Positions 1-64,000 of a stretch of 64,000 nt of DNA are shown one piece after another. A program made the position numbers and the translations under genes. Source of the stretch: Pseudofrankia sp. DC12 (GTDB lineage: Bacteria > Actinomycetota > Actinomycetes > Frankiales > Frankiaceae); NCBI RefSeq assembly GCF_000966285.1, contig NZ_KQ031391.1:306978-370977 (forward strand), written 5' to 3'. Within the stretch, counting starts at the first letter, position 1, and each line of letters begins with the position of its first letter. Under the pieces are notes generated by a model, which was not told where the DNA came from, searched no databases, and worked only from the letters and a program-made list of their open reading frames with translations.

Positions 1-531
1 GGCCCGCAGCTGGCCAGGTTCCCAGTCGACCGGTACCGCGACGCCGACGGTCAGCGGGCCGGCCCGCGGCTCCAGTCGCACCGTGGGACCGGGCCCGACC
101 ACACAGGCCGCGAAGCCGATCGAGGACAGGTGGCCTTCACCGATCCCGCGCAGGCTCAGCGCCACCCGCAGTGCTCCGGGGGCGAGCCCCGACTGGTCAG
201 GATGCGCCACCGCCGAGGGGTTGGTCACCGCGGCGCCCTCCACCGCGTACTCGGCGGTGAAACACGCGCCGAGCAGCAGCAGACGGGCCGGCGACAGCGT
301 GGCGGGCGCCCGCAGCCGGGAAGCCACCGCGGCGGCGTGCCGGGTCAGGAGCCCCTGGTAGTCCCGGTGACGCGGCGTGAACGTCACCAGCAGACCCTCG
401 ACGAGGCCCACGACCTCCGGCTCCGGCAGCGCGAGCACCCGGGCGACGATGCCGGCGGCCCGGGAGCCGGACTCGCCGGCCTCCTCCCCGGGCAGGAACA
501 GCCGCGCGATGACCCGGCCCGGGTCCGCGGC
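1..531 (-). pseudogene. Truncated duplicate of the GH130 gene (residues 22-198)
   Basis: On the minus strand these 531 bases repeat positions 25375-25905; I found no difference in the stretches I compared, and the translated overlaps agree throughout. The matching part covers about residues 22 to 198 of the GH130-family protein at 24469-25968. It enters from the left edge and stops abruptly at 531/532, before the first 21 codons, so this copy has no start of its own. After the break come ten T and five G, absent from the intact copy. An exact copy ending in a homopolymer suggests either a very recent duplication or a contig-joining error; I favour the error. The copy may extend left of the window. 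Confidence 0.85.
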
Positions 532-663
532 TTTTTTTTTTGGGGGCCCGCCGAGAGTGGCCACGCAGCGCGCGCGAGTGCCCGCCACCGCGAACCCGCT
601 GGAGTCCCAGCTCCTGCTGACAGCTCGGCTCGCCGAGGAGACCTCCGTCAAGGAGAACGGCCA
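532..663. other. Junction with T10-G5 run and leader of the GH26 gene
   Basis: Ten T (532-541) followed by five G (542-546) mark the end of the duplicated block. A long T run is very unusual in DNA this rich in GC. The rest of the stretch is ordinary high-GC sequence ending in a good ribosome binding site (AAGGAG at 650-655) for the next gene. No convincing promoter is visible, so the true upstream region of the GH26 gene may be missing here. Confidence 0.6.
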
Positions 664-1764
664 GTGAGGCTGACGGTGCCTCGGGTGGTCGCGGTGATCC
701 TCGTGGTCGTGCTCGCCGGCTACGTCTTCCGGGTGGCTCCGCACCTGACCGGTCCCCCGGCTCCCGGGGCGGCGCTACCGGCCGAGCTCCTGGCGCCCTC
801 CACCGGCCTGGCCGCCGCGCCGGCACCGTTCCCCGCGCCGGGAAAGACCTTCGTCGGCATCATGACCACCGCCGGGGTCCACGACTTCACCAACCTGCTC
901 AGCTTCACGCAGAAGACGAGCTACAAGCCAGGGGCCTACCAGTTCTCCGAGGGCTGGGCCGCGGACAGGTTCAATGCCAATGACCTGAACAAGGTCGCGA
1001 GCATGGGCATGATGCCGATCGTCGCGTGGGAGCCGTGGGACTTCTCGAACAAGCCCCAGAGCGACAAGCTGCGCGGCGCCCAGCCGAGGTACCGGCTCAG
1101 CCGGATCATCGACGGCTCGTTCGACTCCTACATCCGCTCCTGGGCCCGCGGGGTCAGGGCGCTCGACTACACGATCGGCCTGCGGTTCGCGCACGAGATG
1201 AACGGCTACTGGTACCCCTGGGCCGAACAGGCCAACGGCAACCAGCCCGGCCAGTACGTCCATGCCTGGCGCCACGTGCACGACATCTTCGCCCAGGAGG
1301 GGGCGACCAACGTCGCCTGGATCTGGAGCCCCAACGTCACCTACGCGAACTCCACCCCGCTGGCCGAGCTGTACCCAGGTGACGCGTATGTGGACTGGTT
1401 CGGTTTCTCCGGCTACTACGGCACGGTGGGCAACGAGACCTACAAGTCCTTTGACGAGATCTTCGCGAGCAGCATCGCCGAGGTCCAGACCATCGCCCAG
1501 AAGCCGATCGTGATCACGGAGACCGGCGCGGCCGACAACGCGGGACTGAAGGCCGCGTGGATCGCCCAGCTCTTCGCCTCGCTACCGCGGTACCCCGAGA
1601 TCATCGGGGTGATCTGGCAGGAGTCGACGAAGGAGGTCGACTGGCGGGTCGCGGTGTCGCCGACCGCCTCCCGGGCCTTCGCCGTCGGCGCGGCCAACCC
1701 GCGTTACGACACGACCTGGCGCTGGACGAGCAGACCAGAGCTGACCCTGCCGCTACGCCCCTGA
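664..1764 (+). CDS. Glycoside hydrolase family 26 (mannanase-like), membrane-anchored
   Basis: A GTG start 8 bases after AAGGAG gives 366 residues. A hydrophobic segment at about residues 6-22 (VVAVILVVVLAGYVF) looks like an uncleaved signal anchor or signal peptide, so the enzyme acts outside the membrane. The rest matches the GH26 clan-A barrel: HEMNGYWYPW carries the acid/base Glu (E178) and VITETGAADN the nucleophile Glu (E286). GH26 members cleave beta-mannans or mixed beta-glucans; the substrate cannot be read from sequence. The reading frame is open far upstream, but that part runs through the duplicated block and is not coding. A strong terminator follows. Its position beside a GH130 fragment hints that it may truly neighbour the carbohydrate operon. 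Confidence 0.85.
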   Translation: MRLTVPRVVAVILVVVLAGYVFRVAPHLTGPPAPGAALPAELLAPSTGLAAAPAPFPAPGKTFVGIMTTAGVHDFTNLLSFTQKTSYKPGAYQFSEGWAADRFNANDLNKVASMGMMPIVAWEPWDFSNKPQSDKLRGAQPRYRLSRIIDGSFDSYIRSWARGVRALDYTIGLRFAHEMNGYWYPWAEQANGNQPGQYVHAWRHVHDIFAQEGATNVAWIWSPNVTYANSTPLAELYPGDAYVDWFGFSGYYGTVGNETYKSFDEIFASSIAEVQTIAQKPIVITETGAADNAGLKAAWIAQLFASLPRYPEIIGVIWQESTKEVDWRVAVSPTASRAFAVGAANPRYDTTWRWTSRPELTLPLRP

Positions 1765-1781
1765 ATCCGCGGAGACGGCTT

Positions 1782-1816
1782 CGCCCGGGAGCCCCCAAGC
1801 TGGGAGCTCCCGGGCG
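1782..1816 (+). terminator. Stem-loop terminator after the GH26 gene
   Basis: An 11-bp perfect stem (CGCCCGGGAGC with GCTCCCGGGCG) encloses a 13-base loop 17 bases after the stop codon, followed by a short mixed T stretch. Confidence 0.65.
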
Positions 1817-1894
1817 ATCGTTCTAAGCGAGACGCAACCCGGCCGCCAGCCCTGGACAAGCGTCCACCCCGTACATCAACACCACCCCCGAGTC

Positions 1895-1966
1895 ACGTTG
1901 GGGCGCTCAGCGCCCGACCAAGGCCGAGCGGCCGGAGGCGCGAAGCGCCGTCTCCGGCCCATCGCC
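1895..1966. repeat. About 70-bp REP-like element, copy A, inside the 3' end of lon
   Basis: This stretch and 4595-4667 share one layout: ACGTTGGG, a small palindrome around GGCGCTCAGCGCC, then GAGCGGCCGG and a long hairpin centred on GGCGCGAAGCGCC, ending in ATCGCC. The two copies differ by a few substitutions and short indels. In this copy the element lies inside the lon reading frame and encodes the last 19 residues and the stop codon. The hairpins probably also end transcription. Confidence 0.75.
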
Positions 1967-4378
1967 GTCGAAGGCCGGCTCCAGGGCCAGGTCGAGGACC
2001 TCACGGACGTCCGAGACCAGGTGGACGGTGAGCGCGTCGCGCACCGCCGCCGGCACGTCGTCCAGGTCCGGCCCGTTGCGGCTCGGCAGCAGGACCGTGG
2101 TGATGCCGGCCCGGTGCGCGGCGAGCAGCTTCTGCTTCACCCCGCCGATCGGCAGCACCCGCCCGGTCAGCGACACCTCGCCGGTCATCGCCACCTCGGC
2201 CCGGACCGGCCGGCCGGACAGCAGCGACGCCAGCGCGGTCGTCATCGTGACACCGGCGCTCGGCCCGTCCTTGGGCACCGCTCCGGCCGGGACGTGGACG
2301 TGGACCCCGCGCTTGGCCAGGTCACCGACCGGCAGCTCCAGCTCGGCGCCGCGTGACCGCAGGTAGGACAGCGCGATCTGCGCCGACTCCTTCATCACGT
2401 CGCCCAGCTGGCCGGTCAGGGCCAGGCCGGCCGCGCCGGACTCGGCGTCGGCCAGCGACGCCTCGATGAACAGCACGTCGCCGCCCGCCCCGGTCACCGC
2501 GAGGCCGGTAGCGACCCCCGGCAGCGCCGTCCGCTCGGCCGACTCGGGGGTGTGCCGCGGCCGGCCGAGGTAGCCGACCAGCTCCCCGGCGCCGACCGTG
2601 ACCGGCTCCCGGGCGCCGTCCGCGTCCAGGGCGACCTTCGCGGCGATCTTGCGTAGCACCCGGGCGATCGCGCGCTCCAGGTCACGCACGCCCGCCTCGC
2701 GGGTGTACTCGCCGGCCAGCAGCCGCAGCGCGTCGTCGTCGACCGTGACCTCGCCGGCGGCGAAGCCGGCCCGCTCCTGCTGGCGCGGCAGCAGGTGGTC
2801 GCGGGCGATGACGACCTTCTCGTCCTCGGTGTAGCCGTCGAGGCGGACCAGCTCCATCCGGTCCAGCAGCGGCCCGGGGATCGACTCGATCACGTTGGCC
2901 GTCGCCAGGAACAGCACGTCGGAGAGGTCCAGCTCGACCTCGAGGTAGTGGTCGCGGAAGGTGTGGTTCTGCGCCGGGTCGAGGACCTCCAGCAGGGCCG
3001 CGGTCGGGTCGCCGCGGTAGTCGGCGCCGACCTTGTCGACCTCGTCGAGCAGCACGACGGGGTTCATCGTGCCCGCCTCGGTGATCGCCCGGACGATCCG
3101 GCCGGGCATCGCGCCGACGTAGGTGCGCCGGTGCCCGCGGATCTCCGCCTCGTCCCGGACGCCGCCGAGGGCGACCCGGACGAACTTGCGCCCCATCGCG
3201 CGGGCCACCGACTCGCCGAGCGACGTCTTGCCGACCCCGGGCGGACCGACCAGGGCCAGCACGGCACCACTGCGCCGCCCGCCGACGACGCCGAGCCCGG
3301 CGTCCGCCCGGCGGCGCCGGACGGCCAGGTACTCGATGATCCGGTCCTTGACGTCGTCGAGGCCGGCGTGGTCGGCGTCCAGCACCGCGCGGGCGCCGGC
3401 GATGTCGTAGGAGTCCTCGGTCCTGGAGCTCCACGGCAGGTCGAGGACCGTGTCGAGCCAGGTTCGGATCCAGCCGCCCTCCGGTGACTGGTCGGAGGTC
3501 CGCTCCAGCTTGTCGACCTCCTTGAGCGCGGCCTCGCGGACCTTCTCGGGCAGGCCGGCCGCCTCGACGCGGGCGCGGTAGTCGTCGTTGTTCTCGCCGT
3601 CGCCGCCCTCGCCGCCGGAGAGCTCACGCAGCTCCTTGCGGACGGCCTCCAGCTGGCGGCGCAGCAGGAACTCCCGCTGCTGGCGGTCCATCCCCTCCTG
3701 GACGTCCTTGCGGATCGTCTCGGCGACGTCCAGCTCGGCGAGGTGCTCCCTGGTCCAGGCCAGCACCTTCTCCAGCCGGGTCGTGACGTCGGCGGCCTCC
3801 AGCAGCTCCAGCTTCTGGGCGGCGGTCAGGTAGGGGGCGTAGCCGGCGGTGTCGGCCAGCGCCGACGGGTCGTCGATCGAGGTCACCGAGTCGACCACCT
3901 GCCAGGCGCCGCGCTGCTGCAGCAGGGTGGTGACGAGGGCCTTGTACTCGCGGGCCAGCTCGGCGACTCTGCCGCTTGGGGACGTGCCGGTCGGCGTCGT
4001 GCCGGTGGTGTCGAGGATCGTCGCCTCGACCCACAGCGCGGCGCCGGGGCCGGTCGAGCCGGTGCCGATCCGGGCGCGCCCGACGGCGCGCACGACGGCG
4101 GCGGGCTCACCGCCGGGCAGCCGGCCGACCTGCTCGATCACGCCGAGCGCGGCCACGGCCGCGTACCTCCCGTCGAGGCGGGGGGTCAGCAGGACCTCGG
4201 CCTTGGGGCCGGCGGAGCCACCGTCGGCGCCGGCCGGGGCGCGCGACTGGGCCGCCGCGCGGGCCGCGTCGACCGCGGCGCGCGTCTCGACGTCGGACAG
4301 GGCGAGCGGGACGACCATGCCGGGCAGCACGACCACGTCGTCGATCGGCAGGACGGGCAGCACACGGTTCTCAGTCAC
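1907..4378 (-). CDS. lon: ATP-dependent Lon protease
   Basis: Lon is a cytoplasmic AAA+ serine protease that degrades misfolded and regulatory proteins. I place the start at the GTG encoding VTENRVLPVLPI (823 residues), because family members begin there; the 67 upstream in-frame codons look non-coding. In order: LON substrate-binding domain (about 1-220), coiled coil, AAA+ module with Walker A GPPGVGKT (K384) and Walker B VVLLDEVDKVG, then the protease domain with catalytic S707 in DGPSAG and K750 in VKQKLLAAHRAG. The final 19 residues come from a repeat element and are not conserved Lon sequence. A HAIR-type HspR operator lies 50-70 bases upstream, fitting heat-shock control as in streptomycetes. 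Confidence 0.95.
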   Translation of the reverse strand: MTENRVLPVLPIDDVVVLPGMVVPLALSDVETRAAVDAARAAAQSRAPAGADGGSAGPKAEVLLTPRLDGRYAAVAALGVIEQVGRLPGGEPAAVVRAVGRARIGTGSTGPGAALWVEATILDTTGTTPTGTSPSGRVAELAREYKALVTTLLQQRGAWQVVDSVTSIDDPSALADTAGYAPYLTAAQKLELLEAADVTTRLEKVLAWTREHLAELDVAETIRKDVQEGMDRQQREFLLRRQLEAVRKELRELSGGEGGDGENNDDYRARVEAAGLPEKVREAALKEVDKLERTSDQSPEGGWIRTWLDTVLDLPWSSRTEDSYDIAGARAVLDADHAGLDDVKDRIIEYLAVRRRRADAGLGVVGGRRSGAVLALVGPPGVGKTSLGESVARAMGRKFVRVALGGVRDEAEIRGHRRTYVGAMPGRIVRAITEAGTMNPVVLLDEVDKVGADYRGDPTAALLEVLDPAQNHTFRDHYLEVELDLSDVLFLATANVIESIPGPLLDRMELVRLDGYTEDEKVVIARDHLLPRQQERAGFAAGEVTVDDDALRLLAGEYTREAGVRDLERAIARVLRKIAAKVALDADGAREPVTVGAGELVGYLGRPRHTPESAERTALPGVATGLAVTGAGGDVLFIEASLADAESGAAGLALTGQLGDVMKESAQIALSYLRSRGAELELPVGDLAKRGVHVHVPAGAVPKDGPSAGVTMTTALASLLSGRPVRAEVAMTGEVSLTGRVLPIGGVKQKLLAAHRAGITTVLLPSRNGPDLDDVPAAVRDALTVHLVSDVREVLDLALEPAFDGDGPETALRASGRSALVGR

Positions 4379-4427
4379 GTAGGCACATCCACTCAAGGTC
4401 GGAACGGTGGTCGGTCGGCCCAATGAA

Positions 4428-4448
4428 CTTGAGCCCGACCGACTAAAG
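4428..4448 (-). promoter_or_regulatory. Probable HspR operator (HAIR element) upstream of lon
   Basis: The plus strand reads CTTGAGC-N7-ACTAAAG. The HAIR consensus bound by HspR is CTTGAGT-N7-ACTCAAG, so 12 of 14 defined bases match with the right spacing. It lies 50-70 bases before the chosen lon start. A further half-site, ACTCAAG, is at 4391-4397. HspR is known to repress lon in streptomycetes; the assignment here is by motif only. Confidence 0.65.
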
Positions 4449-4594
4449 TCCCCAGAGCGGCCCCTTGTTCCTCCCGCCTGCTCGTCCCGCGTTCGCCCAC
4501 AGGGAACAGCCGGAGACGGACGAGGTACCCAGCCCAGCCACGGTCCCGACCGCGACGCGGCCTGACCAGCGGCGTCCACGCCACGAGACGACAG

Positions 4595-4667
4595 ACGTTG
4601 GGAGGGCGCTCAGCGCCCGCTAGGCGGAGCGGCCGGAGGCGCGAAGCGCCGTCTCCGGCCGATCGCC
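4595..4667. repeat. About 70-bp REP-like element, copy B, after the alcohol dehydrogenase gene
   Basis: This is the second copy of the element at 1895-1966, in the same orientation relative to its gene. It abuts the stop codon of the dehydrogenase (4668-4670). The hairpin core GGCGCGAAGCGCC flanked by GCCGGAG and CTCCGGC arms and the second palindrome GGCGCTCAGCGCC are kept, so it probably serves as a terminator. Confidence 0.75.
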
Positions 4668-5711
4668 TTACAGGGTCGCGATGTCGATCACGAAGCGGTA
4701 GCGGACGTCGCTGGCGACCACGCGGTCGTAGGCGGCGTCGACGTCGGCGGCTGTGATCAGCTCGATCTCGGCCGCGATGCCGTGCTCGGCGCAGAAGTCA
4801 AGCATCTCCTGGGTCTCGCGGATGCCACCGATGTTGGAGCCGGTGAGGCTGCGGCGGGCCGCGATCAGCGAGAAGGCCCGGTGCGCGTCGGGCTCGGCAG
4901 GGCCACCGACGTTGCACATCGTGCCGTCGAGCTTCAGTAGTGACAGGTACGCGTCCAGGTCGAGGTTCGCCGAGACCGTGTTGAGGATGAAGTCGAGGCT
5001 GCCCCGCAGCTCCTCGAAGGCCGCCGGGTCGCTGGTCGCCCGGTACCGGTCGGCGCCGAGGCGCAGGCCGTCCTTCTCCTTGGCCAGTGACTGGCTGAGC
5101 ACCGTGACCTCGGCGCCCAGGGCGTGCGCGAGCTGGACGCCCAGGTGGCCCAGGCCGCCGAGGCCGACGACGGCGACCTTCGAGCCCGGGCCGACCTTCC
5201 AGTGGCGCAGCGGCGAGTAGGTCGTAATGCCGGCACACAGCAGCGGCGCGGCGGCGTCCAGCGCCACGGCGTCGGGGATCCGGAGCACGTAGGCGTCCCG
5301 GACCACGATCTGCTGGCTGTAGCCACCGTAGGTCGGCTCGCCGTCGTAGTCGGTGCCGTTGTAGGTGAACACCGGGCCCGGGTCGGTGCAGTACTGCTCC
5401 TCGCCGGCCACGCAGGCTTCGCAGTGTCGGCAGGAGTTCACGAAGCAGCCGACGCCGACCCGGTCACCAACCGCGAACCGGGTGACCTGCGCGCCGACGG
5501 CCGCCACCACACCGGTGATCTCGTGGCCGGGCACCATGGGGAAGATCGCCGGGCCCCACTCCTGGCGGGCCTGGTGGATGTCGCTGTGGCAGATCCCGGC
5601 GAACCTGATGCCGATGACGACGTCGTCCGGGCGCGGGTCACGCCGGGAGATCGTGGCCGGCACGACGGCCGCGCCGGCAGTGGGGACGACAAGCGCCCGT
5701 ACGGTGGCCAT
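4668..5711 (-). CDS. Zinc-dependent NAD(P) alcohol dehydrogenase, cinnamyl-alcohol/YahK type
   Basis: The 347-residue protein is a medium-chain dehydrogenase that interconverts alcohols and aldehydes. The catalytic zinc site is seen in GICHSDIH and PGHE, the structural zinc cysteines in [20 protein letters not shown], and the Rossmann motif in [26 protein letters not shown] and [15 protein letters not shown] are typical of the CAD/YahK subgroup, which usually reduces a broad range of aldehydes with NADPH. The start follows AAGGAG closely. The upstream SGNH hydrolase gene ends 24 bases before it on the same strand, so they may be co-transcribed. A REP-like element directly follows the stop. 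Confidence 0.9.
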
Positions 5712-5735
5712 GGCTCTCCTTGGATGATCGTGAGG

Positions 5736-6524
5736 TCACGTCGCGGGCACCGGCGCTCCGGTCGGGGACGTGGACGGCAGGGGGCCGAGCAGCGCCACCG
5801 CCGCGGCGGCCATGGCGTGCGCGTAGCGGGCCGCACCGGCCGACGGGACCGGGCAGCGCGTCATCGGCGGCTGCTCGACCGGGCAGAAGTGCACGCCGTC
5901 GGGGCTGCGCACCGTCACCTGGCCGCCCGCCGGGCACACATCGCCAGGGCCGCAGGGGACCGTCTGCACGAACCGGCCGGCGGTGTCGGTGACGGCGCGG
6001 CCGGCGGGCACCACGGTCGTGTTCGGCACCTGGCCGGCGATCTTCTGCCAGAGCTGGTCCAGCGAGGTGAGCCCCTGCGGGTCGACCGTCTGGTCCCGTC
6101 GCGGCGGGGCCTCGACGAGCAGCACGTGGGCGCCGTCGCGGCTGAGCCGGGCGACCGCGGCCAGGACGTCCGAACGGTACGCGCTGGTCAGGTCCCGGCC
6201 CTTCATGCATTTCGTGCCGGTGTTGCCGGAGAAGGCCAGCACGGCGACGGTCGGGTGCCAGCTGCGCGACTGCTTGCGGATGTCGGAGAGCCAGTCGCAG
6301 GGCGCGGTGCCGCCGTAGGTGTGCAGGAGCAGCGACGTGCCACCGGCGGCGGTCACGTCGGCCGCGAAGTCGTCCTGCGCCTCCCACGCCATCGAGTCGC
6401 CCCAGAGCGCGACCCGCCGACCGCCGGAACCGTGCTGCGCGCTGTGGCCGAGGACGCCCACGAGCGCGACCACGACCGCGGCGATCAACAGCCAGCCGAT
6501 CGGCCCCGGGCGTTCCAAGGCCAC
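5736..6524 (-). CDS. Membrane-anchored SGNH/GDSL-type hydrolase
   Basis: The protein of 262 residues starts at a GTG preceded by GGAGGG. One N-terminal hydrophobic segment (about residues 9-25) anchors or exports it. ALWGDSMAWE is block I with the nucleophile Ser, SGNTGTK is the Asn block, and DGVHFCP near residue 215 supplies the catalytic Asp/His pair. The family removes acyl groups from lipids or carbohydrates; in actinobacteria such single-anchor members often follow acyltransferase-3 domains in surface-sugar modification. No such partner is here. The dehydrogenase gene starts 24 bases downstream. The substrate is unknown. Confidence 0.8.
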   Translation of the reverse strand: MALERPGPIGWLLIAAVVVALVGVLGHSAQHGSGGRRVALWGDSMAWEAQDDFAADVTAAGGTSLLLHTYGGTAPCDWLSDIRKQSRSWHPTVAVLAFSGNTGTKCMKGRDLTSAYRSDVLAAVARLSRDGAHVLLVEAPPRRDQTVDPQGLTSLDQLWQKIAGQVPNTTVVPAGRAVTDTAGRFVQTVPCGPGDVCPAGGQVTVRSPDGVHFCPVEQPPMTRCPVPSAGAARYAHAMAAAAVALLGPLPSTSPTGAPVPAT

Positions 6525-6644
6525 CTGGCCCTCCAGTCCTGTCCGGCCCCGGGCATGCCGCGGCCACCTTGGTCGTCCACTCCGGGATGCCCGGGCCTGG
6601 GTCCCTCGAAGCCCAGCCGCGCAGGCTCCCGGCCGGGCCGTGGC

Positions 6645-8024
6645 TCAGCTGGCGGCGAGGAAGCGGTCCAGGACGCGGGTGCCGAACCTGAGCGCCTCGG
6701 TCGGTACCCGCTCGTCGACGCCGTGGAACATGCCGGAGAAGTCCAGGTCCGGCGGCAGCTTCAGCGGCGAGAAGCCGAAGCAGCGGATGCCCAGCTGGGA
6801 GAACGACTTCGCGTCGGTGCCGCCGGAGAGCATGTACGGGACAGCGCGCGCGCCGGGATCCTCGGCGCGCAGCGCGGCGGCCATCGCGTCCACCATCGGC
6901 CCGTCGAACGGCGTCTCGACGGCGCGGTCCAGCACGACCCATTCGCGCTGGATGTCCGGGCCGATCAGCTCGTCGATCTGGCGGATGAACTCCTCCTGGC
7001 GCCCGGGCAGGAACCGGCCGTCGACACCGGCCGTCGCCTCGCCGGGGATCACGTTGACCTTGTGCCCGGCGTTGAGCTGGGTCGGGTTCGCCGTGTCGCT
7101 GATCGTCGCGCCGATCATCCGGGCCAGCCCGCCGAGCTTGGCGACAGTCGTCTCCAGGTCGTCGTAGTCCATCTTGATGCCGAGGGCGTCGCCGAGCGCG
7201 TCGAGGAACTGGTGGACCGTCGGGGTGAGCACGACCGGGAACCTGTGCTGGCCGATCCGGGTGACGGCCTCGACCAGCTTCGTGACTGCGTTGTCGGCGG
7301 CGAGCATCGAGCCGTGCCCGGCGCGGCCGCGAGCGGTCAGCTTCATCCAGGCCATACCCTTCTCGGCGGTCTGGATGAGGTAGAGCCGCAGGTCGTCGCG
7401 GACCGTGTACGAGAAGCCGCCGACTTCGCTGATCGCCTCGGTGCAGTCGGCGAACAGGTCCGCGTGGTGGTCGACCAGCCAGTGCGCGCCGAGCGGGCCG
7501 CCGGCCTCCTCGTCGGCGACGAACGCGACGACCAGGTCCCGCGGGGGCTTGCGGCCGGTCCTGGCCCGGTCGCGGATGACCGCCAGGGTCATCGCGTCCA
7601 TGTCCTTCATGTCGATCGCGCCGCGGCCCCAGAGGCAGCCGTCGGCCTCCTCACCGCCGAACGGGTGGTGCCGCCACTCCGACGGGTCCGCGGCGACGAC
7701 GTCGAGATGCCCGTGGATCAGCAACGGCGGCCGGCTCGGGTCGGTGCCCTCGATCCGGGTGACCACGCTGGTGCGGCCGGGCTGCGACTCCAGCAGCGTC
7801 GGCTCGAGGCCGACGTCGGCGAGCTTCGCGGCGACGTACTCGGCGGCGGCCCGCTCGAAACCGTCCCCGTTGCCGCGGTTCGTCGAGTCGATCATCAGAA
7901 GGTCCCGGCAGAGCTCGACGACCTCGTCCTGCGCGCCCGTCGACGGCAGCGCCCGGGTCGCCGCCGCGATGTCGCCCGCCAGCCTCGTCTGGGTTCCGGA
8001 GAAGGTCGTGGATTCGCTGGCCAT
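6645..8024 (-). CDS. M20 family metallopeptidase (dipeptidase/deacylase)
   Basis: The product of 459 residues begins at MASESTTFSGTQ; the frame is open upstream but that part has no family similarity. Zinc-site signatures of the M20/ArgE-DapE family are present: LLIHGHLDVVAAD, LWGRGAIDMKDM, VADEEAGG and, near the C-terminus, LSGGTDAKSFSQLG. The lid domain lies between, with MAWMKLTARGRAGHGS. It probably hydrolyses a dipeptide or N-acyl amino acid in the cytoplasm. No clear Shine-Dalgarno sequence precedes the ATG, so a leaderless transcript is possible. It is unlinked to the SGNH gene apart from orientation (120-base gap). Confidence 0.88.
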   Translation of the reverse strand: MASESTTFSGTQTRLAGDIAAATRALPSTGAQDEVVELCRDLLMIDSTNRGNGDGFERAAAEYVAAKLADVGLEPTLLESQPGRTSVVTRIEGTDPSRPPLLIHGHLDVVAADPSEWRHHPFGGEEADGCLWGRGAIDMKDMDAMTLAVIRDRARTGRKPPRDLVVAFVADEEAGGPLGAHWLVDHHADLFADCTEAISEVGGFSYTVRDDLRLYLIQTAEKGMAWMKLTARGRAGHGSMLAADNAVTKLVEAVTRIGQHRFPVVLTPTVHQFLDALGDALGIKMDYDDLETTVAKLGGLARMIGATISDTANPTQLNAGHKVNVIPGEATAGVDGRFLPGRQEEFIRQIDELIGPDIQREWVVLDRAVETPFDGPMVDAMAAALRAEDPGARAVPYMLSGGTDAKSFSQLGIRCFGFSPLKLPPDLDFSGMFHGVDERVPTEALRFGTRVLDRFLAAS

Positions 8025-8249
8025 GGCGGTAAGTCTGCCCCGGTCACCGCGGGCGTGCCTGATCGGCCACTCATCCAGCCAGACCGCGGTGACCTGCTGG
8101 CAACACTGAGGTAGTGAACGGCCGGACGAGGCGGTCCAGCCCCACGCGGCTTCGGCTGCGCACCTCACGGGTACAGGGCCTGCGCCGGAGCGCCGGACGC
8201 CGCCGCACGAACCCCCATCGGGCGGCCCCGGCCGGCATGGGGAGGACTG

Positions 8250-8570
8250 ATGATCGCCTACAGGTGCCCGCGCGCCGACCTGGGCTGCGACAGCGACTTC
8301 GCCACGTCGGGTGACCTCGACAACCATCTGCACTGGCAGCACGGCTACCGGCGCTCCTCGCGGTACGCCGCCGCGTTCCGGCCGGCGGCGCGGCCGGTCG
8401 GCGGCCAGGCCGCCGTCACCGCGCTCGCGGCCAGGCGCGCCGCCCAGACCGAGCGAGCCGCCGTGGGCACCCGCGGCTTCGGCCCCGGCGCGACGAGGGG
8501 CGCCACCCGCGCGCGCCGCACCAGCCACGCGTCCGCCGGCCGCCTGCGCCGCCTGGCCCGCCACGGCTGA
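8250..8570 (+). CDS. Small protein with a C2H2-type zinc finger
   Basis: The gene has a strong ribosome binding site (GGGGAGG) and encodes 106 residues. The first 33 contain Cys-X6-Cys-X12-His-X4-His (from YRCPRADLGC to HLHWQH), the arrangement of a C2H2 finger. The remainder is Ala/Arg/Gly-rich, basic and probably disordered, as in small nucleic-acid binding proteins. Bacterial C2H2 proteins of the Ros/MucR type have a shorter C-X2-C-X9-H spacing, so this is not a clear member. It is divergent from the M20 gene and precedes the ArsR regulator on the same strand. DNA or RNA binding is inferred only. Confidence 0.65.
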   Translation: MIAYRCPRADLGCDSDFATSGDLDNHLHWQHGYRRSSRYAAAFRPAARPVGGQAAVTALAARRAAQTERAAVGTRGFGPGATRGATRARRTSHASAGRLRRLARHG

Positions 8571-8768
8571 CGCCGGCTGGGCCTGCCAGCACAGGGAAGG
8601 CGGCCAGGAACCTGACAATGTCGTAAGATTCGCAGGTGTTGCCTTCCCGTCGACCAAACTTTTCACCACGATCGGTCATCACCGGGGGGCGGGTGGCTCA
8701 CCCTGTTCGCCACCCGCTGGCCAGCTGCGCGGTAGGCCCAGACTGGTCCGGCTGGGCATGCCGGCGAG

Positions 8769-9113
8769 GTGACTAGTCCGATGGCCACCCCGCTCTACGA
8801 GCTCAAGGCCCAGTTCTTCCGCTCCCTCGCGCATCCGGCTCGTATCCGGGTGCTGGAGCTCCTGCGCAAGGGGGAACGTTCCGTCGGGGAGCTGGTCGGG
8901 GACGTCGGCCTCGAGGCGTCGCACCTGTCCCAGCAGCTGGGCGTGCTGCGCCGGGCCGGGCTCGTGACGACACGCAAGCAGGGCACGACCGTCTACTACG
9001 CGCTGTCGACGCCGCTGCTCGCCGACCTGCTCGACCAGACCCGCCTGATCCTCACCGGTGTCCTGAACGAGCAGGCGGAGATCCTGCGGGACCTGCTCGA
9101 CGCCCATCGCTGA
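8769..9113 (+). CDS. ArsR-family winged-helix regulator
   Basis: A protein of 114 residues (or 110 from the second Met). The fold is a single winged-helix domain: FFRSLAHPARIRVLELL, GERSVGELVGDVGLEASHLSQQLGVLRRAGLV as helix-turn-helix, and TTVYYALS as wing. The metal-binding CXC of ArsR/SmtB is missing, so it belongs with non-metal members such as those sensing redox state or small molecules. Helix LADLLDQTRLILTGVLNEQ probably dimerises. A relatively AT-rich stretch at 8610-8660 (ACAATGTCGTAAGATTCG) may hold its promoter and its own operator. No transporter or enzyme sits directly beside it. Confidence 0.88.
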   Translation: MTSPMATPLYELKAQFFRSLAHPARIRVLELLRKGERSVGELVGDVGLEASHLSQQLGVLRRAGLVTTRKQGTTVYYALSTPLLADLLDQTRLILTGVLNEQAEILRDLLDAHR

Positions 9114-9174
9114 CCCGGTTCCCCAGGCGCGCCGAAGCGCCTGCAAGCCAGTCAGCTCAAGTCCAGGCGAACGA

Positions 9175-9202
9175 AGCCCGGGCGTCCTCGGACGCCCGGG
9201 CT
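9175..9202 (-). terminator. Strong hairpin between convergent ArsR and DUF3073 genes
   Basis: AGCCCGGGCGTC pairs perfectly with GACGCCCGGGCT around a CTCG loop, 26 bases after the DUF3073 stop. A weaker hairpin (CAGGCGC/GCGCCTG, 9124-9143) serves the ArsR side. Confidence 0.7.
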
Positions 9203-9227
9203 CTCGCCGCCGGAACCGCGCGGGAAC

Positions 9228-9440
9228 TCAGTAGGACGAGGCTCGCGCCTCGTCCTCCTCGTCCTCGTACTGGTCGCCCCAGCCGGCGTGGCCGTCCACG
9301 CCGTCCGTCTGGTCGCCGAAGCCGTCGTCCGTCACGGCCCCGAGGTCGGCGCGCAGCCGGTCGAGATCGATGTTCGGCGACTGGTACTTGAGCTCCCGGG
9401 CAACCCTCGTCTGCTTCGCCTTGGCCCGACCCCGCCCCAT
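9228..9440 (-). CDS. DUF3073 family protein
   Basis: A 70-residue protein starting at MGRGRAKAKQTRVARELKYQ, the hallmark N-terminus of DUF3073, with AAGGGAG 8 bases upstream. The conserved block SPNIDLDRLRADLG follows, then a very acidic tail (DQYEDEEDEARASSY). The in-frame 59 codons upstream do not resemble the family and are left out. DUF3073 is widespread in actinobacteria and of unknown function; the basic head and acidic tail suggest a nucleic-acid or ribosome-associated role, which is inference. Confidence 0.9.
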   Translation of the reverse strand: MGRGRAKAKQTRVARELKYQSPNIDLDRLRADLGAVTDDGFGDQTDGVDGHAGWGDQYEDEEDEARASSY

Positions 9441-9892
9441 GGCCCGACTCCCTTCCGCGACGCGGGGGGCCCGCCGCCGCGCGTCGTGCTTGTCGCCCGT
9501 GCCTGCCACCTGCGACGGTGCCGCCTCTGCGAAGGCGGCACCGTGCACGGCGTGACGCCGCCGCCCATGAGACGACGCCACCATCACAATCCCGTCGGCC
9601 GTCCACACACGCACCACTCGGCACGCCGCTGTCCCGCCACACGGCCCGCCGCTCAGCCCGCCGTAAGGCTGCCCGCCGTGCCCCGCGCGGTCACGTCGTC
9701 AGTGGCCGACCGCTGAATACCTTACAACCTTCTCAGATTGTGAGCGTTGCGGTGAGCGGCGTTGCGGCCCGCCACGCCCGGGGGCTTCGGTCCCGCCCGG
9801 CCCGGCGCCGCGGGGCGTCATCTCCCGTCCGGCGGCGGGCCCACCGGCGGGACGGCGGTAGCCGAGTGCGGCGAAGATGCCACACTGAGGGC

Positions 9893-10285
9893 GTGACGGA
9901 CGAGCGCAACGTCCTCGGCGGCCCGCTGGAGCCGTGCGGGACTGACCCGATGACCGGTTTCTCCCGGGATGGCTGCTGCACCAGCGGGCCGGAGGATCTC
10001 GGTAGCCACACCGTCTGCGCCGTGGTCACCAAGGAGTTCCTGGATCATCAGCGCGAGGTCGGCAACGACCTGTCCACCCCGCGCCCCGAGTGGGCCTTCC
10101 CGGGGCTGCGGCCCGGCGACAGGTGGTGCGTTGTCGCCGCCCGCTGGCTGCAGGCCTACCGGGCCGGCGTCGCCGCCCCGGTGGTCCTCGCGTCCACGAA
10201 CGCCCGCGCACTGGAGCTCGTCCCGCTCGACGCGCTGCGCGAGCACGCCGTCGACGTCCCAGCCGACCCCCGGTCGCTGACCTGA
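9893..10285 (+). CDS. DUF2237 family protein
   Basis: From a GTG start the product is 130 residues. NVLGGPLEPCGTDPMTGFSRDGCC, SHTVCAVVTKEFLDHQ, GNDLSTPRPEWAFPGLRPGDRWCVVAARW and a C-terminal PVVLASTNARALELVPLDALREHA match DUF2237 from end to end. The family has conserved Cys and His residues suggesting a bound metal or redox role, but its function is not known. The upstream frame to 9518 is rich in Arg and lacks family similarity, so the shorter start is preferred. No operon partner is evident. Confidence 0.88.
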   Translation: MTDERNVLGGPLEPCGTDPMTGFSRDGCCTSGPEDLGSHTVCAVVTKEFLDHQREVGNDLSTPRPEWAFPGLRPGDRWCVVAARWLQAYRAGVAAPVVLASTNARALELVPLDALREHAVDVPADPRSLT

Positions 10286-10541
10286 CCGTCGGCCGCCTGG
10301 CTAGAAGGCTTGGTCGGCGAAAGCCGTGAAGATCGAGTAAAATTGACGTAGCGTGACGAACATCCGCTCCACGGCGCGCGACGCAAGCGCACCTGACCAG
10401 CAGTTTCGGCGTTAAGCCTTGGTCATCATCACTAGGCGTAGCGGATGGCGGCGATCGGCCGGCAGATCGCAGGTCCCTGCGTGAGCCTGCCCTCGGTCCG
10501 GAACCAGCGCGCATGCCTCGTCGGGCTGGGGCGGAGCCCCG

Positions 10542-10970
10542 TCAGCCCTCGATCCAGCCGTTCTTCTCGGCCAGGCGGGTCATCCCGCGCCGCACCGCGA
10601 GGATCTGGGCACCGGTCAGGGTCGGCTCGGTCTGCAGCAGGATCTCGGTGACCTCCCGGGAGAACTCCTTCGTCGACGGGACGTAGAAGAAGTCCTCACC
10701 CTCGTCGCCGGGCTCCCGCACGGCACCGTCCTCGGCCGGCGTGGCGGGCGTGGGGGCACCGGGTGCGGACCGCACCAGCCGGGCGCCCGTCGCCTTCGGC
10801 CCGCGGTCACCCTGCTCCACCTCGAACTCCATGGTCACGCCAGCCGTCACGACGTGCTTGTCGACCAGCAGGTCATTGGCGTGCAGAAAGATGTCCTCCC
10901 CGCCGCCGGTAGGCGCGATGAACCCGTAGCCCCGAACCTGGTCGAACCTCAACACCCTGCCTGTGCGCAC
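10542..10970 (-). CDS. Cold-shock-domain protein with C-terminal extension
   Basis: A 142-residue protein starting at GTG. Residues 1-66 form an S1-like cold-shock domain: GRVLRFDQVRGYGFIAP holds RNP1 and EDIFLHANDL holds RNP2. CspA-type proteins usually stop near residue 67-70; here an acidic linker and a conserved-looking helical tail (FSREVTEILLQTEPTLTGAQILAVRRGMTRLAEKNGWIEG) follow. Binding of single-stranded RNA or DNA is the family role; the tail may add a protein contact. Convergent genes and a 256-base gap with the AT-rich stretch GAGTAAAATTGACG lie on its 3' side. Confidence 0.88.
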   Translation of the reverse strand: MRTGRVLRFDQVRGYGFIAPTGGGEDIFLHANDLLVDKHVVTAGVTMEFEVEQGDRGPKATGARLVRSAPGAPTPATPAEDGAVREPGDEGEDFFYVPSTKEFSREVTEILLQTEPTLTGAQILAVRRGMTRLAEKNGWIEG

Positions 10971-11117
10971 ACATCACCCCGTAAAGCACCGAACACCGGA
11001 CCGGTGGCTCTCGTCCTCACGCCTGCAAGCACGCTCGTCCTCACGCCCATCGGCGCGCAGGACGTCACACGGTCAACGCACGAGTCTAGCCGAGGCCGGT
11101 CAGGTCCAGCTCCGGTG

Positions 11118-13800
<2,683 letters not shown>

Positions 13801-13847
13801 GCCACCCGCGCCGGCCCACCGCTCGCCACCCGGACACGACGGGCTGA

Positions 13848-13888
13848 CCGCCCGCCGCCGGACTTCCCGTCCGGTGGCGGGCGGTTTT
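13848..13888 (+). terminator. Rho-independent terminator after mdh
   Basis: CCGCCCGCCGCCGGAC pairs with GTCCGGTGGCGGGCGG (one G-T pair) around a short CTTCC-type loop and is followed by TTTT, 47 bases after the mdh stop. Confidence 0.85.
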
Positions 13889-13983
13889 CGGTTCGCGCCC
13901 TGCCCCGAACAGCTCAAGCCCCCATCAGCGGTGGCGGGGCGGCGGGCGGCGGGGTAGACCTCCAGACACGACGGAGGTGGGCG

Positions 13984-15609
13984 ATGGACGCGATCACTAC
14001 CGTTCCGGTGCCGGTCAACGAGCCGGTGCGGACGTACCCGGCCGGGAGCGCCGCGCGGGCGGCGCTGGCCGCGCGCTGCGACGAGCTGGCCGCCGGGCCC
14101 GTCGAGCTGACCGCGGCGATCGGCGGGGAGCGCAGGCCCGGCGGCGGACCGGCCGTGGACGTCGTGATGCCGCACGACCACAAGCACGTCCTCGGCACGT
14201 TCCACGCGGCCACCGAGGACGACACCCGGGCGGCGCTGGCCGCGGCACGGGCCGCGGCGCCGGGCTGGCGGGCGCTGGGCCTCGACGGCCGGGCGGCGGT
14301 GTTCCTGCGGGCGGCCGAGCTGCTGGCCGGGCCCTGGCGGGACACGTTGAACGCGGCGACCATGCTCGGGCAGAGCAAGGTCGCGCACGAGGCCGAGATC
14401 GACGCCGCCTGCGAGCTGATCGACTTCTGGCGGTTCAACGTCGCCTTCGCCCGCCAGATCCTCGCCGAACAGCCGGCCTCCTCGTCCGGTGTCTGGAACC
14501 GGACCGACTACCGGCCGCTGGAGGGCTTCGTCTACGCGATCAGCCCGTTCAACTTCACCTCGATCGCCGGGAACCTGCCGACGGCTCCCGGGCTGATGGG
14601 CAATGTCGTCCTCTGGAAGCCAGCCCCCACCCAGCAGCTCGCCGCGCATTTCCTGATGGACCTGCTCGAAGCGGCCGGGCTGCCACCTGGCGTGATCTCG
14701 ATGCTTCCGGGCGACGGCCGGGCCGTCTCAGCCGTGGCGCTGGCCGAGCCTGACCTCGCTGGCATCCATTTCACCGGCTCCACGGCGACCTTCCAGCGGC
14801 TGTGGCGCCAGGTGGGCGAGCGGATCGGGCAGTACCGCGGCTATCCGCGCCTCGTCGGCGAGACCGGCGGCAAGGACTTCGTGCTGGCGCATCCGTCGGC
14901 GGACCCGGCGGTGCTGCGCGCGGCGCTGCTGCGCGGCGCGTTCGAGTACCAGGGCCAGAAGTGCAGCGCCGCGTCCCGCGCTTATGTGGCGCGCTCGGTG
15001 TGGGACCGGGTGCGTGACGATCTCGTCGGGGCCACTGAGGCGCTGGTCGAGGGCGACGTCACGGACCCGGGGGTCTTCCTCGGCGCGCTCATCGACGCCC
15101 GCGCCTTCGCCCGGGTGACGGGGGCTCTGGAACGGGCCCGGCGGGTCGACTCGCTGGCCGTGCTGGCCGGCGGGCGGGCCGACGACAGCCGCGGCTGGTT
15201 CGTCCGCCCGACGGTTCTCGTCGGTTCGGACCCGGTGGACGAGGCCTTCACCACCGAGTACTTCGGACCGCTGCTCGCCGTCCACGTGTATGCCGACTCC
15301 GACTACGACCGGGTGGTCGCCGGCCTGGCCGAACCCACGGCGAACCGCTATGCGCTGACTGGAGCGGTCATCGCCGAGGACCGGGCCGCCGCCGGCGCGG
15401 CGGCCGAGACACTGCGGTACGCCGCCGGCAACTTCTACGTCAATGACAAGCCGACCGGCGCCGTCGTGGGCCAACAGCCGTTCGGCGGCGCCCGCGCGTC
15501 GGGCACCGACGACAAGGCCGGCTCACCGCTGAACCTGCTGCGCTGGACCGCTCCCCGCACGCTCAAGGAGAACCTGCGCCCGCCCACGGACCACCGCTAC
15601 CCGGCCTGA
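13984..15609 (+). CDS. pruA: L-glutamate gamma-semialdehyde dehydrogenase
   Basis: The 541-residue protein starts 5 bases after GGAGGTGGG. It is an aldehyde dehydrogenase of the delta-1-pyrroline-5-carboxylate type, oxidising glutamate semialdehyde to glutamate with NAD in proline and arginine breakdown. PFNFTSIAGNLPTAP, HFTGST, LVGETGGKDF with the general-base Glu, and YQGQKCSAASRAYV with catalytic C327 are diagnostic. The end (QQPFGGARASGTDDKAGS) is the substrate and oligomer loop. Proline dehydrogenase is not next to it. NAD-GDH and GabT at 32-37 kb would handle related metabolites. Confidence 0.93.
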   Translation: MDAITTVPVPVNEPVRTYPAGSAARAALAARCDELAAGPVELTAAIGGERRPGGGPAVDVVMPHDHKHVLGTFHAATEDDTRAALAAARAAAPGWRALGLDGRAAVFLRAAELLAGPWRDTLNAATMLGQSKVAHEAEIDAACELIDFWRFNVAFARQILAEQPASSSGVWNRTDYRPLEGFVYAISPFNFTSIAGNLPTAPGLMGNVVLWKPAPTQQLAAHFLMDLLEAAGLPPGVISMLPGDGRAVSAVALAEPDLAGIHFTGSTATFQRLWRQVGERIGQYRGYPRLVGETGGKDFVLAHPSADPAVLRAALLRGAFEYQGQKCSAASRAYVARSVWDRVRDDLVGATEALVEGDVTDPGVFLGALIDARAFARVTGALERARRVDSLAVLAGGRADDSRGWFVRPTVLVGSDPVDEAFTTEYFGPLLAVHVYADSDYDRVVAGLAEPTANRYALTGAVIAEDRAAAGAAAETLRYAAGNFYVNDKPTGAVVGQQPFGGARASGTDDKAGSPLNLLRWTAPRTLKENLRPPTDHRYPA

Positions 15610-15744
15610 CCGCGCCATTTTGACCGCCGTATTGGCGCAGAACCGGGCCACGGCCACGGAAAGCGCCGGTGTGAGTTCGGTCTGAAACTCAGTTTTGATA
15701 ACTCCGAAACCGGGCGCGGCGAGGACTGCAGCACCCTTGTTCAT

Positions 15745-17028
15745 GTGATGGACATTGGGTCGCACGCGACCGCCGCCTGGCGCGACGCCGCTGCCCGGTG
15801 CCCGAAGACGATGGCCCACGGCCCCTGCGCGGGTGTCGGGGCGGACGGCGCATGCGAGGTCCCCGGCTTCGGGACCTGCGCGTTCCTGGACGTCGCCGCC
15901 GTCGACTGGCCGTACGCGCGGACCCTCGGCGCCGCCGCGCCCGGCTCGGACGGGGCCGCGGCCACCAGCCAGGAGCGCCACCCGGCCGTCGCCACGTTCC
16001 TCGCCGCCGCGGGGACACGGCCGGTCGTCGTGGCCGACCTGCCCACGGCACCGCTGTCGGCGGCCAGCCTGCTGGCCAGCGCCGCGACGCTCGCCGGTGC
16101 GGCCGACGCCTGCCTGCTGGGCGACCATGGCGGCGCCCGGGTCCAGTTCCCGCCGTCCTACCGGGCCCGGCTGCTCGCCGACGCGGGCGTCCCGGCCTGG
16201 GTGGGCATCAACTGCCGGGACCGCAACCGGGTCGCGATCGAGGGCGAGATCGCCGCCTGCCTCGACGCCGGGGCGGTCGCGGTCCACTGCGTGACCGGCG
16301 ACCATCCGGCCCTCGGCCACCGCCCGGACGCGGCGGCGGTCTTCGACCTCGACAGCGTCGGCGTGGTCGCGCTGACCGCCGCGGCGGCGGCCGGCGGCGG
16401 CGGCGCGCTGTGCTCGGTGTCGCACGCCCCGGCGACGCCTCCGACGGACAGGCGACTGGCCCGGCTGCTCACCAAGATCGACGCAGGGGCGGACGTCGTG
16501 TTCGTCGACCACTGCGGCGGCCCCGGGCCGGTCGCGGACGCCGTCGGCGAGCTGCGCGCGGCCGGGTTCGGCGGGCTGGTGCTCGCCTGTGTCCCGGTCG
16601 TCACGAGCGCCGCGTCGGCGGCCGTCGTCGCCTCGTTCGCGGGCGACCGGCTGCCGGCCGGGTACCTCGACCGGATCACGGGCGGCACCGCCGCCGACTG
16701 GATGCCGCACGCGAACGGCCACGGCCCGGCCGTCCTGACGGCGGCCGAGACCGCCGAGATCGAGACGGCCGAGATCGAGACGGCCGAGATCGAGACGGCC
16801 GGGATCGCGGAGGGCACGGAGCTCGCCGAACGGATGCTGGAGATCCCCGGCGTCGACGGCGTGAACCTCTCGGGTGGCGCGCCGCCCGGCCAGGAGGTGG
16901 CGCTGGCCGCGGCCATGGCCGAGATCGCGCGCCGCGTGCTGAGCGCGTCCGGGCCGCCCGCCCGCCGCCGGTCCCGCGGGCCGGCCGCGCGGGTGGGGAC
17001 TGCTGTACCGGGAGCATCAGGCGCATGA
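15745..17028 (+). CDS. MetF-like methylenetetrahydrofolate reductase-family protein with N-terminal Cys domain
   Basis: Start is GTG 15745 or the next codon ATG; 427 residues. Residues about 19-50 (CPKTMAHGPCAGV, GACEV, TCAFLD) look like the Cys-rich MTHFR C-terminal domain (PF12225), here at the front. A TIM-barrel part follows, with GDH, GINCRDRNR and AVHCVTGDHP, resembling MetF in its folate/flavin-binding region. Such proteins can move one-carbon groups to or from tetrahydrofolate in demethylation pathways; that role is inferred. Residues about 337-352 hold an Ala-Glu-Ile-Glu-Thr repeat. Its stop overlaps a 52-codon ORF, leading into the amidohydrolase and ABC transporter. Confidence 0.7.
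   Translation: MMDIGSHATAAWRDAAARCPKTMAHGPCAGVGADGACEVPGFGTCAFLDVAAVDWPYARTLGAAAPGSDGAAATSQERHPAVATFLAAAGTRPVVVADLPTAPLSAASLLASAATLAGAADACLLGDHGGARVQFPPSYRARLLADAGVPAWVGINCRDRNRVAIEGEIAACLDAGAVAVHCVTGDHPALGHRPDAAAVFDLDSVGVVALTAAAAAGGGGALCSVSHAPATPPTDRRLARLLTKIDAGADVVFVDHCGGPGPVADAVGELRAAGFGGLVLACVPVVTSAASAAVVASFAGDRLPAGYLDRITGGTAADWMPHANGHGPAVLTAAETAEIETAEIETAEIETAGIAEGTELAERMLEIPGVDGVNLSGGAPPGQEVALAAAMAEIARRVLSASGPPARRRSRGPAARVGTAVPGASGA
16753..16812 (+). repeat. In-frame 15-bp tandem repeat in the MetF-like gene
   Basis: Three identical copies of GCCGAGATCGAGACG (16753-16797) and a degenerate fourth encode AEIET three times. The unit is a multiple of three, so changes in copy number keep the frame. 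It falls in a probable linker between the barrel core and the last helices. Confidence 0.9.
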
Positions 17029-17183
17029 GTGAATGGGCACGAACCGCCTACGGACGGACGCAGCGGCGCACCGGCGCGGCCAGCGGGACCGGCCGGCCCG
17101 GGACCAGCCCAGGCGGGACAGGCCAGACGGGAGACACGGTGGTCGGACGGCGAGCCGGTACCGGCGGACGGAAGGTCGCATGA
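17025..17183 (+). CDS. Candidate 52-residue coupled ORF
   Basis: The ATG overlaps the stop of the MetF-like gene as ATGA, and its own stop overlaps the ATG of the amidohydrolase as ATGA. GGGAG lies about 9 bases upstream. The product is basic and rich in Gly, Thr and Arg (MSEWARTAYGRTQRRTG at the start) with no recognisable domain. Third-position GC is lower than in the neighbours, weakening the coding case. It may be a translated spacer that couples the two enzymes, or a true small protein. Confidence 0.4.
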   Translation: MSEWARTAYGRTQRRTGAASGTGRPGTSPGGTGQTGDTVVGRRAGTGGRKVA

Positions 17184-18457
17184 GCTGGTTGCGGTCGGCG
17201 CGGACGGCGATGGGCGAGACCGTCGACGTCGAGCTGGTGGACGGGGTCATCGCGCAGGTCATGGCGGCGAGCCCCGCCGGCTCGGCCACCGCGGCCGGGG
17301 CGGGCCCCGGGGACGTCGACCTGTCCGGCCACGTCCTGATGGCGTCGTTCGTCGAGCCGCACGCGCACCTGGACAAGGCGCTGACCGCGTCGCTGGTCCC
17401 GAACCTGACCGGGGACCTGGCCGGCGCGGTCGCCGCGATGGAAACGCTGCGACCGGCGACGGCGCGGGCGGACATCATCGCCCGCGCCGAGGCGGCGCTG
17501 CGGATCCACCTCGCGTTCGGCACAACCCACATCCGGACCCACGTCAACGTGCTGACCGGGGTGGGCCTCGAAGGGCTCGACGCGCTGATCGAGGTCAGGG
17601 AGCGCTGGCGCGGGGTCGTCGACCTGCAGCTCGTCGCGCTCGTCAACGACACGGCCGGCCCGCTGCTGCGCGCGGCGCTGCGCGAGGGCGCGGACGTCGC
17701 CGGCGGCTGCCCGCACATGGAGGACGACCCCGACCGGGCCGTCGCCGCGTGCCTGGACGCGGCCGGCGAGGCCGGGGTGCCGATCGACCTGCACACCGAC
17801 GAGACCCTCAGCCCGGACGCGCTCAGTCTGGTGACGATGGCCGACCTGGTCAGCCGGACCGGCTTCCCTCACGCTGTGACGGCGAGCCACTGCGTGAGCC
17901 TGTCGATGCAGCCGCTCGCCCGCCAGGAGGAGATCGCCGAGCAGGTCGCCGCCGCCGGCATCGCCGTGGTCGCGCTGCCGCAGACCAACCTGTTCCTGCA
18001 GGGCCGCGGCCACCCGGTCGCGACGCCGCGCGGGCTGACCGCCGTCGCCGCGCTGCTGCGCGCCGGGGCGACCGTCGCCGCCGGCGGCGACAACCTGCGC
18101 GACCCGTTCCACCTCGTCGGCCGGGGCGACGCCCTTGAGGTCGCGGCGCTGATGGTCATCGCCGGCCACCTCGACCCGGCCCGCGCGCTGCACACGGTCA
18201 CCGAGGCGCCCCGCGCGGCGCTCGGCCTGCCGACCGTCGACCTGTCCCCCGGCGCGCCCGCCGACCTCGTCGCCATCCCGGGCGCGGACGCGCTCGACGC
18301 CCTGGGCGCCGCCGGCGTCGCCCGCACCGTCTGGCGGGACGGGCGGATCGTCGCCCACACCGTCGTGCACTCCGAGCTCGCCGCACCGCCGGCGGCCCTG
18401 GGCGGGCCGGGGCCGGCCCGTCCGCTGGCGAGCTCCTCCTTCGGACCGAAGGCCTAA
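17180..18457 (+). CDS. Cytosine-deaminase-type amidohydrolase
   Basis: The 425-residue protein starts at MSWLRSARTAMG, just after GGAAGG. It is a metal-dependent amidohydrolase of the CodA/TrzA kind: EPHAHLDKAL gives the HxH metal ligands, DLHTDETL the third His and catalytic Glu, ASHC a further His, and GGDNLRDPF the catalytic Asp. Family members deaminate or hydrolyse rings such as cytosine, isoguanine or triazines; the substrate cannot be told. The C-terminal SPGAPADLVAIPG and VWRDGRIV belong to the composite beta-sandwich. ATGA overlap upstream and a 4-base gap to the ABC ATPase gene show one operon for uptake and hydrolysis of the same compound. Confidence 0.85.
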   Translation: MSWLRSARTAMGETVDVELVDGVIAQVMAASPAGSATAAGAGPGDVDLSGHVLMASFVEPHAHLDKALTASLVPNLTGDLAGAVAAMETLRPATARADIIARAEAALRIHLAFGTTHIRTHVNVLTGVGLEGLDALIEVRERWRGVVDLQLVALVNDTAGPLLRAALREGADVAGGCPHMEDDPDRAVAACLDAAGEAGVPIDLHTDETLSPDALSLVTMADLVSRTGFPHAVTASHCVSLSMQPLARQEEIAEQVAAAGIAVVALPQTNLFLQGRGHPVATPRGLTAVAALLRAGATVAAGGDNLRDPFHLVGRGDALEVAALMVIAGHLDPARALHTVTEAPRAALGLPTVDLSPGAPADLVAIPGADALDALGAAGVARTVWRDGRIVAHTVVHSELAAPPAALGGPGPARPLASSSFGPKA

Positions 18458-18461
18458 GCCG

Positions 18462-19220
18462 ATGACGATGACAACCGAACCCCCGCCCGCGACCACCGCC
18501 GCGCTGCGCTTCGCCGGGGTCAGCAAGAGGTTCAAGGACGGGACGGTCGCGCTCGCGAACGCCGACCTGATGGTCGCGCCCGGCGAGTTCGTCTCCGTCG
18601 TCGGCCCGTCCGGCTGCGGCAAGTCCACCCTGCTGCGGCTGGCCAGCGGCCTGGACGACGTGACCGGCGGCGAGGTCGACGTCCACTCGGAGTCCGTCGG
18701 CTACGTGTTCCAGGACGCCACCCTGCTGCCCTGGCGCAGCGTGCGCGACAACGTCCGGCTGCTCGCCGAGCTGGAGGGCCTGCCCAAGGCCGAGCGCGAG
18801 CAGCGGGTGGCCGCGGCGATCGAGCTGGTCGGGCTGGCCGGCTTCGAGAAGCACCTGCCGCACGAGCTGTCCGGCGGCATGCGGATGCGCACGTCGCTGG
18901 CCCGGTCGATGGTGCTCGCCCCGGACGTCTTCCTGTTCGACGAGCCGTTCGGTGCGCTCGACGAGATCACCCGGGAACGGCTCAACGACGAGCTGCTGCG
19001 GATGTTCACCCAGCAGCGGTTCGCGGCGCTGTTCATCACCCACTCGGTGGCCGAGGCGGTGTTCATGTCGAGCCGGGTGCTGGTGATGAGCCCGCGGCCA
19101 GGCCGGATCAAGGCCGAGGTCAGCGTCCCGTTCCCCTACCCGCGCGTCCCGGAGATCCGGTACAGCGCCGAGTTCGCCGCGCTCTGCGGCGAGGTCTCCC
19201 GCCATCTCAGGGACGAGTGA
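18462..19220 (+). CDS. ABC transporter ATP-binding protein, NitT/TauT family
   Basis: A 252-residue ATPase energising import. VGPSGCGKST is Walker A, VFQDATLLPWRS the Q-loop typical of nitrate/sulfonate/taurine-type importers, LSGGMRMRTSLARSM the signature, VFLFDEPFGALDE Walker B and FITHSVAEAVFMS the switch His. The first 14 residues are a short unconserved leader. It sits 4 bases after the amidohydrolase and overlaps the permease gene start (GTGA), so the ATPase, permease and lipoprotein receptor form one importer. Confidence 0.95.
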   Translation: MTMTTEPPPATTAALRFAGVSKRFKDGTVALANADLMVAPGEFVSVVGPSGCGKSTLLRLASGLDDVTGGEVDVHSESVGYVFQDATLLPWRSVRDNVRLLAELEGLPKAEREQRVAAAIELVGLAGFEKHLPHELSGGMRMRTSLARSMVLAPDVFLFDEPFGALDEITRERLNDELLRMFTQQRFAALFITHSVAEAVFMSSRVLVMSPRPGRIKAEVSVPFPYPRVPEIRYSAEFAALCGEVSRHLRDE

Positions 19221-20158
19221 GGATCATGTCGCTTGACGCCGTGACGCCGGCGGGCTCCGCGCCCGGCGGCACGCTGCCGGTCGTGACCGCCGCGCCGGCA
19301 GTTCCCGACGGCCTGCTGGTGCCGCCCGCGGCCGAGTTCGTGGTGACACAAGGCCAGGCGGGGGCCTTCCGGCTGCGAGGGGCGGTCGGGTTCGTCAACA
19401 AGTTCCTGCTGCCGCTCTCCGTGTTCGCGGTGTTCATCGGCGGCTGGTACCTGGTGACCTGGCTGGCGCTGACGCCGCAGCAGCGCTTCATGCTGCCGTT
19501 CCCGCACGAGGTCGTCAAGGTCGGCTTCCTGGACTGGTCGAGCCTCAAGGACATCCTGGACGCCCTTGAGTACACCTGCATCGTCACGTTCCTGGGCCTG
19601 GCCATCTCGATCGTGCTCGGCGTGCTCGCGGCGATCCTCATGAACCAGGCGAAGTGGCTGGAGAACGGCCTCTACCCGTGGGCCGTCGTCCTGCAGACGG
19701 TGCCGATCCTCGCGCTGACCCCGGTACTCAGCTTCTTCTTCGGGTTCGCGCTGACCAGCCGGACGATCGTCTGTGTCATCATCGCCTTCTTCCCAATCGT
19801 GTCGAACACCTTGTTCGGCCTGCAGTCCGTCGACCGAGGCATGCACGAGCTCTTCTCGCTGCACCGGACCGGCCGCCTCACCCGGCTGTGGAAACTTCAG
19901 CTGCCCGCGGCGATGCCGGCCATGTTCGCCGGGTTCCGCGTCGCCGCCGGGCTCTCGGTGATCGGCGCGATCGTCGGGGAGTTCTTCTTCAAGCAGGGCA
20001 ATGCCGGGCTCGGCACCAACCTGTCGGTGTACGAATCGCGGCTGGAAGGCGAGCGGCTGTGGGCGACGACCATCGTCGCCAGCCTGCTCGGCATCGCCGT
20101 GTTCGTCTTCTTCGGCTGGTTGTCGCGCCGCGTCGTCGGCCGCTGGTACCAGCCCTAG
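19217..20158 (+). CDS. ABC transporter permease, NitT/TauT family
   Basis: The start is GTG 19217, overlapping the ATPase stop, or ATG 19226. The 313-residue protein has about 50 leading cytoplasmic residues and then six likely membrane spans, beginning with FLLPLSVFAVFIGGWYLVTW. The EAA-type cytoplasmic loop that docks on the ATPase is seen around LFSLHRTGRLTRLWKLQLPAAMPAMFAGFRVAAGLSVIGAIVGEFF. This layout is that of TauC/SsuC-like permeases. The receptor gene follows after a 209-base structured gap. Confidence 0.93.
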   Translation: MRIMSLDAVTPAGSAPGGTLPVVTAAPAVPDGLLVPPAAEFVVTQGQAGAFRLRGAVGFVNKFLLPLSVFAVFIGGWYLVTWLALTPQQRFMLPFPHEVVKVGFLDWSSLKDILDALEYTCIVTFLGLAISIVLGVLAAILMNQAKWLENGLYPWAVVLQTVPILALTPVLSFFFGFALTSRTIVCVIIAFFPIVSNTLFGLQSVDRGMHELFSLHRTGRLTRLWKLQLPAAMPAMFAGFRVAAGLSVIGAIVGEFFFKQGNAGLGTNLSVYESRLEGERLWATTIVASLLGIAVFVFFGWLSRRVVGRWYQP

Positions 20159-20367
20159 CGCGGCTGACCCTCGGCTCGGGAGGAACGGTGGGGGCCGCGC
20201 CTCTCGTCGCCCGGTTTCGCGGCACCGGTGCCGCGACGGGCGGACCATTTCCCGGCGCACGAGGTTCGCGCCGCGAAAACCCGCAACACCCGCTCCACCG
20301 AAGTACAGCTCCACGTCCATCAACGCCATCCCAGGCCGCAGCGCCTGAGGACGCAGGGGGAGACTCG
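20159..20367 (+). promoter_or_regulatory. Structured gap between permease and receptor genes
   Basis: It contains an 18-bp perfect palindrome, CGCGGCACCGGTGCCGCG (20218-20235). A wider imperfect inverted repeat pairs GGTTTCGCGGC with GCCGCGAAAACC about 50 bases on. No gene is seen. The gap may hold an operator, or an RNA structure that lets the receptor gene be expressed above the membrane parts. Confidence 0.4.
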
Positions 20368-21597
20368 TTGACCGTCTCATCTAGGTCCATTAGCGGGATC
20401 GCGCGCCTGGGCCGCGGCCGGCTCGTCGCCGCCACCGCGGCTGCCGCCACCGTCGCCCTGGTCGCCGCCGCCTGTGGCGGCAGCACCACCGGCGGCACGG
20501 GGGGCACGCCGGCGACGTCGGCCGGCGGCGCCGCGGTGCCGGCCCAGTACGACCTGAAGGCAGCCGGCTGCCCGAGCACGATCGTGCTGCAGACCGACTG
20601 GAACCCGGAGTCGGAGCACGGCGGCCAGTACCAGCTGCTCGGCCCGAACCCGTCGATCGACACCAAGAAGAAGTCCGTCACGGGTGAGCTCGTCGCCCAC
20701 GGCGGCGTCGACACCGGGGTGAAGCTGCAGATCCGCGCCGGCGGCCCGGCGATCGGTTTCCAGACCGTCACCTCGCAGCTCTACGCCGACGACAGCATCA
20801 CCCTCGGCTATGTCTCCACCGACGAGCAGATCCAGCTGTCGAAGACGCAGCCGACCGTCGCGCTGCTGGCCGGGCTCGAGAAGAGCCCGCAGATGATCCA
20901 GTGGGACCCGGCCACGCACCCGGACTTCACCACGATCGCCGACATCGGCAAGACGGACACCAAGGTCCTGTACTTCCAGGGCGCCGCCTACATGGACTAC
21001 CTGACCGGCAAGGGCATCCTGAAGAAGAGCCAGATCGACGGCTCCTACGACGGGACCCCGACGAACTTCGTCGCCTCCGGCGGCAAGTACGCCGTCCAGG
21101 GCTTCGCGACCTCCGAGCCGTACACCTGGTCGCACGAGGTCCGGTCCTGGGACAAGCCGCTGAAGTACCAGCTGATCGCCGACACGGGCTTCAACTTCTA
21201 CCAGCAGGCGATCGGGGTGCGGGCCGACAAGGAGGCCGCGCTCAAGCCGTGCCTGACGAAGCTGATCCCGATCATGCAGCAGGCGATCGTGGACTTCGTC
21301 GGCAGCCCCGGCGCGACGAACAAGCTGATCGTCGACCTGGTGAACAAGTACAACAACGGCTGGACCTACTCGGACGGCGTCGCGGACTACGCCGTCTCGA
21401 CGATGAAGTCCCTGGGCATCATCGGCGACGGCTCCACGCCGACCCTCGGTGACTTCGACACCACCCGGGTGCAGGGGCTGATCGGCATTCTGGCCCCGAT
21501 CTACGACAGCGAGGGCAAGCCGACCAAGACGGGCCTCGCGCCGTCCGACCTGGTCGACAACTCGTTCCTCGACACGAAGATCGGCCTGACCTCCTAG
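20368..21597 (+). CDS. ABC transporter substrate-binding lipoprotein
   Basis: The probable start is TTG 20368, following GGGGGAG; 409 residues. A signal peptide with arginines (ARLGRGRLVAATAAAATVALVAAACGGS) ends in a lipobox, so the mature protein is lipid-anchored outside the membrane. The rest resembles NMT1/SsuA-like periplasmic receptors: TIVLQTDWNPESEHGGQY near the start and LGYVSTDEQIQL later. Receptors with a TDW motif in the first strand are common for pyrimidine-like or amine-like ligands, but the ligand here is not known. It completes the importer encoded directly upstream. Confidence 0.85.
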   Translation: MTVSSRSISGIARLGRGRLVAATAAAATVALVAAACGGSTTGGTGGTPATSAGGAAVPAQYDLKAAGCPSTIVLQTDWNPESEHGGQYQLLGPNPSIDTKKKSVTGELVAHGGVDTGVKLQIRAGGPAIGFQTVTSQLYADDSITLGYVSTDEQIQLSKTQPTVALLAGLEKSPQMIQWDPATHPDFTTIADIGKTDTKVLYFQGAAYMDYLTGKGILKKSQIDGSYDGTPTNFVASGGKYAVQGFATSEPYTWSHEVRSWDKPLKYQLIADTGFNFYQQAIGVRADKEAALKPCLTKLIPIMQQAIVDFVGSPGATNKLIVDLVNKYNNGWTYSDGVADYAVSTMKSLGIIGDGSTPTLGDFDTTRVQGLIGILAPIYDSEGKPTKTGLAPSDLVDNSFLDTKIGLTS

Positions 21598-21605
21598 GGC
21601 TTGCG

Positions 21606-21662
21606 TTTCTCCAGGAGAAAGGCTCGGGCCCGGTGGCCGCCCTGCCAGGCGGCCACCGGGCC
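21606..21662 (+). terminator. Palindrome and long hairpin between receptor and FAD-oxidase genes
   Basis: A perfect odd palindrome TTTCTCCAGGAGAAA (21606-21620) is followed by a hairpin with a 15-bp perfect stem (GGCCCGGTGGCCGCC with GGCGGCCACCGGGCC, 21627-21662) and a 6-base loop. No T run follows. It may weaken transcription into the next gene or protect the receptor mRNA. Confidence 0.6.
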
Positions 21663-21683
21663 TGTATCGCTGGAAGGAAGCCC

Positions 21684-23048
21684 ATGGCGGAACCCACGGC
21701 CCGCCCCCGGTTCGAACAGGCACGCCTGCCCAAGGCCACGCCGGTCGATCCGGAGGCGCTCAACAGCCTCGACGACGAGCTGAGCCGGATCCTCGGCGCG
21801 GGCGCCGTCGCCCGGGACGACGCCACGCGGCTGACCGCGTCGGCCGACTGGGCGCACATGAGCCCGGTGCTCCAGCCGATGCTGCCCGGCGGCGTCGCGG
21901 ACCTCGTCGTGCGCCCGCCGGACGCCGACGGGATCGCCGCCGCGGTTGGCGCGGCGCACCGCCACCGCGTCCCGGTCACCGTCCGCGGCCAGGGCACCGG
22001 CAACTACGGCCAGGGCATCCCGCTGTTCGGCGGCCTGGTGATCGACACGTCCCGGGCGACGAAGGTGCTCGCGGTCGAGGACGGCTGGATCACCGCCGAG
22101 GCCGGCGCGTCCTTCGTCCTGATGGAGAAGGCGGCGCTGGCCACCGGCCAGGAGCTGGCCATCATGCCCTCGACCGTCGGCTCCACGATCGGCGGCTTCA
22201 TCGCGGGCGGCGCCGGCGGCACCGGCTCGATCGCGAACGGCGCCATCTGGGACGGCTACATCCGCTCGCTGCGGGTCGTGCCCTGCACCGCCGACGCCAC
22301 CCCGGTCGACGTCGGCTACCCGGACAACATCGCGCAGTCACACGCCTACGGGGTCAGCGGCGTGATCTCGACCGCCACCGTCGCCCTGCGCCCGGCGCGG
22401 AGCTGGACCGCGCTGTTCACCTCGTTCCCGGAGCTGGACGGCGCCGTCGCCGCCGGCCTGGAGCTGTTCGACCTGGAGCCGACGCCCCGGCTGCTGTCCC
22501 TGGACGAGGCGGGCGTCGTCGCGACCTACCGCCCGGCCGACCCGGCGATGCCCGCCGACCGGCTGTCCGTCCGCGGGATCGTCACCGTGGACAGCGTCGA
22601 CGCGGCGACGGCGATCGTCGAGCGCCACGGCGGCCGGGTCGAGGCGGTGCGGCCGAAGGGGCCGGCGCTGGTGACGTCGCTGTCCTACAACCACACCACC
22701 TACCGGGTGCGCAAGGCCCGCCCCGAGCTCACCCACCTGCAGTGCTCGGGCCCCGGGCTGACCGCGCGCCGGTCCGAGGTCGCCGAGATCGCCCCCGAGT
22801 CGCTGCTGCACCTGGAGGGCTTCTACCAGCCGTCCACCGGCGGCCGGGACTGGGCGTCGATGCTGTTCCTGCGCTTCGACGACGTCGACACCCTCTACGA
22901 CCGGATGACGCGGCTCGCCGACGTCGAGGTCTACGTCAACGACCCGCACACCTGGGTCCTGCACTACAACCTCGACCTCATCCGCGCGGCGGCGGCACGC
23001 TTCGACCCCGACGGCCTGCTCAACCCCGGCAAGCTCCCGGCCGCCTGA
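21684..23048 (+). CDS. FAD-binding oxidase/dehydrogenase, PCMH/GlcD type
   Basis: The ATG follows GGAAGGA and gives 454 residues. The N-terminal FAD domain shows VRPPDADGIAAAVGAAHRHRVPVTVRGQGTGNYGQ and PSTVGSTIGGFIAGGAGGTGS, with VSGVISTATVALRPA later; RFDPDGLLNPGKLPAA is the usual C-terminal end of this family. Members oxidise hydroxyacids, alcohols or amines with flavin, using oxygen or another acceptor. As last gene of the cluster it probably oxidises the imported compound or its hydrolysis product; together with a MetF-like protein this would fit oxidative demethylation, which is inference. Confidence 0.85.
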   Translation: MAEPTARPRFEQARLPKATPVDPEALNSLDDELSRILGAGAVARDDATRLTASADWAHMSPVLQPMLPGGVADLVVRPPDADGIAAAVGAAHRHRVPVTVRGQGTGNYGQGIPLFGGLVIDTSRATKVLAVEDGWITAEAGASFVLMEKAALATGQELAIMPSTVGSTIGGFIAGGAGGTGSIANGAIWDGYIRSLRVVPCTADATPVDVGYPDNIAQSHAYGVSGVISTATVALRPARSWTALFTSFPELDGAVAAGLELFDLEPTPRLLSLDEAGVVATYRPADPAMPADRLSVRGIVTVDSVDAATAIVERHGGRVEAVRPKGPALVTSLSYNHTTYRVRKARPELTHLQCSGPGLTARRSEVAEIAPESLLHLEGFYQPSTGGRDWASMLFLRFDDVDTLYDRMTRLADVEVYVNDPHTWVLHYNLDLIRAAAARFDPDGLLNPGKLPAA

Positions 23049-23131
23049 CCCGTGGCCCCGCCCGCCGGGGCGGGTCGCGTACCCGACAGGATTCGCGGAA
23101 CCGCACCGGCTGGGGCCGCGTCCAACCGGCC

Positions 23132-24433
23132 ATGCTTGCGCGACGTGAGTTCCTGCGAGGGGCGGTGCTGGGCGCGGCCGGCCTCGGGGTCGGCACGCTG
23201 GCCACCGGGTGCGGATCGAACGGCTCCCCCAGCGGGCCGGTGGCGACGGCCGGCGACCAGAGCCGCGCGGCCGCGGACGGCGCGGCGCTGCCCGGGGCCG
23301 CCGCGGCCGTCACCGCCTTCAGCGCCGATCTGTACCGGAGGCTCTCAGCCGGCGCCGCCGGCAACCTGATCTGCTCGCCATACTCGGCGGCGATGGCGCT
23401 GGCCATGGCGCGCGCCGGCGCCGCCGGGCGCACGGCCACCGAGCTGGACACCGTGCTGCACGCTCCCACGGCCGGCGGCGGCGATCCGCTAGCGCCCGGG
23501 CTGAACGCGCTGACCCTGGCACTGGGCGCTCGCGCCGGCGCACGCAAGGACATCCACGGCGTGAAGGCGACGATCAGCCTCGACGTGGCGAACGCGCTCT
23601 GGGGCCAGGACGGCGAGCAGTGGGAGGCGCCGTTCCTGGCCAGCCTGGCCCGGTACTACGGCGCGGGCATGCGGCTCGTCGACTACCGCGCCGACTCGGC
23701 CGGCGCCGCGAAGGCGATCAACGCCTGGACCTCCCAGCAGACCAAGGGCCGCATTCCCAAGATCGTCGATGGCCTGGACGCCTCCACCCGCCTGGTACTC
23801 ACCAGCGCGCTGTACCTGCGCGCCCCCTGGAACTCCCCGTTCGGCGACGCACAGCCCGCGCCGTTCACCCGCCTCGACGGCTCGGTCGTCCAGGCACAGC
23901 TGATGAGCGTCGACGCCTACGACGCGGGCTACGCGACCGGGCCTGACTGGCAGGCGGTCGACGTCCCCTATGCGGGCGGTGAGCTGGCGATGGCGGTGAT
24001 CCTGCCCGATCAGGGCCGGTTCGATGCTGTCCGTTCCGCCCTCGACGGGACCGCGCTGCGCAGCCTGCTGACCGGTCTGCACGTGACCGGCGTCCAGCTC
24101 GACCTGCCGAAGTGGACGACGCGCACCCGCGTCCGCCTCGACGACGCGCTGGTCGCACTGGGCATGCCGACCGCGTTCGGCGACAGCGCCGACTTCAGCG
24201 GCATGACCACGACCGAACGGCTTTCCATCGCCGCGGTCCCGCAGGAGGCGTTCGTCGCCGTCGACGAGCACGGCACCGAGGCCGCGGCCGCCACCGCCGT
24301 CGTCATGGGCATCTCCGCGATCGTCGCGCCAACCCGCAAGGTAACCGTCAACCGGCCTTACCTCTACGTCATCCACGACCGCCCCATCGGCACCCCGCTC
24401 TTCCTCGGCCAGGTCACCGACCCGACCGCGTAG
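23132..24433 (+). CDS. Serpin (serine protease inhibitor), Tat-exported lipoprotein
   Basis: The 433-residue protein starts with ARREFLRGAVLGAAGLGVGT, a twin-arginine signal, and ends it with a lipobox (TGCGS, C27). The body is a complete serpin: NLICSPYSAAMALAMARAGAAG, SALYLRAPWNSPF, DVPYAGGELAMAVILP. The reactive-centre hinge is DEHGTEAAAAT, the small-residue pattern of inhibitory serpins. Counting from G381 as P15 puts the cleaved bond at S395-A396. The C-terminal VNRPYLYVIHDRPIGTPLFLGQVTDP is the usual strand 5B region. It likely traps a subtilisin- or elastase-like protease at the cell surface; the target is unknown. It stands alone and is convergent with the GH130 operon. Confidence 0.92.
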   Translation: MLARREFLRGAVLGAAGLGVGTLATGCGSNGSPSGPVATAGDQSRAAADGAALPGAAAAVTAFSADLYRRLSAGAAGNLICSPYSAAMALAMARAGAAGRTATELDTVLHAPTAGGGDPLAPGLNALTLALGARAGARKDIHGVKATISLDVANALWGQDGEQWEAPFLASLARYYGAGMRLVDYRADSAGAAKAINAWTSQQTKGRIPKIVDGLDASTRLVLTSALYLRAPWNSPFGDAQPAPFTRLDGSVVQAQLMSVDAYDAGYATGPDWQAVDVPYAGGELAMAVILPDQGRFDAVRSALDGTALRSLLTGLHVTGVQLDLPKWTTRTRVRLDDALVALGMPTAFGDSADFSGMTTTERLSIAAVPQEAFVAVDEHGTEAAAATAVVMGISAIVAPTRKVTVNRPYLYVIHDRPIGTPLFLGQVTDPTA

Positions 24434-24468
24434 GCAGGCGTCCAGCGAACCAGGCGGGCCGGGTCAGA

Positions 24469-25968
24469 TCACCCGGAGGTCATTCGCGCGAGGACGCTCG
24501 CTACCGGGACGCTGGCCAGGCCCACCCGGACGTCGTCGATGCCGTAGGGCAGCCACAGCAGGCCGTCGTGGACGAGGCCGCCGCAGGAGTAGACGACGTT
24601 GGGGACGTAGCCGTCCCGCTCCGCCGGAGCCGGGCACAGCAGCGGCTCGGGCAGCGCGCCCAACACCGTCGTCGGGTTCGCGAGGTCGAGCAGGATCGCC
24701 CCGATGCTGTACGTCCGCATCGGCCCGACCCCGTGGGTGAGGACGAGCCAGCCCTCGGGGGTCTCGATGGGCGAGCCGCAGTTGCCGACCTGCAGGAGCT
24801 CGAACGCCGACCGCGGCGCGTGGACAGGGGCCGGCGGCCCCCAGGCATGGCCGTCCCCGGAGATGGTGATGCTGGTCGTCTCGCCGTCGCACCGGCACAG
24901 CGCCGTGTGGCAACCGGCGACGAGCCGAGGGAACAGGGCCATGCCCTTGTTGCGCGCCGCCGGGCCCGTGACCGGGGAGGAGGTGAAGACCCTCAGGTCG
25001 GGACTGGTCAGTCGCCGCGGAAGGATGCGCTCGCCGTCGTAGGCGGTGTACGTCGCGCGGTAGTCGACCGTTCCGTCGGGCGCTGTGAAGCGCACGAAGC
25101 GGGCGTCCTCCATGCCGCTGCTCTCGACCGTGACGGCGGGCCACAGTACCCGCTGCGCCAGGGCGCTGTCGGCGGGGAACTCGACCCGGTGCAACAGGCC
25201 GGCCGCCGTCCGGACCCGCGCCATGATCCCGGCCGCCTGCAGGCGTCGGAGCAGGTCGGGCGGCACCTGAGCGAACGCGCGCTCGATGTCGCTCTCGTCC
25301 CCGGCCGGCTGGCCGTCAAGACCGTCGAGCACGGCGCTGGTCACCTCGTCGTCGAGCCCGTGCTCGACGAGCACGGCCCGCAGCTGGCCAGGTTCCCAGT
25401 CGACCGGTACCGCGACGCCGACGGTCAGCGGGCCGGCCCGCGGCTCCAGTCGCACCGTGGGACCGGGCCCGACCACACAGGCCGCGAAGCCGATCGAGGA
25501 CAGGTGGCCTTCACCGATCCCGCGCAGGCTCAGCGCCACCCGCAGTGCTCCGGGGGCGAGCCCCGACTGGTCAGGATGCGCCACCGCCGAGGGGTTGGTC
25601 ACCGCGGCGCCCTCCACCGCGTACTCGGCGGTGAAACACGCGCCGAGCAGCAGCAGACGGGCCGGCGACAGCGTGGCGGGCGCCCGCAGCCGGGAAGCCA
25701 CCGCGGCGGCGTGCCGGGTCAGGAGCCCCTGGTAGTCCCGGTGACGCGGCGTGAACGTCACCAGCAGACCCTCGACGAGGCCCACGACCTCCGGCTCCGG
25801 CAGCGCGAGCACCCGGGCGACGATGCCGGCGGCCCGGGAGCCGGACTCGCCGGCCTCCTCCCCGGGCAGGAACAGCCGCGCGATGACCCGGCCCGGGTCC
25901 GCGGCCAGCGTCACGGGATGTCGCGTGACCTCGACCGGCGGGCTCGTCGCCCGGGCCAAGCTGCTCAC
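24469..25968 (-). CDS. GH130-family glycoside phosphorylase/hydrolase
   Basis: A 499-residue protein with a five-bladed propeller signature at residues about 260-480: QVGNCGSPIETPEGWLVLTHGVGP, YSIGAILLDLANP and GYVPNVVYSCGGLVHDGLLWLPYGIDD. GH130 enzymes act on beta-mannosidic bonds, often by phosphorolysis. The N-terminal about 200 residues are an extra domain seen in actinobacterial members. Its start overlaps the stop of the preceding gene (ATGA), so it is the last of a coupled three-gene unit. Residues 22-198 are duplicated exactly at 1-531. No signal peptide, so cytoplasmic. Confidence 0.88.
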   Translation of the reverse strand: MSSLARATSPPVEVTRHPVTLAADPGRVIARLFLPGEEAGESGSRAAGIVARVLALPEPEVVGLVEGLLVTFTPRHRDYQGLLTRHAAAVASRLRAPATLSPARLLLLGACFTAEYAVEGAAVTNPSAVAHPDQSGLAPGALRVALSLRGIGEGHLSSIGFAACVVGPGPTVRLEPRAGPLTVGVAVPVDWEPGQLRAVLVEHGLDDEVTSAVLDGLDGQPAGDESDIERAFAQVPPDLLRRLQAAGIMARVRTAAGLLHRVEFPADSALAQRVLWPAVTVESSGMEDARFVRFTAPDGTVDYRATYTAYDGERILPRRLTSPDLRVFTSSPVTGPAARNKGMALFPRLVAGCHTALCRCDGETTSITISGDGHAWGPPAPVHAPRSAFELLQVGNCGSPIETPEGWLVLTHGVGPMRTYSIGAILLDLANPTTVLGALPEPLLCPAPAERDGYVPNVVYSCGGLVHDGLLWLPYGIDDVRVGLASVPVASVLARMTSG

Positions 25969-27068
25969 GGCCCGGCTCCCGAGCTCGCCGGTCGAGCCGG
26001 CGCGGCCGGCAGCACCGGCCTGGTGGGGGCGGCCGGCTCGGCCGACGCCACCGGCGCCGAGAGCAGGCGGCGGGCATGCTGGGCCGTCGAGAGCAGCGCC
26101 AGGGTCGACTCGGCCCCCTGGTTCAGGTTGCGGCCGTGACGCTCAAGGCCGTCGCAGCAGCCGCCCGAGCTGGTGTCGACGAGCGGCACCATGCTGTCGT
26201 TGTCGCCGAGGAACCAGGCGTGCGCCTGGCGTAGCCCGACCAGCCACCGCGGGTGGCCGGTCAGGTCGTAGGCCCGGGCGCAGGCGTCCGCGAGGGCCGC
26301 GGCCTCGATGGGCTGCTGGTCGAACCCGGGCTGGCCGCCCGCCCGCGTCCCGGGCCCGCGGCCGCCGACCGGGGTCAGCGACAGACGACCGCCACGGGTC
26401 TCCTTGGCGAGCAGCCATTCCAGCAGCCGCAGACCATCGGCGAGCACCTTCTCGTCCGACAGACAGGCACCGGCGAGGATCAGCGCCTCGGGCACGGCCG
26501 CGTTGGCGTACCGCAGCGTCTGTTCCGGCCATGGCCAGGCCGGGTCGCGACTCACCGGCCCGATCGCCGCGACCGCGTCGGTCAGCAGGGCACGCGCGAC
26601 GGCGTCGCCGGGGTTGACCAGCAGGATCTCCCCGGCGCCCAGCGCCGCGAACGTCATCGCCCGGGGCCAGCTGGAGCGGCGGTGGGCACTGGCGTAGAAC
26701 CGGGTGCGTGCCGTGGCCCGCAGCCGCATGGTGGGCGCCCGCACCGCCATCGTGCCCAGCCCCCACAGTGCCCGGCCCCACCAGTCGCCCAGGCTCGGCC
26801 GGTCACGCCATGGCCCGTCGGCGTCCCGCCGGTTGCGCACGGCCCCGTTCGTGGCCTGCGCGGCGGCGACGAAGGCAAGGTAGCGCTTGAGCAGCCGGAT
26901 CAGGGTGAACTCCGGATCAGGTTCGCGGGCGAGCACGACCAGCGCGCGAGCGACATCGTCCACGCAGTACCCGTGCTCGGGGCGCGCGACGGTGCCCTCG
27001 GCGTGTTCGAACAGGCCGATGTCGTCCGTGAGCCGGATCAGATGGGCGAAGGAGACGTCGACGGTCAT
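25965..27068 (-). CDS. Six-hairpin (alpha/alpha barrel) carbohydrate-active protein of unknown specificity
   Basis: The start MTVDVSFAHLIRLTDDIG overlaps the GT4 stop by ATGA (367 residues); the longer upstream frame lies in that gene. Repeated helices with GYCVDDVARALVVL, WWGRALWGLGTMA, WPEQTLRYANAAVPEALILAG, FDQQPIEAAALADACARAYD and WFLGDNDSMVPLVD resemble six-hairpin glycosidases and epimerases. Such a gene commonly lies between a GT4 transferase and a GH130 protein in bacterial genomes, where it is often labelled glycosyltransferase without proof. GLERHGRNLNQGAESTLALL near residue 320 is a typical C-terminal motif. The reaction is unknown. Confidence 0.75.
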   Translation of the reverse strand: MTVDVSFAHLIRLTDDIGLFEHAEGTVARPEHGYCVDDVARALVVLAREPDPEFTLIRLLKRYLAFVAAAQATNGAVRNRRDADGPWRDRPSLGDWWGRALWGLGTMAVRAPTMRLRATARTRFYASAHRRSSWPRAMTFAALGAGEILLVNPGDAVARALLTDAVAAIGPVSRDPAWPWPEQTLRYANAAVPEALILAGACLSDEKVLADGLRLLEWLLAKETRGGRLSLTPVGGRGPGTRAGGQPGFDQQPIEAAALADACARAYDLTGHPRWLVGLRQAHAWFLGDNDSMVPLVDTSSGGCCDGLERHGRNLNQGAESTLALLSTAQHARRLLSAPVASAEPAAPTRPVLPAAPARPASSGAGP

Positions 27069-28327
27069 CGGTTCGCCAACGCGGGACCGCCGGCGGCCGG
27101 CTCGGTCGTCCGGCCGGAGCGCCGGACCGCGCGGCCGACGGAGGGCGCCGGTTCGGTCCGGGCGACCAGCTCGACGGCGAGCCGCTGGTAGCGGCGAGCG
27201 ACCGCCGGCCACAGCAGCTCCGGGGCGCGCGCCGCGACCGAGTGGGCCAGCCGGTGCCGCAGACCGTCGTCGGTGACCACGGCGCGCACCGCCGCCGCGA
27301 TAGCCGTGGGGTCGCGGTGCGCCACCAGCAGGCCGGTGCCGTCGCCCAGAAGCTCCACCGCGTGCGGGAACCGGGTGGCGACGATCGGCTTGTGCGCCGC
27401 GACCGCCTCGATGAGCACACCTGAGGTGACCTGGTCGAGCGAGTCGTAGGGCAGCAGCACCAGGTCGGCCGACCGCACCAGCTCCGCCAGCGCGGCCGCG
27501 TCACGGTAGCGGGCGTCGAAGACGACCGACCCGGCCAGGCCGAGCCGGCGGGCCTGCGCGACCAGCCCGTCGCGGTAGGCCTCCCCCTCGCGGGCGAGCA
27601 CCTTGGGGTGGGTCTCGCCGGCGACGACGTAGCGCGGGGACGGGCCGAGGTCGGCCAGCGCCGCGAGAGCCGCGATCCCCCACTCGATTCCCTTGCCGGG
27701 CCCGATCAGCCCCCAGGTGAGGATCGTCGGCTGCCGGGCCCGCGCCGGCGTCGGCACGGGCGCCGCTGCCCGTGCCGACGCCGGGCGGTGGTCGCCGGCG
27801 GCGCCGTGCGGGATGACCGACACCCGGCGCTGGTCGACCCGATAGCCGGCGGCCAGCCGGTCACGGGCTGTCTCGGTCATGACGACGATCGCGGCCGCCG
27901 CCGCGGCCACCGCCTCCAGGATCTGGCGCTGATGCGGGGTCGGCCTGGTGAGCACAGTGTGCAGGACGACGACCGCGGGGACCTCGAGGCGGCGCAGGAC
28001 GTCGACGACCTCGGCGCCGTCCCGGCCGCCGTAGACGCCGTACTCGTGCTGCACCAGGACGACGTCGAAACGGTTCAGCAGCCTGGCCGCGTGGGCGGGG
28101 CCTCCGCTCGTCCCGGCGACCAGGTCGCCTATCACCTCGGCCGGACCCGCCGGGGCCAGGCCTGCACCCGTCCCGGCTGGCGCGTCCAGCAGTCGCACGA
28201 CGCCGCTGGGGGCTCCCGGCACCAGGGTGGTCAGGTGTTCGCGCAGCGCCGCCGTGAAGGTGGCGAGCCCGCACTGCGTCGGCGGGTACGTGCTGAGAAA
28301 TCCGTAACCCAGGGGCACGATGCCCAT
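27065..28327 (-). CDS. Family 4 glycosyltransferase
   Basis: About 420 residues of GT-B fold. LGYGFLSTYPPTQCGLATFTAAL opens the acceptor domain, VVLVQHEYGVYGG lies in the first half, and the nucleotide-sugar half has TWGLIGPGKGIEWGIAALA and the EX7E motif region VLIEAVAAHKPIVATRFPHAVELL. The start is uncertain: ATG 28327 is chosen, but GGAAGG directly touches it and suits GTG 28318 better; earlier in-frame starts to 28366 lack a binding site. It probably transfers a mannose-like sugar in the cytoplasm and is the first enzyme of the GT4/six-hairpin/GH130 operon. Confidence 0.88.
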   Translation of the reverse strand: MGIVPLGYGFLSTYPPTQCGLATFTAALREHLTTLVPGAPSGVVRLLDAPAGTGAGLAPAGPAEVIGDLVAGTSGGPAHAARLLNRFDVVLVQHEYGVYGGRDGAEVVDVLRRLEVPAVVVLHTVLTRPTPHQRQILEAVAAAAAAIVVMTETARDRLAAGYRVDQRRVSVIPHGAAGDHRPASARAAAPVPTPARARQPTILTWGLIGPGKGIEWGIAALAALADLGPSPRYVVAGETHPKVLAREGEAYRDGLVAQARRLGLAGSVVFDARYRDAAALAELVRSADLVLLPYDSLDQVTSGVLIEAVAAHKPIVATRFPHAVELLGDGTGLLVAHRDPTAIAAAVRAVVTDDGLRHRLAHSVAARAPELLWPAVARRYQRLAVELVARTEPAPSVGRAVRRSGRTTEPAAGGPALANR

Positions 28328-28452
28328 CCTTCCGAGCGTCGCCGGCATCGGGCCGCCGGCAGGCACAAGAGCATCGAGCTCGGCCCGAAAACGCCGAGGA
28401 ATTCCGGGTCAGAGATCATGAACAAGTGGCGTACCCTACGCCCGGGAAAATG

Positions 28453-28632
28453 TCAGAAAATCTCGTCCAAACGCGATCGCAGCAAAAAGTTCGGCGAGTT
28501 CACCAGACCGTGCCGCCAGAGCCGCCCCCAGCGCTGCGCACCGATCATGGCTCTGGCCTCGTCGCTCAGCTGATGCATGCCGCGCGTCAGGCCGCGCCGG
28601 ATCCCCTGGTCAGGGGCAACAGTCTTCGACAT
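28453..28632 (-). CDS. 59-residue ORF leading the GT4/GH130 operon
   Basis: The ATG lies 9 bases after a perfect AGGAGG. The product is basic and has a helix-rich middle: MSKTVAPDQGIRRGLTRG, MHQLSDEARAMIGAQRWG, RLWRHGLVNSPNF, LLRSRLDEIF. It has three Trp-region aromatic residues and no Cys or membrane segment. It ends about 126 bases before the GT4 start on the same strand, and no terminator separates them. I do not recognise it. It could be a small partner protein of the carbohydrate enzymes or a regulatory leader peptide. The opposite strand has a longer open frame without a ribosome binding site. Confidence 0.6.
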   Translation of the reverse strand: MSKTVAPDQGIRRGLTRGMHQLSDEARAMIGAQRWGRLWRHGLVNSPNFLLRSRLDEIF

Positions 28633-28752
28633 CTGGGTGGTCCTCCTAGGCTCATGCCGTGCGGAGGAGCACCGGCCGCCAGGAGGCCCGCGACAAAACT
28701 CGGTGGCTGGATGACCTCGTGTGGTCAGCGCCCAGGCACCCGTCGCGCCAGT

Positions 28753-28801
28753 GGTTGGTACTCAACCTTCTTAAGTTCCAACCCCGGTATATCTCCCGGG
28801 G
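28753..28801 (-). promoter_or_regulatory. AT-richer promoter region with two palindromes
   Basis: GGTTG-GTACT-CAACC (28753-28767) and CCCCGG-N8-CCGGGG around TATATCTC (28782-28801) flank CTTAAG. This is among the least GC-rich stretches in the window, about 120 bases before the 59-residue ORF. It probably holds the promoter and operator of the carbohydrate operon; no matching regulator gene is nearby. Confidence 0.45.
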
Positions 28802-28867
28802 CGAACAAAAGCAAATTGGTCTACGGCAACCGCCGGCCGGTTTTGGAAAATGAAGTCGAGCGCCGGC

Positions 28868-30481
28868 TCAGTGGCGGCCGAGGATGGTCCGGGCGGCGTT
28901 GCGGCCGGAGGCGCCCCAGACGCCGGCGCCGGGGAAGGTGGCGCCGCCGGTGAGGTAGAGGCCGGCTACCGGGGTCTTGTAGCGGGAGAGCTCGCGGCGG
29001 CGGCCGAGCAGGGCCGACATGACGCCGTCGGGGAAGCTCGGGACGTAGCCGCGGCGCAGGTAGAACTCGCGTTCGTAGTCGGGCGGGGTCATCGCGCGCC
29101 AGTCGCGCACCGACCTCAGCAGCTCCGGGCCGTTCTCGCAGATCGAGGCGTACTGCTCCAGCCAGCCCCAGGGCAGCGCGCGGTCGCCCCAGCCGCCTTC
29201 GAGCGCCCACGGGGTCCAGAGGATCTCCTGGCTCAGCACGTGCGCGCCGGGGCCGGGCCTCATCGTCTCGTCCAGCACTGACGGGATGTTCAGGAAGAAC
29301 ATCGGCCGCTGCGCGATCAGGCCCCGTTTCAGGTCGGCGGACGCCTCGATCTGCTGCCGCGGGGTGGGGCTGACGATCGTCGTCGGAACGTGGCGCAGCG
29401 CCGCGGGCAGCACGTCCTCGGGCAGGGCGGCGACGGCGCGCGGCGTCGGCAGCGCGGTGACGACCGCGTCGAGCTTCGACTCGTAGCCGTCCTCGGCCGG
29501 CGCGGCGGCCCAGCGCCGGCGCAGCCGGGCGGCGGCGTGCTCGCCGGCGAGCCAGTCGACCAGCAGGGTCCGCGGGTCGGTGGCGTTGACGACAGTGTGC
29601 GCGGTGACCCGCCGGCCGTCGGCGAGGCGCACGCCGTGAGCCCGTCCGCCGCTGGCGTCGAGGCCGGTCACCCGCGCGCCGGTGACGACCCGACCGCCAT
29701 GGGCCCGCACGTACCGTTCGAGGGCGGCGGGAACCGCGCCGCTGCCGCCGACCGGCCGGCCGACGCCGACGAGGTGGCGGATCGCGAGGCCCAGCGCGCC
29801 TAGGCCGGTGCCCGGCGCATCCGGGCCCAGGCCCCAGACCGCGGGGCCGACCGTGTGCGTCGCCGCGATCACCCAGGAGGGCAGGCCGAACGACGTCAGC
29901 ACGTCGACGAGGCTGCGGCGCGGCCAGTCCAGCAGCACGTTGGCGCCGCGAAGCCGCTGCCGCGCGACGACGGTGGCGACGATCGACGGCGTGGTCGGCC
30001 GGCCGCCCTGCACGGCCAGCACGAGCTTCGCCGCGGGCAGCGCGACGTCGAGGTAGCGCCGGTAGGCGTCGGCCGCGGCCGGGGCGACGCGGGCGAGGCC
30101 GTCGACGGTCCGCTCGATGGAACGCCACTGGATGAAGACGGGCTCGTCGGCCCAGCCGACGGCGATGAGCATCGGGTCGACGTCGAGGTAGCGCAGGCCG
30201 TGGGCGGCGAGGTCGAGCTCCTCGACGATGCCGCTCGCCCGGATCATCGTGTGGTCGCAGTTGCAGATGTTGACCCGGGCGCCGATCGCGTCGACGGTCG
30301 ACGCGCACCCGCCGGCCTGCCCGCGGGCCTCCAGGACGACGACCGAGCGCCCGGCCCGGGCCAGGTAGGCCGCGCAGGCCAGCCCGTTGTGCCCGCCGCC
30401 GATGACGACGGCGTCCGCCCTGGGCGGCAGCGCGTCAGGGACCGGGGCGCGCACGCCCGCGGCCGCGACGTCGGCCGTCAC
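28868..30481 (-). CDS. Phytoene-dehydrogenase-like FAD oxidoreductase
   Basis: The GTG start overlaps the stop of the creatininase-family gene (GTGA); 537 residues. ADAVVIGGGHNGLACAAYLARAGRSVVVLEARGQAGG is the FAD-binding motif, and GLYLTGGATFPGAGVWGASGRNAART closes the FAD site. The overall pattern is that of CrtI-like/COG1233 amine or carotenoid oxidoreductases, but no carotenoid genes are here. The large middle part is poorly conserved and sets the substrate. Coupling to the creatininase-family gene suggests the two act on one compound. The much longer open frame upstream is only the antisense or shifted reading of that gene. Confidence 0.88.
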   Translation of the reverse strand: MTADVAAAGVRAPVPDALPPRADAVVIGGGHNGLACAAYLARAGRSVVVLEARGQAGGCASTVDAIGARVNICNCDHTMIRASGIVEELDLAAHGLRYLDVDPMLIAVGWADEPVFIQWRSIERTVDGLARVAPAAADAYRRYLDVALPAAKLVLAVQGGRPTTPSIVATVVARQRLRGANVLLDWPRRSLVDVLTSFGLPSWVIAATHTVGPAVWGLGPDAPGTGLGALGLAIRHLVGVGRPVGGSGAVPAALERYVRAHGGRVVTGARVTGLDASGGRAHGVRLADGRRVTAHTVVNATDPRTLLVDWLAGEHAAARLRRRWAAAPAEDGYESKLDAVVTALPTPRAVAALPEDVLPAALRHVPTTIVSPTPRQQIEASADLKRGLIAQRPMFFLNIPSVLDETMRPGPGAHVLSQEILWTPWALEGGWGDRALPWGWLEQYASICENGPELLRSVRDWRAMTPPDYEREFYLRRGYVPSFPDGVMSALLGRRRELSRYKTPVAGLYLTGGATFPGAGVWGASGRNAARTILGRH

Positions 30482-31251
30482 CGGCTGGTCCTGGGGTCGA
30501 ACCGGGCGATCTCGCGCAGCGACGCGGCCGCGGTCTCGACCATCGCCTCGTAGCGCTGCTTGCCGTGTTCGGCGGTGGCGCCGGTCGGGTCGCCGATCGT
30601 GCCGTCGGTGCCGAAGTCGTCGGACAGCCAGCCGAACGACACCGAACGGCCGAAACCGACCCGCTCGTACGACGCCAGGTGCTCGGGCACGGACCGGGTC
30701 CCCAGGTCGAGACGGACCAGCTCGGGGCGCAGGTGCAGCAGCACCGACGTCTCCTCGATGCCGGCGTGGATGCCCATCCCCAGCTCGGAGGCCGGCGATG
30801 TCCCGCCCTGGTCGGGTGGGACCGACGGGTGCATGACGAAGGTGCGCAGGCCGTGCGCGAGCCGCAGGTCGCGGCTGGCGACCTGCAGCAGGGCGCTGTT
30901 GCCGCCGTGGCCGTTGAGGAACACCAGCCGCTGGACCGGCGTCGTCGCCAGGCAGCGGCCCAGGTCGTCGAGCATCGCCAGCATCGTCGCCGCGGACAGC
31001 CACATCGTGCCAGCCGACCAGGCATGCTCGTTGGACTTGCTGTAGGCCAGGGCCGGCAGCAGCAGCAGGTCGATCTCGTCGCCGTAGGCCGCCACGACGT
31101 CCCGGCCGAGGCTGTCGGCCACGACCAGGTCCGTCGAGAGCGGCAGATGTGGCCCGTGCTGCTCGACGGACCCGACCGGCAGGACCGCCACCGCCCCGGG
31201 CGACAGGTCCGCGATCTCGGGAGCCCTCAGGTCGGCAAAGATCCGGGTCAT
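30478..31251 (-). CDS. Creatininase-family amidohydrolase
   Basis: Start MTRIFADLRAPEI follows GGAGG by 5 bases; 257 residues. The metal-binding family motifs are clear: PVGSVEQHGPHLPLSTDLVVAD, NGHGGNSALLQ, and MGIHAGIEETSVLLHL. Members hydrolyse cyclic or linear amides (creatinine, a riboflavin-pathway amide, or lactams), or act in peptide maturation as mycofactocin MftE does. Nothing ties this copy specifically to MftE, and the mycofactocin genes are 28 kb away. It is translationally coupled to the downstream flavoprotein. Confidence 0.88.
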   Translation of the reverse strand: MTRIFADLRAPEIADLSPGAVAVLPVGSVEQHGPHLPLSTDLVVADSLGRDVVAAYGDEIDLLLLPALAYSKSNEHAWSAGTMWLSAATMLAMLDDLGRCLATTPVQRLVFLNGHGGNSALLQVASRDLRLAHGLRTFVMHPSVPPDQGGTSPASELGMGIHAGIEETSVLLHLRPELVRLDLGTRSVPEHLASYERVGFGRSVSFGWLSDDFGTDGTIGDPTGATAEHGKQRYEAMVETAAASLREIARFDPRTSR

Positions 31252-31331
31252 GCTGCCTCCAGCCGCCGGGCGAACACGTCCGGCCCGGCGGCACCCCGCC
31301 CGGCCGTCCAGGTCTGCCCCTAGATGTTCGC

Positions 31332-31360
31332 CTGACCAACACTGCATCTGACCAACACTG
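31332..31360 (-). repeat. Two direct repeats in front of the creatininase operon
   Basis: CTGACCAACACTG occurs at 31332-31344 and again at 31348-31360, a 16-bp period, about 80-110 bases before the creatininase start. This looks like a pair of direct half-sites for a regulator. Confidence 0.5.
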
Positions 31361-31443
31361 TGGCGACCCGGCATGACAGACCCGTCAGCGCCAAATTTCC
31401 CGGCCGTGAAGTCGCGGGCCCGCCGGCGGCCGCGGCGGCCTGG

Positions 31444-31842
31444 TCAGCCGCTCGGGCGCACCCGGGTCGCGTCGAAGGTGACGGCGACCCGGGGCTCGAG
31501 GCCGGGGGCGCCGAACTGCTCCAGGGTCAGTCCGTAGCTGGCGAGCAGGCTGGTCAGGAACGACTTGTCGCTGTCGTCCTCGATCGAGGCCGTCGCGCGG
31601 ATCTCCAGGGACCGGAACGGGTTGTCCGCGGCAAGCGCGAACACCGTCGCCGTCGGGTTGGCCAGCAGGTTCTTGTACTTCTGACGATTCTTCGACAGTG
31701 ACGTCCGCAGCACGCCGTCCTCGCCGAGCAGGGACCAGACCGCCGTCGTCTGGATCGAGCCGTCCGAGTTGACCGTGCTCAGCATGATCGTGGTGCCGGT
31801 GAACAGGTCCCGGTGTGTCTCCGGCACCAGCAGGTCCGCCAT
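31444..31842 (-). CDS. PPOX-class F420- or FMN-dependent protein
   Basis: From the ATG after GAGGAG the product has 132 residues; an in-frame GTG 21 codons upstream lacks a binding site. The split-barrel fold is visible in TTIMLSTVNSDGSIQTTAVWSLLGEDGVLRTSLSKNRQKYKNLLANPTATVFAL. Actinobacterial members of this family bind F420 or FMN and reduce small molecules, or bind haem-breakdown products. Residues RQKYKNL are in the usual phosphate-binding position. It is a single gene between the creatininase operon and the NAD-GDH operon. Confidence 0.85.
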   Translation of the reverse strand: MADLLVPETHRDLFTGTTIMLSTVNSDGSIQTTAVWSLLGEDGVLRTSLSKNRQKYKNLLANPTATVFALAADNPFRSLEIRATASIEDDSDKSFLTSLLASYGLTLEQFGAPGLEPRVAVTFDATRVRPSG

Positions 31843-31935
31843 CTCCGCTGTCTCCTCAATGTCGATCGGACGGGTGGTACCGCTGTTCAACCCAGGCCAA
31901 GTCACCAGGTGTTCCGCCTGGCGGCGGACATGCCG

Positions 31936-32418
31936 TCAGGGCATCTCCATGGTCTGGGCGACCCGCAGCTCCTCGAAGGCCCGATCAAGCTCCGGGCCGA
32001 GCCGGGCGCCGAGGCGGCGCAGCAGCTCGTCGACGACGAGGGCGCAGGCGATCGGCAGCGCGTCCCGGTCGAGGCTCGGCCGCGACGCGTCGTCCGGCGG
32101 GTGCACACCCAGCGCGCCGGCGAGCACGACCAGCGCCGCGTCCGGGTCGAGGCCGCCGAGCCAGCCGGCCGCCGGCCGGGCCACCTCGCCGTACAGTGCC
32201 CGGATGTCGTCCCCGTCGAGGCCATCCGGGTAGGCCCGCTCGACCAGGCCGAGGGTCAGCCGGTGCAGCACGTCGCGGACCAGGACCTCGTCGCAGCCCC
32301 GCAGCCGCTCGCAGGCCGCCCGCAACGCCGCCTCGTCACGCGCCGTCGCGGCACGCCCGAGCTCCGTCACCGCCCGCGTGATGGCCTGCCCCACCGGTGG
32401 TAGCCCGGCCGTGGTCAC
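31936..32418 (-). CDS. Helical hypothetical protein coupled to NAD-GDH
   Basis: The GTG start overlaps the NAD-GDH stop (GTGA), giving 160 residues. The sequence is almost all helix with Arg, Asp and Leu (ACERLRGCDEVLVRDVLHRLTLGLVERAYPDGLDGDDIRALY, then DAALVVLAGALGVHPPDD). No domain is recognised. Tight coupling suggests it helps the dehydrogenase fold, assemble or be regulated. Codon use agrees with the neighbours. Confidence 0.7.
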   Translation of the reverse strand: MTTAGLPPVGQAITRAVTELGRAATARDEAALRAACERLRGCDEVLVRDVLHRLTLGLVERAYPDGLDGDDIRALYGEVARPAAGWLGGLDPDAALVVLAGALGVHPPDDASRPSLDRDALPIACALVVDELLRRLGARLGPELDRAFEELRVAQTMEMP

Positions 32419-35400
32419 CGGGCCCCGCTGCCCTGCAGGCGGCGGCCGACGCCGGCCGCGTCGAACTGGAAGCGTTCGACCAGGACGCGCAGCTCGTGCA
32501 GGGCGACGGTGGCCGCGGCGACATCGATCGGCCCGGTGCCGACCTGGGCGTTCGCCACCCCGGCGGCGCGGGCCGTGACCCGGCGCGGCTCGCCCGACGG
32601 CGCGCCGCCGGCCAGCTCGGCGAGGACCGCCCGCAACGGCCCCACCTCCTCGCGACGGGCGTCGAGCCACCGGGAGGTGATCGCCCGTGGCCCCTCGGCC
32701 AGCCAGTCCGCCGCGTCCGCGGCCGGTGGGTCGATCGGGGTCACGCCCGCGACGGCGTCGGCCCGGGTCGTGGCGACGACCTGCCAGTCGAGGGTCGCCC
32801 ACAGCTCGGTGAGCTGGGCCCGCAGCGCGCCCTTCGCGCCGAGGTTCCAGTGCGAGTCCCCGGCCACATCGTCGAGCCGCTCGTAGAGTCCGGCGAGGCC
32901 GAGGCGCTCCCCGAGCGCCACGTGAACGCCGGCGGCATCCTCAATCGGGCCGGGTGCGGGGGTAGGCATGGTGACGAGCAGGTCGAGAGCGGTGCCGAGC
33001 TCCCCGAGCCCGGCGATCCGCGCAGCGAGGCCCGGCTCGGCCGCGGGGCCGCGGACCCCGAACGACGCGGCGAGATCCGCGGCCGAGGCCCGCAGCCGGC
33101 GGGTGACGGTGGCCGTGCCCTCCCGGCCGCGGGCGTGGCGCAGCAGCCACTCCGTGGCCAGCTCGTGGAAGTCGCGGGCCGCGCGCCGGGCCGCCAGCTC
33201 GTCGGCGGCGGGCAGGGCCCGGCCGCGCCGGTCGAGGTCGGCCCACAGCTCGTCGAGCCCGAAGAGCACGACGGCGGACGCGCAGGCCCGGACCGCGCCG
33301 GCGGTCGTCACGCCGACCTGCTCCTCCAGCCGGAAGACGAAGCCCGGTCCCAGCCGGTTGACCAGCTCGTTCGCCAGGTGGGTCGCGATGATCTCGCGGA
33401 CCAGCGGGTGGACGCTGATCCGCCGCGCGTACCGCGACCGCACCGCCGGCGGGAAGTAGCGCTGCGCGACCAGGTCGAGCGCCGGCTCGTCGGGCAGCGT
33501 CGAGTCCAGCAGCTCCTGGCGGACCAGCGTCTTCGCCTTCGCCTGCAGCACCGCGAGCTCCGGGCGGGTCAGGCCGGCCCCGGCGGCGCGCAGCTCCTCC
33601 AGCCGGGCCTCCGACGGCAGGTGTTCCAGCGAGCGGACCAGCCCGGAGCGGGCCTCCAGGTTGCGCAGCAGGCGGCGGTGCCGGTCCAGGTAGAACGACG
33701 CGTAGGCGGCCGACAGGTTCACCGCGGCCGCCTGCTGCGCACTGTCGTCGAGCACCGCGGCGGCGACGTCGTCGGCCAGTGCCGCCAGCAGCTCGTCGCG
33801 GCCGGCCCGGGTCAGCTCGCCGTCGTCGACCGCGCCGGCGAGCAGGATCTTCAGGTTGACCTCGTGGTCGGAGGTGTCCACCCCGGCGGAGTTGTCCAGG
33901 AAGTCGGTGTTGAGCCGCACGCCGTGGTGGGCCGCCTCGACCCGGCCGGCCTGGGTGACGCCGAGGTTCCCGCCCTCGACGACGACCTTCGCCCGCAGCT
34001 CGGCGGCGTCGACCCGGACGTCGTCGTTGGCGTGGTCGGCGGCGTCGTCCTGGCTCTCGGTGCTCGCCTTGACGTAGGTACCGATGCCGCCGTTGTAGAG
34101 CAGGTCGACCGGGGCCCGCAGCAGGGCACGGATCAGCTCGACCGGCGAGATCCCGTCGTCGTCCCCGGCGGCGGCGGGCAGGCCGAGGACCTCGCGGGCC
34201 CGCGCGGACAGCTCCACCCGGCGGGCGTCGCGGCGGAACACGCCGCCGCCGGCCGAGAGGACCTCCGGGTCATAGCCGGCCCAGGACGAGCCGGGCTGGT
34301 CGTAGAGCCGCTGCCGCTCGGCGAACGACGCCTCCGGGTCCGGGTCGGGATCGACGAACACGTGGCGGTGGTCGAACGCGCCGACCAGCCGCATCGAGCG
34401 CGAGCGCAGCATCCCGTTGCCGAAGACGTCGCCGGACATGTCGCCGATGCCGACGGCGGTGAACGGGTCGCTCCCGGCGTCGACGCCGAGCTCGCGCAGG
34501 TGCTGGCGGGCCGACTCCCACGCACCCCGCGCGGTGATCCCCATCGCCTTGTGGTCGTAGCCGACCGACCCGCCGGAGGCGAACGCGTCGCCGAGCCAGT
34601 AGCCGTGCTCGGCGGCGATCTCGTTCGCCAGGTCGGAGAAGGACGCGGTGCCCTTGTCGGCGGCGACGACGAGGTAGGGGTCGGGCTCGTCATAGGCGAC
34701 GGTCCGCTCGGGCCCGACGGGCTTGCCGGCGACCAGGTTGTCGGTGACGTCGAGCAGCGCTGAGACGAAGGTCCGGTAGGCCGCCCGCACCCGGGCCTGG
34801 TCCGGCCGCCCGCCGCCGGTGGCCCGGCCGCGGAGCGCCGGCTCATGCAGGACGAAGGCACCCTTGGCCCCGTCCGGCACGATCACGACGTTCTTGGTGA
34901 CCTGCGCGCGGAACAGGCCGTGCACCTCGGTGCGGTAGTCCTCGGGCCGGTCGGAGAACCGCAGCCCGCCGCGAGCGACCCGGCCGCCGCGCAGGTGCAC
35001 GCCCTCGACCTCGGGCGACGTCACGAAGACCTCGACCCACGGCCGCGGCGGCGCCAGCAGCGCGAGCCGGCTGGACGCGATCTTCAGAGCGAGCGCCGGG
35101 CGGGGCGCCCCGGTCGCGTCGCGCTGGTAGAAGTTGGTGCGCACGACGGTGGTGAGCACGTCGCGCAGCCCGCGCAGGATGCGGTCCTCGTCGAGACTGG
35201 CGACGTTCCCCAGCAGCACGTCGAGGGTGGCCGCCGCCTGCTGGGCCGCCGGCTCCCGGGTCCGCGCCGGCCGGTCGGGGTCGAACCGGGCCCGGAAGAG
35301 CTCCAGCAGGGCCTGCGCGAACGCGGGGTTGGCGAGCACCGTCCGCTCGGCGTAGCCGTGGCTGAACGTGACCCCGGTCTGGTGCAGGAACCGCCAGGCG

Positions 35401-35843
35401 GCCCGGATGACGGCGACCTCGCGCCACGGCAGCCCGGCCGTCAGCGCCAGCCGGGTGAAACCGTCCAGCTCCGCCTGCCCGGTCCAGGCCGCCACGAACA
35501 GCTGCCGGAACGCGTCACGGGCGTCGTCCGGTGACTGGTCCGGACCGGCGCCGGCGCCGTCGGGCAGCCGCAGCAGGTACTCGTCCTGGGCGGCCGAGTC
35601 CCGGGCCCCGGCCGGCGGGCGGCTGTGGTCGACGACCTCGACACCGAGCCGGCCGAACACACCGACCACCGCGGCCAGCGCGGGCCGGCCGGCGCCCGGC
35701 GGCCAGGTGAGCACGCAGCGCGCGCCACCCGCCGGTCCCGCCGCGTCGTCGACGAACCTGACCTGCGGGATCCCCTCGTCGCCGCCGGTCGCGAGACCCG
35801 CAGCGTCAACGGCCTCCGTTGCCACGCTGCCACCCATGCTCAC
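32415..35843 (-). CDS. gdh: Large NAD-specific glutamate dehydrogenase, short form
   Basis: 1142 residues, starting at GTG 35843 or ATG 35837. It oxidises glutamate to 2-oxoglutarate and ammonium with NAD. The catalytic core (PF05088) includes GGLRFSDRPEDYRTEVHGLFRAQVTKNVVIVPDGAKGAFV, VVAADKGTASFSDLAN, AFASGGSVGYDHKAMGITARGAWESA, VGIGDMSGDVFGNGML and VVVEGGNLGVTQAGR. Bacterial members are usually about 1600 residues with long N-terminal ACT-containing regions; here the first about 450 residues of that form are lacking, giving roughly the 115-kDa class length. The C-terminal helical domain is present. It is coupled to the hypothetical gene downstream. Confidence 0.92.
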   Translation of the reverse strand: MSMGGSVATEAVDAAGLATGGDEGIPQVRFVDDAAGPAGGARCVLTWPPGAGRPALAAVVGVFGRLGVEVVDHSRPPAGARDSAAQDEYLLRLPDGAGAGPDQSPDDARDAFRQLFVAAWTGQAELDGFTRLALTAGLPWREVAVIRAAWRFLHQTGVTFSHGYAERTVLANPAFAQALLELFRARFDPDRPARTREPAAQQAAATLDVLLGNVASLDEDRILRGLRDVLTTVVRTNFYQRDATGAPRPALALKIASSRLALLAPPRPWVEVFVTSPEVEGVHLRGGRVARGGLRFSDRPEDYRTEVHGLFRAQVTKNVVIVPDGAKGAFVLHEPALRGRATGGGRPDQARVRAAYRTFVSALLDVTDNLVAGKPVGPERTVAYDEPDPYLVVAADKGTASFSDLANEIAAEHGYWLGDAFASGGSVGYDHKAMGITARGAWESARQHLRELGVDAGSDPFTAVGIGDMSGDVFGNGMLRSRSMRLVGAFDHRHVFVDPDPDPEASFAERQRLYDQPGSSWAGYDPEVLSAGGGVFRRDARRVELSARAREVLGLPAAAGDDDGISPVELIRALLRAPVDLLYNGGIGTYVKASTESQDDAADHANDDVRVDAAELRAKVVVEGGNLGVTQAGRVEAAHHGVRLNTDFLDNSAGVDTSDHEVNLKILLAGAVDDGELTRAGRDELLAALADDVAAAVLDDSAQQAAAVNLSAAYASFYLDRHRRLLRNLEARSGLVRSLEHLPSEARLEELRAAGAGLTRPELAVLQAKAKTLVRQELLDSTLPDEPALDLVAQRYFPPAVRSRYARRISVHPLVREIIATHLANELVNRLGPGFVFRLEEQVGVTTAGAVRACASAVVLFGLDELWADLDRRGRALPAADELAARRAARDFHELATEWLLRHARGREGTATVTRRLRASAADLAASFGVRGPAAEPGLAARIAGLGELGTALDLLVTMPTPAPGPIEDAAGVHVALGERLGLAGLYERLDDVAGDSHWNLGAKGALRAQLTELWATLDWQVVATTRADAVAGVTPIDPPAADAADWLAEGPRAITSRWLDARREEVGPLRAVLAELAGGAPSGEPRRVTARAAGVANAQVGTGPIDVAAATVALHELRVLVERFQFDAAGVGRRLQGSGAR

Positions 35844-35955
35844 AGCTCACCGGCTCTGCCCCTAGTGCTGACGGCTCGGCCTCGCCACTTCGGAGGCCGT
35901 CCGTATGCCCTCGACCGTAGAACGCCGCGAGCGGCTCGTGTCCTCCCGACGGCGA

Positions 35956-37350
35956 TCAGCCGGCGAGCGACTCCAGAGCCGCGGTGAGGACGGCGAGGCC
36001 GTCGTCGAGGAGCTCGTCGCCGATCGCCAGCGGCGGCAACAGGCGCAGGACGTTCCCGTCGGTCCCGCAGGTGAGGACGACGACGCCCTCGCCGTGGCAG
36101 CGGCGGGCGACCGCCGAGGCCGCGGCGCTGTCGGGCCGGCCGGTGGCCGGGTCGACGAGCTCGACGGCGAGCATGGCACCCCGGCCACGGACGTCCCCGA
36201 CCGCCGGGACCCGCTCGGCGACGGCGCGCAGCTTCGGCAGCACCCGAGCGCCGAGGGCGCGGGCCCGCTCGACGAGGCCGTCGCGCTCGATGGTCTCGAT
36301 GGCGCCGAGGGCGGCGGCACAGGCCAGCGGGTTGCCCCCGTAGGTCCCGCCGAGGCCGCCCGGGTGCGCCGAGTCCATGATCTCGGCCCGGCCGGTGACG
36401 GCGGACAGCGGCAGCCCGCCGGCGATGCCCTTGGCGGTGGCGATCAGGTCGGGGACGACGCCCTCGTGCTCGCAGGCGAACATCGCGCCGGTGCGGGCGA
36501 ACCCGGTCTGCACCTCGTCGGCGACGAAGACCGCGCCGGCCGCCATCGACCAGGCCGCGAGCGCCGGTAGGAAACCCTCCGCCGGCACGACGAAGCCGCC
36601 CTCGCCCTGGATCGGCTCGATGAGGACCGCGGCGACGTTGTGCGCGCCGATCTGGCTCTCGATGAGGTGGATCGCCCGGGCCGCCGCCTCGGGGCCGGAC
36701 AGCCCGTCGCGGTACGGGTACGACAGCGGGACCCGGTAGATCTCCGGGGCGAACGGGCCGAAGCCGTTCTTGTAGGGGTGGTTCTTCGCCGTCAGCGCCA
36801 TGGTCAGGTTGGTGCGGCCGTGGTAGGCGTGGTCGAACACGACGACAGCCTGCCGCCCGGCGTGGATCCGGGCGATCTTGACAGCGTTCTCGACGGCCTC
36901 AGCCCCGGAGTTGAACAGCGCCGAGCGCTTCTCGTGGTCGCCGGGGGTGAGCCGGGCCAGCTGCTCACAGACCGCGACGTAGCCCTCATACGGCGTGATC
37001 ATGAAGCAGGTGTGGGTGAACGCCTGGACCTGGTTGATCACGTTGTCGACGACGGCCGGGGCGCTGTTGCCGACGGTCGTCACCGCGATCCCGGAGCCCA
37101 GGTCGATCAGCGCGTTGCCGTCGACGTCGACCAGGATGCCGCCGCCGGCCGCCGCCACGAACACCGGGAAGGTGATCGAGACGCCCCGGGCGACCGCGGC
37201 CTCGCGGCGGGCCAGCAGCTCCCGGGACCGCGGCCCCGGGAGCTCGGTGACCAGGTGACGCCGCTGCGGCAGACCAGGCCCGCCGGTCACCGCGAGCGGG
37301 CCGGCGGGCGCTGCGGAAACCGGCGTCAACGGGCCGGCAGTCGTCGTCAT
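35956..37350 (-). CDS. gabT: 4-aminobutyrate aminotransferase
   Basis: A 464-residue class III PLP aminotransferase starting at MTTTAGPLTPVSAAP; upstream in-frame sequence is the tandem repeat, not coding. GSGIAVTTVGNSAPAVVDNV, LFNSGAEAVENAVKIAR, AYHGRTNLTMALTAKNHPYK, EPIQGEGGF, VADEVQTGFARTG and the lysine motif IATAKGIAGGLPLSAV are all present. It moves the amino group of GABA to 2-oxoglutarate, making succinate semialdehyde. NAD-GDH, 113 bases downstream on the same strand, would regenerate 2-oxoglutarate from the glutamate produced. Confidence 0.92.
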   Translation of the reverse strand: MTTTAGPLTPVSAAPAGPLAVTGGPGLPQRRHLVTELPGPRSRELLARREAAVARGVSITFPVFVAAAGGGILVDVDGNALIDLGSGIAVTTVGNSAPAVVDNVINQVQAFTHTCFMITPYEGYVAVCEQLARLTPGDHEKRSALFNSGAEAVENAVKIARIHAGRQAVVVFDHAYHGRTNLTMALTAKNHPYKNGFGPFAPEIYRVPLSYPYRDGLSGPEAAARAIHLIESQIGAHNVAAVLIEPIQGEGGFVVPAEGFLPALAAWSMAAGAVFVADEVQTGFARTGAMFACEHEGVVPDLIATAKGIAGGLPLSAVTGRAEIMDSAHPGGLGGTYGGNPLACAAALGAIETIERDGLVERARALGARVLPKLRAVAERVPAVGDVRGRGAMLAVELVDPATGRPDSAAASAVARRCHGEGVVVLTCGTDGNVLRLLPPLAIGDELLDDGLAVLTAALESLAG

Positions 37351-37371
37351 CCCTCTACGGTAGGCCGAACG

Positions 37372-37636
37372 GCCAGGCCGGCGCGGCCGTCGCTCACAAC
37401 CGCGGCCCTCCAGGCCGCAGCCGACACGCGACCACCGCACCAGCAGAACCGCGGCCCCACCCCGGTGAGCACACCGACCCCGATCAAACGTTGCCAGGCC
37501 GGCGCGGCCGTCGCTCACAACCGCGGCCCTCCAGGCCGCAGCCGACACGCGACCACCGCACCAGCAGAGCCGCGGCCCCACCCCGGTGAGCACACCGACC
37601 CCGATCAAACGTTGCCAGGTCGGCGCGGCCGTCCAG
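37372..37636. repeat. 121-bp tandem repeat, 2.2 copies
   Basis: Units begin at 37372, 37493 and 37614 (the last only about 22 bases long). The first two copies differ by a single base that I could find (AGCAGAACC against AGCAGAGCC). Each unit contains GCCGGCGCGGCCG and palindromic CCGCGGCCCTCCAGGCCGC. The period is not a multiple of three, which argues against coding. The array fills the gap between the 5' end of gabT and the 3' end of fabG. Confidence 0.93.
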
Positions 37637-37648
37637 GCCAGCGCGACC

Positions 37649-38401
37649 TCAGGCGCGCGGGCCGCCGGCGACGTAGAGGACCTGGCCGGTGACGAAGCCG
37701 GCGCCCTCGCTGACGAAGAACGACGCCGCGTGGGCGATGTCGGCCGGCTGGCCGACCCGGGCGACCGGGATCTCCTTGGCGCGGCGGGCCTCGTAGTGCT
37801 CCCAGGTCTCGCCGAGGCGCTCGGCGGTCTTGCGGGTCATCTCCGACTCGATGAGGCCCGGCGCGATCGCGTTGGCGGTGACGCCGAACTTGCCGAGCTC
37901 GACCGCGAGGGTCTTGGTGAAGCCCTGCAGGCCGGCCTTCGCCGCGGAGTAGTTGACCTGGCCGCGGTTGCCGAGCGCCGAGGTGCTGGACAGGTTGACC
38001 ACCCGGCCGAACTTCGCCTCGACCATGTACTTCTGCGTCGCCTTGGTCATCAGGAACGCGCCCCGCAGGTGCACGGCCATGACCTGGTCCCACTCGGACG
38101 CCGCCATCTTGAAGATGAGGTTGTCGCGGGTGATGCCGGCGTTGTTGATCAGCACGGTCGGCGGGCCGAGCTCGGCCACGACCTTCGCGACCGCCGCCTC
38201 GACGGCCGCCGCGTCGCTCACGTCCGCGCCGACGCCGATCGCCTTGCCGCCGGCCGAGACGATCTGGTCGACGACCGGCTTGGTGGCCTGCTCCTCGAGG
38301 TCGAGCACCGCGACGGCCAAGCCGTCCTGCGCCAGTCGCTGGGCGATGGCCGCGCCCAGGCCCCGCGCCGCCCCCGTCACGATCGCCACCCGTTCGGTCA
38401 T
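37649..38401 (-). CDS. fabG: 3-oxoacyl-ACP reductase / SDR family (FabG-type)
   Basis: A 250-residue short-chain dehydrogenase with GGGAG 9 bases before the ATG. VAIVTGAARGLGAAIAQRLA is the NAD(P) motif, VLINNAGI the NNAG motif, NLSSTSALGNRGQVNYSAAKAG the Ser-Tyr-Lys active site, and NAIAPGLIESEMT the PG motif. It reduces 3-oxoacyl thioesters with NADPH, either in fatty-acid synthesis or in a peripheral pathway; with no fatty-acid genes beside it, the second is as likely. Confidence 0.9.
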   Translation of the reverse strand: MTERVAIVTGAARGLGAAIAQRLAQDGLAVAVLDLEEQATKPVVDQIVSAGGKAIGVGADVSDAAAVEAAVAKVVAELGPPTVLINNAGITRDNLIFKMAASEWDQVMAVHLRGAFLMTKATQKYMVEAKFGRVVNLSSTSALGNRGQVNYSAAKAGLQGFTKTLAVELGKFGVTANAIAPGLIESEMTRKTAERLGETWEHYEARRAKEIPVARVGQPADIAHAASFFVSEGAGFVTGQVLYVAGGPRA

Positions 38402-38873
38402 GCTGATGTGCTCCCGTTCTCCGGGCGGCTCACGGCCACCGATGATGCAGCGGGTCGTGGCCGGTCCGCCGAAGCCGGCCCGGTACGTGTCGTCGCCGCC
38501 ATACTGCCGAACCGGGCGGTCCGGGGTCGCCCCGAGCCGGCGGATCTCACGTACGAGGGTGGCTGACGCGGTGGCGACGAACGTGGCGGTGCGCCCGTCT
38601 GGCCCGGCCCCTGGCCGGTTGTGTCAGGTTCCGTAAGCCCGGCCGGGGTGCCGGAGGGTTGATGTCGAGGCGGCCGCGCGGCCGACCGAGACAGTCCCAG
38701 GGAGGGACCGATGTCAATCCTGACCGACGACATCACCATCACCAACGAGGAGGCGCGCGAGCTGGTCCAGCGCGCGGCCTTCCTCATCCGCAGCCGGCCG
38801 ATCGATGGCTCGGACCCGCTGCAGGCCGCGTGCTGGAAGCGGTCCGTCGAGGAGTTCCTCAGAACCCGCCGGC

Positions 38874-41198
<2,325 letters not shown>

Positions 41199-41288
41199 GA
41201 CGCACCTCCCCGCCCGGCGCGGAGGTCCGGACGCCTCTCGGACGCTACGCGCCGGTCTCCCCCGCGGGTACCCGCCGGCCGCGGCCGG

Positions 41289-42161
41289 CTAGCCGCACTC
41301 GCCCCTGCGGACGAACGGCTCATCCTCGTCGTCGTGATCCGGGTCCGGGTCCACGTCCGCCGCGGGCCGCTGCTCGGGAAGGGCTGGGGCCTGGACGAAC
41401 TGGAAGTTGGTGACCACACGGGTGACGAAGCCGAGGTGCTCGTAGAGCCGGATGGCGTTGACGTTGAGCGCCGAGGCGTGCAGGATCGGCGTCTCGCCCC
41501 GGGCGTGGATCCCGGTCGCGACCGCGCGCATCAGCCGGGTGGCCAGGCCCTGGCCGCGCAGGGCCGGGTCCGTGCAGACGGCACTGATCTCGGTGTAGCC
41601 GGGGACCCGGAGCCGCTCCCCCGCCATGGCGACGAGCGTGTCCCCCTCGAAGACGCCGAGGTACGAGCCCAGCTCGACGGTGCGCGAGCGGAACGGCCCG
41701 GGTTTGGTGCGCTCGACCAGCTCGATCATCGCGGGCACGTCGGCCGGGCCGAGCGGCCGGGCCGCGGGCTCGGGCGCGTCGGTGAACGCGGCGGTGGCGA
41801 CCATCTGGACGAGGCCGATCCGGTCCAGCACGGTCCAGCCCGCCGGTGGAGCGTCCTCGACGAAGAACAGCGTCGCGACCCCGCCGGGCCCGACGACGGC
41901 CGCCAGGTCGTCCCAGGCCCACTCCCCCGGCCCGCCGGCCATCGCTGCGAACGGCGCGACCTCGGGCTGGAACTGCGCGGCCCGCGCGGCCCCGGCCCGG
42001 TCGGACCGGTCGGCGAAACCCGCCTGCGGACCGGTCAGCGCCGTCCAGATCACGTTGTCAAGCACGTCGTGGCCCAGCGGGCCGGCCGCGGCGCCCAGAC
42101 CCTGCTCCGGCGGCCTGTCCTGCTGCGTCCGCACCCGTGTGGCATCCGTCACCGCGATCAT
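41289..42161 (-). CDS. GNAT-family acetyltransferase
   Basis: About 290 residues from ATG 42161; the sequence GAGAGG touches that codon, so GTG 42152 is as good a start. The acetyl-CoA-binding core is at the C-terminal half: EISAVCTDPALRGQGLATRLMRAVATGIHARGETPILHASALNVNAIRLYEHLGFVTR, a textbook GNAT motif A/B. The N-terminal half is another, weaker GNAT-like segment. An acidic tail (DVDPDPDHDDEDEP) ends the protein. The acceptor is unknown; it is a single gene downstream of no clear partner. Confidence 0.85.
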   Translation of the reverse strand: MIAVTDATRVRTQQDRPPEQGLGAAAGPLGHDVLDNVIWTALTGPQAGFADRSDRAGAARAAQFQPEVAPFAAMAGGPGEWAWDDLAAVVGPGGVATLFFVEDAPPAGWTVLDRIGLVQMVATAAFTDAPEPAARPLGPADVPAMIELVERTKPGPFRSRTVELGSYLGVFEGDTLVAMAGERLRVPGYTEISAVCTDPALRGQGLATRLMRAVATGIHARGETPILHASALNVNAIRLYEHLGFVTRVVTNFQFVQAPALPEQRPAADVDPDPDHDDEDEPFVRRGECG

Positions 42162-42318
42162 CCTCTCGCCCGCCAGCACCCGAACCGACCCAATGGACAC
42201 CCTACGGCGCCAAGAGCGGCCAGACCGCGCCAGGACGTGGCTGGCACGGAGGGCACGGAGAGGGCACGGCCGCGCAGGCCGGCGTCGCGTGGACGGTCGC
42301 GACGCCGGCCCGCGCCGG

Positions 42319-42537
42319 CTACCCGGAGTCCCGCCCGGCGCCGCCGGACGCCGGGACGGGCGGGCGCTCCGGCGGCCGCGGCCGCGGCCGCGGCGGGCTC
42401 GCCACTCGGGCGGGCCGGGCCGGCGGCACCTGGCGCACCAGCCAGGACCGCCACTGGGTCATGGCGACCATCACCAGGTCGGCCAGGTTCGCCGCGAGGG
42501 CGTCGCGCCGCCGGCCCGGGAGCCGTCGCTCGGTCAC
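42319..42537 (-). CDS. Small protein coupled to the SnoaL-like gene
   Basis: A GTG start overlaps the stop of the SnoaL-like gene (GTGA). The 72-residue product has a hydrophobic helix (ALAANLADLVMVAMTQWRSWLV) and a Pro/Arg/Ser-rich tail. Overlap and a clear codon pattern in the first 35 codons support translation; the tail is low in complexity. Not recognised. Confidence 0.45.
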   Translation of the reverse strand: MTERRLPGRRRDALAANLADLVMVAMTQWRSWLVRQVPPARPARVASPPRPRPRPPERPPVPASGGAGRDSG

Positions 42538-43055
42538 CGCTCCACGAGCTTCTCGTCGACCCCGACGGCACGGCCCTGCGGGATCGACACCGCGGGCTGC
42601 TCGACCACGCCGCGCCTCATCAGCTCGTCGACCATGCCGAGCAGCCGGGTGATCCGCAGCCTGCAGATGCGCCACTGCCCGTCGGCGCACCTGCGGTATT
42701 CCTCGTGGTAATGGCCGCTCCCGGCGATCTCCAGCATTCCGCCGTCGCCGGTGAACCGCACGTAGTCGTTCATCGCCCAGATTCCGCGGGCCGACTCCGG
42801 CCCGGTTATCTCGATTTCGGGCATGTGGGCGTGATGAACAGTCAGCCCGGCGCCGATGGCCCGGAGGATGAATTCCATGAACTGCTCGCGGGTGCTGAAC
42901 CGCTCATCCGGCACGTCCGCGATCCACGCGTCGAGGTCCGGCGTGAACACGTCGGCCCACTCGTCCCACTTCTTCTCGTCGACCAGGCGCAGGTAGCGCG
43001 CTTTGAGCTGCTTGACAGCCTCGATCTCACAGAGGTCTCCGATATCCACCAGCAT
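42534..43055 (-). CDS. SnoaL/NTF2-like protein
   Basis: 173 residues from ATG 43055; AGGGGG directly touches it, and GTG 43049 is an alternative. LCEIEAVKQLKARYLRLVDEKKWDEWADVFTPD is the classic N-terminal helix pair of the SnoaL-like fold, followed by STREQFMEFI, VHHAHMPEIEI and SGHYHEEYRRCADGQWRICRLRITRLLG. The cone-shaped fold serves as isomerase, dehydratase or lyase in polyketide and steroid pathways, or simply binds ligands. No such pathway is adjacent. Confidence 0.85.
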   Translation of the reverse strand: MLVDIGDLCEIEAVKQLKARYLRLVDEKKWDEWADVFTPDLDAWIADVPDERFSTREQFMEFILRAIGAGLTVHHAHMPEIEITGPESARGIWAMNDYVRFTGDGGMLEIAGSGHYHEEYRRCADGQWRICRLRITRLLGMVDELMRRGVVEQPAVSIPQGRAVGVDEKLVER

Positions 43056-43209
43056 CCCCCTATGCCGCTTCACGGCGCCCGTTCGCCACAATCGGCAGCG
43101 CGGGCACGGTACGCCGTTCCGAGAAATCAGCGCCGCCTTCCGGCCGGCCGGCCGGAGCGTACTGCCACGCATTCTCGAACGCGACGCGGGCGAGTCGCCG
43201 GACGACGCG

Positions 43210-44384
43210 CTATCCGCCGGTGGCCGGCTTCGCCGCGCCGGTGACCGCCTGGGTGACGACGCGGCTGGCCTCGGCCGGGCCGAAGGTGGGCGGCCTGGGG
43301 ACGGCATCGGGGGTGCCGAGCCCGACAACGACGGTGTCGGTCGCCGGGTCGACCTGGACCACCTGGCTGCCGAGACCGGTCGCCCAGAACATGTCGTCCC
43401 GGGCGCCGGCGACGAGCCGGCCCTGCCTGGACGTCTGGTTGCCGACCTGGGACAGGTCCGTGGCGACCAGCGGGTTGCCGACGAGCCCCTCGTGGTTGAG
43501 CCACCACAGGTAGCCGTACGCCGCGTTGAGCTGGGTCGAGGACGTCCCGGTCGCGGCGCGCAGCCAGTCGGCGGAGACGATCTGCTTGCCGTGCCAGACG
43601 CCGTGGCCGAGGGCCAGCTGCCCAAACCGGGCCAGGTCGCGGCAGGTGCTGTGCACCCCCGGTGAACATCTCCGTGTTGCCGGCCCCGTCGTGCGACATC
43701 GACGTGCGGGTCCTGCCGAGCGGCGTGAACAGCCGCTGCCGGGCGAACGCCGCCGGATCCTGGCCGGTCGCGCCCTGGGGCACCTGTTGCAGGGTCTGGA
43801 TCGCCGAGTTGTTGTAGGCCCAGACCTGGCCGGGCGCCTCGGCCTGGCCGCGCCCGACGGCGAAGGCTGTCTTGTCCCGGGCCCGGATGAGCTGGTTGTA
43901 GTCGAGATCGATGCTCCACTGCCGGCCGGAGTCGTTGCTCAGCAGATCACGGACGGTGACGGCCGCGGACGGTGTCCCCCGCCAGGACGGAATCCGCGTC
44001 GACGCGGCCTGTGTGATCTTCAGGTCGCCGTCGTCCTGAGCGATGCCGGTCAGGGTGCTCGTCACCGACTTCGTCGCCGAGAAGGACGTCCTGCTCGGCG
44101 TTCGCGTTCATGCCCCGGAAGTACCACTCGCCGGCGATCTTCCCATCGCGGACCACCAGCGGACCACCAGGAGGCAGTTCGACTTCCCGGTCTCGGCGGT
44201 CCTCGCGAGATCGGCGAGGACGCTCGGGTCCAGACCGGCGGACACCGGGTCGACGGTCTCCCAGTCGGCCCCCGGCTGGTGCGGAGCTGCCCGGGGTCGC
44301 GGACGCGCCGGCGGACGCGCTCCCCGCCGGGTCGCCGTGGCAGGCGGCGGGCCAGCTCGTGCGGGCCAGGCCCTCGACGGACCG
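43210..44384 (-). pseudogene. Frameshifted beta-lactamase-related serine hydrolase
   Basis: Pieces of one serine hydrolase (NylB/beta-lactamase class C-like) lie in changing frames. From its front: GADWETVDPVSAGLDPSVLA, then LLVVRDGKIAGEWYFRG, then FSATKSVTSTLTGIAQ with the SxxK nucleophile, VWAYNNSAIQTLQQV with the Tyr motif, and HSTCRDLARFGQLALGHGVW to the end TQAVTGAAKPATGG. Four lesions break it: an extra base in a run of five G at 44269-44273, an exact 11-bp tandem duplication at 44149-44170, an extra base near 44085, and an extra base in the run at 43656-43660. Removing each restores the frame. The far N-terminus is missing. It could be decay plus homopolymer sequencing error. Confidence 0.85.
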
Positions 44385-44609
44385 TCAGGACGCGTCGGGG
44401 CGGGCGCGGCGGGCGTCCTCGGCACCGGCAGGCGCTCCAGTGCCGTCCGGCGCCGGCTCGGCGGCGCTGCCGGCGAACCGGCCGTGCAGCCGTTCGCGGA
44501 TCTCTTCCGGGGTGTAGGACCGGCGGGCCCGTTCGGCGCGGGCGACCATCGCGCCCGTCGCCGCGACGCCGACGACTCCGGCCAGCCCGAGCACCTTCCA
44601 CACACGCAT
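44385..44609 (-). CDS. Small membrane-anchored protein
   Basis: A 74-residue product starting MRVWKVLGLAGVVGVAATGAM, with GAGG 4-5 bases before the ATG. One hydrophobic helix anchors it, followed by SYTPEEIRERLHGRFAG, which looks conserved and soluble, and a low-complexity tail. Genes of this shape are frequent in actinobacteria without an assigned function. The pseudogene's start probably lay within or next to its 3' end. Confidence 0.65.
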   Translation of the reverse strand: MRVWKVLGLAGVVGVAATGAMVARAERARRSYTPEEIRERLHGRFAGSAAEPAPDGTGAPAGAEDARRARPDAS

Positions 44610-44760
44610 ACCTCAGGCTAAGTCGAATCCGCCGGTCTTGAGTGGGCCATCGCAGGACGAGGCCGCGTCCGCCCCAGAAAAGTCCAGTCGCGGGCCGCAG
44701 TTGCCGAGGCCTTGGCCGACTCGCCCCGGTCACCGCCCACGTCGGCCTAGTCTGGACGTT

Positions 44761-45678
44761 ATGTGCGCCATGCCCGTCAGCCTGGATGCGGCCGTGGAAG
44801 CGAGCCGCACCGGCGACCTGTGGCTGTTCCGGGGGCGGACCGCGGCCGACCGGGCGATCCAGACGCTCACGAACAGTCCCGTCAACCATGTCGGCATGGC
44901 CCTCGTCCTCGACGACATGCCGCCGATGATCTGGCATGCCGAGCTCGGCCGGTCCCTGCCCGACCGGTGGACCGGCGGCCGCCACCGCGGGGTCCAGCTG
45001 CACGACCTGCGGGCCGCCGTCGAGCAGTGGGGCCAGCGGTACGACCAGCGGGCCTGGCTGCGCCAGCTGGAGCCGGAGGTCCCCCGGGAGGCGGAGGACG
45101 CCGCCCTGCGGATCGTCGCCCGGCTTGACGGCACCCCGTTCCCGTCGACCGCCCAGCTCGCCGGCCGGTGGCTGCTCGGCCGGGCGCCGAACCACCACCA
45201 CCGGCCCGCGGGCGTCGCCGAGGACGCGGACCGGAGCTTGGACGATCCGGCGGCCGAGCCCTGGTTCGCCGCGTCCGGCTGGCAGCCCGGCTCCGACGGC
45301 GCGCGATCCGACGACCCCGGGCGGCCGGGCGTCGTCCCGAGCTGGGCCGACGAGGCGGTACCCGCCGAGCCCGCGGCCCGGGCCGCTCGCTGGCCGCGCC
45401 TGCTCGGCCGGGCACGCCGGCCGCACGCGGCAGCGGCCGGCGATCCGCCGGTGGCGGTCCCACCCGGCCCGGAGACCCTGACCGAGGCGAGCGGCTCATC
45501 GCTGGAGACCGCCTACTGCGCCGAGGTGGTCGCGATCACCTACCAGGCGATGGGGCTGCTGCCCGCGGGCCGCCGGCCGAACTGGTACGACCCGGGCCGG
45601 TTCTGGAGCGGGGACGACCTTCCGCTCACGGCCGGCTTCTCTCTCGGCGCCGAGATCGCGGTCGAGATCCCGGACTGA
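44761..45678 (+). CDS. Permuted NlpC/P60-like (YiiX-type) papain-fold protein
   Basis: 305 residues from ATG 44761 (a second ATG is at 44770). The His block comes first, GDLWLFRGRTAADRAIQTLTNSPVNHVGMAL, and the Cys block last, SSLETAYCAEVVAITYQAMGLLP, the reverse of normal NlpC/P60 order. This is the permuted papain fold of YiiX-like and LRAT-like proteins, whose members cleave peptidoglycan-like amides or transfer acyl groups. A Pro/Ala/Arg-rich insert of about 90 residues separates them. No signal peptide is seen, so cytosolic action is likely. Substrate unknown. Confidence 0.75.
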   Translation: MCAMPVSLDAAVEASRTGDLWLFRGRTAADRAIQTLTNSPVNHVGMALVLDDMPPMIWHAELGRSLPDRWTGGRHRGVQLHDLRAAVEQWGQRYDQRAWLRQLEPEVPREAEDAALRIVARLDGTPFPSTAQLAGRWLLGRAPNHHHRPAGVAEDADRSLDDPAAEPWFAASGWQPGSDGARSDDPGRPGVVPSWADEAVPAEPAARAARWPRLLGRARRPHAAAAGDPPVAVPPGPETLTEASGSSLETAYCAEVVAITYQAMGLLPAGRRPNWYDPGRFWSGDDLPLTAGFSLGAEIAVEIPD

Positions 45679-45755
45679 CCCGCGGCCGGGCGGTGCGGCC
45701 GCCGTCGCGCCGGGGCGTCTGGCCGCGAGCCGCCGGCGCGTGCTTGGCTGACGAC

Positions 45756-46001
45756 ATGGACGACAACGGGATATTCACTCAGATCAACGCGCTCGTCGCC
45801 GAGGAGCACGACCTGCGCTCGAAACGGGCGGCGGGCGCGATCGACCCGGAGGAGGAGCTCGCCCGCCTCCGCCACGTCGAGGCGTCCCTCGACCAGTGCT
45901 GGGACCTGCTGCGCCGCCGCGACGCGCTGCGCGCCGCCGGCCGGGACCCCGTCGACGCCAAGCCCGCGTCCATCGCCCAGGTCGAGGGCTACATCCAGTA
46001 G
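45756..46001 (+). CDS. DUF2630 family protein
   Basis: 81 residues: IFTQINALVAEEHDLRSKRAAGAIDPEEELARLRHVEASLDQCWDLLRRRDALR matches DUF2630 fully, including the LDQCWDLLRRR core and the VEGYIQ end. The protein is a helical hairpin of unknown function, common in actinobacteria. It sits alone between a convergent kinase gene and the papain-fold gene. Confidence 0.92.
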   Translation: MDDNGIFTQINALVAEEHDLRSKRAAGAIDPEEELARLRHVEASLDQCWDLLRRRDALRAAGRDPVDAKPASIAQVEGYIQ

Positions 46002-46029
46002 CACACGCGTTCTCCGTCAGGAACCTGCG

Positions 46030-47580
46030 TCAGGAGGCGCCGTCGCGGGACGGGCCGAGCGCCAGCACCCGGTGCGGCCCGGTGACCCGCCGGCGCGCCG
46101 GACCGTCGTCGCCGGGCTGGATGAGCGGCAGCCGGACGCTGAAGGCGGCCCCGCCCTCGGCGGCGGCACCGGCCTGGGCCGAGCCGCCGAGCCGGGCCGC
46201 GAGCCGCCCGACGAGGGCGAGCCCGAGGCCGGTGGAGACGGGGCGCAGGCCACGGTAGCGCTCGTAGAGCGCCGAGCGGTCGAACGCGACCGCGCAGTCG
46301 TCGGCCGTCAGGCCCGGCCCGCCGTCCCGGACCTCCAGCACCCCGGCCGGGCCGCGGGCCGACGGCTCGGCCCTGGCGGCGAGCACGATCGGCGCGCCCG
46401 CTGGGACGACCCGCAGCGCGTTCTCGGCCAGCCCGTCGAGGATCTGGCGCAGCCTGGCCGCGTCGGCGATGACGATGACCGGCCGGCCCGGTTCCGGCGC
46501 CTCGACGCGCAGCGGGATGCCCTCGGCCGCGCACCGGCGCCGCCACACGTCGGCGGCGTCGGCGAGGACCCGGCCCAGGTCGACCGGCGCGAGGTCCACC
46601 CGGAAGTCGTCGGCGTCCAGGCGGGCGAGGTCGAGCAGGTCCTGGACGAGCCGGTCCAGGCGCAGCGCCTCGTCGAGGATCACCCGGCCGGCATGCGGGG
46701 TCTCGGCCGCCGGGGTGACCTCGTCGGCGAGCGCCTCGGCGAAGCCCCGGATCGCGGTCAGCGGGGTCCGCAGCTCGTGCGAGACCGAGAGCAGGAACTC
46801 CCGCTGCCGCGCCTCGCTGGTCGCGAGCGCCGCGGCGAGCCCCGCGAGCGCGTCGGCGACGTCGGCGATCTCCACCGGTCCGCCGGTCGGCAGGGCGCGG
46901 GTCACGTCGACGTCGCGCCGGCCGCTGGCCAGCGCGTGCGCGGTACCGGCGAGGGCCCGCAGCGGCCGGGCCAGCCGGCGGGCCAGGACCAGGCCGGCGA
47001 CCGTCGCCAAGGCGAGGGCGACGACCAGCGCGATGAGCAGCCGGCGGCTCTCGGCCGTGGTCAGCTCCCGGGCAGCCGAGACGTCCTGGAGGAGCACCAG
47101 CGTGTTGCCTCCGGCCAGCGGCCGGGTGGAGACGAGGACCCGGCGGCCCGCCACGGTCCGCACGTCGGTGTTCGCGTCCGTGCCGGCCAGCCGGGCCCGG
47201 GTGCCCGCCGTCAGCATCGGCACCCGGCGGCCCTCACCCGGGCCGAGGGCGAGCGTCGCCAGACCGTCGGGATCGAGCACCAGCAGGCTGATCTGCTGGG
47301 CGCCGACGGCGCGAGCCACGTCACCACGCAGCTCGGTGTCGCGGGCGGTGCCGGTCAGCGCACCGGGCCGGCGGGCCAGGTCGGCGACCAGGTCGGCCTG
47401 CCTGCCGAGCGCCCGGCGGGCCTGCGCCTCACCGACCCGGCCGAGCTGCCCGAGGAAGATCGCCCCAGTGATGATCACGGCCAGCAGCGCGACCAGCGTC
47501 GTCACGAGCGCCGTGCGCGACCCGAGCCCCCCGCCGCGCCGGCGTCGCCGCCGCCCCGCCCGCCGGCCCAGCTCAGGCAT
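46030..47580 (-). CDS. Two-component sensor histidine kinase
   Basis: The start MPELGRRAGRRRRRR overlaps the regulator's last codons; 516 residues. Membrane span 1 at about 23-43 (ALVTTLVALLAVIITGAIFLGQ), an extracellular sensor of about 110 residues, span 2 (LLIALVVALALATVAGLVLA), HAMP, HisKA with FLLSVSHELRTPLTAIRGFAEAL, and HATPase_c with ENALRVVPAG, LEVRDGGPGLT and GLGLALVGRLAARLGG. It phosphorylates the OmpR-type partner encoded upstream in the same operon. The signal is unknown; the diverging DUF1800/DUF1501 genes are possible targets. Confidence 0.93.
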   Translation of the reverse strand: MPELGRRAGRRRRRRGGGLGSRTALVTTLVALLAVIITGAIFLGQLGRVGEAQARRALGRQADLVADLARRPGALTGTARDTELRGDVARAVGAQQISLLVLDPDGLATLALGPGEGRRVPMLTAGTRARLAGTDANTDVRTVAGRRVLVSTRPLAGGNTLVLLQDVSAARELTTAESRRLLIALVVALALATVAGLVLARRLARPLRALAGTAHALASGRRDVDVTRALPTGGPVEIADVADALAGLAAALATSEARQREFLLSVSHELRTPLTAIRGFAEALADEVTPAAETPHAGRVILDEALRLDRLVQDLLDLARLDADDFRVDLAPVDLGRVLADAADVWRRRCAAEGIPLRVEAPEPGRPVIVIADAARLRQILDGLAENALRVVPAGAPIVLAARAEPSARGPAGVLEVRDGGPGLTADDCAVAFDRSALYERYRGLRPVSTGLGLALVGRLAARLGGSAQAGAAAEGGAAFSVRLPLIQPGDDGPARRRVTGPHRVLALGPSRDGAS

Positions 47581-48370
47581 CGGCGGTGTACCCGACGCCA
47601 CGGACGGTCCGGATCGGGGAGACGTCCCCGAGCTTGGCCCGGACCTGCGCCACGTGGACGTCGACGGTCCGGGTACCGGCCGCGGCCTGGTAGCCCCACA
47701 CCTGGGAGAGCAGCCGTTCCCGGGTGTAGACCAGCCCCGGGCGGGCGAGCAGCGCGGCCAGCAGGTCGAACTCGGTAGCCGTCAGCTCGACTGGCACCCC
47801 GGCGGCGGCGACCTGGCGGCGGTCCAGGTCGAGCTGGACGGCACCGGCCCGCAGCGTCCGCGTCACCGGCCGAGCCTGCTCCGGGCCGGCGCGGCGCAGC
47901 ACCGCGCGCAGCCGGGCGACCAGCTCGCGGGGCGAGAACGGCTTGACCAGGTAGTCGTCGGCGCCCAGCTCCAGGCCGAGAATCCGGTCGACCTCGTCGT
48001 CGCGCGCAGTCACGAACAGCACCGGCGTCCAGTTCTCCTCGGCCCGCAGCGCGCGCAGCACGTCGCGCCCGTCGAGGCCGGGCAGCCGGACGTCGAGGAC
48101 GAGCGCGACCGGCGCGAGCTCGCGGGCCGCCGCGAGCCCGGCGGCCCCGTTTTGGCGGACCTCGACGCCGAAGCCCTCCCTGGTCAGGTACAGCCGGATC
48201 AGGTCGCTGATGTGCGGCTCGTCCTCGACCACCAGCACCAGGCCGGTCTGCTGGCGTGGCGCCGGCCCGGCGGCGGGCGCGGGCGCGTCGGTTGTCGCGG
48301 CCGTGGCCGGCGGCCCGGCGGTGGGCGGCGTGGACGGCGGCTGGCCGGGAGCTGAGGGAGGGGCTGCCAC
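47573..48370 (-). CDS. OmpR/PhoB-family response regulator
   Basis: From GTG 48370 the product has 265 residues. The first about 40 are a Pro/Ala/Thr-rich leader that may not be translated. The receiver has VLVVEDEPHISDLI, phosphoacceptor Asp in LVLDVRLPGLDG, VLFVTARDD, and GADDYLVKPFSPREL; the winged-helix has ELTATEFDLLAALLARPGLVYTRERLLSQVWG and RTVDVHVAQVRAKLG. It is coupled by overlap to the kinase gene. It is divergent from the DUF1800 gene, with 110 bases between. Confidence 0.95.
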   Translation of the reverse strand: MAAPPSAPGQPPSTPPTAGPPATAATTDAPAPAAGPAPRQQTGLVLVVEDEPHISDLIRLYLTREGFGVEVRQNGAAGLAAARELAPVALVLDVRLPGLDGRDVLRALRAEENWTPVLFVTARDDEVDRILGLELGADDYLVKPFSPRELVARLRAVLRRAGPEQARPVTRTLRAGAVQLDLDRRQVAAAGVPVELTATEFDLLAALLARPGLVYTRERLLSQVWGYQAAAGTRTVDVHVAQVRAKLGDVSPIRTVRGVGYTADA

Positions 48371-48480
48371 CGCTCCAGTGTGCGGCCGGACAGGCCGCCG
48401 ACGGGAGGCCTATCGGACTCGCGCGCCTTCCCTTACCGTCCTCGAACATGACGGCCACGGGCCGCTGACGGTCCGCTGGA

Positions 48481-49836
48481 ATGTTCTGCGTCGTGGCTTC
48501 TCGTTCGGACCTCGCGTTCCTCTACCGCCGGGCCGCGTTCGGCGCCCGCCCGGCGGAGCTCGACACCGCAGTCGGCCGTGGCTACGGCGCGACCGTCGAC
48601 GCCCTGCTCGGCGCCACGGCGACCGTGCCGCTGGAACCGCCGCCGGCCTTCGCCCCGCTGACCCTCCCCCGCGGCGCTGACACCCAGGCGCGGGCCACCT
48701 ACGCAAAGATGGTCCGCGACCAGGCGACCACGCTCGCCGGCTGGTGGATGCGGCGGATGGCGGCGACCGACGCCCCCTTCACCGAGAAGCTGACGTTCTT
48801 CTGGCACGGCCATTTCGCCACGTCGATCGTCAAGGTGCGCTCGGCGGCGATGATGCTGGCCCAGAACCAGATCTTCCGCCAGCAGGGCACCGGCCGGTTC
48901 GACGCGTTGACGCTCGCGGCCGCGCACGACCCCGCGATGCTGGTCTGGCTGGACGCAGGCCAGAACCGCAAGGAGCACCCGAACGAGAACTTCGCCCGCG
49001 AGCTGATGGAGCTGTTCACCCTCGGGATCGGCAACTACTCCGAGACCGACGTGCGCGAGGCGGCGCGGGCGTTCACCGGTTGGCGGGTCGACAAGGCCCG
49101 GACCGGCTTCCAGCTGGCCGCCGCGCAGCACGACGACGGGACGAAGACCGTCCTCGGGAAGTCGGGCAACCTCAGTGGTGAGGACGTCATCGCCCTGGTG
49201 ACGCACGCCCCGGCATCGGCCCGCTGGGTGTGTGGCCGGCTGTTCAGCAGGTTCGCCGCCCCGACCGCGCCGACAGCGAACCCGGCGGCGGCCACGATGC
49301 TCGCGGCCTACTCCCCGACGCTCGACGTGGGCGCCGCCGTCCGGGCGATGCTGCTCTCACCGCGGTTCCTGGCCACCCGCGGCCAGCTCGTGCCGCAACC
49401 GGTCGAGTACGTCGTCGGGGTGCTGCGCGCCCTCGGCCTGCGCGTCGCGCCGGCCGACGCCGACGGGTCGGGCGCCGCGACCGACGCCGCCGCGGGCCAG
49501 GGCGCGCTGAAGCAGAAGGCGGTCCTCGCGGTCCTGGTCGGACTCGGCCAGGTGCCGTTCGACCCGCCCAGCGTCGGCGGCTGGCCGTCGAACGCGGCCT
49601 GGCTGACGACCGCTTCCGCCCAGGTCCGCGCGAGGTTCGCCGCCGCGGCGGCGGCAGCGGCGGACCTGTCGGTGATCGCCGACGAGCCGGCCTCCGGCCG
49701 CGCCGACGCGGTCGCCCAGCTGCTGTCCGTCGACGGCTGGACCACCCGGACCCGCGCGGCCCTCGCGGCGACGGGCGGCAACCCGGCCCGGCTGGTCGCG
49801 CTCGGCCTGCTGTCCCCCGAGTACCTGACGGTCTAG
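48481..49836 (+). CDS. DUF1800 family protein
   Basis: 451 residues (or start at GTG 48493). SDLAFLYRRAAFGARPAELD, FTEKLTFFWHGHFATS, NQIFRQQGTGRFDALTLAAAHDPAMLVWLDAGQNRKEHPNENFARELMELFTLGIGNYSETDVREAARAFTGW and VGGWPSNAAWLTT are the diagnostic DUF1800 blocks. The family is found next to DUF1501 proteins and its function is unknown; many members are exported, although no signal peptide is seen here. The DUF1501 gene follows after 18 bases. Confidence 0.92.
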   Translation: MFCVVASRSDLAFLYRRAAFGARPAELDTAVGRGYGATVDALLGATATVPLEPPPAFAPLTLPRGADTQARATYAKMVRDQATTLAGWWMRRMAATDAPFTEKLTFFWHGHFATSIVKVRSAAMMLAQNQIFRQQGTGRFDALTLAAAHDPAMLVWLDAGQNRKEHPNENFARELMELFTLGIGNYSETDVREAARAFTGWRVDKARTGFQLAAAQHDDGTKTVLGKSGNLSGEDVIALVTHAPASARWVCGRLFSRFAAPTAPTANPAAATMLAAYSPTLDVGAAVRAMLLSPRFLATRGQLVPQPVEYVVGVLRALGLRVAPADADGSGAATDAAAGQGALKQKAVLAVLVGLGQVPFDPPSVGGWPSNAAWLTTASAQVRARFAAAAAAAADLSVIADEPASGRADAVAQLLSVDGWTTRTRAALAATGGNPARLVALGLLSPEYLTV

Positions 49837-49854
49837 GAAAGGTAGGACAGACCG

Positions 49855-51177
49855 ATGCCGTTCGACCGACGCCGGTTCCTGATCGCCTCAGGGGTGACGG
49901 GCGGGCTCGCCGCCGCCGCCAGCGGTGGCGTGCTCACCTACCGGGACCTGCACCATGCGGCCTCCGAGCAGCCGCTCGCCGGCGGTGGCGTGCTCGTCGT
50001 CGTCACCCTCTACGGCGGCAACGACGGCCTGAACATGGTGATCCCGGCCGGCGACCCGGCCTACCAGGCGGCCCGGCCCGAGCTCGCCTACTCGGCCGGC
50101 GACGCGCTGCCGCTGAGCGACGGACTGGCGCTGCATCCCGCGCTGACCGGGCTGCGAGGGCTGTGGAACTCCCACCAGCTCGCGATCGTGCGCGGCGTCG
50201 GCTACCCGAAGCCCGACCACAGCCACTTCCGGTCGATGGCGATCTGGCAGACCGCCTCCCCCGACACGGTGGCGAGCACAGGTTGGCTGGGCCGTTGGCT
50301 CGACGCCCAGGCCAAGGCCGACCCGAAGGCCGCGAGCAGCGTCGCCGCGCTGCGCGCGATCTCCGTCGGGCCGACGCTGGCGCCGCTGGTCGTGGGCGCC
50401 TCGACCGCCGCGGCGGCCGTGCCGACCGGGTCGTTCAAGGCGCCCGCGGGCGCGCTCGGCCAGGAGCTGCACCTGCTCTACCGGCCGGACCGAGCGGACG
50501 GGCCGCTCGCCGCCCGGGTGGCCTCGTCCGGCGCCGACCTGTTCACCGTCGCGGGCGCCCTGGCGCCGGTCCTCACCGCCAGGTCCGACCAGACCCAGGC
50601 ACCGACGGGCCAGCTCGACGCCGGCTCCGACCCGACCGCGGCCACGACGAACGCGGCGGGCGGCGGGACGGCCGGCACCACGGCGAAAGCCGACGCCGGC
50701 GAGCTCGGCGCGCAGCTCGACGTCGTCGCCGCCTGCATCCGGGCCGGCGTGCCGACGAGGGTCTACTCGGTGAACCTCGGCGGCTTCGACACGCACACCG
50801 AGGAGAAAGCCACCCAGGCCCGCCTGCTCGGCCAGCTCGACGCGGCTCTCACCCGGTTCCAGTCCACCGTCGGCGCCGACCCGCACGGTGCGGGGGTGAC
50901 GACGCTGGTCTACTCGGAGTTCGGCCGCCGGGTCGCGGCGAACGCGAACAACGGCACCGACCACGGCACCGCCGCGCCCGTCCTCGTCCTCGGCTCACGG
51001 GTCAGGGGCGGCTTCTACGGCGACCAGCCGAGCCTCACGAGCCTCGACGACGGCGACCTGAAGGCCACCACCGACTTCCGGTCCATCTACGCCACCCTCC
51101 TCGAACGCGTGCTGGCGAGCGACGCCGGCCCCGTGCTCGGCGCGGGCGAGCACTTCCCCCGGCTGTCCTTCGTCTGA
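49855..51177 (+). CDS. DUF1501 family protein, Tat-exported
   Basis: 440 residues starting MPFDRRRFLIASGVTGGLAAAASGG, a twin-arginine signal. GGVLVVVTLYGGNDGLNMVIPAGDPAYQAARP, KPDHSHFRSMAIWQTASP, VYSVNLGGFDTHTEEKATQARLLGQLDAALTRFQ and TLVYSEFGRRVAANANNGTDHGTAAPVLVLG are the family blocks, related to sulfatase/phosphatase folds. Such proteins probably work outside the membrane. The DUF1800 partner, directly before it, would have to ride along if exported. Confidence 0.92.
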   Translation: MPFDRRRFLIASGVTGGLAAAASGGVLTYRDLHHAASEQPLAGGGVLVVVTLYGGNDGLNMVIPAGDPAYQAARPELAYSAGDALPLSDGLALHPALTGLRGLWNSHQLAIVRGVGYPKPDHSHFRSMAIWQTASPDTVASTGWLGRWLDAQAKADPKAASSVAALRAISVGPTLAPLVVGASTAAAAVPTGSFKAPAGALGQELHLLYRPDRADGPLAARVASSGADLFTVAGALAPVLTARSDQTQAPTGQLDAGSDPTAATTNAAGGGTAGTTAKADAGELGAQLDVVAACIRAGVPTRVYSVNLGGFDTHTEEKATQARLLGQLDAALTRFQSTVGADPHGAGVTTLVYSEFGRRVAANANNGTDHGTAAPVLVLGSRVRGGFYGDQPSLTSLDDGDLKATTDFRSIYATLLERVLASDAGPVLGAGEHFPRLSFV

Positions 51178-51207
51178 CGCCGGGCCGGCCCGCTCGGCCC
51201 GCTGGGT

Positions 51208-52908
51208 CTACTCGGCCCAGCCGGCCAGGTCGAGGCCACGGTTGTGCTCCAGGCGGAAACCGAACTCGATCTTCCTGGTGGCCCCGGCGGCGAGCTCCAC
51301 CGGCCAGGTCAGCTGGCCGAGTTCCGTGGTCTCGCCGGGAGCCGGCGTGGCGTGGAAGTCCCTGACGACCACGCCTTCGTGCCGGGACACCGGGATCTGG
51401 TCGCGGACGGTCACCCTGGCTGGCCGACCGGTGTGGTTGGTCAGGGTGACCGCGTAGCCGACGTCGGTGCGGCGCAGGCTGCCGACGACCTTGCGGCTGG
51501 TGGCCCGGCTGACCAGCTCCCGCTCGACGACCAGCCGGTCGTCGACGCCGAGCTGCAGCTCCACCTCGGCGCCCGGCGGGACGGGCTGGTCCAGCGCGCT
51601 GGTCCCGACGTAGTCGGCCCCGTGGAAGATCGCGATCGGGCCCGCGAGCAGCGTGTGCGCCGACGCGTTCGTGACGCTGGCCCGCAGGTAGGCCTCGGGG
51701 GCCAGCTTGGGAACCGTCAGGTGGTCCAGCTCGGCCGCGAGCTCCAGGATCGCGAGCGTGGCGCGGTGCGAGTGGCCGTCGGCGGGCACCGGCACCGGCC
51801 GGGCCGGGCGGTAGGTGGCCGCCGTCCCGGAGGTGTCGACGGTCGCGACGGCATGCTCGACGGGCGCCGCGGCGGCGGCGAACGCGCGGACCGAGCCGCC
51901 CGCCAGCGTGCCGGGCGCGGCGGCAGCGGCCATCGGCCTGGCCATCGGCGGTGGCAGGGGCGCCGGCCGGGCGACGTCCACGTACCAGGGAGTCAGCTCG
52001 GGCAGGCCGCTGCTGCGCGCCGGCCGGGCCGTCGACAGCGCCAGGTCGCACGCCGGCCAGTCCTCGCCGCTGGACTGGGTGACCAGCCCGAACCAGGTCA
52101 ACGTCACCGTCTCGTCGACCAGGCGCGCGTCGTACCGGGCCGACCAGGAGGCGTTGAGGGACAGGTACGAGACCTCCAGCTCGACCTCGGCGCCGGCGGC
52201 CGCGTCCCCGGCGCTGGTGGGCTCCAGTGCGACGGTGACCCGGTAGGCCTGCTGTGGCCGGGCGCGGCCCTGGCGTTTGGCCACCGCGGCCTCGGCGGCG
52301 GCGATCTCGCGGTTCAGGTCCTCCTGCTGCTCGGCGATCGCGCGGCGGCGCCCGGACAGCTCGGCGAGCTGCCCGCCGAGCGCTGCGCCGATCTCGGCGA
52401 GCCGCAGCGACTCGGCGCTCGGGACGTCGGCGGCCGGCGGGGGCGGCACATCCCCACGCCCCTCCGTCGGCCCGCCATGCCAGGTCGGCGCGCCCCAGCC
52501 CCGGGCGACCGCCGCGGCGCCGTTGCGGCCGGCCACCTCCACGAACCTGCGCAGGACCTGCTCCGCCTCGGCGGCGTCGTCCAGCTCACGGGCACGGCGC
52601 CGCAGCACGCGCAGCCGCTGCTCCAGCTCGGCGAGCGTGGCATCGGCGGTGGCGGCGCGGGTCTCGAGATCCACCTCTACGCCCAGGATCCGGACCGCCC
52701 CGCGCCCGGAGACCCGGACCGAGTCCGGGTCGATCTGCTGCGGCAGCCCGCCCAGCGTCGCCGTGAGCTCGGTGGGCGCGGCGGCGTCCGGCGCCGCGGC
52801 GGGCAGCGTCACCACGCCACGCCGGGTGACGCGGGCCTGCCTCGGGTACACGACGACCGCCGTGATGGGAGCGTCCAGGGTGAGCGCCGTCGCTGCTGGA
52901 TCAGCCAT
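51208..52908 (-). CDS. MuiA-like DUF4139 protein
   Basis: 566 residues beginning MADPAATALTLDAPITAVVVYPRQARVTRRGVV, the N-terminal DUF4140 signature. A coiled coil lies at about 85-230 (TLAELEQRLRVLRRRARELD, then QEDLNREIAAAEAAVAKRQG), followed by the DUF4139 beta-rich domain with VEVSYLSLNASWSARYDARL, DWPACDLALSTARP, GPIAIFHGADYVGTSAL and the C-terminal IEFGFRLEHNRGLDLAG. The family (named after a mucoidy inhibitor) has no known biochemical role. No signal peptide is present. A single gene. Confidence 0.88.
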   Translation of the reverse strand: MADPAATALTLDAPITAVVVYPRQARVTRRGVVTLPAAAPDAAAPTELTATLGGLPQQIDPDSVRVSGRGAVRILGVEVDLETRAATADATLAELEQRLRVLRRRARELDDAAEAEQVLRRFVEVAGRNGAAAVARGWGAPTWHGGPTEGRGDVPPPPAADVPSAESLRLAEIGAALGGQLAELSGRRRAIAEQQEDLNREIAAAEAAVAKRQGRARPQQAYRVTVALEPTSAGDAAAGAEVELEVSYLSLNASWSARYDARLVDETVTLTWFGLVTQSSGEDWPACDLALSTARPARSSGLPELTPWYVDVARPAPLPPPMARPMAAAAAPGTLAGGSVRAFAAAAAPVEHAVATVDTSGTAATYRPARPVPVPADGHSHRATLAILELAAELDHLTVPKLAPEAYLRASVTNASAHTLLAGPIAIFHGADYVGTSALDQPVPPGAEVELQLGVDDRLVVERELVSRATSRKVVGSLRRTDVGYAVTLTNHTGRPARVTVRDQIPVSRHEGVVVRDFHATPAPGETTELGQLTWPVELAAGATRKIEFGFRLEHNRGLDLAGWAE

Positions 52909-52957
52909 GACGGTCAGCGTAACCAGGGCCTCCGACAAATCGGCACGAGCCACGCGC

Positions 52958-54067
52958 CTACGTCACGGCGCTGGCCGGCTCCGTCACGCGCGCCGCGGGT
53001 GGCAGACCGACCAGGCCGGCCGGCCGTGCCCCGGTCGCGGTCGCGGGGCTGGCGGCCCCAGGGCTCCCGGGGGCGGAACCTGGCAGCTCATGAGCCGAGA
53101 AGAACGCCCAGATCTCGGCCGTGGCGTTGATGGCGTCGCTGGGCTCCCCGGACTTCGGCCGGATCTTCTGGCCGCCCGGCCACGCGTGTACGCCGCCGAC
53201 GATCGTGTCCAGGACCACCTCGGCGCCGCCGGCGCACGGACGGTAGGCCGCCCGGATCAGGCTGCCGGAACGCTGCTCGGCCGGGGCCGCCGGGCAGCCA
53301 TCGTTCTTCACCCAGAAGCCCACGGAGTCCGCCACCGACCGGTCGACGCGGTCCTTCTGCGACGGGAACCGTTTCCCCTCGTCGGAGCCCTTGCCGCCGT
53401 CATACGGCACGTTCTCGTCCGCCGTCCCGTGGATCGCCAGCAGCGGCACCGGGCGGGCGGGGGCACAGCCGTCGAGGTCCAGGGCCCCCGAGACGGGGGC
53501 GATCGCGGCGATCCGGCCGGCGAGCGCGCAGCCGAGCCGGTAGGTCATCATCGCGCCGTTCGAGAAGCCAGTGACGTAGATCCGGCGCGGGTCCACCGGG
53601 TAGTGGGCTTCGAGGTCGTCGAGCATGGCGGCGACGAACGCCACGTCGCCGACCTTGTTGTTCAGCGCCGACCCGCAGCACCAGCCGGCGTTCCAGGTCA
53701 GCAGCCGGTCCGCCCTGCCGCCGGTGCCGTCGGGGCTCGCCACCAGGAAGTGGTCCTGGTCGGCCAGGTCGTAGAAGCCGGTCTGCTTCTCGATGTTGAC
53801 GTTGTTGCCCCCGCCGCCGTGCAGCTGGACGACGAGCGGGAGCGGGGTGGTGCCCGTCCCGGCCGGGACGTGGATCGCGTAGTCGCGGGACAGGCCGTCG
53901 ACCGTCAGCGTGTGGCTGACCGTCCCCGCCTGTGGCGCCGTCCCGGACGACGGCGACGCGGCCACCGGCGCCCGCCGGTCCATCGGCCCGCAGGCAGCGG
54001 CCGCCCCGGCGGCGACCGCCACCAGCGCCGCCACGGCCGTCAGCCGTGGCATCACGCCCCGTCGCAT
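52958..54067 (-). CDS. LpqC-like polyhydroxybutyrate-depolymerase-family lipoprotein esterase
   Basis: The start MRRGVMPRLTAVAALVAV follows GAGGGGA; 369 residues. The signal ends in a lipobox (AAAACGP), so the protein is lipid-anchored outside the membrane. The esterase core has LPLVVQLHGGGGNN, WNAGWCCGSALNNKVGDVAFVAAMLDDL, nucleophile motif VTGFSNGAMMTYRLGC, LAIHGTADENVPY and the catalytic His region GGVHAWPGG. Family members hydrolyse short polyester or feruloyl-type esters. The C-terminal Ala/Pro-rich tail is unusual and low in complexity. Confidence 0.88.
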   Translation of the reverse strand: MRRGVMPRLTAVAALVAVAAGAAAACGPMDRRAPVAASPSSGTAPQAGTVSHTLTVDGLSRDYAIHVPAGTGTTPLPLVVQLHGGGGNNVNIEKQTGFYDLADQDHFLVASPDGTGGRADRLLTWNAGWCCGSALNNKVGDVAFVAAMLDDLEAHYPVDPRRIYVTGFSNGAMMTYRLGCALAGRIAAIAPVSGALDLDGCAPARPVPLLAIHGTADENVPYDGGKGSDEGKRFPSQKDRVDRSVADSVGFWVKNDGCPAAPAEQRSGSLIRAAYRPCAGGAEVVLDTIVGGVHAWPGGQKIRPKSGEPSDAINATAEIWAFFSAHELPGSAPGSPGAASPATATGARPAGLVGLPPAARVTEPASAVT

Positions 54068-54411
54068 CAGCCCGTCCCCTCGCCCGCCAGCCGTCCGGCT
54101 GGTCAACCCCGACAGGGAGCACGTTTGCAGAGATCACCCAACGGCTCGCAAGGGTCTTGTAAGAACCAGGTCAGGCCCCGCCACAGGCTCTCCGCGGACG
54201 GGCGCGAGTCCTACGGCGTGGTCACTGGGCCGGGGATATCGCGGCCATGGCGTAGGACTGAACGGCGCTGGACCTGTGCGAGGTGCCTCCAGGCCGGCCC
54301 ATCGTCCTGCCGACATCGGGCCCGGGAACGTGTTGTAACGGCAACTAGTTCTGCCGCACGACGGCGCCGGCCCAGCGGCGGGCCGGGACGGACCGGGCAT
54401 CGGGGCAAGTC

Positions 54412-54925
54412 ATGAGCAGTGAGCCGACGACCGTGGCCCGCGGCCTACCAGCCCTGGAAGCGGCCCGGGCCGCCCTGCGGGCCACCTACCTGGCCCCGGG
54501 CGGCGAGCGAGCGCCGTCCTCGGCCCGAGGGCTGCACCACGCCGCCCTGATCAGCCACGACGTCGAGCGGACGATCCGTCTACCAGGGGCTGCTGGAGTT
54601 CCCGCTGACCGAGCTGATCGAGAACCGCGGCTACGCCGGCTCGTCGCACTTCTTCTTCGACATCGGCAACGGCAGCCTGATCGCCTTCTCCGACTTCCGC
54701 GGTCTCGACCTCGGCCCGTACGCCGGGGTTCTCGGCGGCCTGCACCATGTCGCCATCTCGGTGGCCCCGGACCAGTGGCGCCAGCTGGCCGGCAAGCTCC
54801 AGGCTGCCGGGGTCGAGCATGTGGCCCACTCCGAGGTCTCGGTCTACTTCCGCGACCCCGACGGCGCCCGGCTGGAGCTGATCGCCGACCCGCTCGGCGA
54901 GATGTACGGCACGAAGGTGCTCTGA
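54412..54925 (+). pseudogene. Frameshifted glyoxalase/VOC-domain gene
   Basis: The frame from ATG 54412 carries GLHHAALISHDVERTIR (the first metal-binding strand), then breaks at about 54577-54580. In the next frame the domain continues: YQGLLEFPLTELIENRGYAGSSHFFFDIGNG, LHHVAISVAPDQWRQLAGKL and VYFRDPDGARLELIADPLGE with the second metal ligands. The total is the usual length of one VOC unit (about 170 residues). The shift is +1 or -2. It may be a real lesion or a base-calling error. Confidence 0.8.
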
Positions 54926-55125
54926 CGGGCGATCCGGGCCGGCTCGGGCCACCTCGTCCGGCGATGCGGGACGCCGCGCGGGGCGCGGGCCGGGCCGGAC
55001 GGGGCTCGCTCGGCGCGGCGCGCGGCACGGGCCGCCGCCGGCCGGCATCGTCGGGGCTGGCCGGCGCGAGGGCGTCGGTCCGCCGGTCCCGTGGCCGCCC
55101 CGCGGGCTGATCGGGGAGGGGTACC

Positions 55126-55668
55126 GTGGCGGTCGTGGAGCCGGTCCGAGGCGAGGTCATCACGTTCCTGGAGATGACCAGCCCCGACCAGCTCAGACCG
55201 GGCCGGGTCGCACCGGAGCTGGTTCTCATGCCGACGGCGGTCGCCGACCGACCGCTGACGCGGGAGACCATCGTGCGGGTCGGCACCCCCTACCGGTGGC
55301 CGTCCGTCGCCTGGGACGACGCCGCCTGGGCGGACTGGTTCACCGACCCGCGCCGGCAGAGCTTCCTGCTGCGGGTCGGCGGCGCCGAGGGCGAGGTCGC
55401 CGGGGTCGTCGAGACCGAGGCGCACCCGCCGCACGACGTGGAGATCGTCTCTTTCGGCCTGGTACCCGAGCATGTCGGCACCGGGATCGGCGGCCACGCG
55501 CTGACGCTCGCGGCCAGGCTCGCCTGGGCCCTCGACCACCCGGCGCTCGACGGCGTCCGCCGCGTCTGGCTGCACACCTCGACCCTCGATCACCGGCGCG
55601 CCCTGGCGAACTACCGCGCCCGCGGCTTCCGTCCCTACCGCACGAAGACCCGCGGCCGGGTCGCCTGA
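55126..55668 (+). CDS. GNAT-family acetyltransferase
   Basis: GTG start after GGGGAGGGG, 180 residues. IVSFGLVPEHVGTGIGGHALTLAARLAWALDHPALDGVRRVWLHTSTLDHRRALANYRARGFRPYRT is the acetyl-CoA site and the C-terminal fold of GNAT proteins, in the usual order. The N-terminal half (VITFLEMTSPDQLRPGRV) contacts the acceptor, which cannot be identified. Single gene next to decayed ones. Confidence 0.88.
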   Translation: MAVVEPVRGEVITFLEMTSPDQLRPGRVAPELVLMPTAVADRPLTRETIVRVGTPYRWPSVAWDDAAWADWFTDPRRQSFLLRVGGAEGEVAGVVETEAHPPHDVEIVSFGLVPEHVGTGIGGHALTLAARLAWALDHPALDGVRRVWLHTSTLDHRRALANYRARGFRPYRTKTRGRVA

Positions 55669-55784
55669 GGCGGCCGAATCGCAACCCGGTGGATCCCGAC
55701 AAGGTGCTCCTTGTCGTGGGCCGCGAGCGCGGACGTCACGGCCGAGCCCCAGTCGCCGCCCTGGGCCGCGTAGCGGTCATACCC
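55669..55784 (-). pseudogene. Epoxide-hydrolase relic
   Basis: The minus strand encodes about 39 residues, GYDRYAAQGGDWGSAV followed by TSALAAHDKEHLVGIH and RVAIRPP. This is the nucleophile region of epoxide hydrolases (consensus RYxxQGGDWG, then HxxxxxGxH). It has no start, is bounded by unrelated sequence on both sides, and stops after the conserved block, so it is a remnant. A plus-strand stub after it (AAFAEIIDGLR then stop, to about 55831) looks like the end of yet another lost gene. Confidence 0.6.
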
Positions 55785-55839
55785 GAGCCCCCCTCGCCGC
55801 CTTCGCCGAAATCATCGACGGGCTGCGCTGAGCCGGGGC

Positions 55840-56751
55840 CTACTGGCCGTCCGGCTCGGACTGCTCGGCGAGGAAGCGCTCCAGCTCGGCGCCCAGCTCG
55901 TCGGCGGTGGGAAGGTCCTCGGGCTGGACGGTCGGGAGGCCGCCGGACTCCTTGCCACGCTTGTAGGCGTCGTACTGCTCCTCCAGCGCGTGCACCAGCG
56001 ACGCCATCTCGCCGCCCTTGGCGAGCTCCTGGTCGACCTCGCCGCGCACCGTCGCCGCGGCCGACTGCAGGCCGTCCAGCGGGAGCATCAGACCGGTGGT
56101 CTTGGAGACCGAGGTCAGCAGCACCTCGGTGGCCGCTGGGAAGTCCGTCTGGTTGAGGTAGTGCGGGACGAGGGCCGCGAGCCCCATCGCGTCCCGGCCC
56201 TCCTTGCCGAACTCGTACTCCAGCAGGTGGCCCGCGCTGCCTGGCACCTGGACCTGGCGGACCCACGGCTCGTAGCCGGCGACCAGCTCCTTGCGGGTGC
56301 CGTGCACGATCAGCCCCGTCGGCCGGGTGTGCGGCACGGCCATCGGGATCGCGTTCAGGCCGACCGCGAGCCGCAGGTTCAGCCGGCGGGTCAGCTCCCG
56401 GATCGCGGTGGAGAACCGCTTCCACATCAGGTCGGGCTCGGGGCCGGCGAGCAGCAGGAACGGGGTGTCGGCGCGGTCGCGCAGGGCGTAGAGGGCGAGC
56501 ACCGGGTCCTCGTAGTGCTCCCAGTGGTCCTCGACGAACGTCATCGCGGGGCGCCGGGACCGGTAGTCGAGCAGCAGGTCGATGTCGAAGGTCGCGACGA
56601 CCTCGTGCTCCAGGCTCGTCAGCAGGTGCTCGCTGGCCAGCCGGACCGCGTTGCCCGAGTCCACCACGCCGGTCATCGCCTCGAGCAGCACCGGCCGGCC
56701 CAGGTCGGGCAGGTCGCCGTGGACCTCGTAGAGCTCACTCGGGTCGAGCAT
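55840..56751 (-). CDS. PAC2 (proteasome assembly chaperone-like) family protein
   Basis: 303 residues from ATG 56751 with a perfect GGGGAGG upstream. VLLEAMTGVVDSGNAVRLASEHLLTSL, ATFDIDLLLDYRSRRPAMTF, LLAGPEPDLMWKRF, IPMAVPHTRPTGLIVHGT, GLAALVPHYLNQTDFPAATEVLLTSVSKTTGLMLPLDGL are all standard actinobacterial PAC2 blocks. The family is related to eukaryotic proteasome assembly chaperones and is present where proteasomes are, but a direct role has not been shown. An acidic C-terminal tail ends the protein. Confidence 0.92.
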   Translation of the reverse strand: MLDPSELYEVHGDLPDLGRPVLLEAMTGVVDSGNAVRLASEHLLTSLEHEVVATFDIDLLLDYRSRRPAMTFVEDHWEHYEDPVLALYALRDRADTPFLLLAGPEPDLMWKRFSTAIRELTRRLNLRLAVGLNAIPMAVPHTRPTGLIVHGTRKELVAGYEPWVRQVQVPGSAGHLLEYEFGKEGRDAMGLAALVPHYLNQTDFPAATEVLLTSVSKTTGLMLPLDGLQSAAATVRGEVDQELAKGGEMASLVHALEEQYDAYKRGKESGGLPTVQPEDLPTADELGAELERFLAEQSEPDGQ

Positions 56752-57226
56752 GGCCGAGACCTCCCCTGTGCACCTTCACGGGCCTCCGACGGCGCAGCCG
56801 CGCCTCCTTTGGCCGGGTTCCGGGACGGTGCCGGGTCACCGTCCCTCCATTGTCACGTCGTGGGCGGGTCGCCGTGGCCATCCTGCCGGCTAGGTCCGGC
56901 GTTGCCGGCAACGTGCCGTCCGGACCGGCCCGCGGTACTCCCGGCCAGGCCGTGCTCCCACTCACCTGGACCAAGCGGCGCTGGCATGGATCCATTCCTG
57001 GCTTCCTCCCTCCAGCTTCCTCTCCGGCTGCTCGGGTGTACCCGATCGGCCGAACCGCGACGGCTGATTGGTGCCCGGCCCCGGGCGTGTCTTGGCCAGG
57101 TGGGCGACGCCCGGCTGTCAACATCGTTGTCTACAGTGGCTGTGATCGGCAATGACCCTGATCGGCTGACCCTGATCGGCAATGACCCTGATCGGCTCCA
57201 CGGCGCGTCAACGCGGAAGGTGCGGC
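56752..57226. other. 475-base intergenic region with direct repeats before a TetR gene
   Basis: No convincing gene is seen. The right part holds a 24-bp sequence twice, at 57144-57167 and 57174-57197, with 30-bp period; each copy has GATCGGC at both ends, giving four GATCGGC units. They lie 30-83 bases before the TetR start, a plausible autoregulatory operator. The left part serves PAC2 transcription. Confidence 0.6.
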
Positions 57227-57928
57227 ATGTCGGACGAGCAGGACCTGGGCCTCGACGAGACGGGGCCCGCCGAGGGCGGGCGGGTGACCGTCAGCGCGGC
57301 GGCCAGCCGGCGCACGCCGCGCGGCACGCTGTCACGGCAGGTGCTGCTGGACAGCGCCCGCGAGATCGTCGACATCGGCGGGGTGAACGCGCTGTCGATG
57401 CGGGCGCTCGGCGCCCGGCTCGGGGTCGACCCGACCGCGATCTACCGGCACTTCCAGAACAAGAACGAGCTGCTCGACGCCCTCGCCGACCTGATGATCC
57501 GCGGCGAGGGCGCGCTGCCCGCCACCGGCGACCCGGGCGCGGACCTGCGCGAGAGCATGCGCCAGCTGCGCCGCCAGCTGCTGCGCTACCCGACGCTGGC
57601 CCCGTCGGTGCTGCGCCAGCCGCCGGGCAGCGGCTCCTGGTGGGACCGGATGGAGCACGCCGTCGGCGCGCTGCACGCGGACGGCCGGTCCGAGGCGGAC
57701 GCGGCGGCGCTCTGGCAGACGCTGCTGTTCTTCGTGGTCGGCCACGCCCTGGTCGAGGCCCGCCATCTGGCGGAGAACCTCGCGACGGACCGGGTCGGCG
57801 CGCCGATGCCGACCGTGAACCCGCCGCGCTCCCGCTACCCGCGGCTCGCGGCCGCGGCGCCCTTCCTGCACGCGGACCTCGACGACCAGTTCGAGACGGG
57901 CCTCGACCGCGTCCTGGGCGCGCGCTGA
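57227..57928 (+). CDS. TetR-family transcriptional regulator
   Basis: Start MSDEQDLGLDETG follows GGAAGG; 233 residues. The HTH at about 38-85 reads LSRQVLLDSAREIVDIGGVNALSMRALGARLGVDPTAIYRHFQNKNELLDAL, with the TetR-C-like middle FHxNKxxL. The ligand domain has RRQLLRYPTLAPSVLRQP and HADLDDQFETGLDRVLGAR, close to the tetracycline-repressor C-terminal family. Repeats directly upstream may be its binding sites. The next gene is a lipoprotein; their link is unknown. A hairpin of GGCCGGC-TGA-GCCGGCC follows the stop. Confidence 0.92.
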   Translation: MSDEQDLGLDETGPAEGGRVTVSAAASRRTPRGTLSRQVLLDSAREIVDIGGVNALSMRALGARLGVDPTAIYRHFQNKNELLDALADLMIRGEGALPATGDPGADLRESMRQLRRQLLRYPTLAPSVLRQPPGSGSWWDRMEHAVGALHADGRSEADAAALWQTLLFFVVGHALVEARHLAENLATDRVGAPMPTVNPPRSRYPRLAAAAPFLHADLDDQFETGLDRVLGAR

Positions 57929-58103
57929 CCAGGCGCCCCTTGCTGGCCGGCTGAGCCGGCCGGACTTAACCGGACATCCACGGCCGGTCGCGCACCCGGA
58001 CGGGCGAGTCGCGCCGGGTTGGCCGGGAACGGCCGCGTCGCGCCGAATAATCCCTGGTCAGCGGCCCCGCCCCCGGGCAGCCGCGATGCCCAGGAGGTCG
58101 CGG

Positions 58104-58877
58104 ATGCACTCGTTCGCCGCGCGCGCCGGCCGGGTTGCCGGCGGCGGCCACGCCACCGCCGTCCGCCGGACCGTTTCGTGCTCCGCCACTGTCGGCGCCG
58201 CCGTGGTGATCGCGCTGGCCGGCCTGGCGGCGTGCTCGCAGCCGGCCCAGGACACTGGCTTCAACATCCAGGGCTCGCCGCCCGCCGCCGCCGCGCCGGT
58301 CACCACCAGTCCGCCCGGCCGGCCGTCGACGAGCGCCCCGCCCACGGCCCGCGGCTCGGCGACCACCGGCGACCTGGAGATCACCGACACCCGGTGCACG
58401 GGCGCGAAGGTCGACGTCGAGCTGGGGACCCCGGTGGTGATGTCGCCTTCCGACCCCGGGCTGCTCCAGTTCGCGCTCGCCGTGACGTTCACCAACCACT
58501 ACGGGCTGACCTGCTCGATCTTCGGGTTCCCGGGCGTGGCGCTGGTGACGGCCGCGGGCGAGACCTATGACCTGCCCCGGCGCGCGGACCAGCGGGCCGC
58601 CACCGTGTACCTCCCGCCCGGCGGTTCGGCCTCGGCCCTGCTGACCTGTCTGCAGGTCCCCGCCGCCGCCCCGACCGACCCGCTGCCGCTGACCGGCCTC
58701 GCCGACGCGCCGGTCGCCACCGCCACGCCGTCCGTCTCGGCGTTCACTCCCGCCTACGTCCTGGTGACCCCGCCGGACGACCGCGAGGCGGTCCGGCTGG
58801 ACTGGCCGGCGGGCCCGGTCGTCGACCAGCGCGCCGACACCCGGCCCAGCACCTCCATCGGCCCGGTCATCCGCTGA
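58104..58877 (+). CDS. DUF4232 lipoprotein
   Basis: 257 residues, GGAGG 6 bases before the ATG. A long N-terminus leads to a lipoprotein signal VGAAVVIALAGLAACSQ. A Thr/Pro-rich linker follows, and then a DUF4232 domain: TRCTGAKVDVELG, LLQFALAVTFTNHYGLTCSIFGFPGVALVTAAGE and VYLPPGGSASALLTCLQ with paired cysteines. Such proteins sit on the outer face of the membrane; the function is unknown. It ends 15 bases from the convergent mftR-like gene. Confidence 0.88.
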   Translation: MHSFAARAGRVAGGGHATAVRRTVSCSATVGAAVVIALAGLAACSQPAQDTGFNIQGSPPAAAAPVTTSPPGRPSTSAPPTARGSATTGDLEITDTRCTGAKVDVELGTPVVMSPSDPGLLQFALAVTFTNHYGLTCSIFGFPGVALVTAAGETYDLPRRADQRAATVYLPPGGSASALLTCLQVPAAAPTDPLPLTGLADAPVATATPSVSAFTPAYVLVTPPDDREAVRLDWPAGPVVDQRADTRPSTSIGPVIR

Positions 58878-58892
58878 CCGCGGCGGCCGGCC

Positions 58893-59519
58893 TCAGAGCG
58901 TCGCGGCCAGTCCGTCCGTGAGCAGGCGCAGCGCCTGGTCGAGGATGGGGCCGAGGTCGGCGCCGGGGCGCGCGAGCCATTCCTCGTAGCCGGCGACCGC
59001 CACGCCCAGGAACGCCCAGGCGGCCGCCCGCGGCTCCAGCGCGTCGGGCTCCCGGCCGGTGCGCGCGGCGACGAAGTCCGCGACGACGGCGCGCCAGGCC
59101 GCGTAACGCAGCGTCGAGTGCGCCTGCAGCGCCGGCGTGCGCAGGATGAGCGCCATCCGGCGCCGGTGCCAGTCGGCCTCGGCGGCCGGGTAGGTGTTGA
59201 AGTCCAGGATCGCCCGGCGCAGCGCGGCGAGCACGGGTACCTCGGCCGGGGTGGCGGCCAGCGCGGCGCGCATCGTGTCCAGGTGGGCGTCGAACTCACC
59301 CCAGGCGACGTCGTTCTTGGAGGCGTAGTAGCGGAAGAACGTGCGTCGGCCGATGCCGGCGGCGGCCGCGATGTGGTCGACCGTCGTCGCGTCGAAGCCA
59401 CGTTCCTCGAAGATCAGTAGTGCGTGCCGCTCCAGCTCGGCGGCGGTCGTCACCGGCCGCCGGCCGGCCCGGCCGGTCGAGGCCCTGGGCTCCTGCGGGG
59501 GCGCGCCGTTGTGCACCAC
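58893..59519 (-). CDS. mftR: MftR-type TetR regulator of the mycofactocin system
   Basis: 208 residues from GTG 59519. The DNA-binding part TAAELERHALLIFEERGFDATTVDHIAAAAGIGRRTFFRYYASKNDVAWGEFDAHL and the ligand domain ILDFNTYPAAEADWHRRRMALILRTPALQAHSTLRYAAWRAVVADFVAARTG match the mycofactocin-associated TetR group (TIGR03968) from memory of that family. MftR represses mycofactocin biosynthesis and responds to long-chain acyl-CoA in mycobacteria. Here it is divergent from two mycofactocin-type flavoenzyme genes, with two matched palindromes between, so it probably controls both. The frame is open far upstream but only from this region is it like MftR. Confidence 0.85.
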   Translation of the reverse strand: MVHNGAPPQEPRASTGRAGRRPVTTAAELERHALLIFEERGFDATTVDHIAAAAGIGRRTFFRYYASKNDVAWGEFDAHLDTMRAALAATPAEVPVLAALRRAILDFNTYPAAEADWHRRRMALILRTPALQAHSTLRYAAWRAVVADFVAARTGREPDALEPRAAAWAFLGVAVAGYEEWLARPGADLGPILDQALRLLTDGLAATL

Positions 59520-59630
59520 GTCACCGTACCCCCGAAGATCGTTCCAACGCCGCGCAGCGTCCGTCCATGGCGGGCAGAACGTCGCGCCTCGGCGGCGGGC
59601 CGGGCGCCGCCGGCGGCATCCCTTTCCTCC

Positions 59631-59688
59631 GGCACCCAGTGCCAATATGCTTCGCCCCAGTCCAGCTTCTATGGCACCGAGTGCCATA
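59631..59688. promoter_or_regulatory. Two putative MftR operators
   Basis: Site 1 is GGCAC-CCA-GTGCC (59631-59643). Site 2 is TATGGCACCGAGTGCCATA (59670-59688), a perfect 19-bp palindrome with the same GGCAC-N3-GTGCC core. Centres are 42 bp apart, four helical turns. Both lie in the divergent gap between mftR and the first OYE gene. No other region in the window shows such a pair. Confidence 0.65.
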
Positions 59689-59771
59689 GTCGGCCGGACC
59701 GCGGCCGCCCAGCCTGCCGGCTGGCGACCAACCCCATTGCGAGGCGGACGGACACACGGTATGGCCAACCT

Positions 59772-61823
59772 ATGACCGCGATCGACGGTGATCCCGCCGC
59801 GGCGACGGGCTCCCGCGAGCCGGCCGGCCCGGCGCTCGGGGCGCCGCTGACGCTGCGCGGCCACCAGGCGCCGTCGCGGGTCCTGTTCGGCCCGCACGAG
59901 ACGAACCTGGCCCGCCGGCGCGACATCTCCGACCGGCACGTCGCCTACTACGCCCGCCGGGCGGCCGGTGGCGCCGGGGTGATCGTCACCGAGACGGCGT
60001 CCGTCACCGCGGACGACTGGCCGTACGAGCGGGCGCCGCTGGCGGCCGACTGCGGGCCCGGCTGGGCGGCGCTGGCCGAAGCGGTCCGGCCCTATGGCAC
60101 CGTCGTGCTGGCCGGGCTCGGCCACGCGGGTGGGCAGGGGTCGAGCGCCTACTCGCAGTCGGTGCTGTGGGCGCCGTCGCCGGTCGCGGACGCGGCCAGC
60201 CGGGAGCTTCCCGCCGAGCTGGAGCAGGACGGCATCGACGCCATCGTGGCCGGCTTCGCCGCCGGCGCGTCGCTCGCCGTCGAGGCGGGCCTGGCCGGCG
60301 TGGAGATCGACGCCGGCCCACTCGCGCTGCTGCGCCAGTTCCACTCCGGGCTGACCAACCACCGCGGCGACGGCTACGCCGACCGGCTGCGGCTCACCCG
60401 CGAGGTGCTGACCGCCGTCCGGGCCGCGATCGGCGCCGAGAAGGTGCTCGCCCTGCGGCTGAGCTGTGACGAGCTGGCGCCCTGGGCCGGGGTGACGCCC
60501 GAGCAGGCGGCCGAGCAGGCCGACGCGCTGGCCGGTCTCGGCCTGCTCGACCTGCTGGTCGTGGTCCGCGGCGGGCCGTACTCGACGGCCGCCTACCGGC
60601 CGACGGCGCACACCGCGCCGACGTTCAACCGCGACCTGTGCGCGGCCATCCGCGCGACGGCGGCCGGCCGGGTCGCGGTGGCGCTGCAGGGCAGCGTCGT
60701 CGACGTCGACGCCGCCGAGGCCGCGCTGGCGGACGGCGTCGCCGACCTGGTGGAGATGACCCGGGCGCAGATCGCCGATCCGGAGCTGGTCGCGAAGGCC
60801 CGGGCCGGCACGCCCGAGCGGGTCCGGCCCTGCCTGCTGTGCAACCAGGCCTGCCGGGTCCGCGACAACCGCAACCCGATCGTGTCCTGCGTCGGCGAGC
60901 CGCGCAGCGGCCACGAGACCGAGGACGCGCCGGTCGAGGGCGCCGACCCCCGGCCGCGCGCGGTGCTGGTCGTCGGCGGCGGCCCCGCCGGCCTGGAGGC
61001 CGCCCGGGTGCTCGCCGGGCGTGGGCACACCGTGACCCTGGCCGAGGCCGGCGAGCGGCTGGGCGGCGCACTGCGCACGGCCGCGGTCGGCCCCGGCCGC
61101 GACCGGCTCGTGCTGCTGGTCGACTGGCTGGCCGCCGAGTGCGCGCGGCTGGGGGTCGCCGTCGAGCTGGGCCGGACGGTGACCGCGGCCGAGCTGGACG
61201 CGGCCGAGGCCGCCGGTCAGGCCGTCGTCCTCGCCACCGGCTCGGTGGCCGCGGACCGGGACTACCCGGCGACGGCGGACGCCTTCGCACCCCAGGTCGT
61301 CGACGCGCTGAGCCTGCTGGCCGCCGGTCCCGACCTGCTGGTGGCCGGGCCGGTCGTCGTGCACGACCCGGTTGGCGGGCCGGTGGCGGTCGGGATCGCC
61401 GAGTGGCTGGCCGCGGCCGGCCGTGAGGTCGCCCTCGTGGCGCCCGACCAGGTCGCCGGCACGCTGCTGTCGCTGACCGGCGACCTCGCCCCGGCGAACA
61501 CCCGGCTCGCGCAGGCCAGCGTGCGCCGCGAGCTGCGCGCGCTGGTCCGCGAGATCGGCGACGGCCACGTGGTGCTGGAGGACGTCTGGACCGGTGCCCG
61601 CCGCGAGATCCCCTGCGCCGCTCTCGTCGACTGCGGCCACCGGCTGCCCGACGAGGCGCTCTACCTGGCTCGCCCCGGTACCCCCCGGGCCGGCGACTGT
61701 GTCGCCCCGCGCACCGCGCTGGAGGCCGTGCTGGAAGGCCGGCGCCGGGCATTCGACGTCGCCAGGCGGGCCCCGGCCCGCACCGTGCCGCTGGCCGCGG
61801 CGAGCGCGGGAGGGGCCCGATGA
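59772..61823 (+). CDS. Mycofactocin-system FadH/OYE-family oxidoreductase 1
   Basis: 683 residues. The ATG overlaps the stop of a 4-codon frame (ATG 59761 to TGA 59775), which may couple ribosomes to this weak site. Residues 1-370 are an old-yellow-enzyme FMN barrel; the iron-sulfur site is CLLCNQACRVRDNRNPIVSC, and the second half has an FAD motif VLVVGGGPAGLEAARVLAGRGHTVTLAEAG. The barrel's catalytic Tyr/His positions are weak (SVLWAPSP, GHAGGQGSS). This type matches TIGR03996. It overlaps the next gene by ATGA. Function is inferred from family: reduction linked to mycofactocin or F420-type carriers. Confidence 0.85.
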   Translation: MTAIDGDPAAATGSREPAGPALGAPLTLRGHQAPSRVLFGPHETNLARRRDISDRHVAYYARRAAGGAGVIVTETASVTADDWPYERAPLAADCGPGWAALAEAVRPYGTVVLAGLGHAGGQGSSAYSQSVLWAPSPVADAASRELPAELEQDGIDAIVAGFAAGASLAVEAGLAGVEIDAGPLALLRQFHSGLTNHRGDGYADRLRLTREVLTAVRAAIGAEKVLALRLSCDELAPWAGVTPEQAAEQADALAGLGLLDLLVVVRGGPYSTAAYRPTAHTAPTFNRDLCAAIRATAAGRVAVALQGSVVDVDAAEAALADGVADLVEMTRAQIADPELVAKARAGTPERVRPCLLCNQACRVRDNRNPIVSCVGEPRSGHETEDAPVEGADPRPRAVLVVGGGPAGLEAARVLAGRGHTVTLAEAGERLGGALRTAAVGPGRDRLVLLVDWLAAECARLGVAVELGRTVTAAELDAAEAAGQAVVLATGSVAADRDYPATADAFAPQVVDALSLLAAGPDLLVAGPVVVHDPVGGPVAVGIAEWLAAAGREVALVAPDQVAGTLLSLTGDLAPANTRLAQASVRRELRALVREIGDGHVVLEDVWTGARREIPCAALVDCGHRLPDEALYLARPGTPRAGDCVAPRTALEAVLEGRRRAFDVARRAPARTVPLAAASAGGAR

Positions 61824-63811
61824 GTGCGACCTCGCGGTACCAGTACCTGTTCAGCCCGCTGCGGATCGGCCCACTGACGGTTCGCAACCGGGTCGTCTTC
61901 TCGGCCCACCTGACGAACTACGCCGCCGACGGGCTGCCCACCGAGCAGCACGCCGCCTACTACGCGGCGCGCGCGGCCGGCGGCGCGGGGCTGATCATCA
62001 CCGAGGAGCACTCGACCCACCCGACCGACTGGCCGTACGAGAAGCTCATCCACGGCTTCAACCCGGCCGTCATCCCCGGCTACCGGCGGATCACCGACGC
62101 GGTCCACGCGCACGGCACGCCGATCCTCGCGCAGATCAACCACAACGGCGGCCAGGCGTCGTCGATGTTCTCCCGCCAGCCGGTCTGGGCGCCGAGCCCG
62201 GTGCCCGACCCGCTGTTCCGCGAGGTCCCCAAGGCGCTGGAGCCGCACGAGATCCGCGCGGTCGTCGCCGGCTACGGGCAGGTCGCCGAGCACTGCGCGG
62301 CCGGCGGTTTCGACGGGATCGAGCTGCAGTGCTCGCACTCGTCGATCGTGCGCGGCTTCCTGTCCCCCGCGACGAACAAGCGGACCGGCTCCTACGGCGG
62401 GTCGCTGGCCAACCGGGCGCGGCTGCTGCTGGAGATCGTCGACGCGGTCCGCGCCGCGATCGGGCGCGAGCTGGTGCTCGGCGTCCGGATCTGCGGCGAC
62501 GAGCTGATCGAGGGCGGCACCACCATCTCCGACGCCGTCGAGATCGCGCGGATGGTCGAGGAGTCCGGCAAGGTCGACTACATCAACACCTCGATCGGCG
62601 TCGCCACCGCCACGCTCTACATGATCGAGGCGAGCATGCAGGTGCCGCCGGGCTACGCGATGTTCATCCCGAGCGCGATCCGGGCCGCGGTGAGCCTGCC
62701 GGTGGTCGGGGTCGGCCGGTTCAAGGACCCGCTGCAGGCCGACCGGGCGCTGGCCGCCGGCCAGGCGGACCTGATCGGCGTGGTCCGCGGCCAGATCGCC
62801 GACGCGGACTTCGTCGCCAAGGCCCGGGCCGGGCACGCCACCGAGATCCGCACCTGCCTGTCCTGCAACCAGGAGTGCGTCGGGCGGATGGGCCTGAACC
62901 GCTGGCTCGGCTGCATCGAGAACCCGCGGACCGGCCGGGAGGCCGTCCCGCTGCCGGCGCCGCGCCGGCGCGGCCAGCGGGTGCTCGTCGTCGGCGGCGG
63001 CCCCGGTGGGCTGCAGGCCGCCGTCAGCGCCGCCGAGCGCGGCCATCACGTCACCCTCTTCGAGCGCTCCGACCGGCTCGGCGGCCAGGTCCAGCTCGCG
63101 GCCAGCGTGCCGAGCCGGGCCGAGTTCCTCGACATCGTCCGCAACCTGATCGCGCACGCGCAGCGGGTCGGCGTCGACGTGAAGCTGTCCACCGAGGTCG
63201 ACGCGGGCCTGCTGCTGGCGGAGCAGCCGGACGCGGTGATCCTCGCGACCGGGGCCGCGCCGAACCCGCCGTGGTGGGCCGGCGAGGCGGGGTCAGGCCC
63301 GGACCGCCGGGTCGTCGACGTCCGGGACGTGCTCGAAGGCCGGGCGGCGCCGACAGGAAAGGTCGTCGTCATCGACGAGCTGGGCTTCCACCAGGCGACG
63401 TCGGTCGCCGAGCTGCTCGCCGACCGCGGCTGCCAGGTCGAGGTGATCACCAACGGCATGGTTGTCGGCCAGGACCTGGGCGTCACCCTGGACATGGAGC
63501 AGTGGAACGTCAAGGCGGCGGCCCGGGGCGTCACCCAGGCCACCGACCTGGTCCCGATGGGCGCGGCGCCGGCCGGCGACGGCGCGGGCGTGGTGCTCAA
63601 CCTGCAGCACCACCCGACCGGCACCGACCAGACCCGCGAGGTCGACTGGGTGGTCTGCGCCGTGCACCAGCGCGCCGAGGACGCCCTGTACAGGGCGCTG
63701 CGCGCGGCCGGCGAGCTGCCCTTCACCCTTGCGCGCGTCGGCGACTGCCTGTCGCCCCGCCGCGCCCACGCCGCCGTGGTCGAGGGCCAGCGCGCGGCGG
63801 TGAGCCTGTGA
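61820..63811 (+). CDS. Mycofactocin-system FadH/OYE-family oxidoreductase 2
   Basis: 663 residues, coupled by ATGA to the preceding paralogue. YLFSPLRIGPLTVRNRVVFSAHLTNYAADGLPTEQHAAYYAARAAGGAGLIITEEHSTHP opens the barrel; QINHNGGQASSMFSRQPVWAPSPVP follows; GFDGIELQCSHSSIVRGFLSPATNKRTGSYGGSLANRARLLLEIVDAVR is the signature. CLSCNQECVGRMGLNRWLGC is the iron-sulfur site, and VLVVGGGPGGLQAAVSAAERGHHVTLFE the second flavin site. It resembles TIGR03997 closely. The two paralogues probably form a heteromeric or sequential system. Hairpins and a further gene follow. Confidence 0.9.
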   Translation: MSATSRYQYLFSPLRIGPLTVRNRVVFSAHLTNYAADGLPTEQHAAYYAARAAGGAGLIITEEHSTHPTDWPYEKLIHGFNPAVIPGYRRITDAVHAHGTPILAQINHNGGQASSMFSRQPVWAPSPVPDPLFREVPKALEPHEIRAVVAGYGQVAEHCAAGGFDGIELQCSHSSIVRGFLSPATNKRTGSYGGSLANRARLLLEIVDAVRAAIGRELVLGVRICGDELIEGGTTISDAVEIARMVEESGKVDYINTSIGVATATLYMIEASMQVPPGYAMFIPSAIRAAVSLPVVGVGRFKDPLQADRALAAGQADLIGVVRGQIADADFVAKARAGHATEIRTCLSCNQECVGRMGLNRWLGCIENPRTGREAVPLPAPRRRGQRVLVVGGGPGGLQAAVSAAERGHHVTLFERSDRLGGQVQLAASVPSRAEFLDIVRNLIAHAQRVGVDVKLSTEVDAGLLLAEQPDAVILATGAAPNPPWWAGEAGSGPDRRVVDVRDVLEGRAAPTGKVVVIDELGFHQATSVAELLADRGCQVEVITNGMVVGQDLGVTLDMEQWNVKAAARGVTQATDLVPMGAAPAGDGAGVVLNLQHHPTGTDQTREVDWVVCAVHQRAEDALYRALRAAGELPFTLARVGDCLSPRRAHAAVVEGQRAAVSL

Positions 63812-63822
63812 GCCGGACCTAC

Positions 63823-63913
63823 CCGATCGGCTCCGCCGATCGGCCAGGCACCCCGGGAGTGAGCGAGCGGAGTGGTCGTCCGAGGCGGACCTCCGAGATC
63901 GGCTTCGCCGATC
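63823..63913 (+). repeat. Two related hairpins after the OYE genes
   Basis: CCGATCGGC-TCC-GCCGATCGG (63823-63843) and GATCGGC-TTC-GCCGATC (63897-63913) share one hairpin core. The first, 11 bases after the OYE2 stop, could terminate transcription; the second lies 71 bases before the ATG of the next gene. They look like copies of a mobile or repetitive hairpin element. Confidence 0.6.
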
Positions 63914-63984
63914 CCGCAGGAACCCCGGAGGACGGCCGCGAGCAGGGATCCCCGTTCGGCGCGGATGCGACGAACGGGGGGGCG

Positions 63985-64000
63985 ATGAGTGAAGCGACGG
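63985..64000 (+). CDS. Start of a further gene, cut by the window edge
   Basis: ATGAGTGAAGCGACG at 63985-63999 (MSEAT) follows GGGGGGGC. Its place directly after the mycofactocin-type OYE genes makes the precursor peptide gene mftA a reasonable guess, but five codons cannot prove it. The 173 bases before it hold hairpins and no other gene. Confidence 0.35.

What the first reader, a model, noticed from the sequence alone, without database searches (positions are those of the whole stretch)
15745..23048. Possible undescribed catabolic system: MetF-like protein, CodA-like amidohydrolase, ABC importer, FAD oxidase
Six genes on one strand are joined by overlaps or short gaps: MetF-like protein with a displaced Cys domain, cytosine-deaminase-type hydrolase, NitT/TauT importer with lipoprotein receptor, and a PCMH-type flavin oxidase. 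I know of no named pathway with this set. A ring hydrolase plus an oxidase plus a folate-type one-carbon enzyme suggests import and demethylation of an N-methylated heterocycle or amine.
Basis: inference. Interest (0 to 1): 0.7.

Follow-up and report, generated by a model that had tools for sequence, protein, structure and literature searches.

The report
Probable pterin or folate breakdown operon
Six neighbouring genes in an actinobacterium, probably of the Frankia family, most likely import and break down pterins or folate (vitamin B9) rather than an N-methylated compound, and they include an odd relative of a folate enzyme whose job is still open.

Summary
The six-gene unit is real: MetF-like / CodA-like amidohydrolase / ABC ATPase / permease / lipoprotein receptor / PCMH flavoprotein, colinear in eight other genomes of the family. 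The core without MetF (amidohydrolase, NitT-type importer, flavoprotein, usually a creatininase-family gene) recurs in other Actinobacteria, Proteobacteria and Paenibacillaceae. The flavoprotein model's best structural match is 6v42, titled "flavin oxygenase ... involved in folate catabolism" (Z 42.3); 6v42 is about 67% identical to flavoproteins of Rhizobium/Agrobacterium clusters of this layout. In Variovorax, an amidohydrolase fitting the description of a proven pterin deaminase (PMC9513972) lies beside such a cluster in 3 of 4 genomes. Best reading: pteridine (pterin/folate) import and catabolism. The MetF-like protein has an MTHFR fold (Z 23.4) and four invariant N-terminal cysteines; it is an actinobacterial add-on, probably acting on a folate or pterin (inferred). 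No reaction or ligand has been shown for this locus.

The parts
15745..17028 (+). MetF-like protein: N-terminal 4-Cys DUF5981-type motif (C19, C28, C37, C45) then an MTHFR-type barrel
   Evidence: cluster-specific group in a tree
17180..18457 (+). CodA-like metal amidohydrolase, probably of pterin deaminase type; HxH, H, E, H, D set present; HLDK and DNLRDPF where CodA has HLDT and DDVFDPW
18462..19220 (+). ABC importer ATPase, NitT/TauT-like
19217..20158 (+). ABC importer permease, overlaps the ATPase gene by 4 bp
20368..21597 (+). receptor lipoprotein of the importer (TTG start; lipobox-like VAAAC, my reading), no curated family
21684..23048 (+). FAD protein, relative of 6v42 (titled flavin oxygenase, folate catabolism)
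30478..31251 (-). creatininase-family hydrolase, displaced seventh member (ORF to 31374; start placed at 31251, where the match to relatives begins)

Best explanation
A pteridine (pterin or folate) uptake and catabolism operon, actinobacterial variant. The lipoprotein receptor and ABC importer bring in a pterin, pteroate or folate fragment (inferred). The amidohydrolase removes the 2-amino group, pterin to lumazine type (inferred from context shared with a published pterin deaminase). The FAD enzyme oxidises or oxygenates the ring (inferred from 6v42), and the creatininase-family enzyme opens the oxidised ring (inferred). The MetF-like protein, found only in some actinobacterial versions, probably binds a reduced folate or pterin as substrate and changes its redox or one-carbon state (weak inference). 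Shown: gene content, conservation, family and fold relations. Not shown: any reaction or ligand.
For: Flavoprotein: 6v42, titled a flavin oxygenase of folate catabolism, is the best fold match (Z 42.3, rmsd 2.3, 424 aligned, 31% id; next Z 31.5) and the best sequence match (E 6e-44, next 2.6e-13). 6v42 is 64-67% identical to FAD proteins of the nearest loci here, mostly Rhizobiaceae, whose clusters run creatininase, LysR, receptor, ATPase, permease, 'cytosine deaminase', FAD protein, NAD(P)H oxidoreductase. Amidohydrolase: in 3 of 4 Variovorax genomes examined a copy followed by RidA lies divergently beside reductase, FMN reductase, NMT1-type receptor, FAD protein, permease, ATPase and creatininase. 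In one locus (L227) it is 400 aa from one of its possible starts; the published F1 pterin deaminase is 399 aa with a conserved 'endoribonuclease' gene downstream in V. paradoxus (PMC9513972). The window enzyme is 34% identical to that copy, which is 34% identical to the Agrobacterium cluster enzyme; the two proven pterin deaminases are 37% identical. Linkage: amidohydrolase plus ATPase plus permease in 16 of 20 actinobacterial loci (the other four are under 15 kb) and 24 of 60 others; creatininase in 18 of 20 and 42 of 60, against 0 of 28 receptor-paralogue control loci. MetF-like: MTHFR fold Z 23.4 against 19.5 for the best barrel outside that group.
Against: 6v42's function is a depositor's title; no paper on it was found. 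The Arad3529 and F1 sequences were not at hand, so the deaminase link rests on length and gene order. In the fourth Variovorax genome (G666) the amidohydrolase-RidA pair stands without the cluster within 18 kb, and G663-G665 hold another amidohydrolase copy in a second FAD cluster, so substrates may differ. 12 of 20 actinobacterial loci carry purine-type genes, which also fits a purine substrate. 36 of 60 non-actinobacterial loci lack the amidohydrolase + ABC set, 16 of them cyanobacterial. Amidohydrolase matches also occur in 5 of 28 control loci without the FAD gene. No match to the cluster reductases was found near the window unit.
Confidence: 0.65

Rival explanations
1. Purine-type substrate: the unit degrades a modified or oxidised purine taken up by the importer; the folate relation is only by fold.
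For: 12 of 20 actinobacterial loci carry matches to XDH, XdhC, GuaD-like, uricase, allantoinase or PucR; Agreia locus L143 has XDH, XdhC, an 8-oxoguanine-deaminase-like protein (under cut-off), allantoinase-like and uricase genes around the cluster; PucR lies beside the Paenibacillus version.
Against: 6v42 title; pterin deaminase context in Variovorax; pteridines are also XDH substrates (recalled), so such neighbours fit pterins too; 7 of 60 other loci have matches to those purine-type genes, though the queries were mostly actinobacterial; none was found in the window.
Confidence: 0.18
2. One reading: import and demethylation of an N-methylated heterocycle or amine, with the MetF-like protein handling the one-carbon unit on folate.
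For: MTHFR-type fold; a Rieske oxygenase, a usual demethylase type (recalled), lies in the Paenibacillus version; Rieske matches in 4 of 60 non-actinobacterial loci and in L098.
Against: The core occurs without the MetF-like gene in several Actinomycetes and in all 60 non-actinobacterial loci; no match to the Paenibacillus Rieske protein in the window or in the 20 named actinobacterial loci; the residue aligned with the MTHFR folate-binding Gln (role recalled; alignment) is Asn or Asp in 20 of 20 (14 and 6).
Confidence: 0.07
3. Creatinine- or hydantoin-type small ring substrate handled by the creatininase-family enzyme and a creatinine-deaminase-like amidohydrolase.
For: Creatininase-family gene beside the FAD gene in many loci; isochorismatase-family gene in some.
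Against: The four creatininase-family proteins scanned score 82.6-102.9 bits against the curated creatininase cut-off of 235; the 6v42 relation is then unexplained.
Confidence: 0.06

Closest known systems
6v42/6v43 FAD protein, 'flavin oxygenase ... involved in folate catabolism' (PDB title), and the Rhizobium/Agrobacterium cluster type that holds its near relatives
   Same: Fold, alignment over most of the chain, GTGNYGQ stretch, partners amidohydrolase, ABC importer, creatininase
   Different: 31% identity; the Rhizobiales clusters read have LysR, NAD(P)H oxidoreductase and RidA genes and no MetF-like gene; the window has the MetF-like gene, no reductase found nearby, creatininase 7.4 kb away
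Pterin deaminase of Variovorax sp. F1 and Arad3529 (PMC9513972)
   Same: CodA-like amidohydrolase; a Variovorax copy of fitting length with a RidA neighbour sits beside the same FAD/creatininase/ABC genes and is 34% identical to the window enzyme
   Different: Activity of the window enzyme untested; F1 and Arad3529 sequences not compared directly
MetF (5,10-methylenetetrahydrofolate reductase) and DUF5981 proteins
   Same: MTHFR barrel Z 23.4; Asp at the position recalled as E. coli Asp120 (D186, 20 of 20)
   Different: Pfam MTHFR score under cut-off; Gln position is Asn/Asp; N-terminal 4-Cys domain; the genome has a separate canonical MetF (333 bits)
MetF-like proteins of other Actinomycetes without the FAD gene
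   Same: Same architecture and 4 Cys
   Different: Other side of one branch (100/100); a SAM methyltransferase gene adjoins in the three annotated; in 13 such loci no FAD, amidohydrolase, permease or creatininase match, ABC ATPase matches in 3 and a reductase match in 1

Membership tests
6v42-type FAD enzyme family | Sequence and fold similarity over most of the chain, well above other PCMH enzymes | tested here: met
   E 6e-44 against next 2.6e-13; Z 42.3 against 31.5
6v42-type FAD enzyme family | Encoded beside amidohydrolase, NMT1/NitT-type importer and creatininase | tested here: met
   creatininase displaced 7.4 kb in the window
6v42-type FAD enzyme family | Oxygenation of a folate breakdown product | not testable with these tools
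   needs assay
Pterin deaminase (EC 3.5.4.11) | CodA-like amidohydrolase with HxH, H, E, H, D metal/catalytic set | tested here: met
Pterin deaminase (EC 3.5.4.11) | Orthology to Arad3529 or the F1 enzyme | tested here: inconclusive
   34% to a Variovorax copy that fits the F1 description; reference sequences not at hand
Pterin deaminase (EC 3.5.4.11) | Deaminates pterin or folate | not testable with these tools
   needs assay
Cytosine deaminase CodA | CodA active-site letters HLDT and DDVFDPW (as in 1k6w) | tested here: not met
   window has HLDK and GDNLRDPF; cytosine deaminase models score under cut-off
MTHFR (MetF) | Pfam PF02219 over cut-off | tested here: not met
   18.2 bits against 24
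MTHFR (MetF) | MTHFR barrel fold | tested here: met
   Z 23.4, rmsd 3.3, 277 aligned; model mean pLDDT 76.5
MTHFR (MetF) | Catalytic Glu, Asp and folate Gln (recalled as Glu28, Asp120, Gln183 in E. coli) | tested here: inconclusive
   Asp kept (D186), Gln position is Asn/Asp; the Glu region is not in the alignment
NitT/TauT ABC importer | ATPase, permease and receptor of the family | tested here: inconclusive
   ATPase and permease hits are under curated cut-offs; receptor has no family hit
Creatininase family | Similarity to creatininase-family proteins of the clusters | tested here: met
   81-86% to four loci of the family, 60-64% to G495 and G402; creatininase-type models match under cut-off

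The most novel reading that the evidence does not exclude
The cluster-specific MetF-like protein is a catabolic folate/pterin enzyme: an MTHFR barrel whose four N-terminal cysteines hold a metal or Fe-S site, fed by a ferredoxin-type reductase (adjacent gene in Klenkia and G402), which reduces, oxidises or demethylates the imported pteridine itself instead of serving methyl metabolism. This would be a folate-cofactor fold turned to breaking folates down.
Probability: 0.28. Interest if true: 0.72.

Novelty: new variant of a known kind. Interest (0 to 1): 0.52.

Why it matters
The Discussion of PMC9513972 leaves open how bacteria break down folate beyond deamination and glutamate removal. The recurring cluster found here joins a deaminase, a 6v42-type flavin enzyme, an importer and a ring hydrolase, so the missing steps can be tested gene by gene. 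It also marks a MetF-fold protein as an actinobacterial addition with no assigned task.

Tried and rejected
Rejected: P5CDH (13984-15609) as part, seen only in the window's genus. Serpin as part, whole only in the two nearest relatives. CodA identity, on active-site letters. The cluster reductase was sought in the window's genome: best match 50% identity at C1:2055076, but it lies in an aromatic-type Rieske/LigB cluster, so I do not count it. Viral contigs: 3 stretches matched a pattern, none a relative. Plasmids with the MetF-like protein: 9 records, all under 60% identity and none covering 80%. Paper searches found no paper describing this cluster; only open-licence PMC papers are held. Of PMC9513972 I read the abstract, parts 1-2 of 5 of the text and the Discussion; all other papers were seen as search listings only. 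The 2013 paper on Arad3529 is not held; what I say of Arad3529 comes from PMC9513972. E. coli MTHFR residue roles, Rieske demethylation and the XDH-pterin remark are recalled. Families not listed are not excluded.

Counting notes: searches used tblastn with E 1e-10 on loci cut at 10 kb flanks or contig ends (5 of 20 and 15 of 60 are under 20 kb), so absences may be edge effects. One search had put L155 (Microbacterium) with the non-actinobacterial loci; one search corrects this and its numbers are used. The receptor-paralogue control (28 loci) left out L118, which has the cluster. The MetF-without-FAD control is 13 loci: regions of 10 of the 18 such class genomes, and L060-L062. Of the seven tree rows labelled as lacking the FAD gene, only three had their neighbours annotated.
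Full report
The unit. Six genes lie on + from 15745 to 23048. Families: DUF5981 plus a weak MTHFR match, CodA-like amidohydrolase, ABC ATPase and permease nearest to NitT/TauT-type models but under their cut-offs, a receptor lipoprotein without a family match, and a FAD_binding_4 protein. Starts judged from orthologues are 17180 for the amidohydrolase, 20368 (TTG) for the receptor and 21684 for the FAD protein. The genome is one contig of 6.88 Mb; its order-level set has 35 genomes, all of one family. That the family is Frankiaceae is my reading; no tool named it.

Conservation in the family. 13 of 35 order-level genomes, the window's included, match the MetF-like protein at E <= 1e-15. The six genes are colinear in eight of the other twelve: G324, G328, G326, G323, G327, G325, G297, G296 (L047-L053, L056). 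G302 has the MetF match in two pieces in different frames, G307 has it truncated, and G308 ends at a contig end inside the receptor gene. G311 has only a remote MetF match on a 4.3 kb contig. Outside the thirteen, G300 keeps a 73-residue MetF remnant with the other five genes in place. P5CDH lies beside the unit only in the window's genus.

Wider spread. With the FAD protein of G495 as query, 24 of 393 class genomes match at E <= 1e-50. With the MetF-like protein of G498, 33 of 393 match at E <= 1e-25. Fifteen have both, near each other on one contig in 14, and in G308 on two contigs that both end within the receptor gene. The core without MetF is seen in G433, G488, G495 and G496; G303 has amidohydrolase, importer and receptor on one contig with no MetF, and the FAD gene on another contig. 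Eighteen genomes have a MetF-like protein without the FAD gene. In the three of these annotated (G440, G541, G074) the next gene is a SAM methyltransferase. In a tree of 20 rows, the 13 cluster proteins and 7 proteins from loci without the FAD gene fall on two sides of one branch (100/100).

Named relatives. A genome-collection scan with the FAD alignment gave 80 loci. In 20 actinobacterial loci: creatininase 18, a reductase 18, amidohydrolase 17, amidohydrolase with ATPase and permease 16, purine-type genes 12, MetF-like 6, Rieske 0. In the 60 others: ATPase 44, creatininase 42, amidohydrolase 30, amidohydrolase with ATPase and permease 24, purine-type genes 7, RidA 7, Rieske 4, MetF-like 0. 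Controls: of 28 receptor-paralogue loci, creatininase 0, FAD gene 0, amidohydrolase 5, ATPase 19; of 13 MetF-without-FAD loci, creatininase 0, amidohydrolase 0, ATPase 3, reductase 1. The Agreia locus carries XDH, XdhC, an 8-oxoguanine-deaminase-like gene, reductase, the core, creatininase, PNPOx-like, MetF-like, allantoinase-like and uricase genes. In Klenkia and G402 the reductase gene directly adjoins the MetF-like gene, which adjoins the amidohydrolase gene. Proteobacterial versions are annotated on plasmids of a Comamonadaceae bacterium, Pantoea, Agrobacterium and Rhizobium.

What the substrate is. The FAD protein was modelled (pLDDT 87.4). The best PDB match is 6v42, entitled 'Crystal structure of the flavin oxygenase with cofactor bound involved in folate catabolism' (Z 42.3). 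6v42 is 64-67% identical to FAD proteins of Rhizobium, Agrobacterium and other alphaproteobacterial loci, and the Rhizobium brockwellii plasmid shows creatininase, LysR, receptor, ATPase, permease, 'cytosine deaminase', FAD protein, NAD(P)H oxidoreductase, RidA. Independently, PMC9513972 reports a pterin deaminase of Variovorax sp. F1 that acts on folic and pteroic acid, 399 aa; conserved endoribonuclease genes downstream of the predicted genes in V. paradoxus were used to clone it. In Variovorax genomes G663, G664 and G665 an amidohydrolase followed by RidA lies divergently beside reductase, FMN reductase, receptor, FAD protein, permease, ATPase and creatininase; in G666 the pair stands without them in the 18 kb fetched. 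The copy in L227 is 400 aa from one of its possible starts. The window enzyme is 34% identical to it. All 14 amidohydrolases compared, except one of two Paenibacillus copies, share HxDK where E. coli CodA has HLDT, and DN where CodA has DD.

The seventh gene. A creatininase-family gene at 30478-31374 (-) is 86% identical to one 1.8 kb past the FAD gene in G325 and 81-82% to those of G296, G307 and G300. It is 64% identical to one in the G402 region, next to a second FAD paralogue, and 60% to the one directly after the FAD gene in G495. In the window 7.4 kb with a serpin, glycoside/glycosyl-type genes and tRNA-Asn lie between.

The MetF-like protein. hhalign against the genome's own MetF aligns 161 columns (E 1.2e-8). 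The profile finds MTHFR structures (E 1.3e-7). The model (pLDDT 76.5; the N-terminal Cys region is poorly predicted) matches MTHFR at Z 23.4, with non-MTHFR barrels at 19.5 and below; row 24, 3ijd (Z 20.0), is an uncharacterised protein that binds 5-methyl-THF. C19, C28, C37, C45, D98 and D186 are the same in 20 of 20 rows. A separate canonical MetF (333 bits) is elsewhere in the genome. Its decay in some family members and absence elsewhere make it an accessory, not the core.

Verdict. Observation confirmed. The catabolic-importer idea holds; the N-methyl idea does not. Pteridine catabolism is the best-supported reading, by inference from context and structure, with no reaction shown for this locus. 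On re-checking, the actinobacterial/other counts were corrected and confidence was set from 0.66 to 0.65 and the purine rival from 0.17 to 0.18, because the deaminase length match depends on the start chosen.

Noticed in passing
window 23132-24433 (+): Serpin-like protein (PF00079, E 9e-82) with an RR-containing signal and lipobox-like start, after the FAD gene; whole at this place only in the two nearest relatives.
   Followed up: partly
window 24469-28366 (-): Beta-1,2-mannoside-phosphorylase-like (under cut-off), a 415 aa ORF without NCBIfam match and a GT4-type glycosyltransferase lie between the FAD gene and the displaced creatininase.
   Followed up: no
L093 (G300), L057 (G307), L055 (G302): MetF-like gene remnant, truncated or split over frames while the other cluster genes remain.
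   Followed up: partly
L243, L247, L059: MetF-like proteins of a second group with the 4-Cys domain, each next to a SAM methyltransferase gene.
   Followed up: partly
window 20368-21597 (+) and paralogues such as L109-L132: Receptor family without a Pfam or NCBIfam model; paralogues, mostly beside ABC genes, in the same family of genomes.
   Followed up: partly
window 29674-29766 (-): tRNA-Asn (gtt) of 93 bases between the cluster and the creatininase gene.
   Followed up: no
L214 (own genome C1:6739834-6740442): A third MTHFR-family match in the genome (35.5 bits, over cut-off) in a 602-codon open frame; not identified.
   Followed up: no
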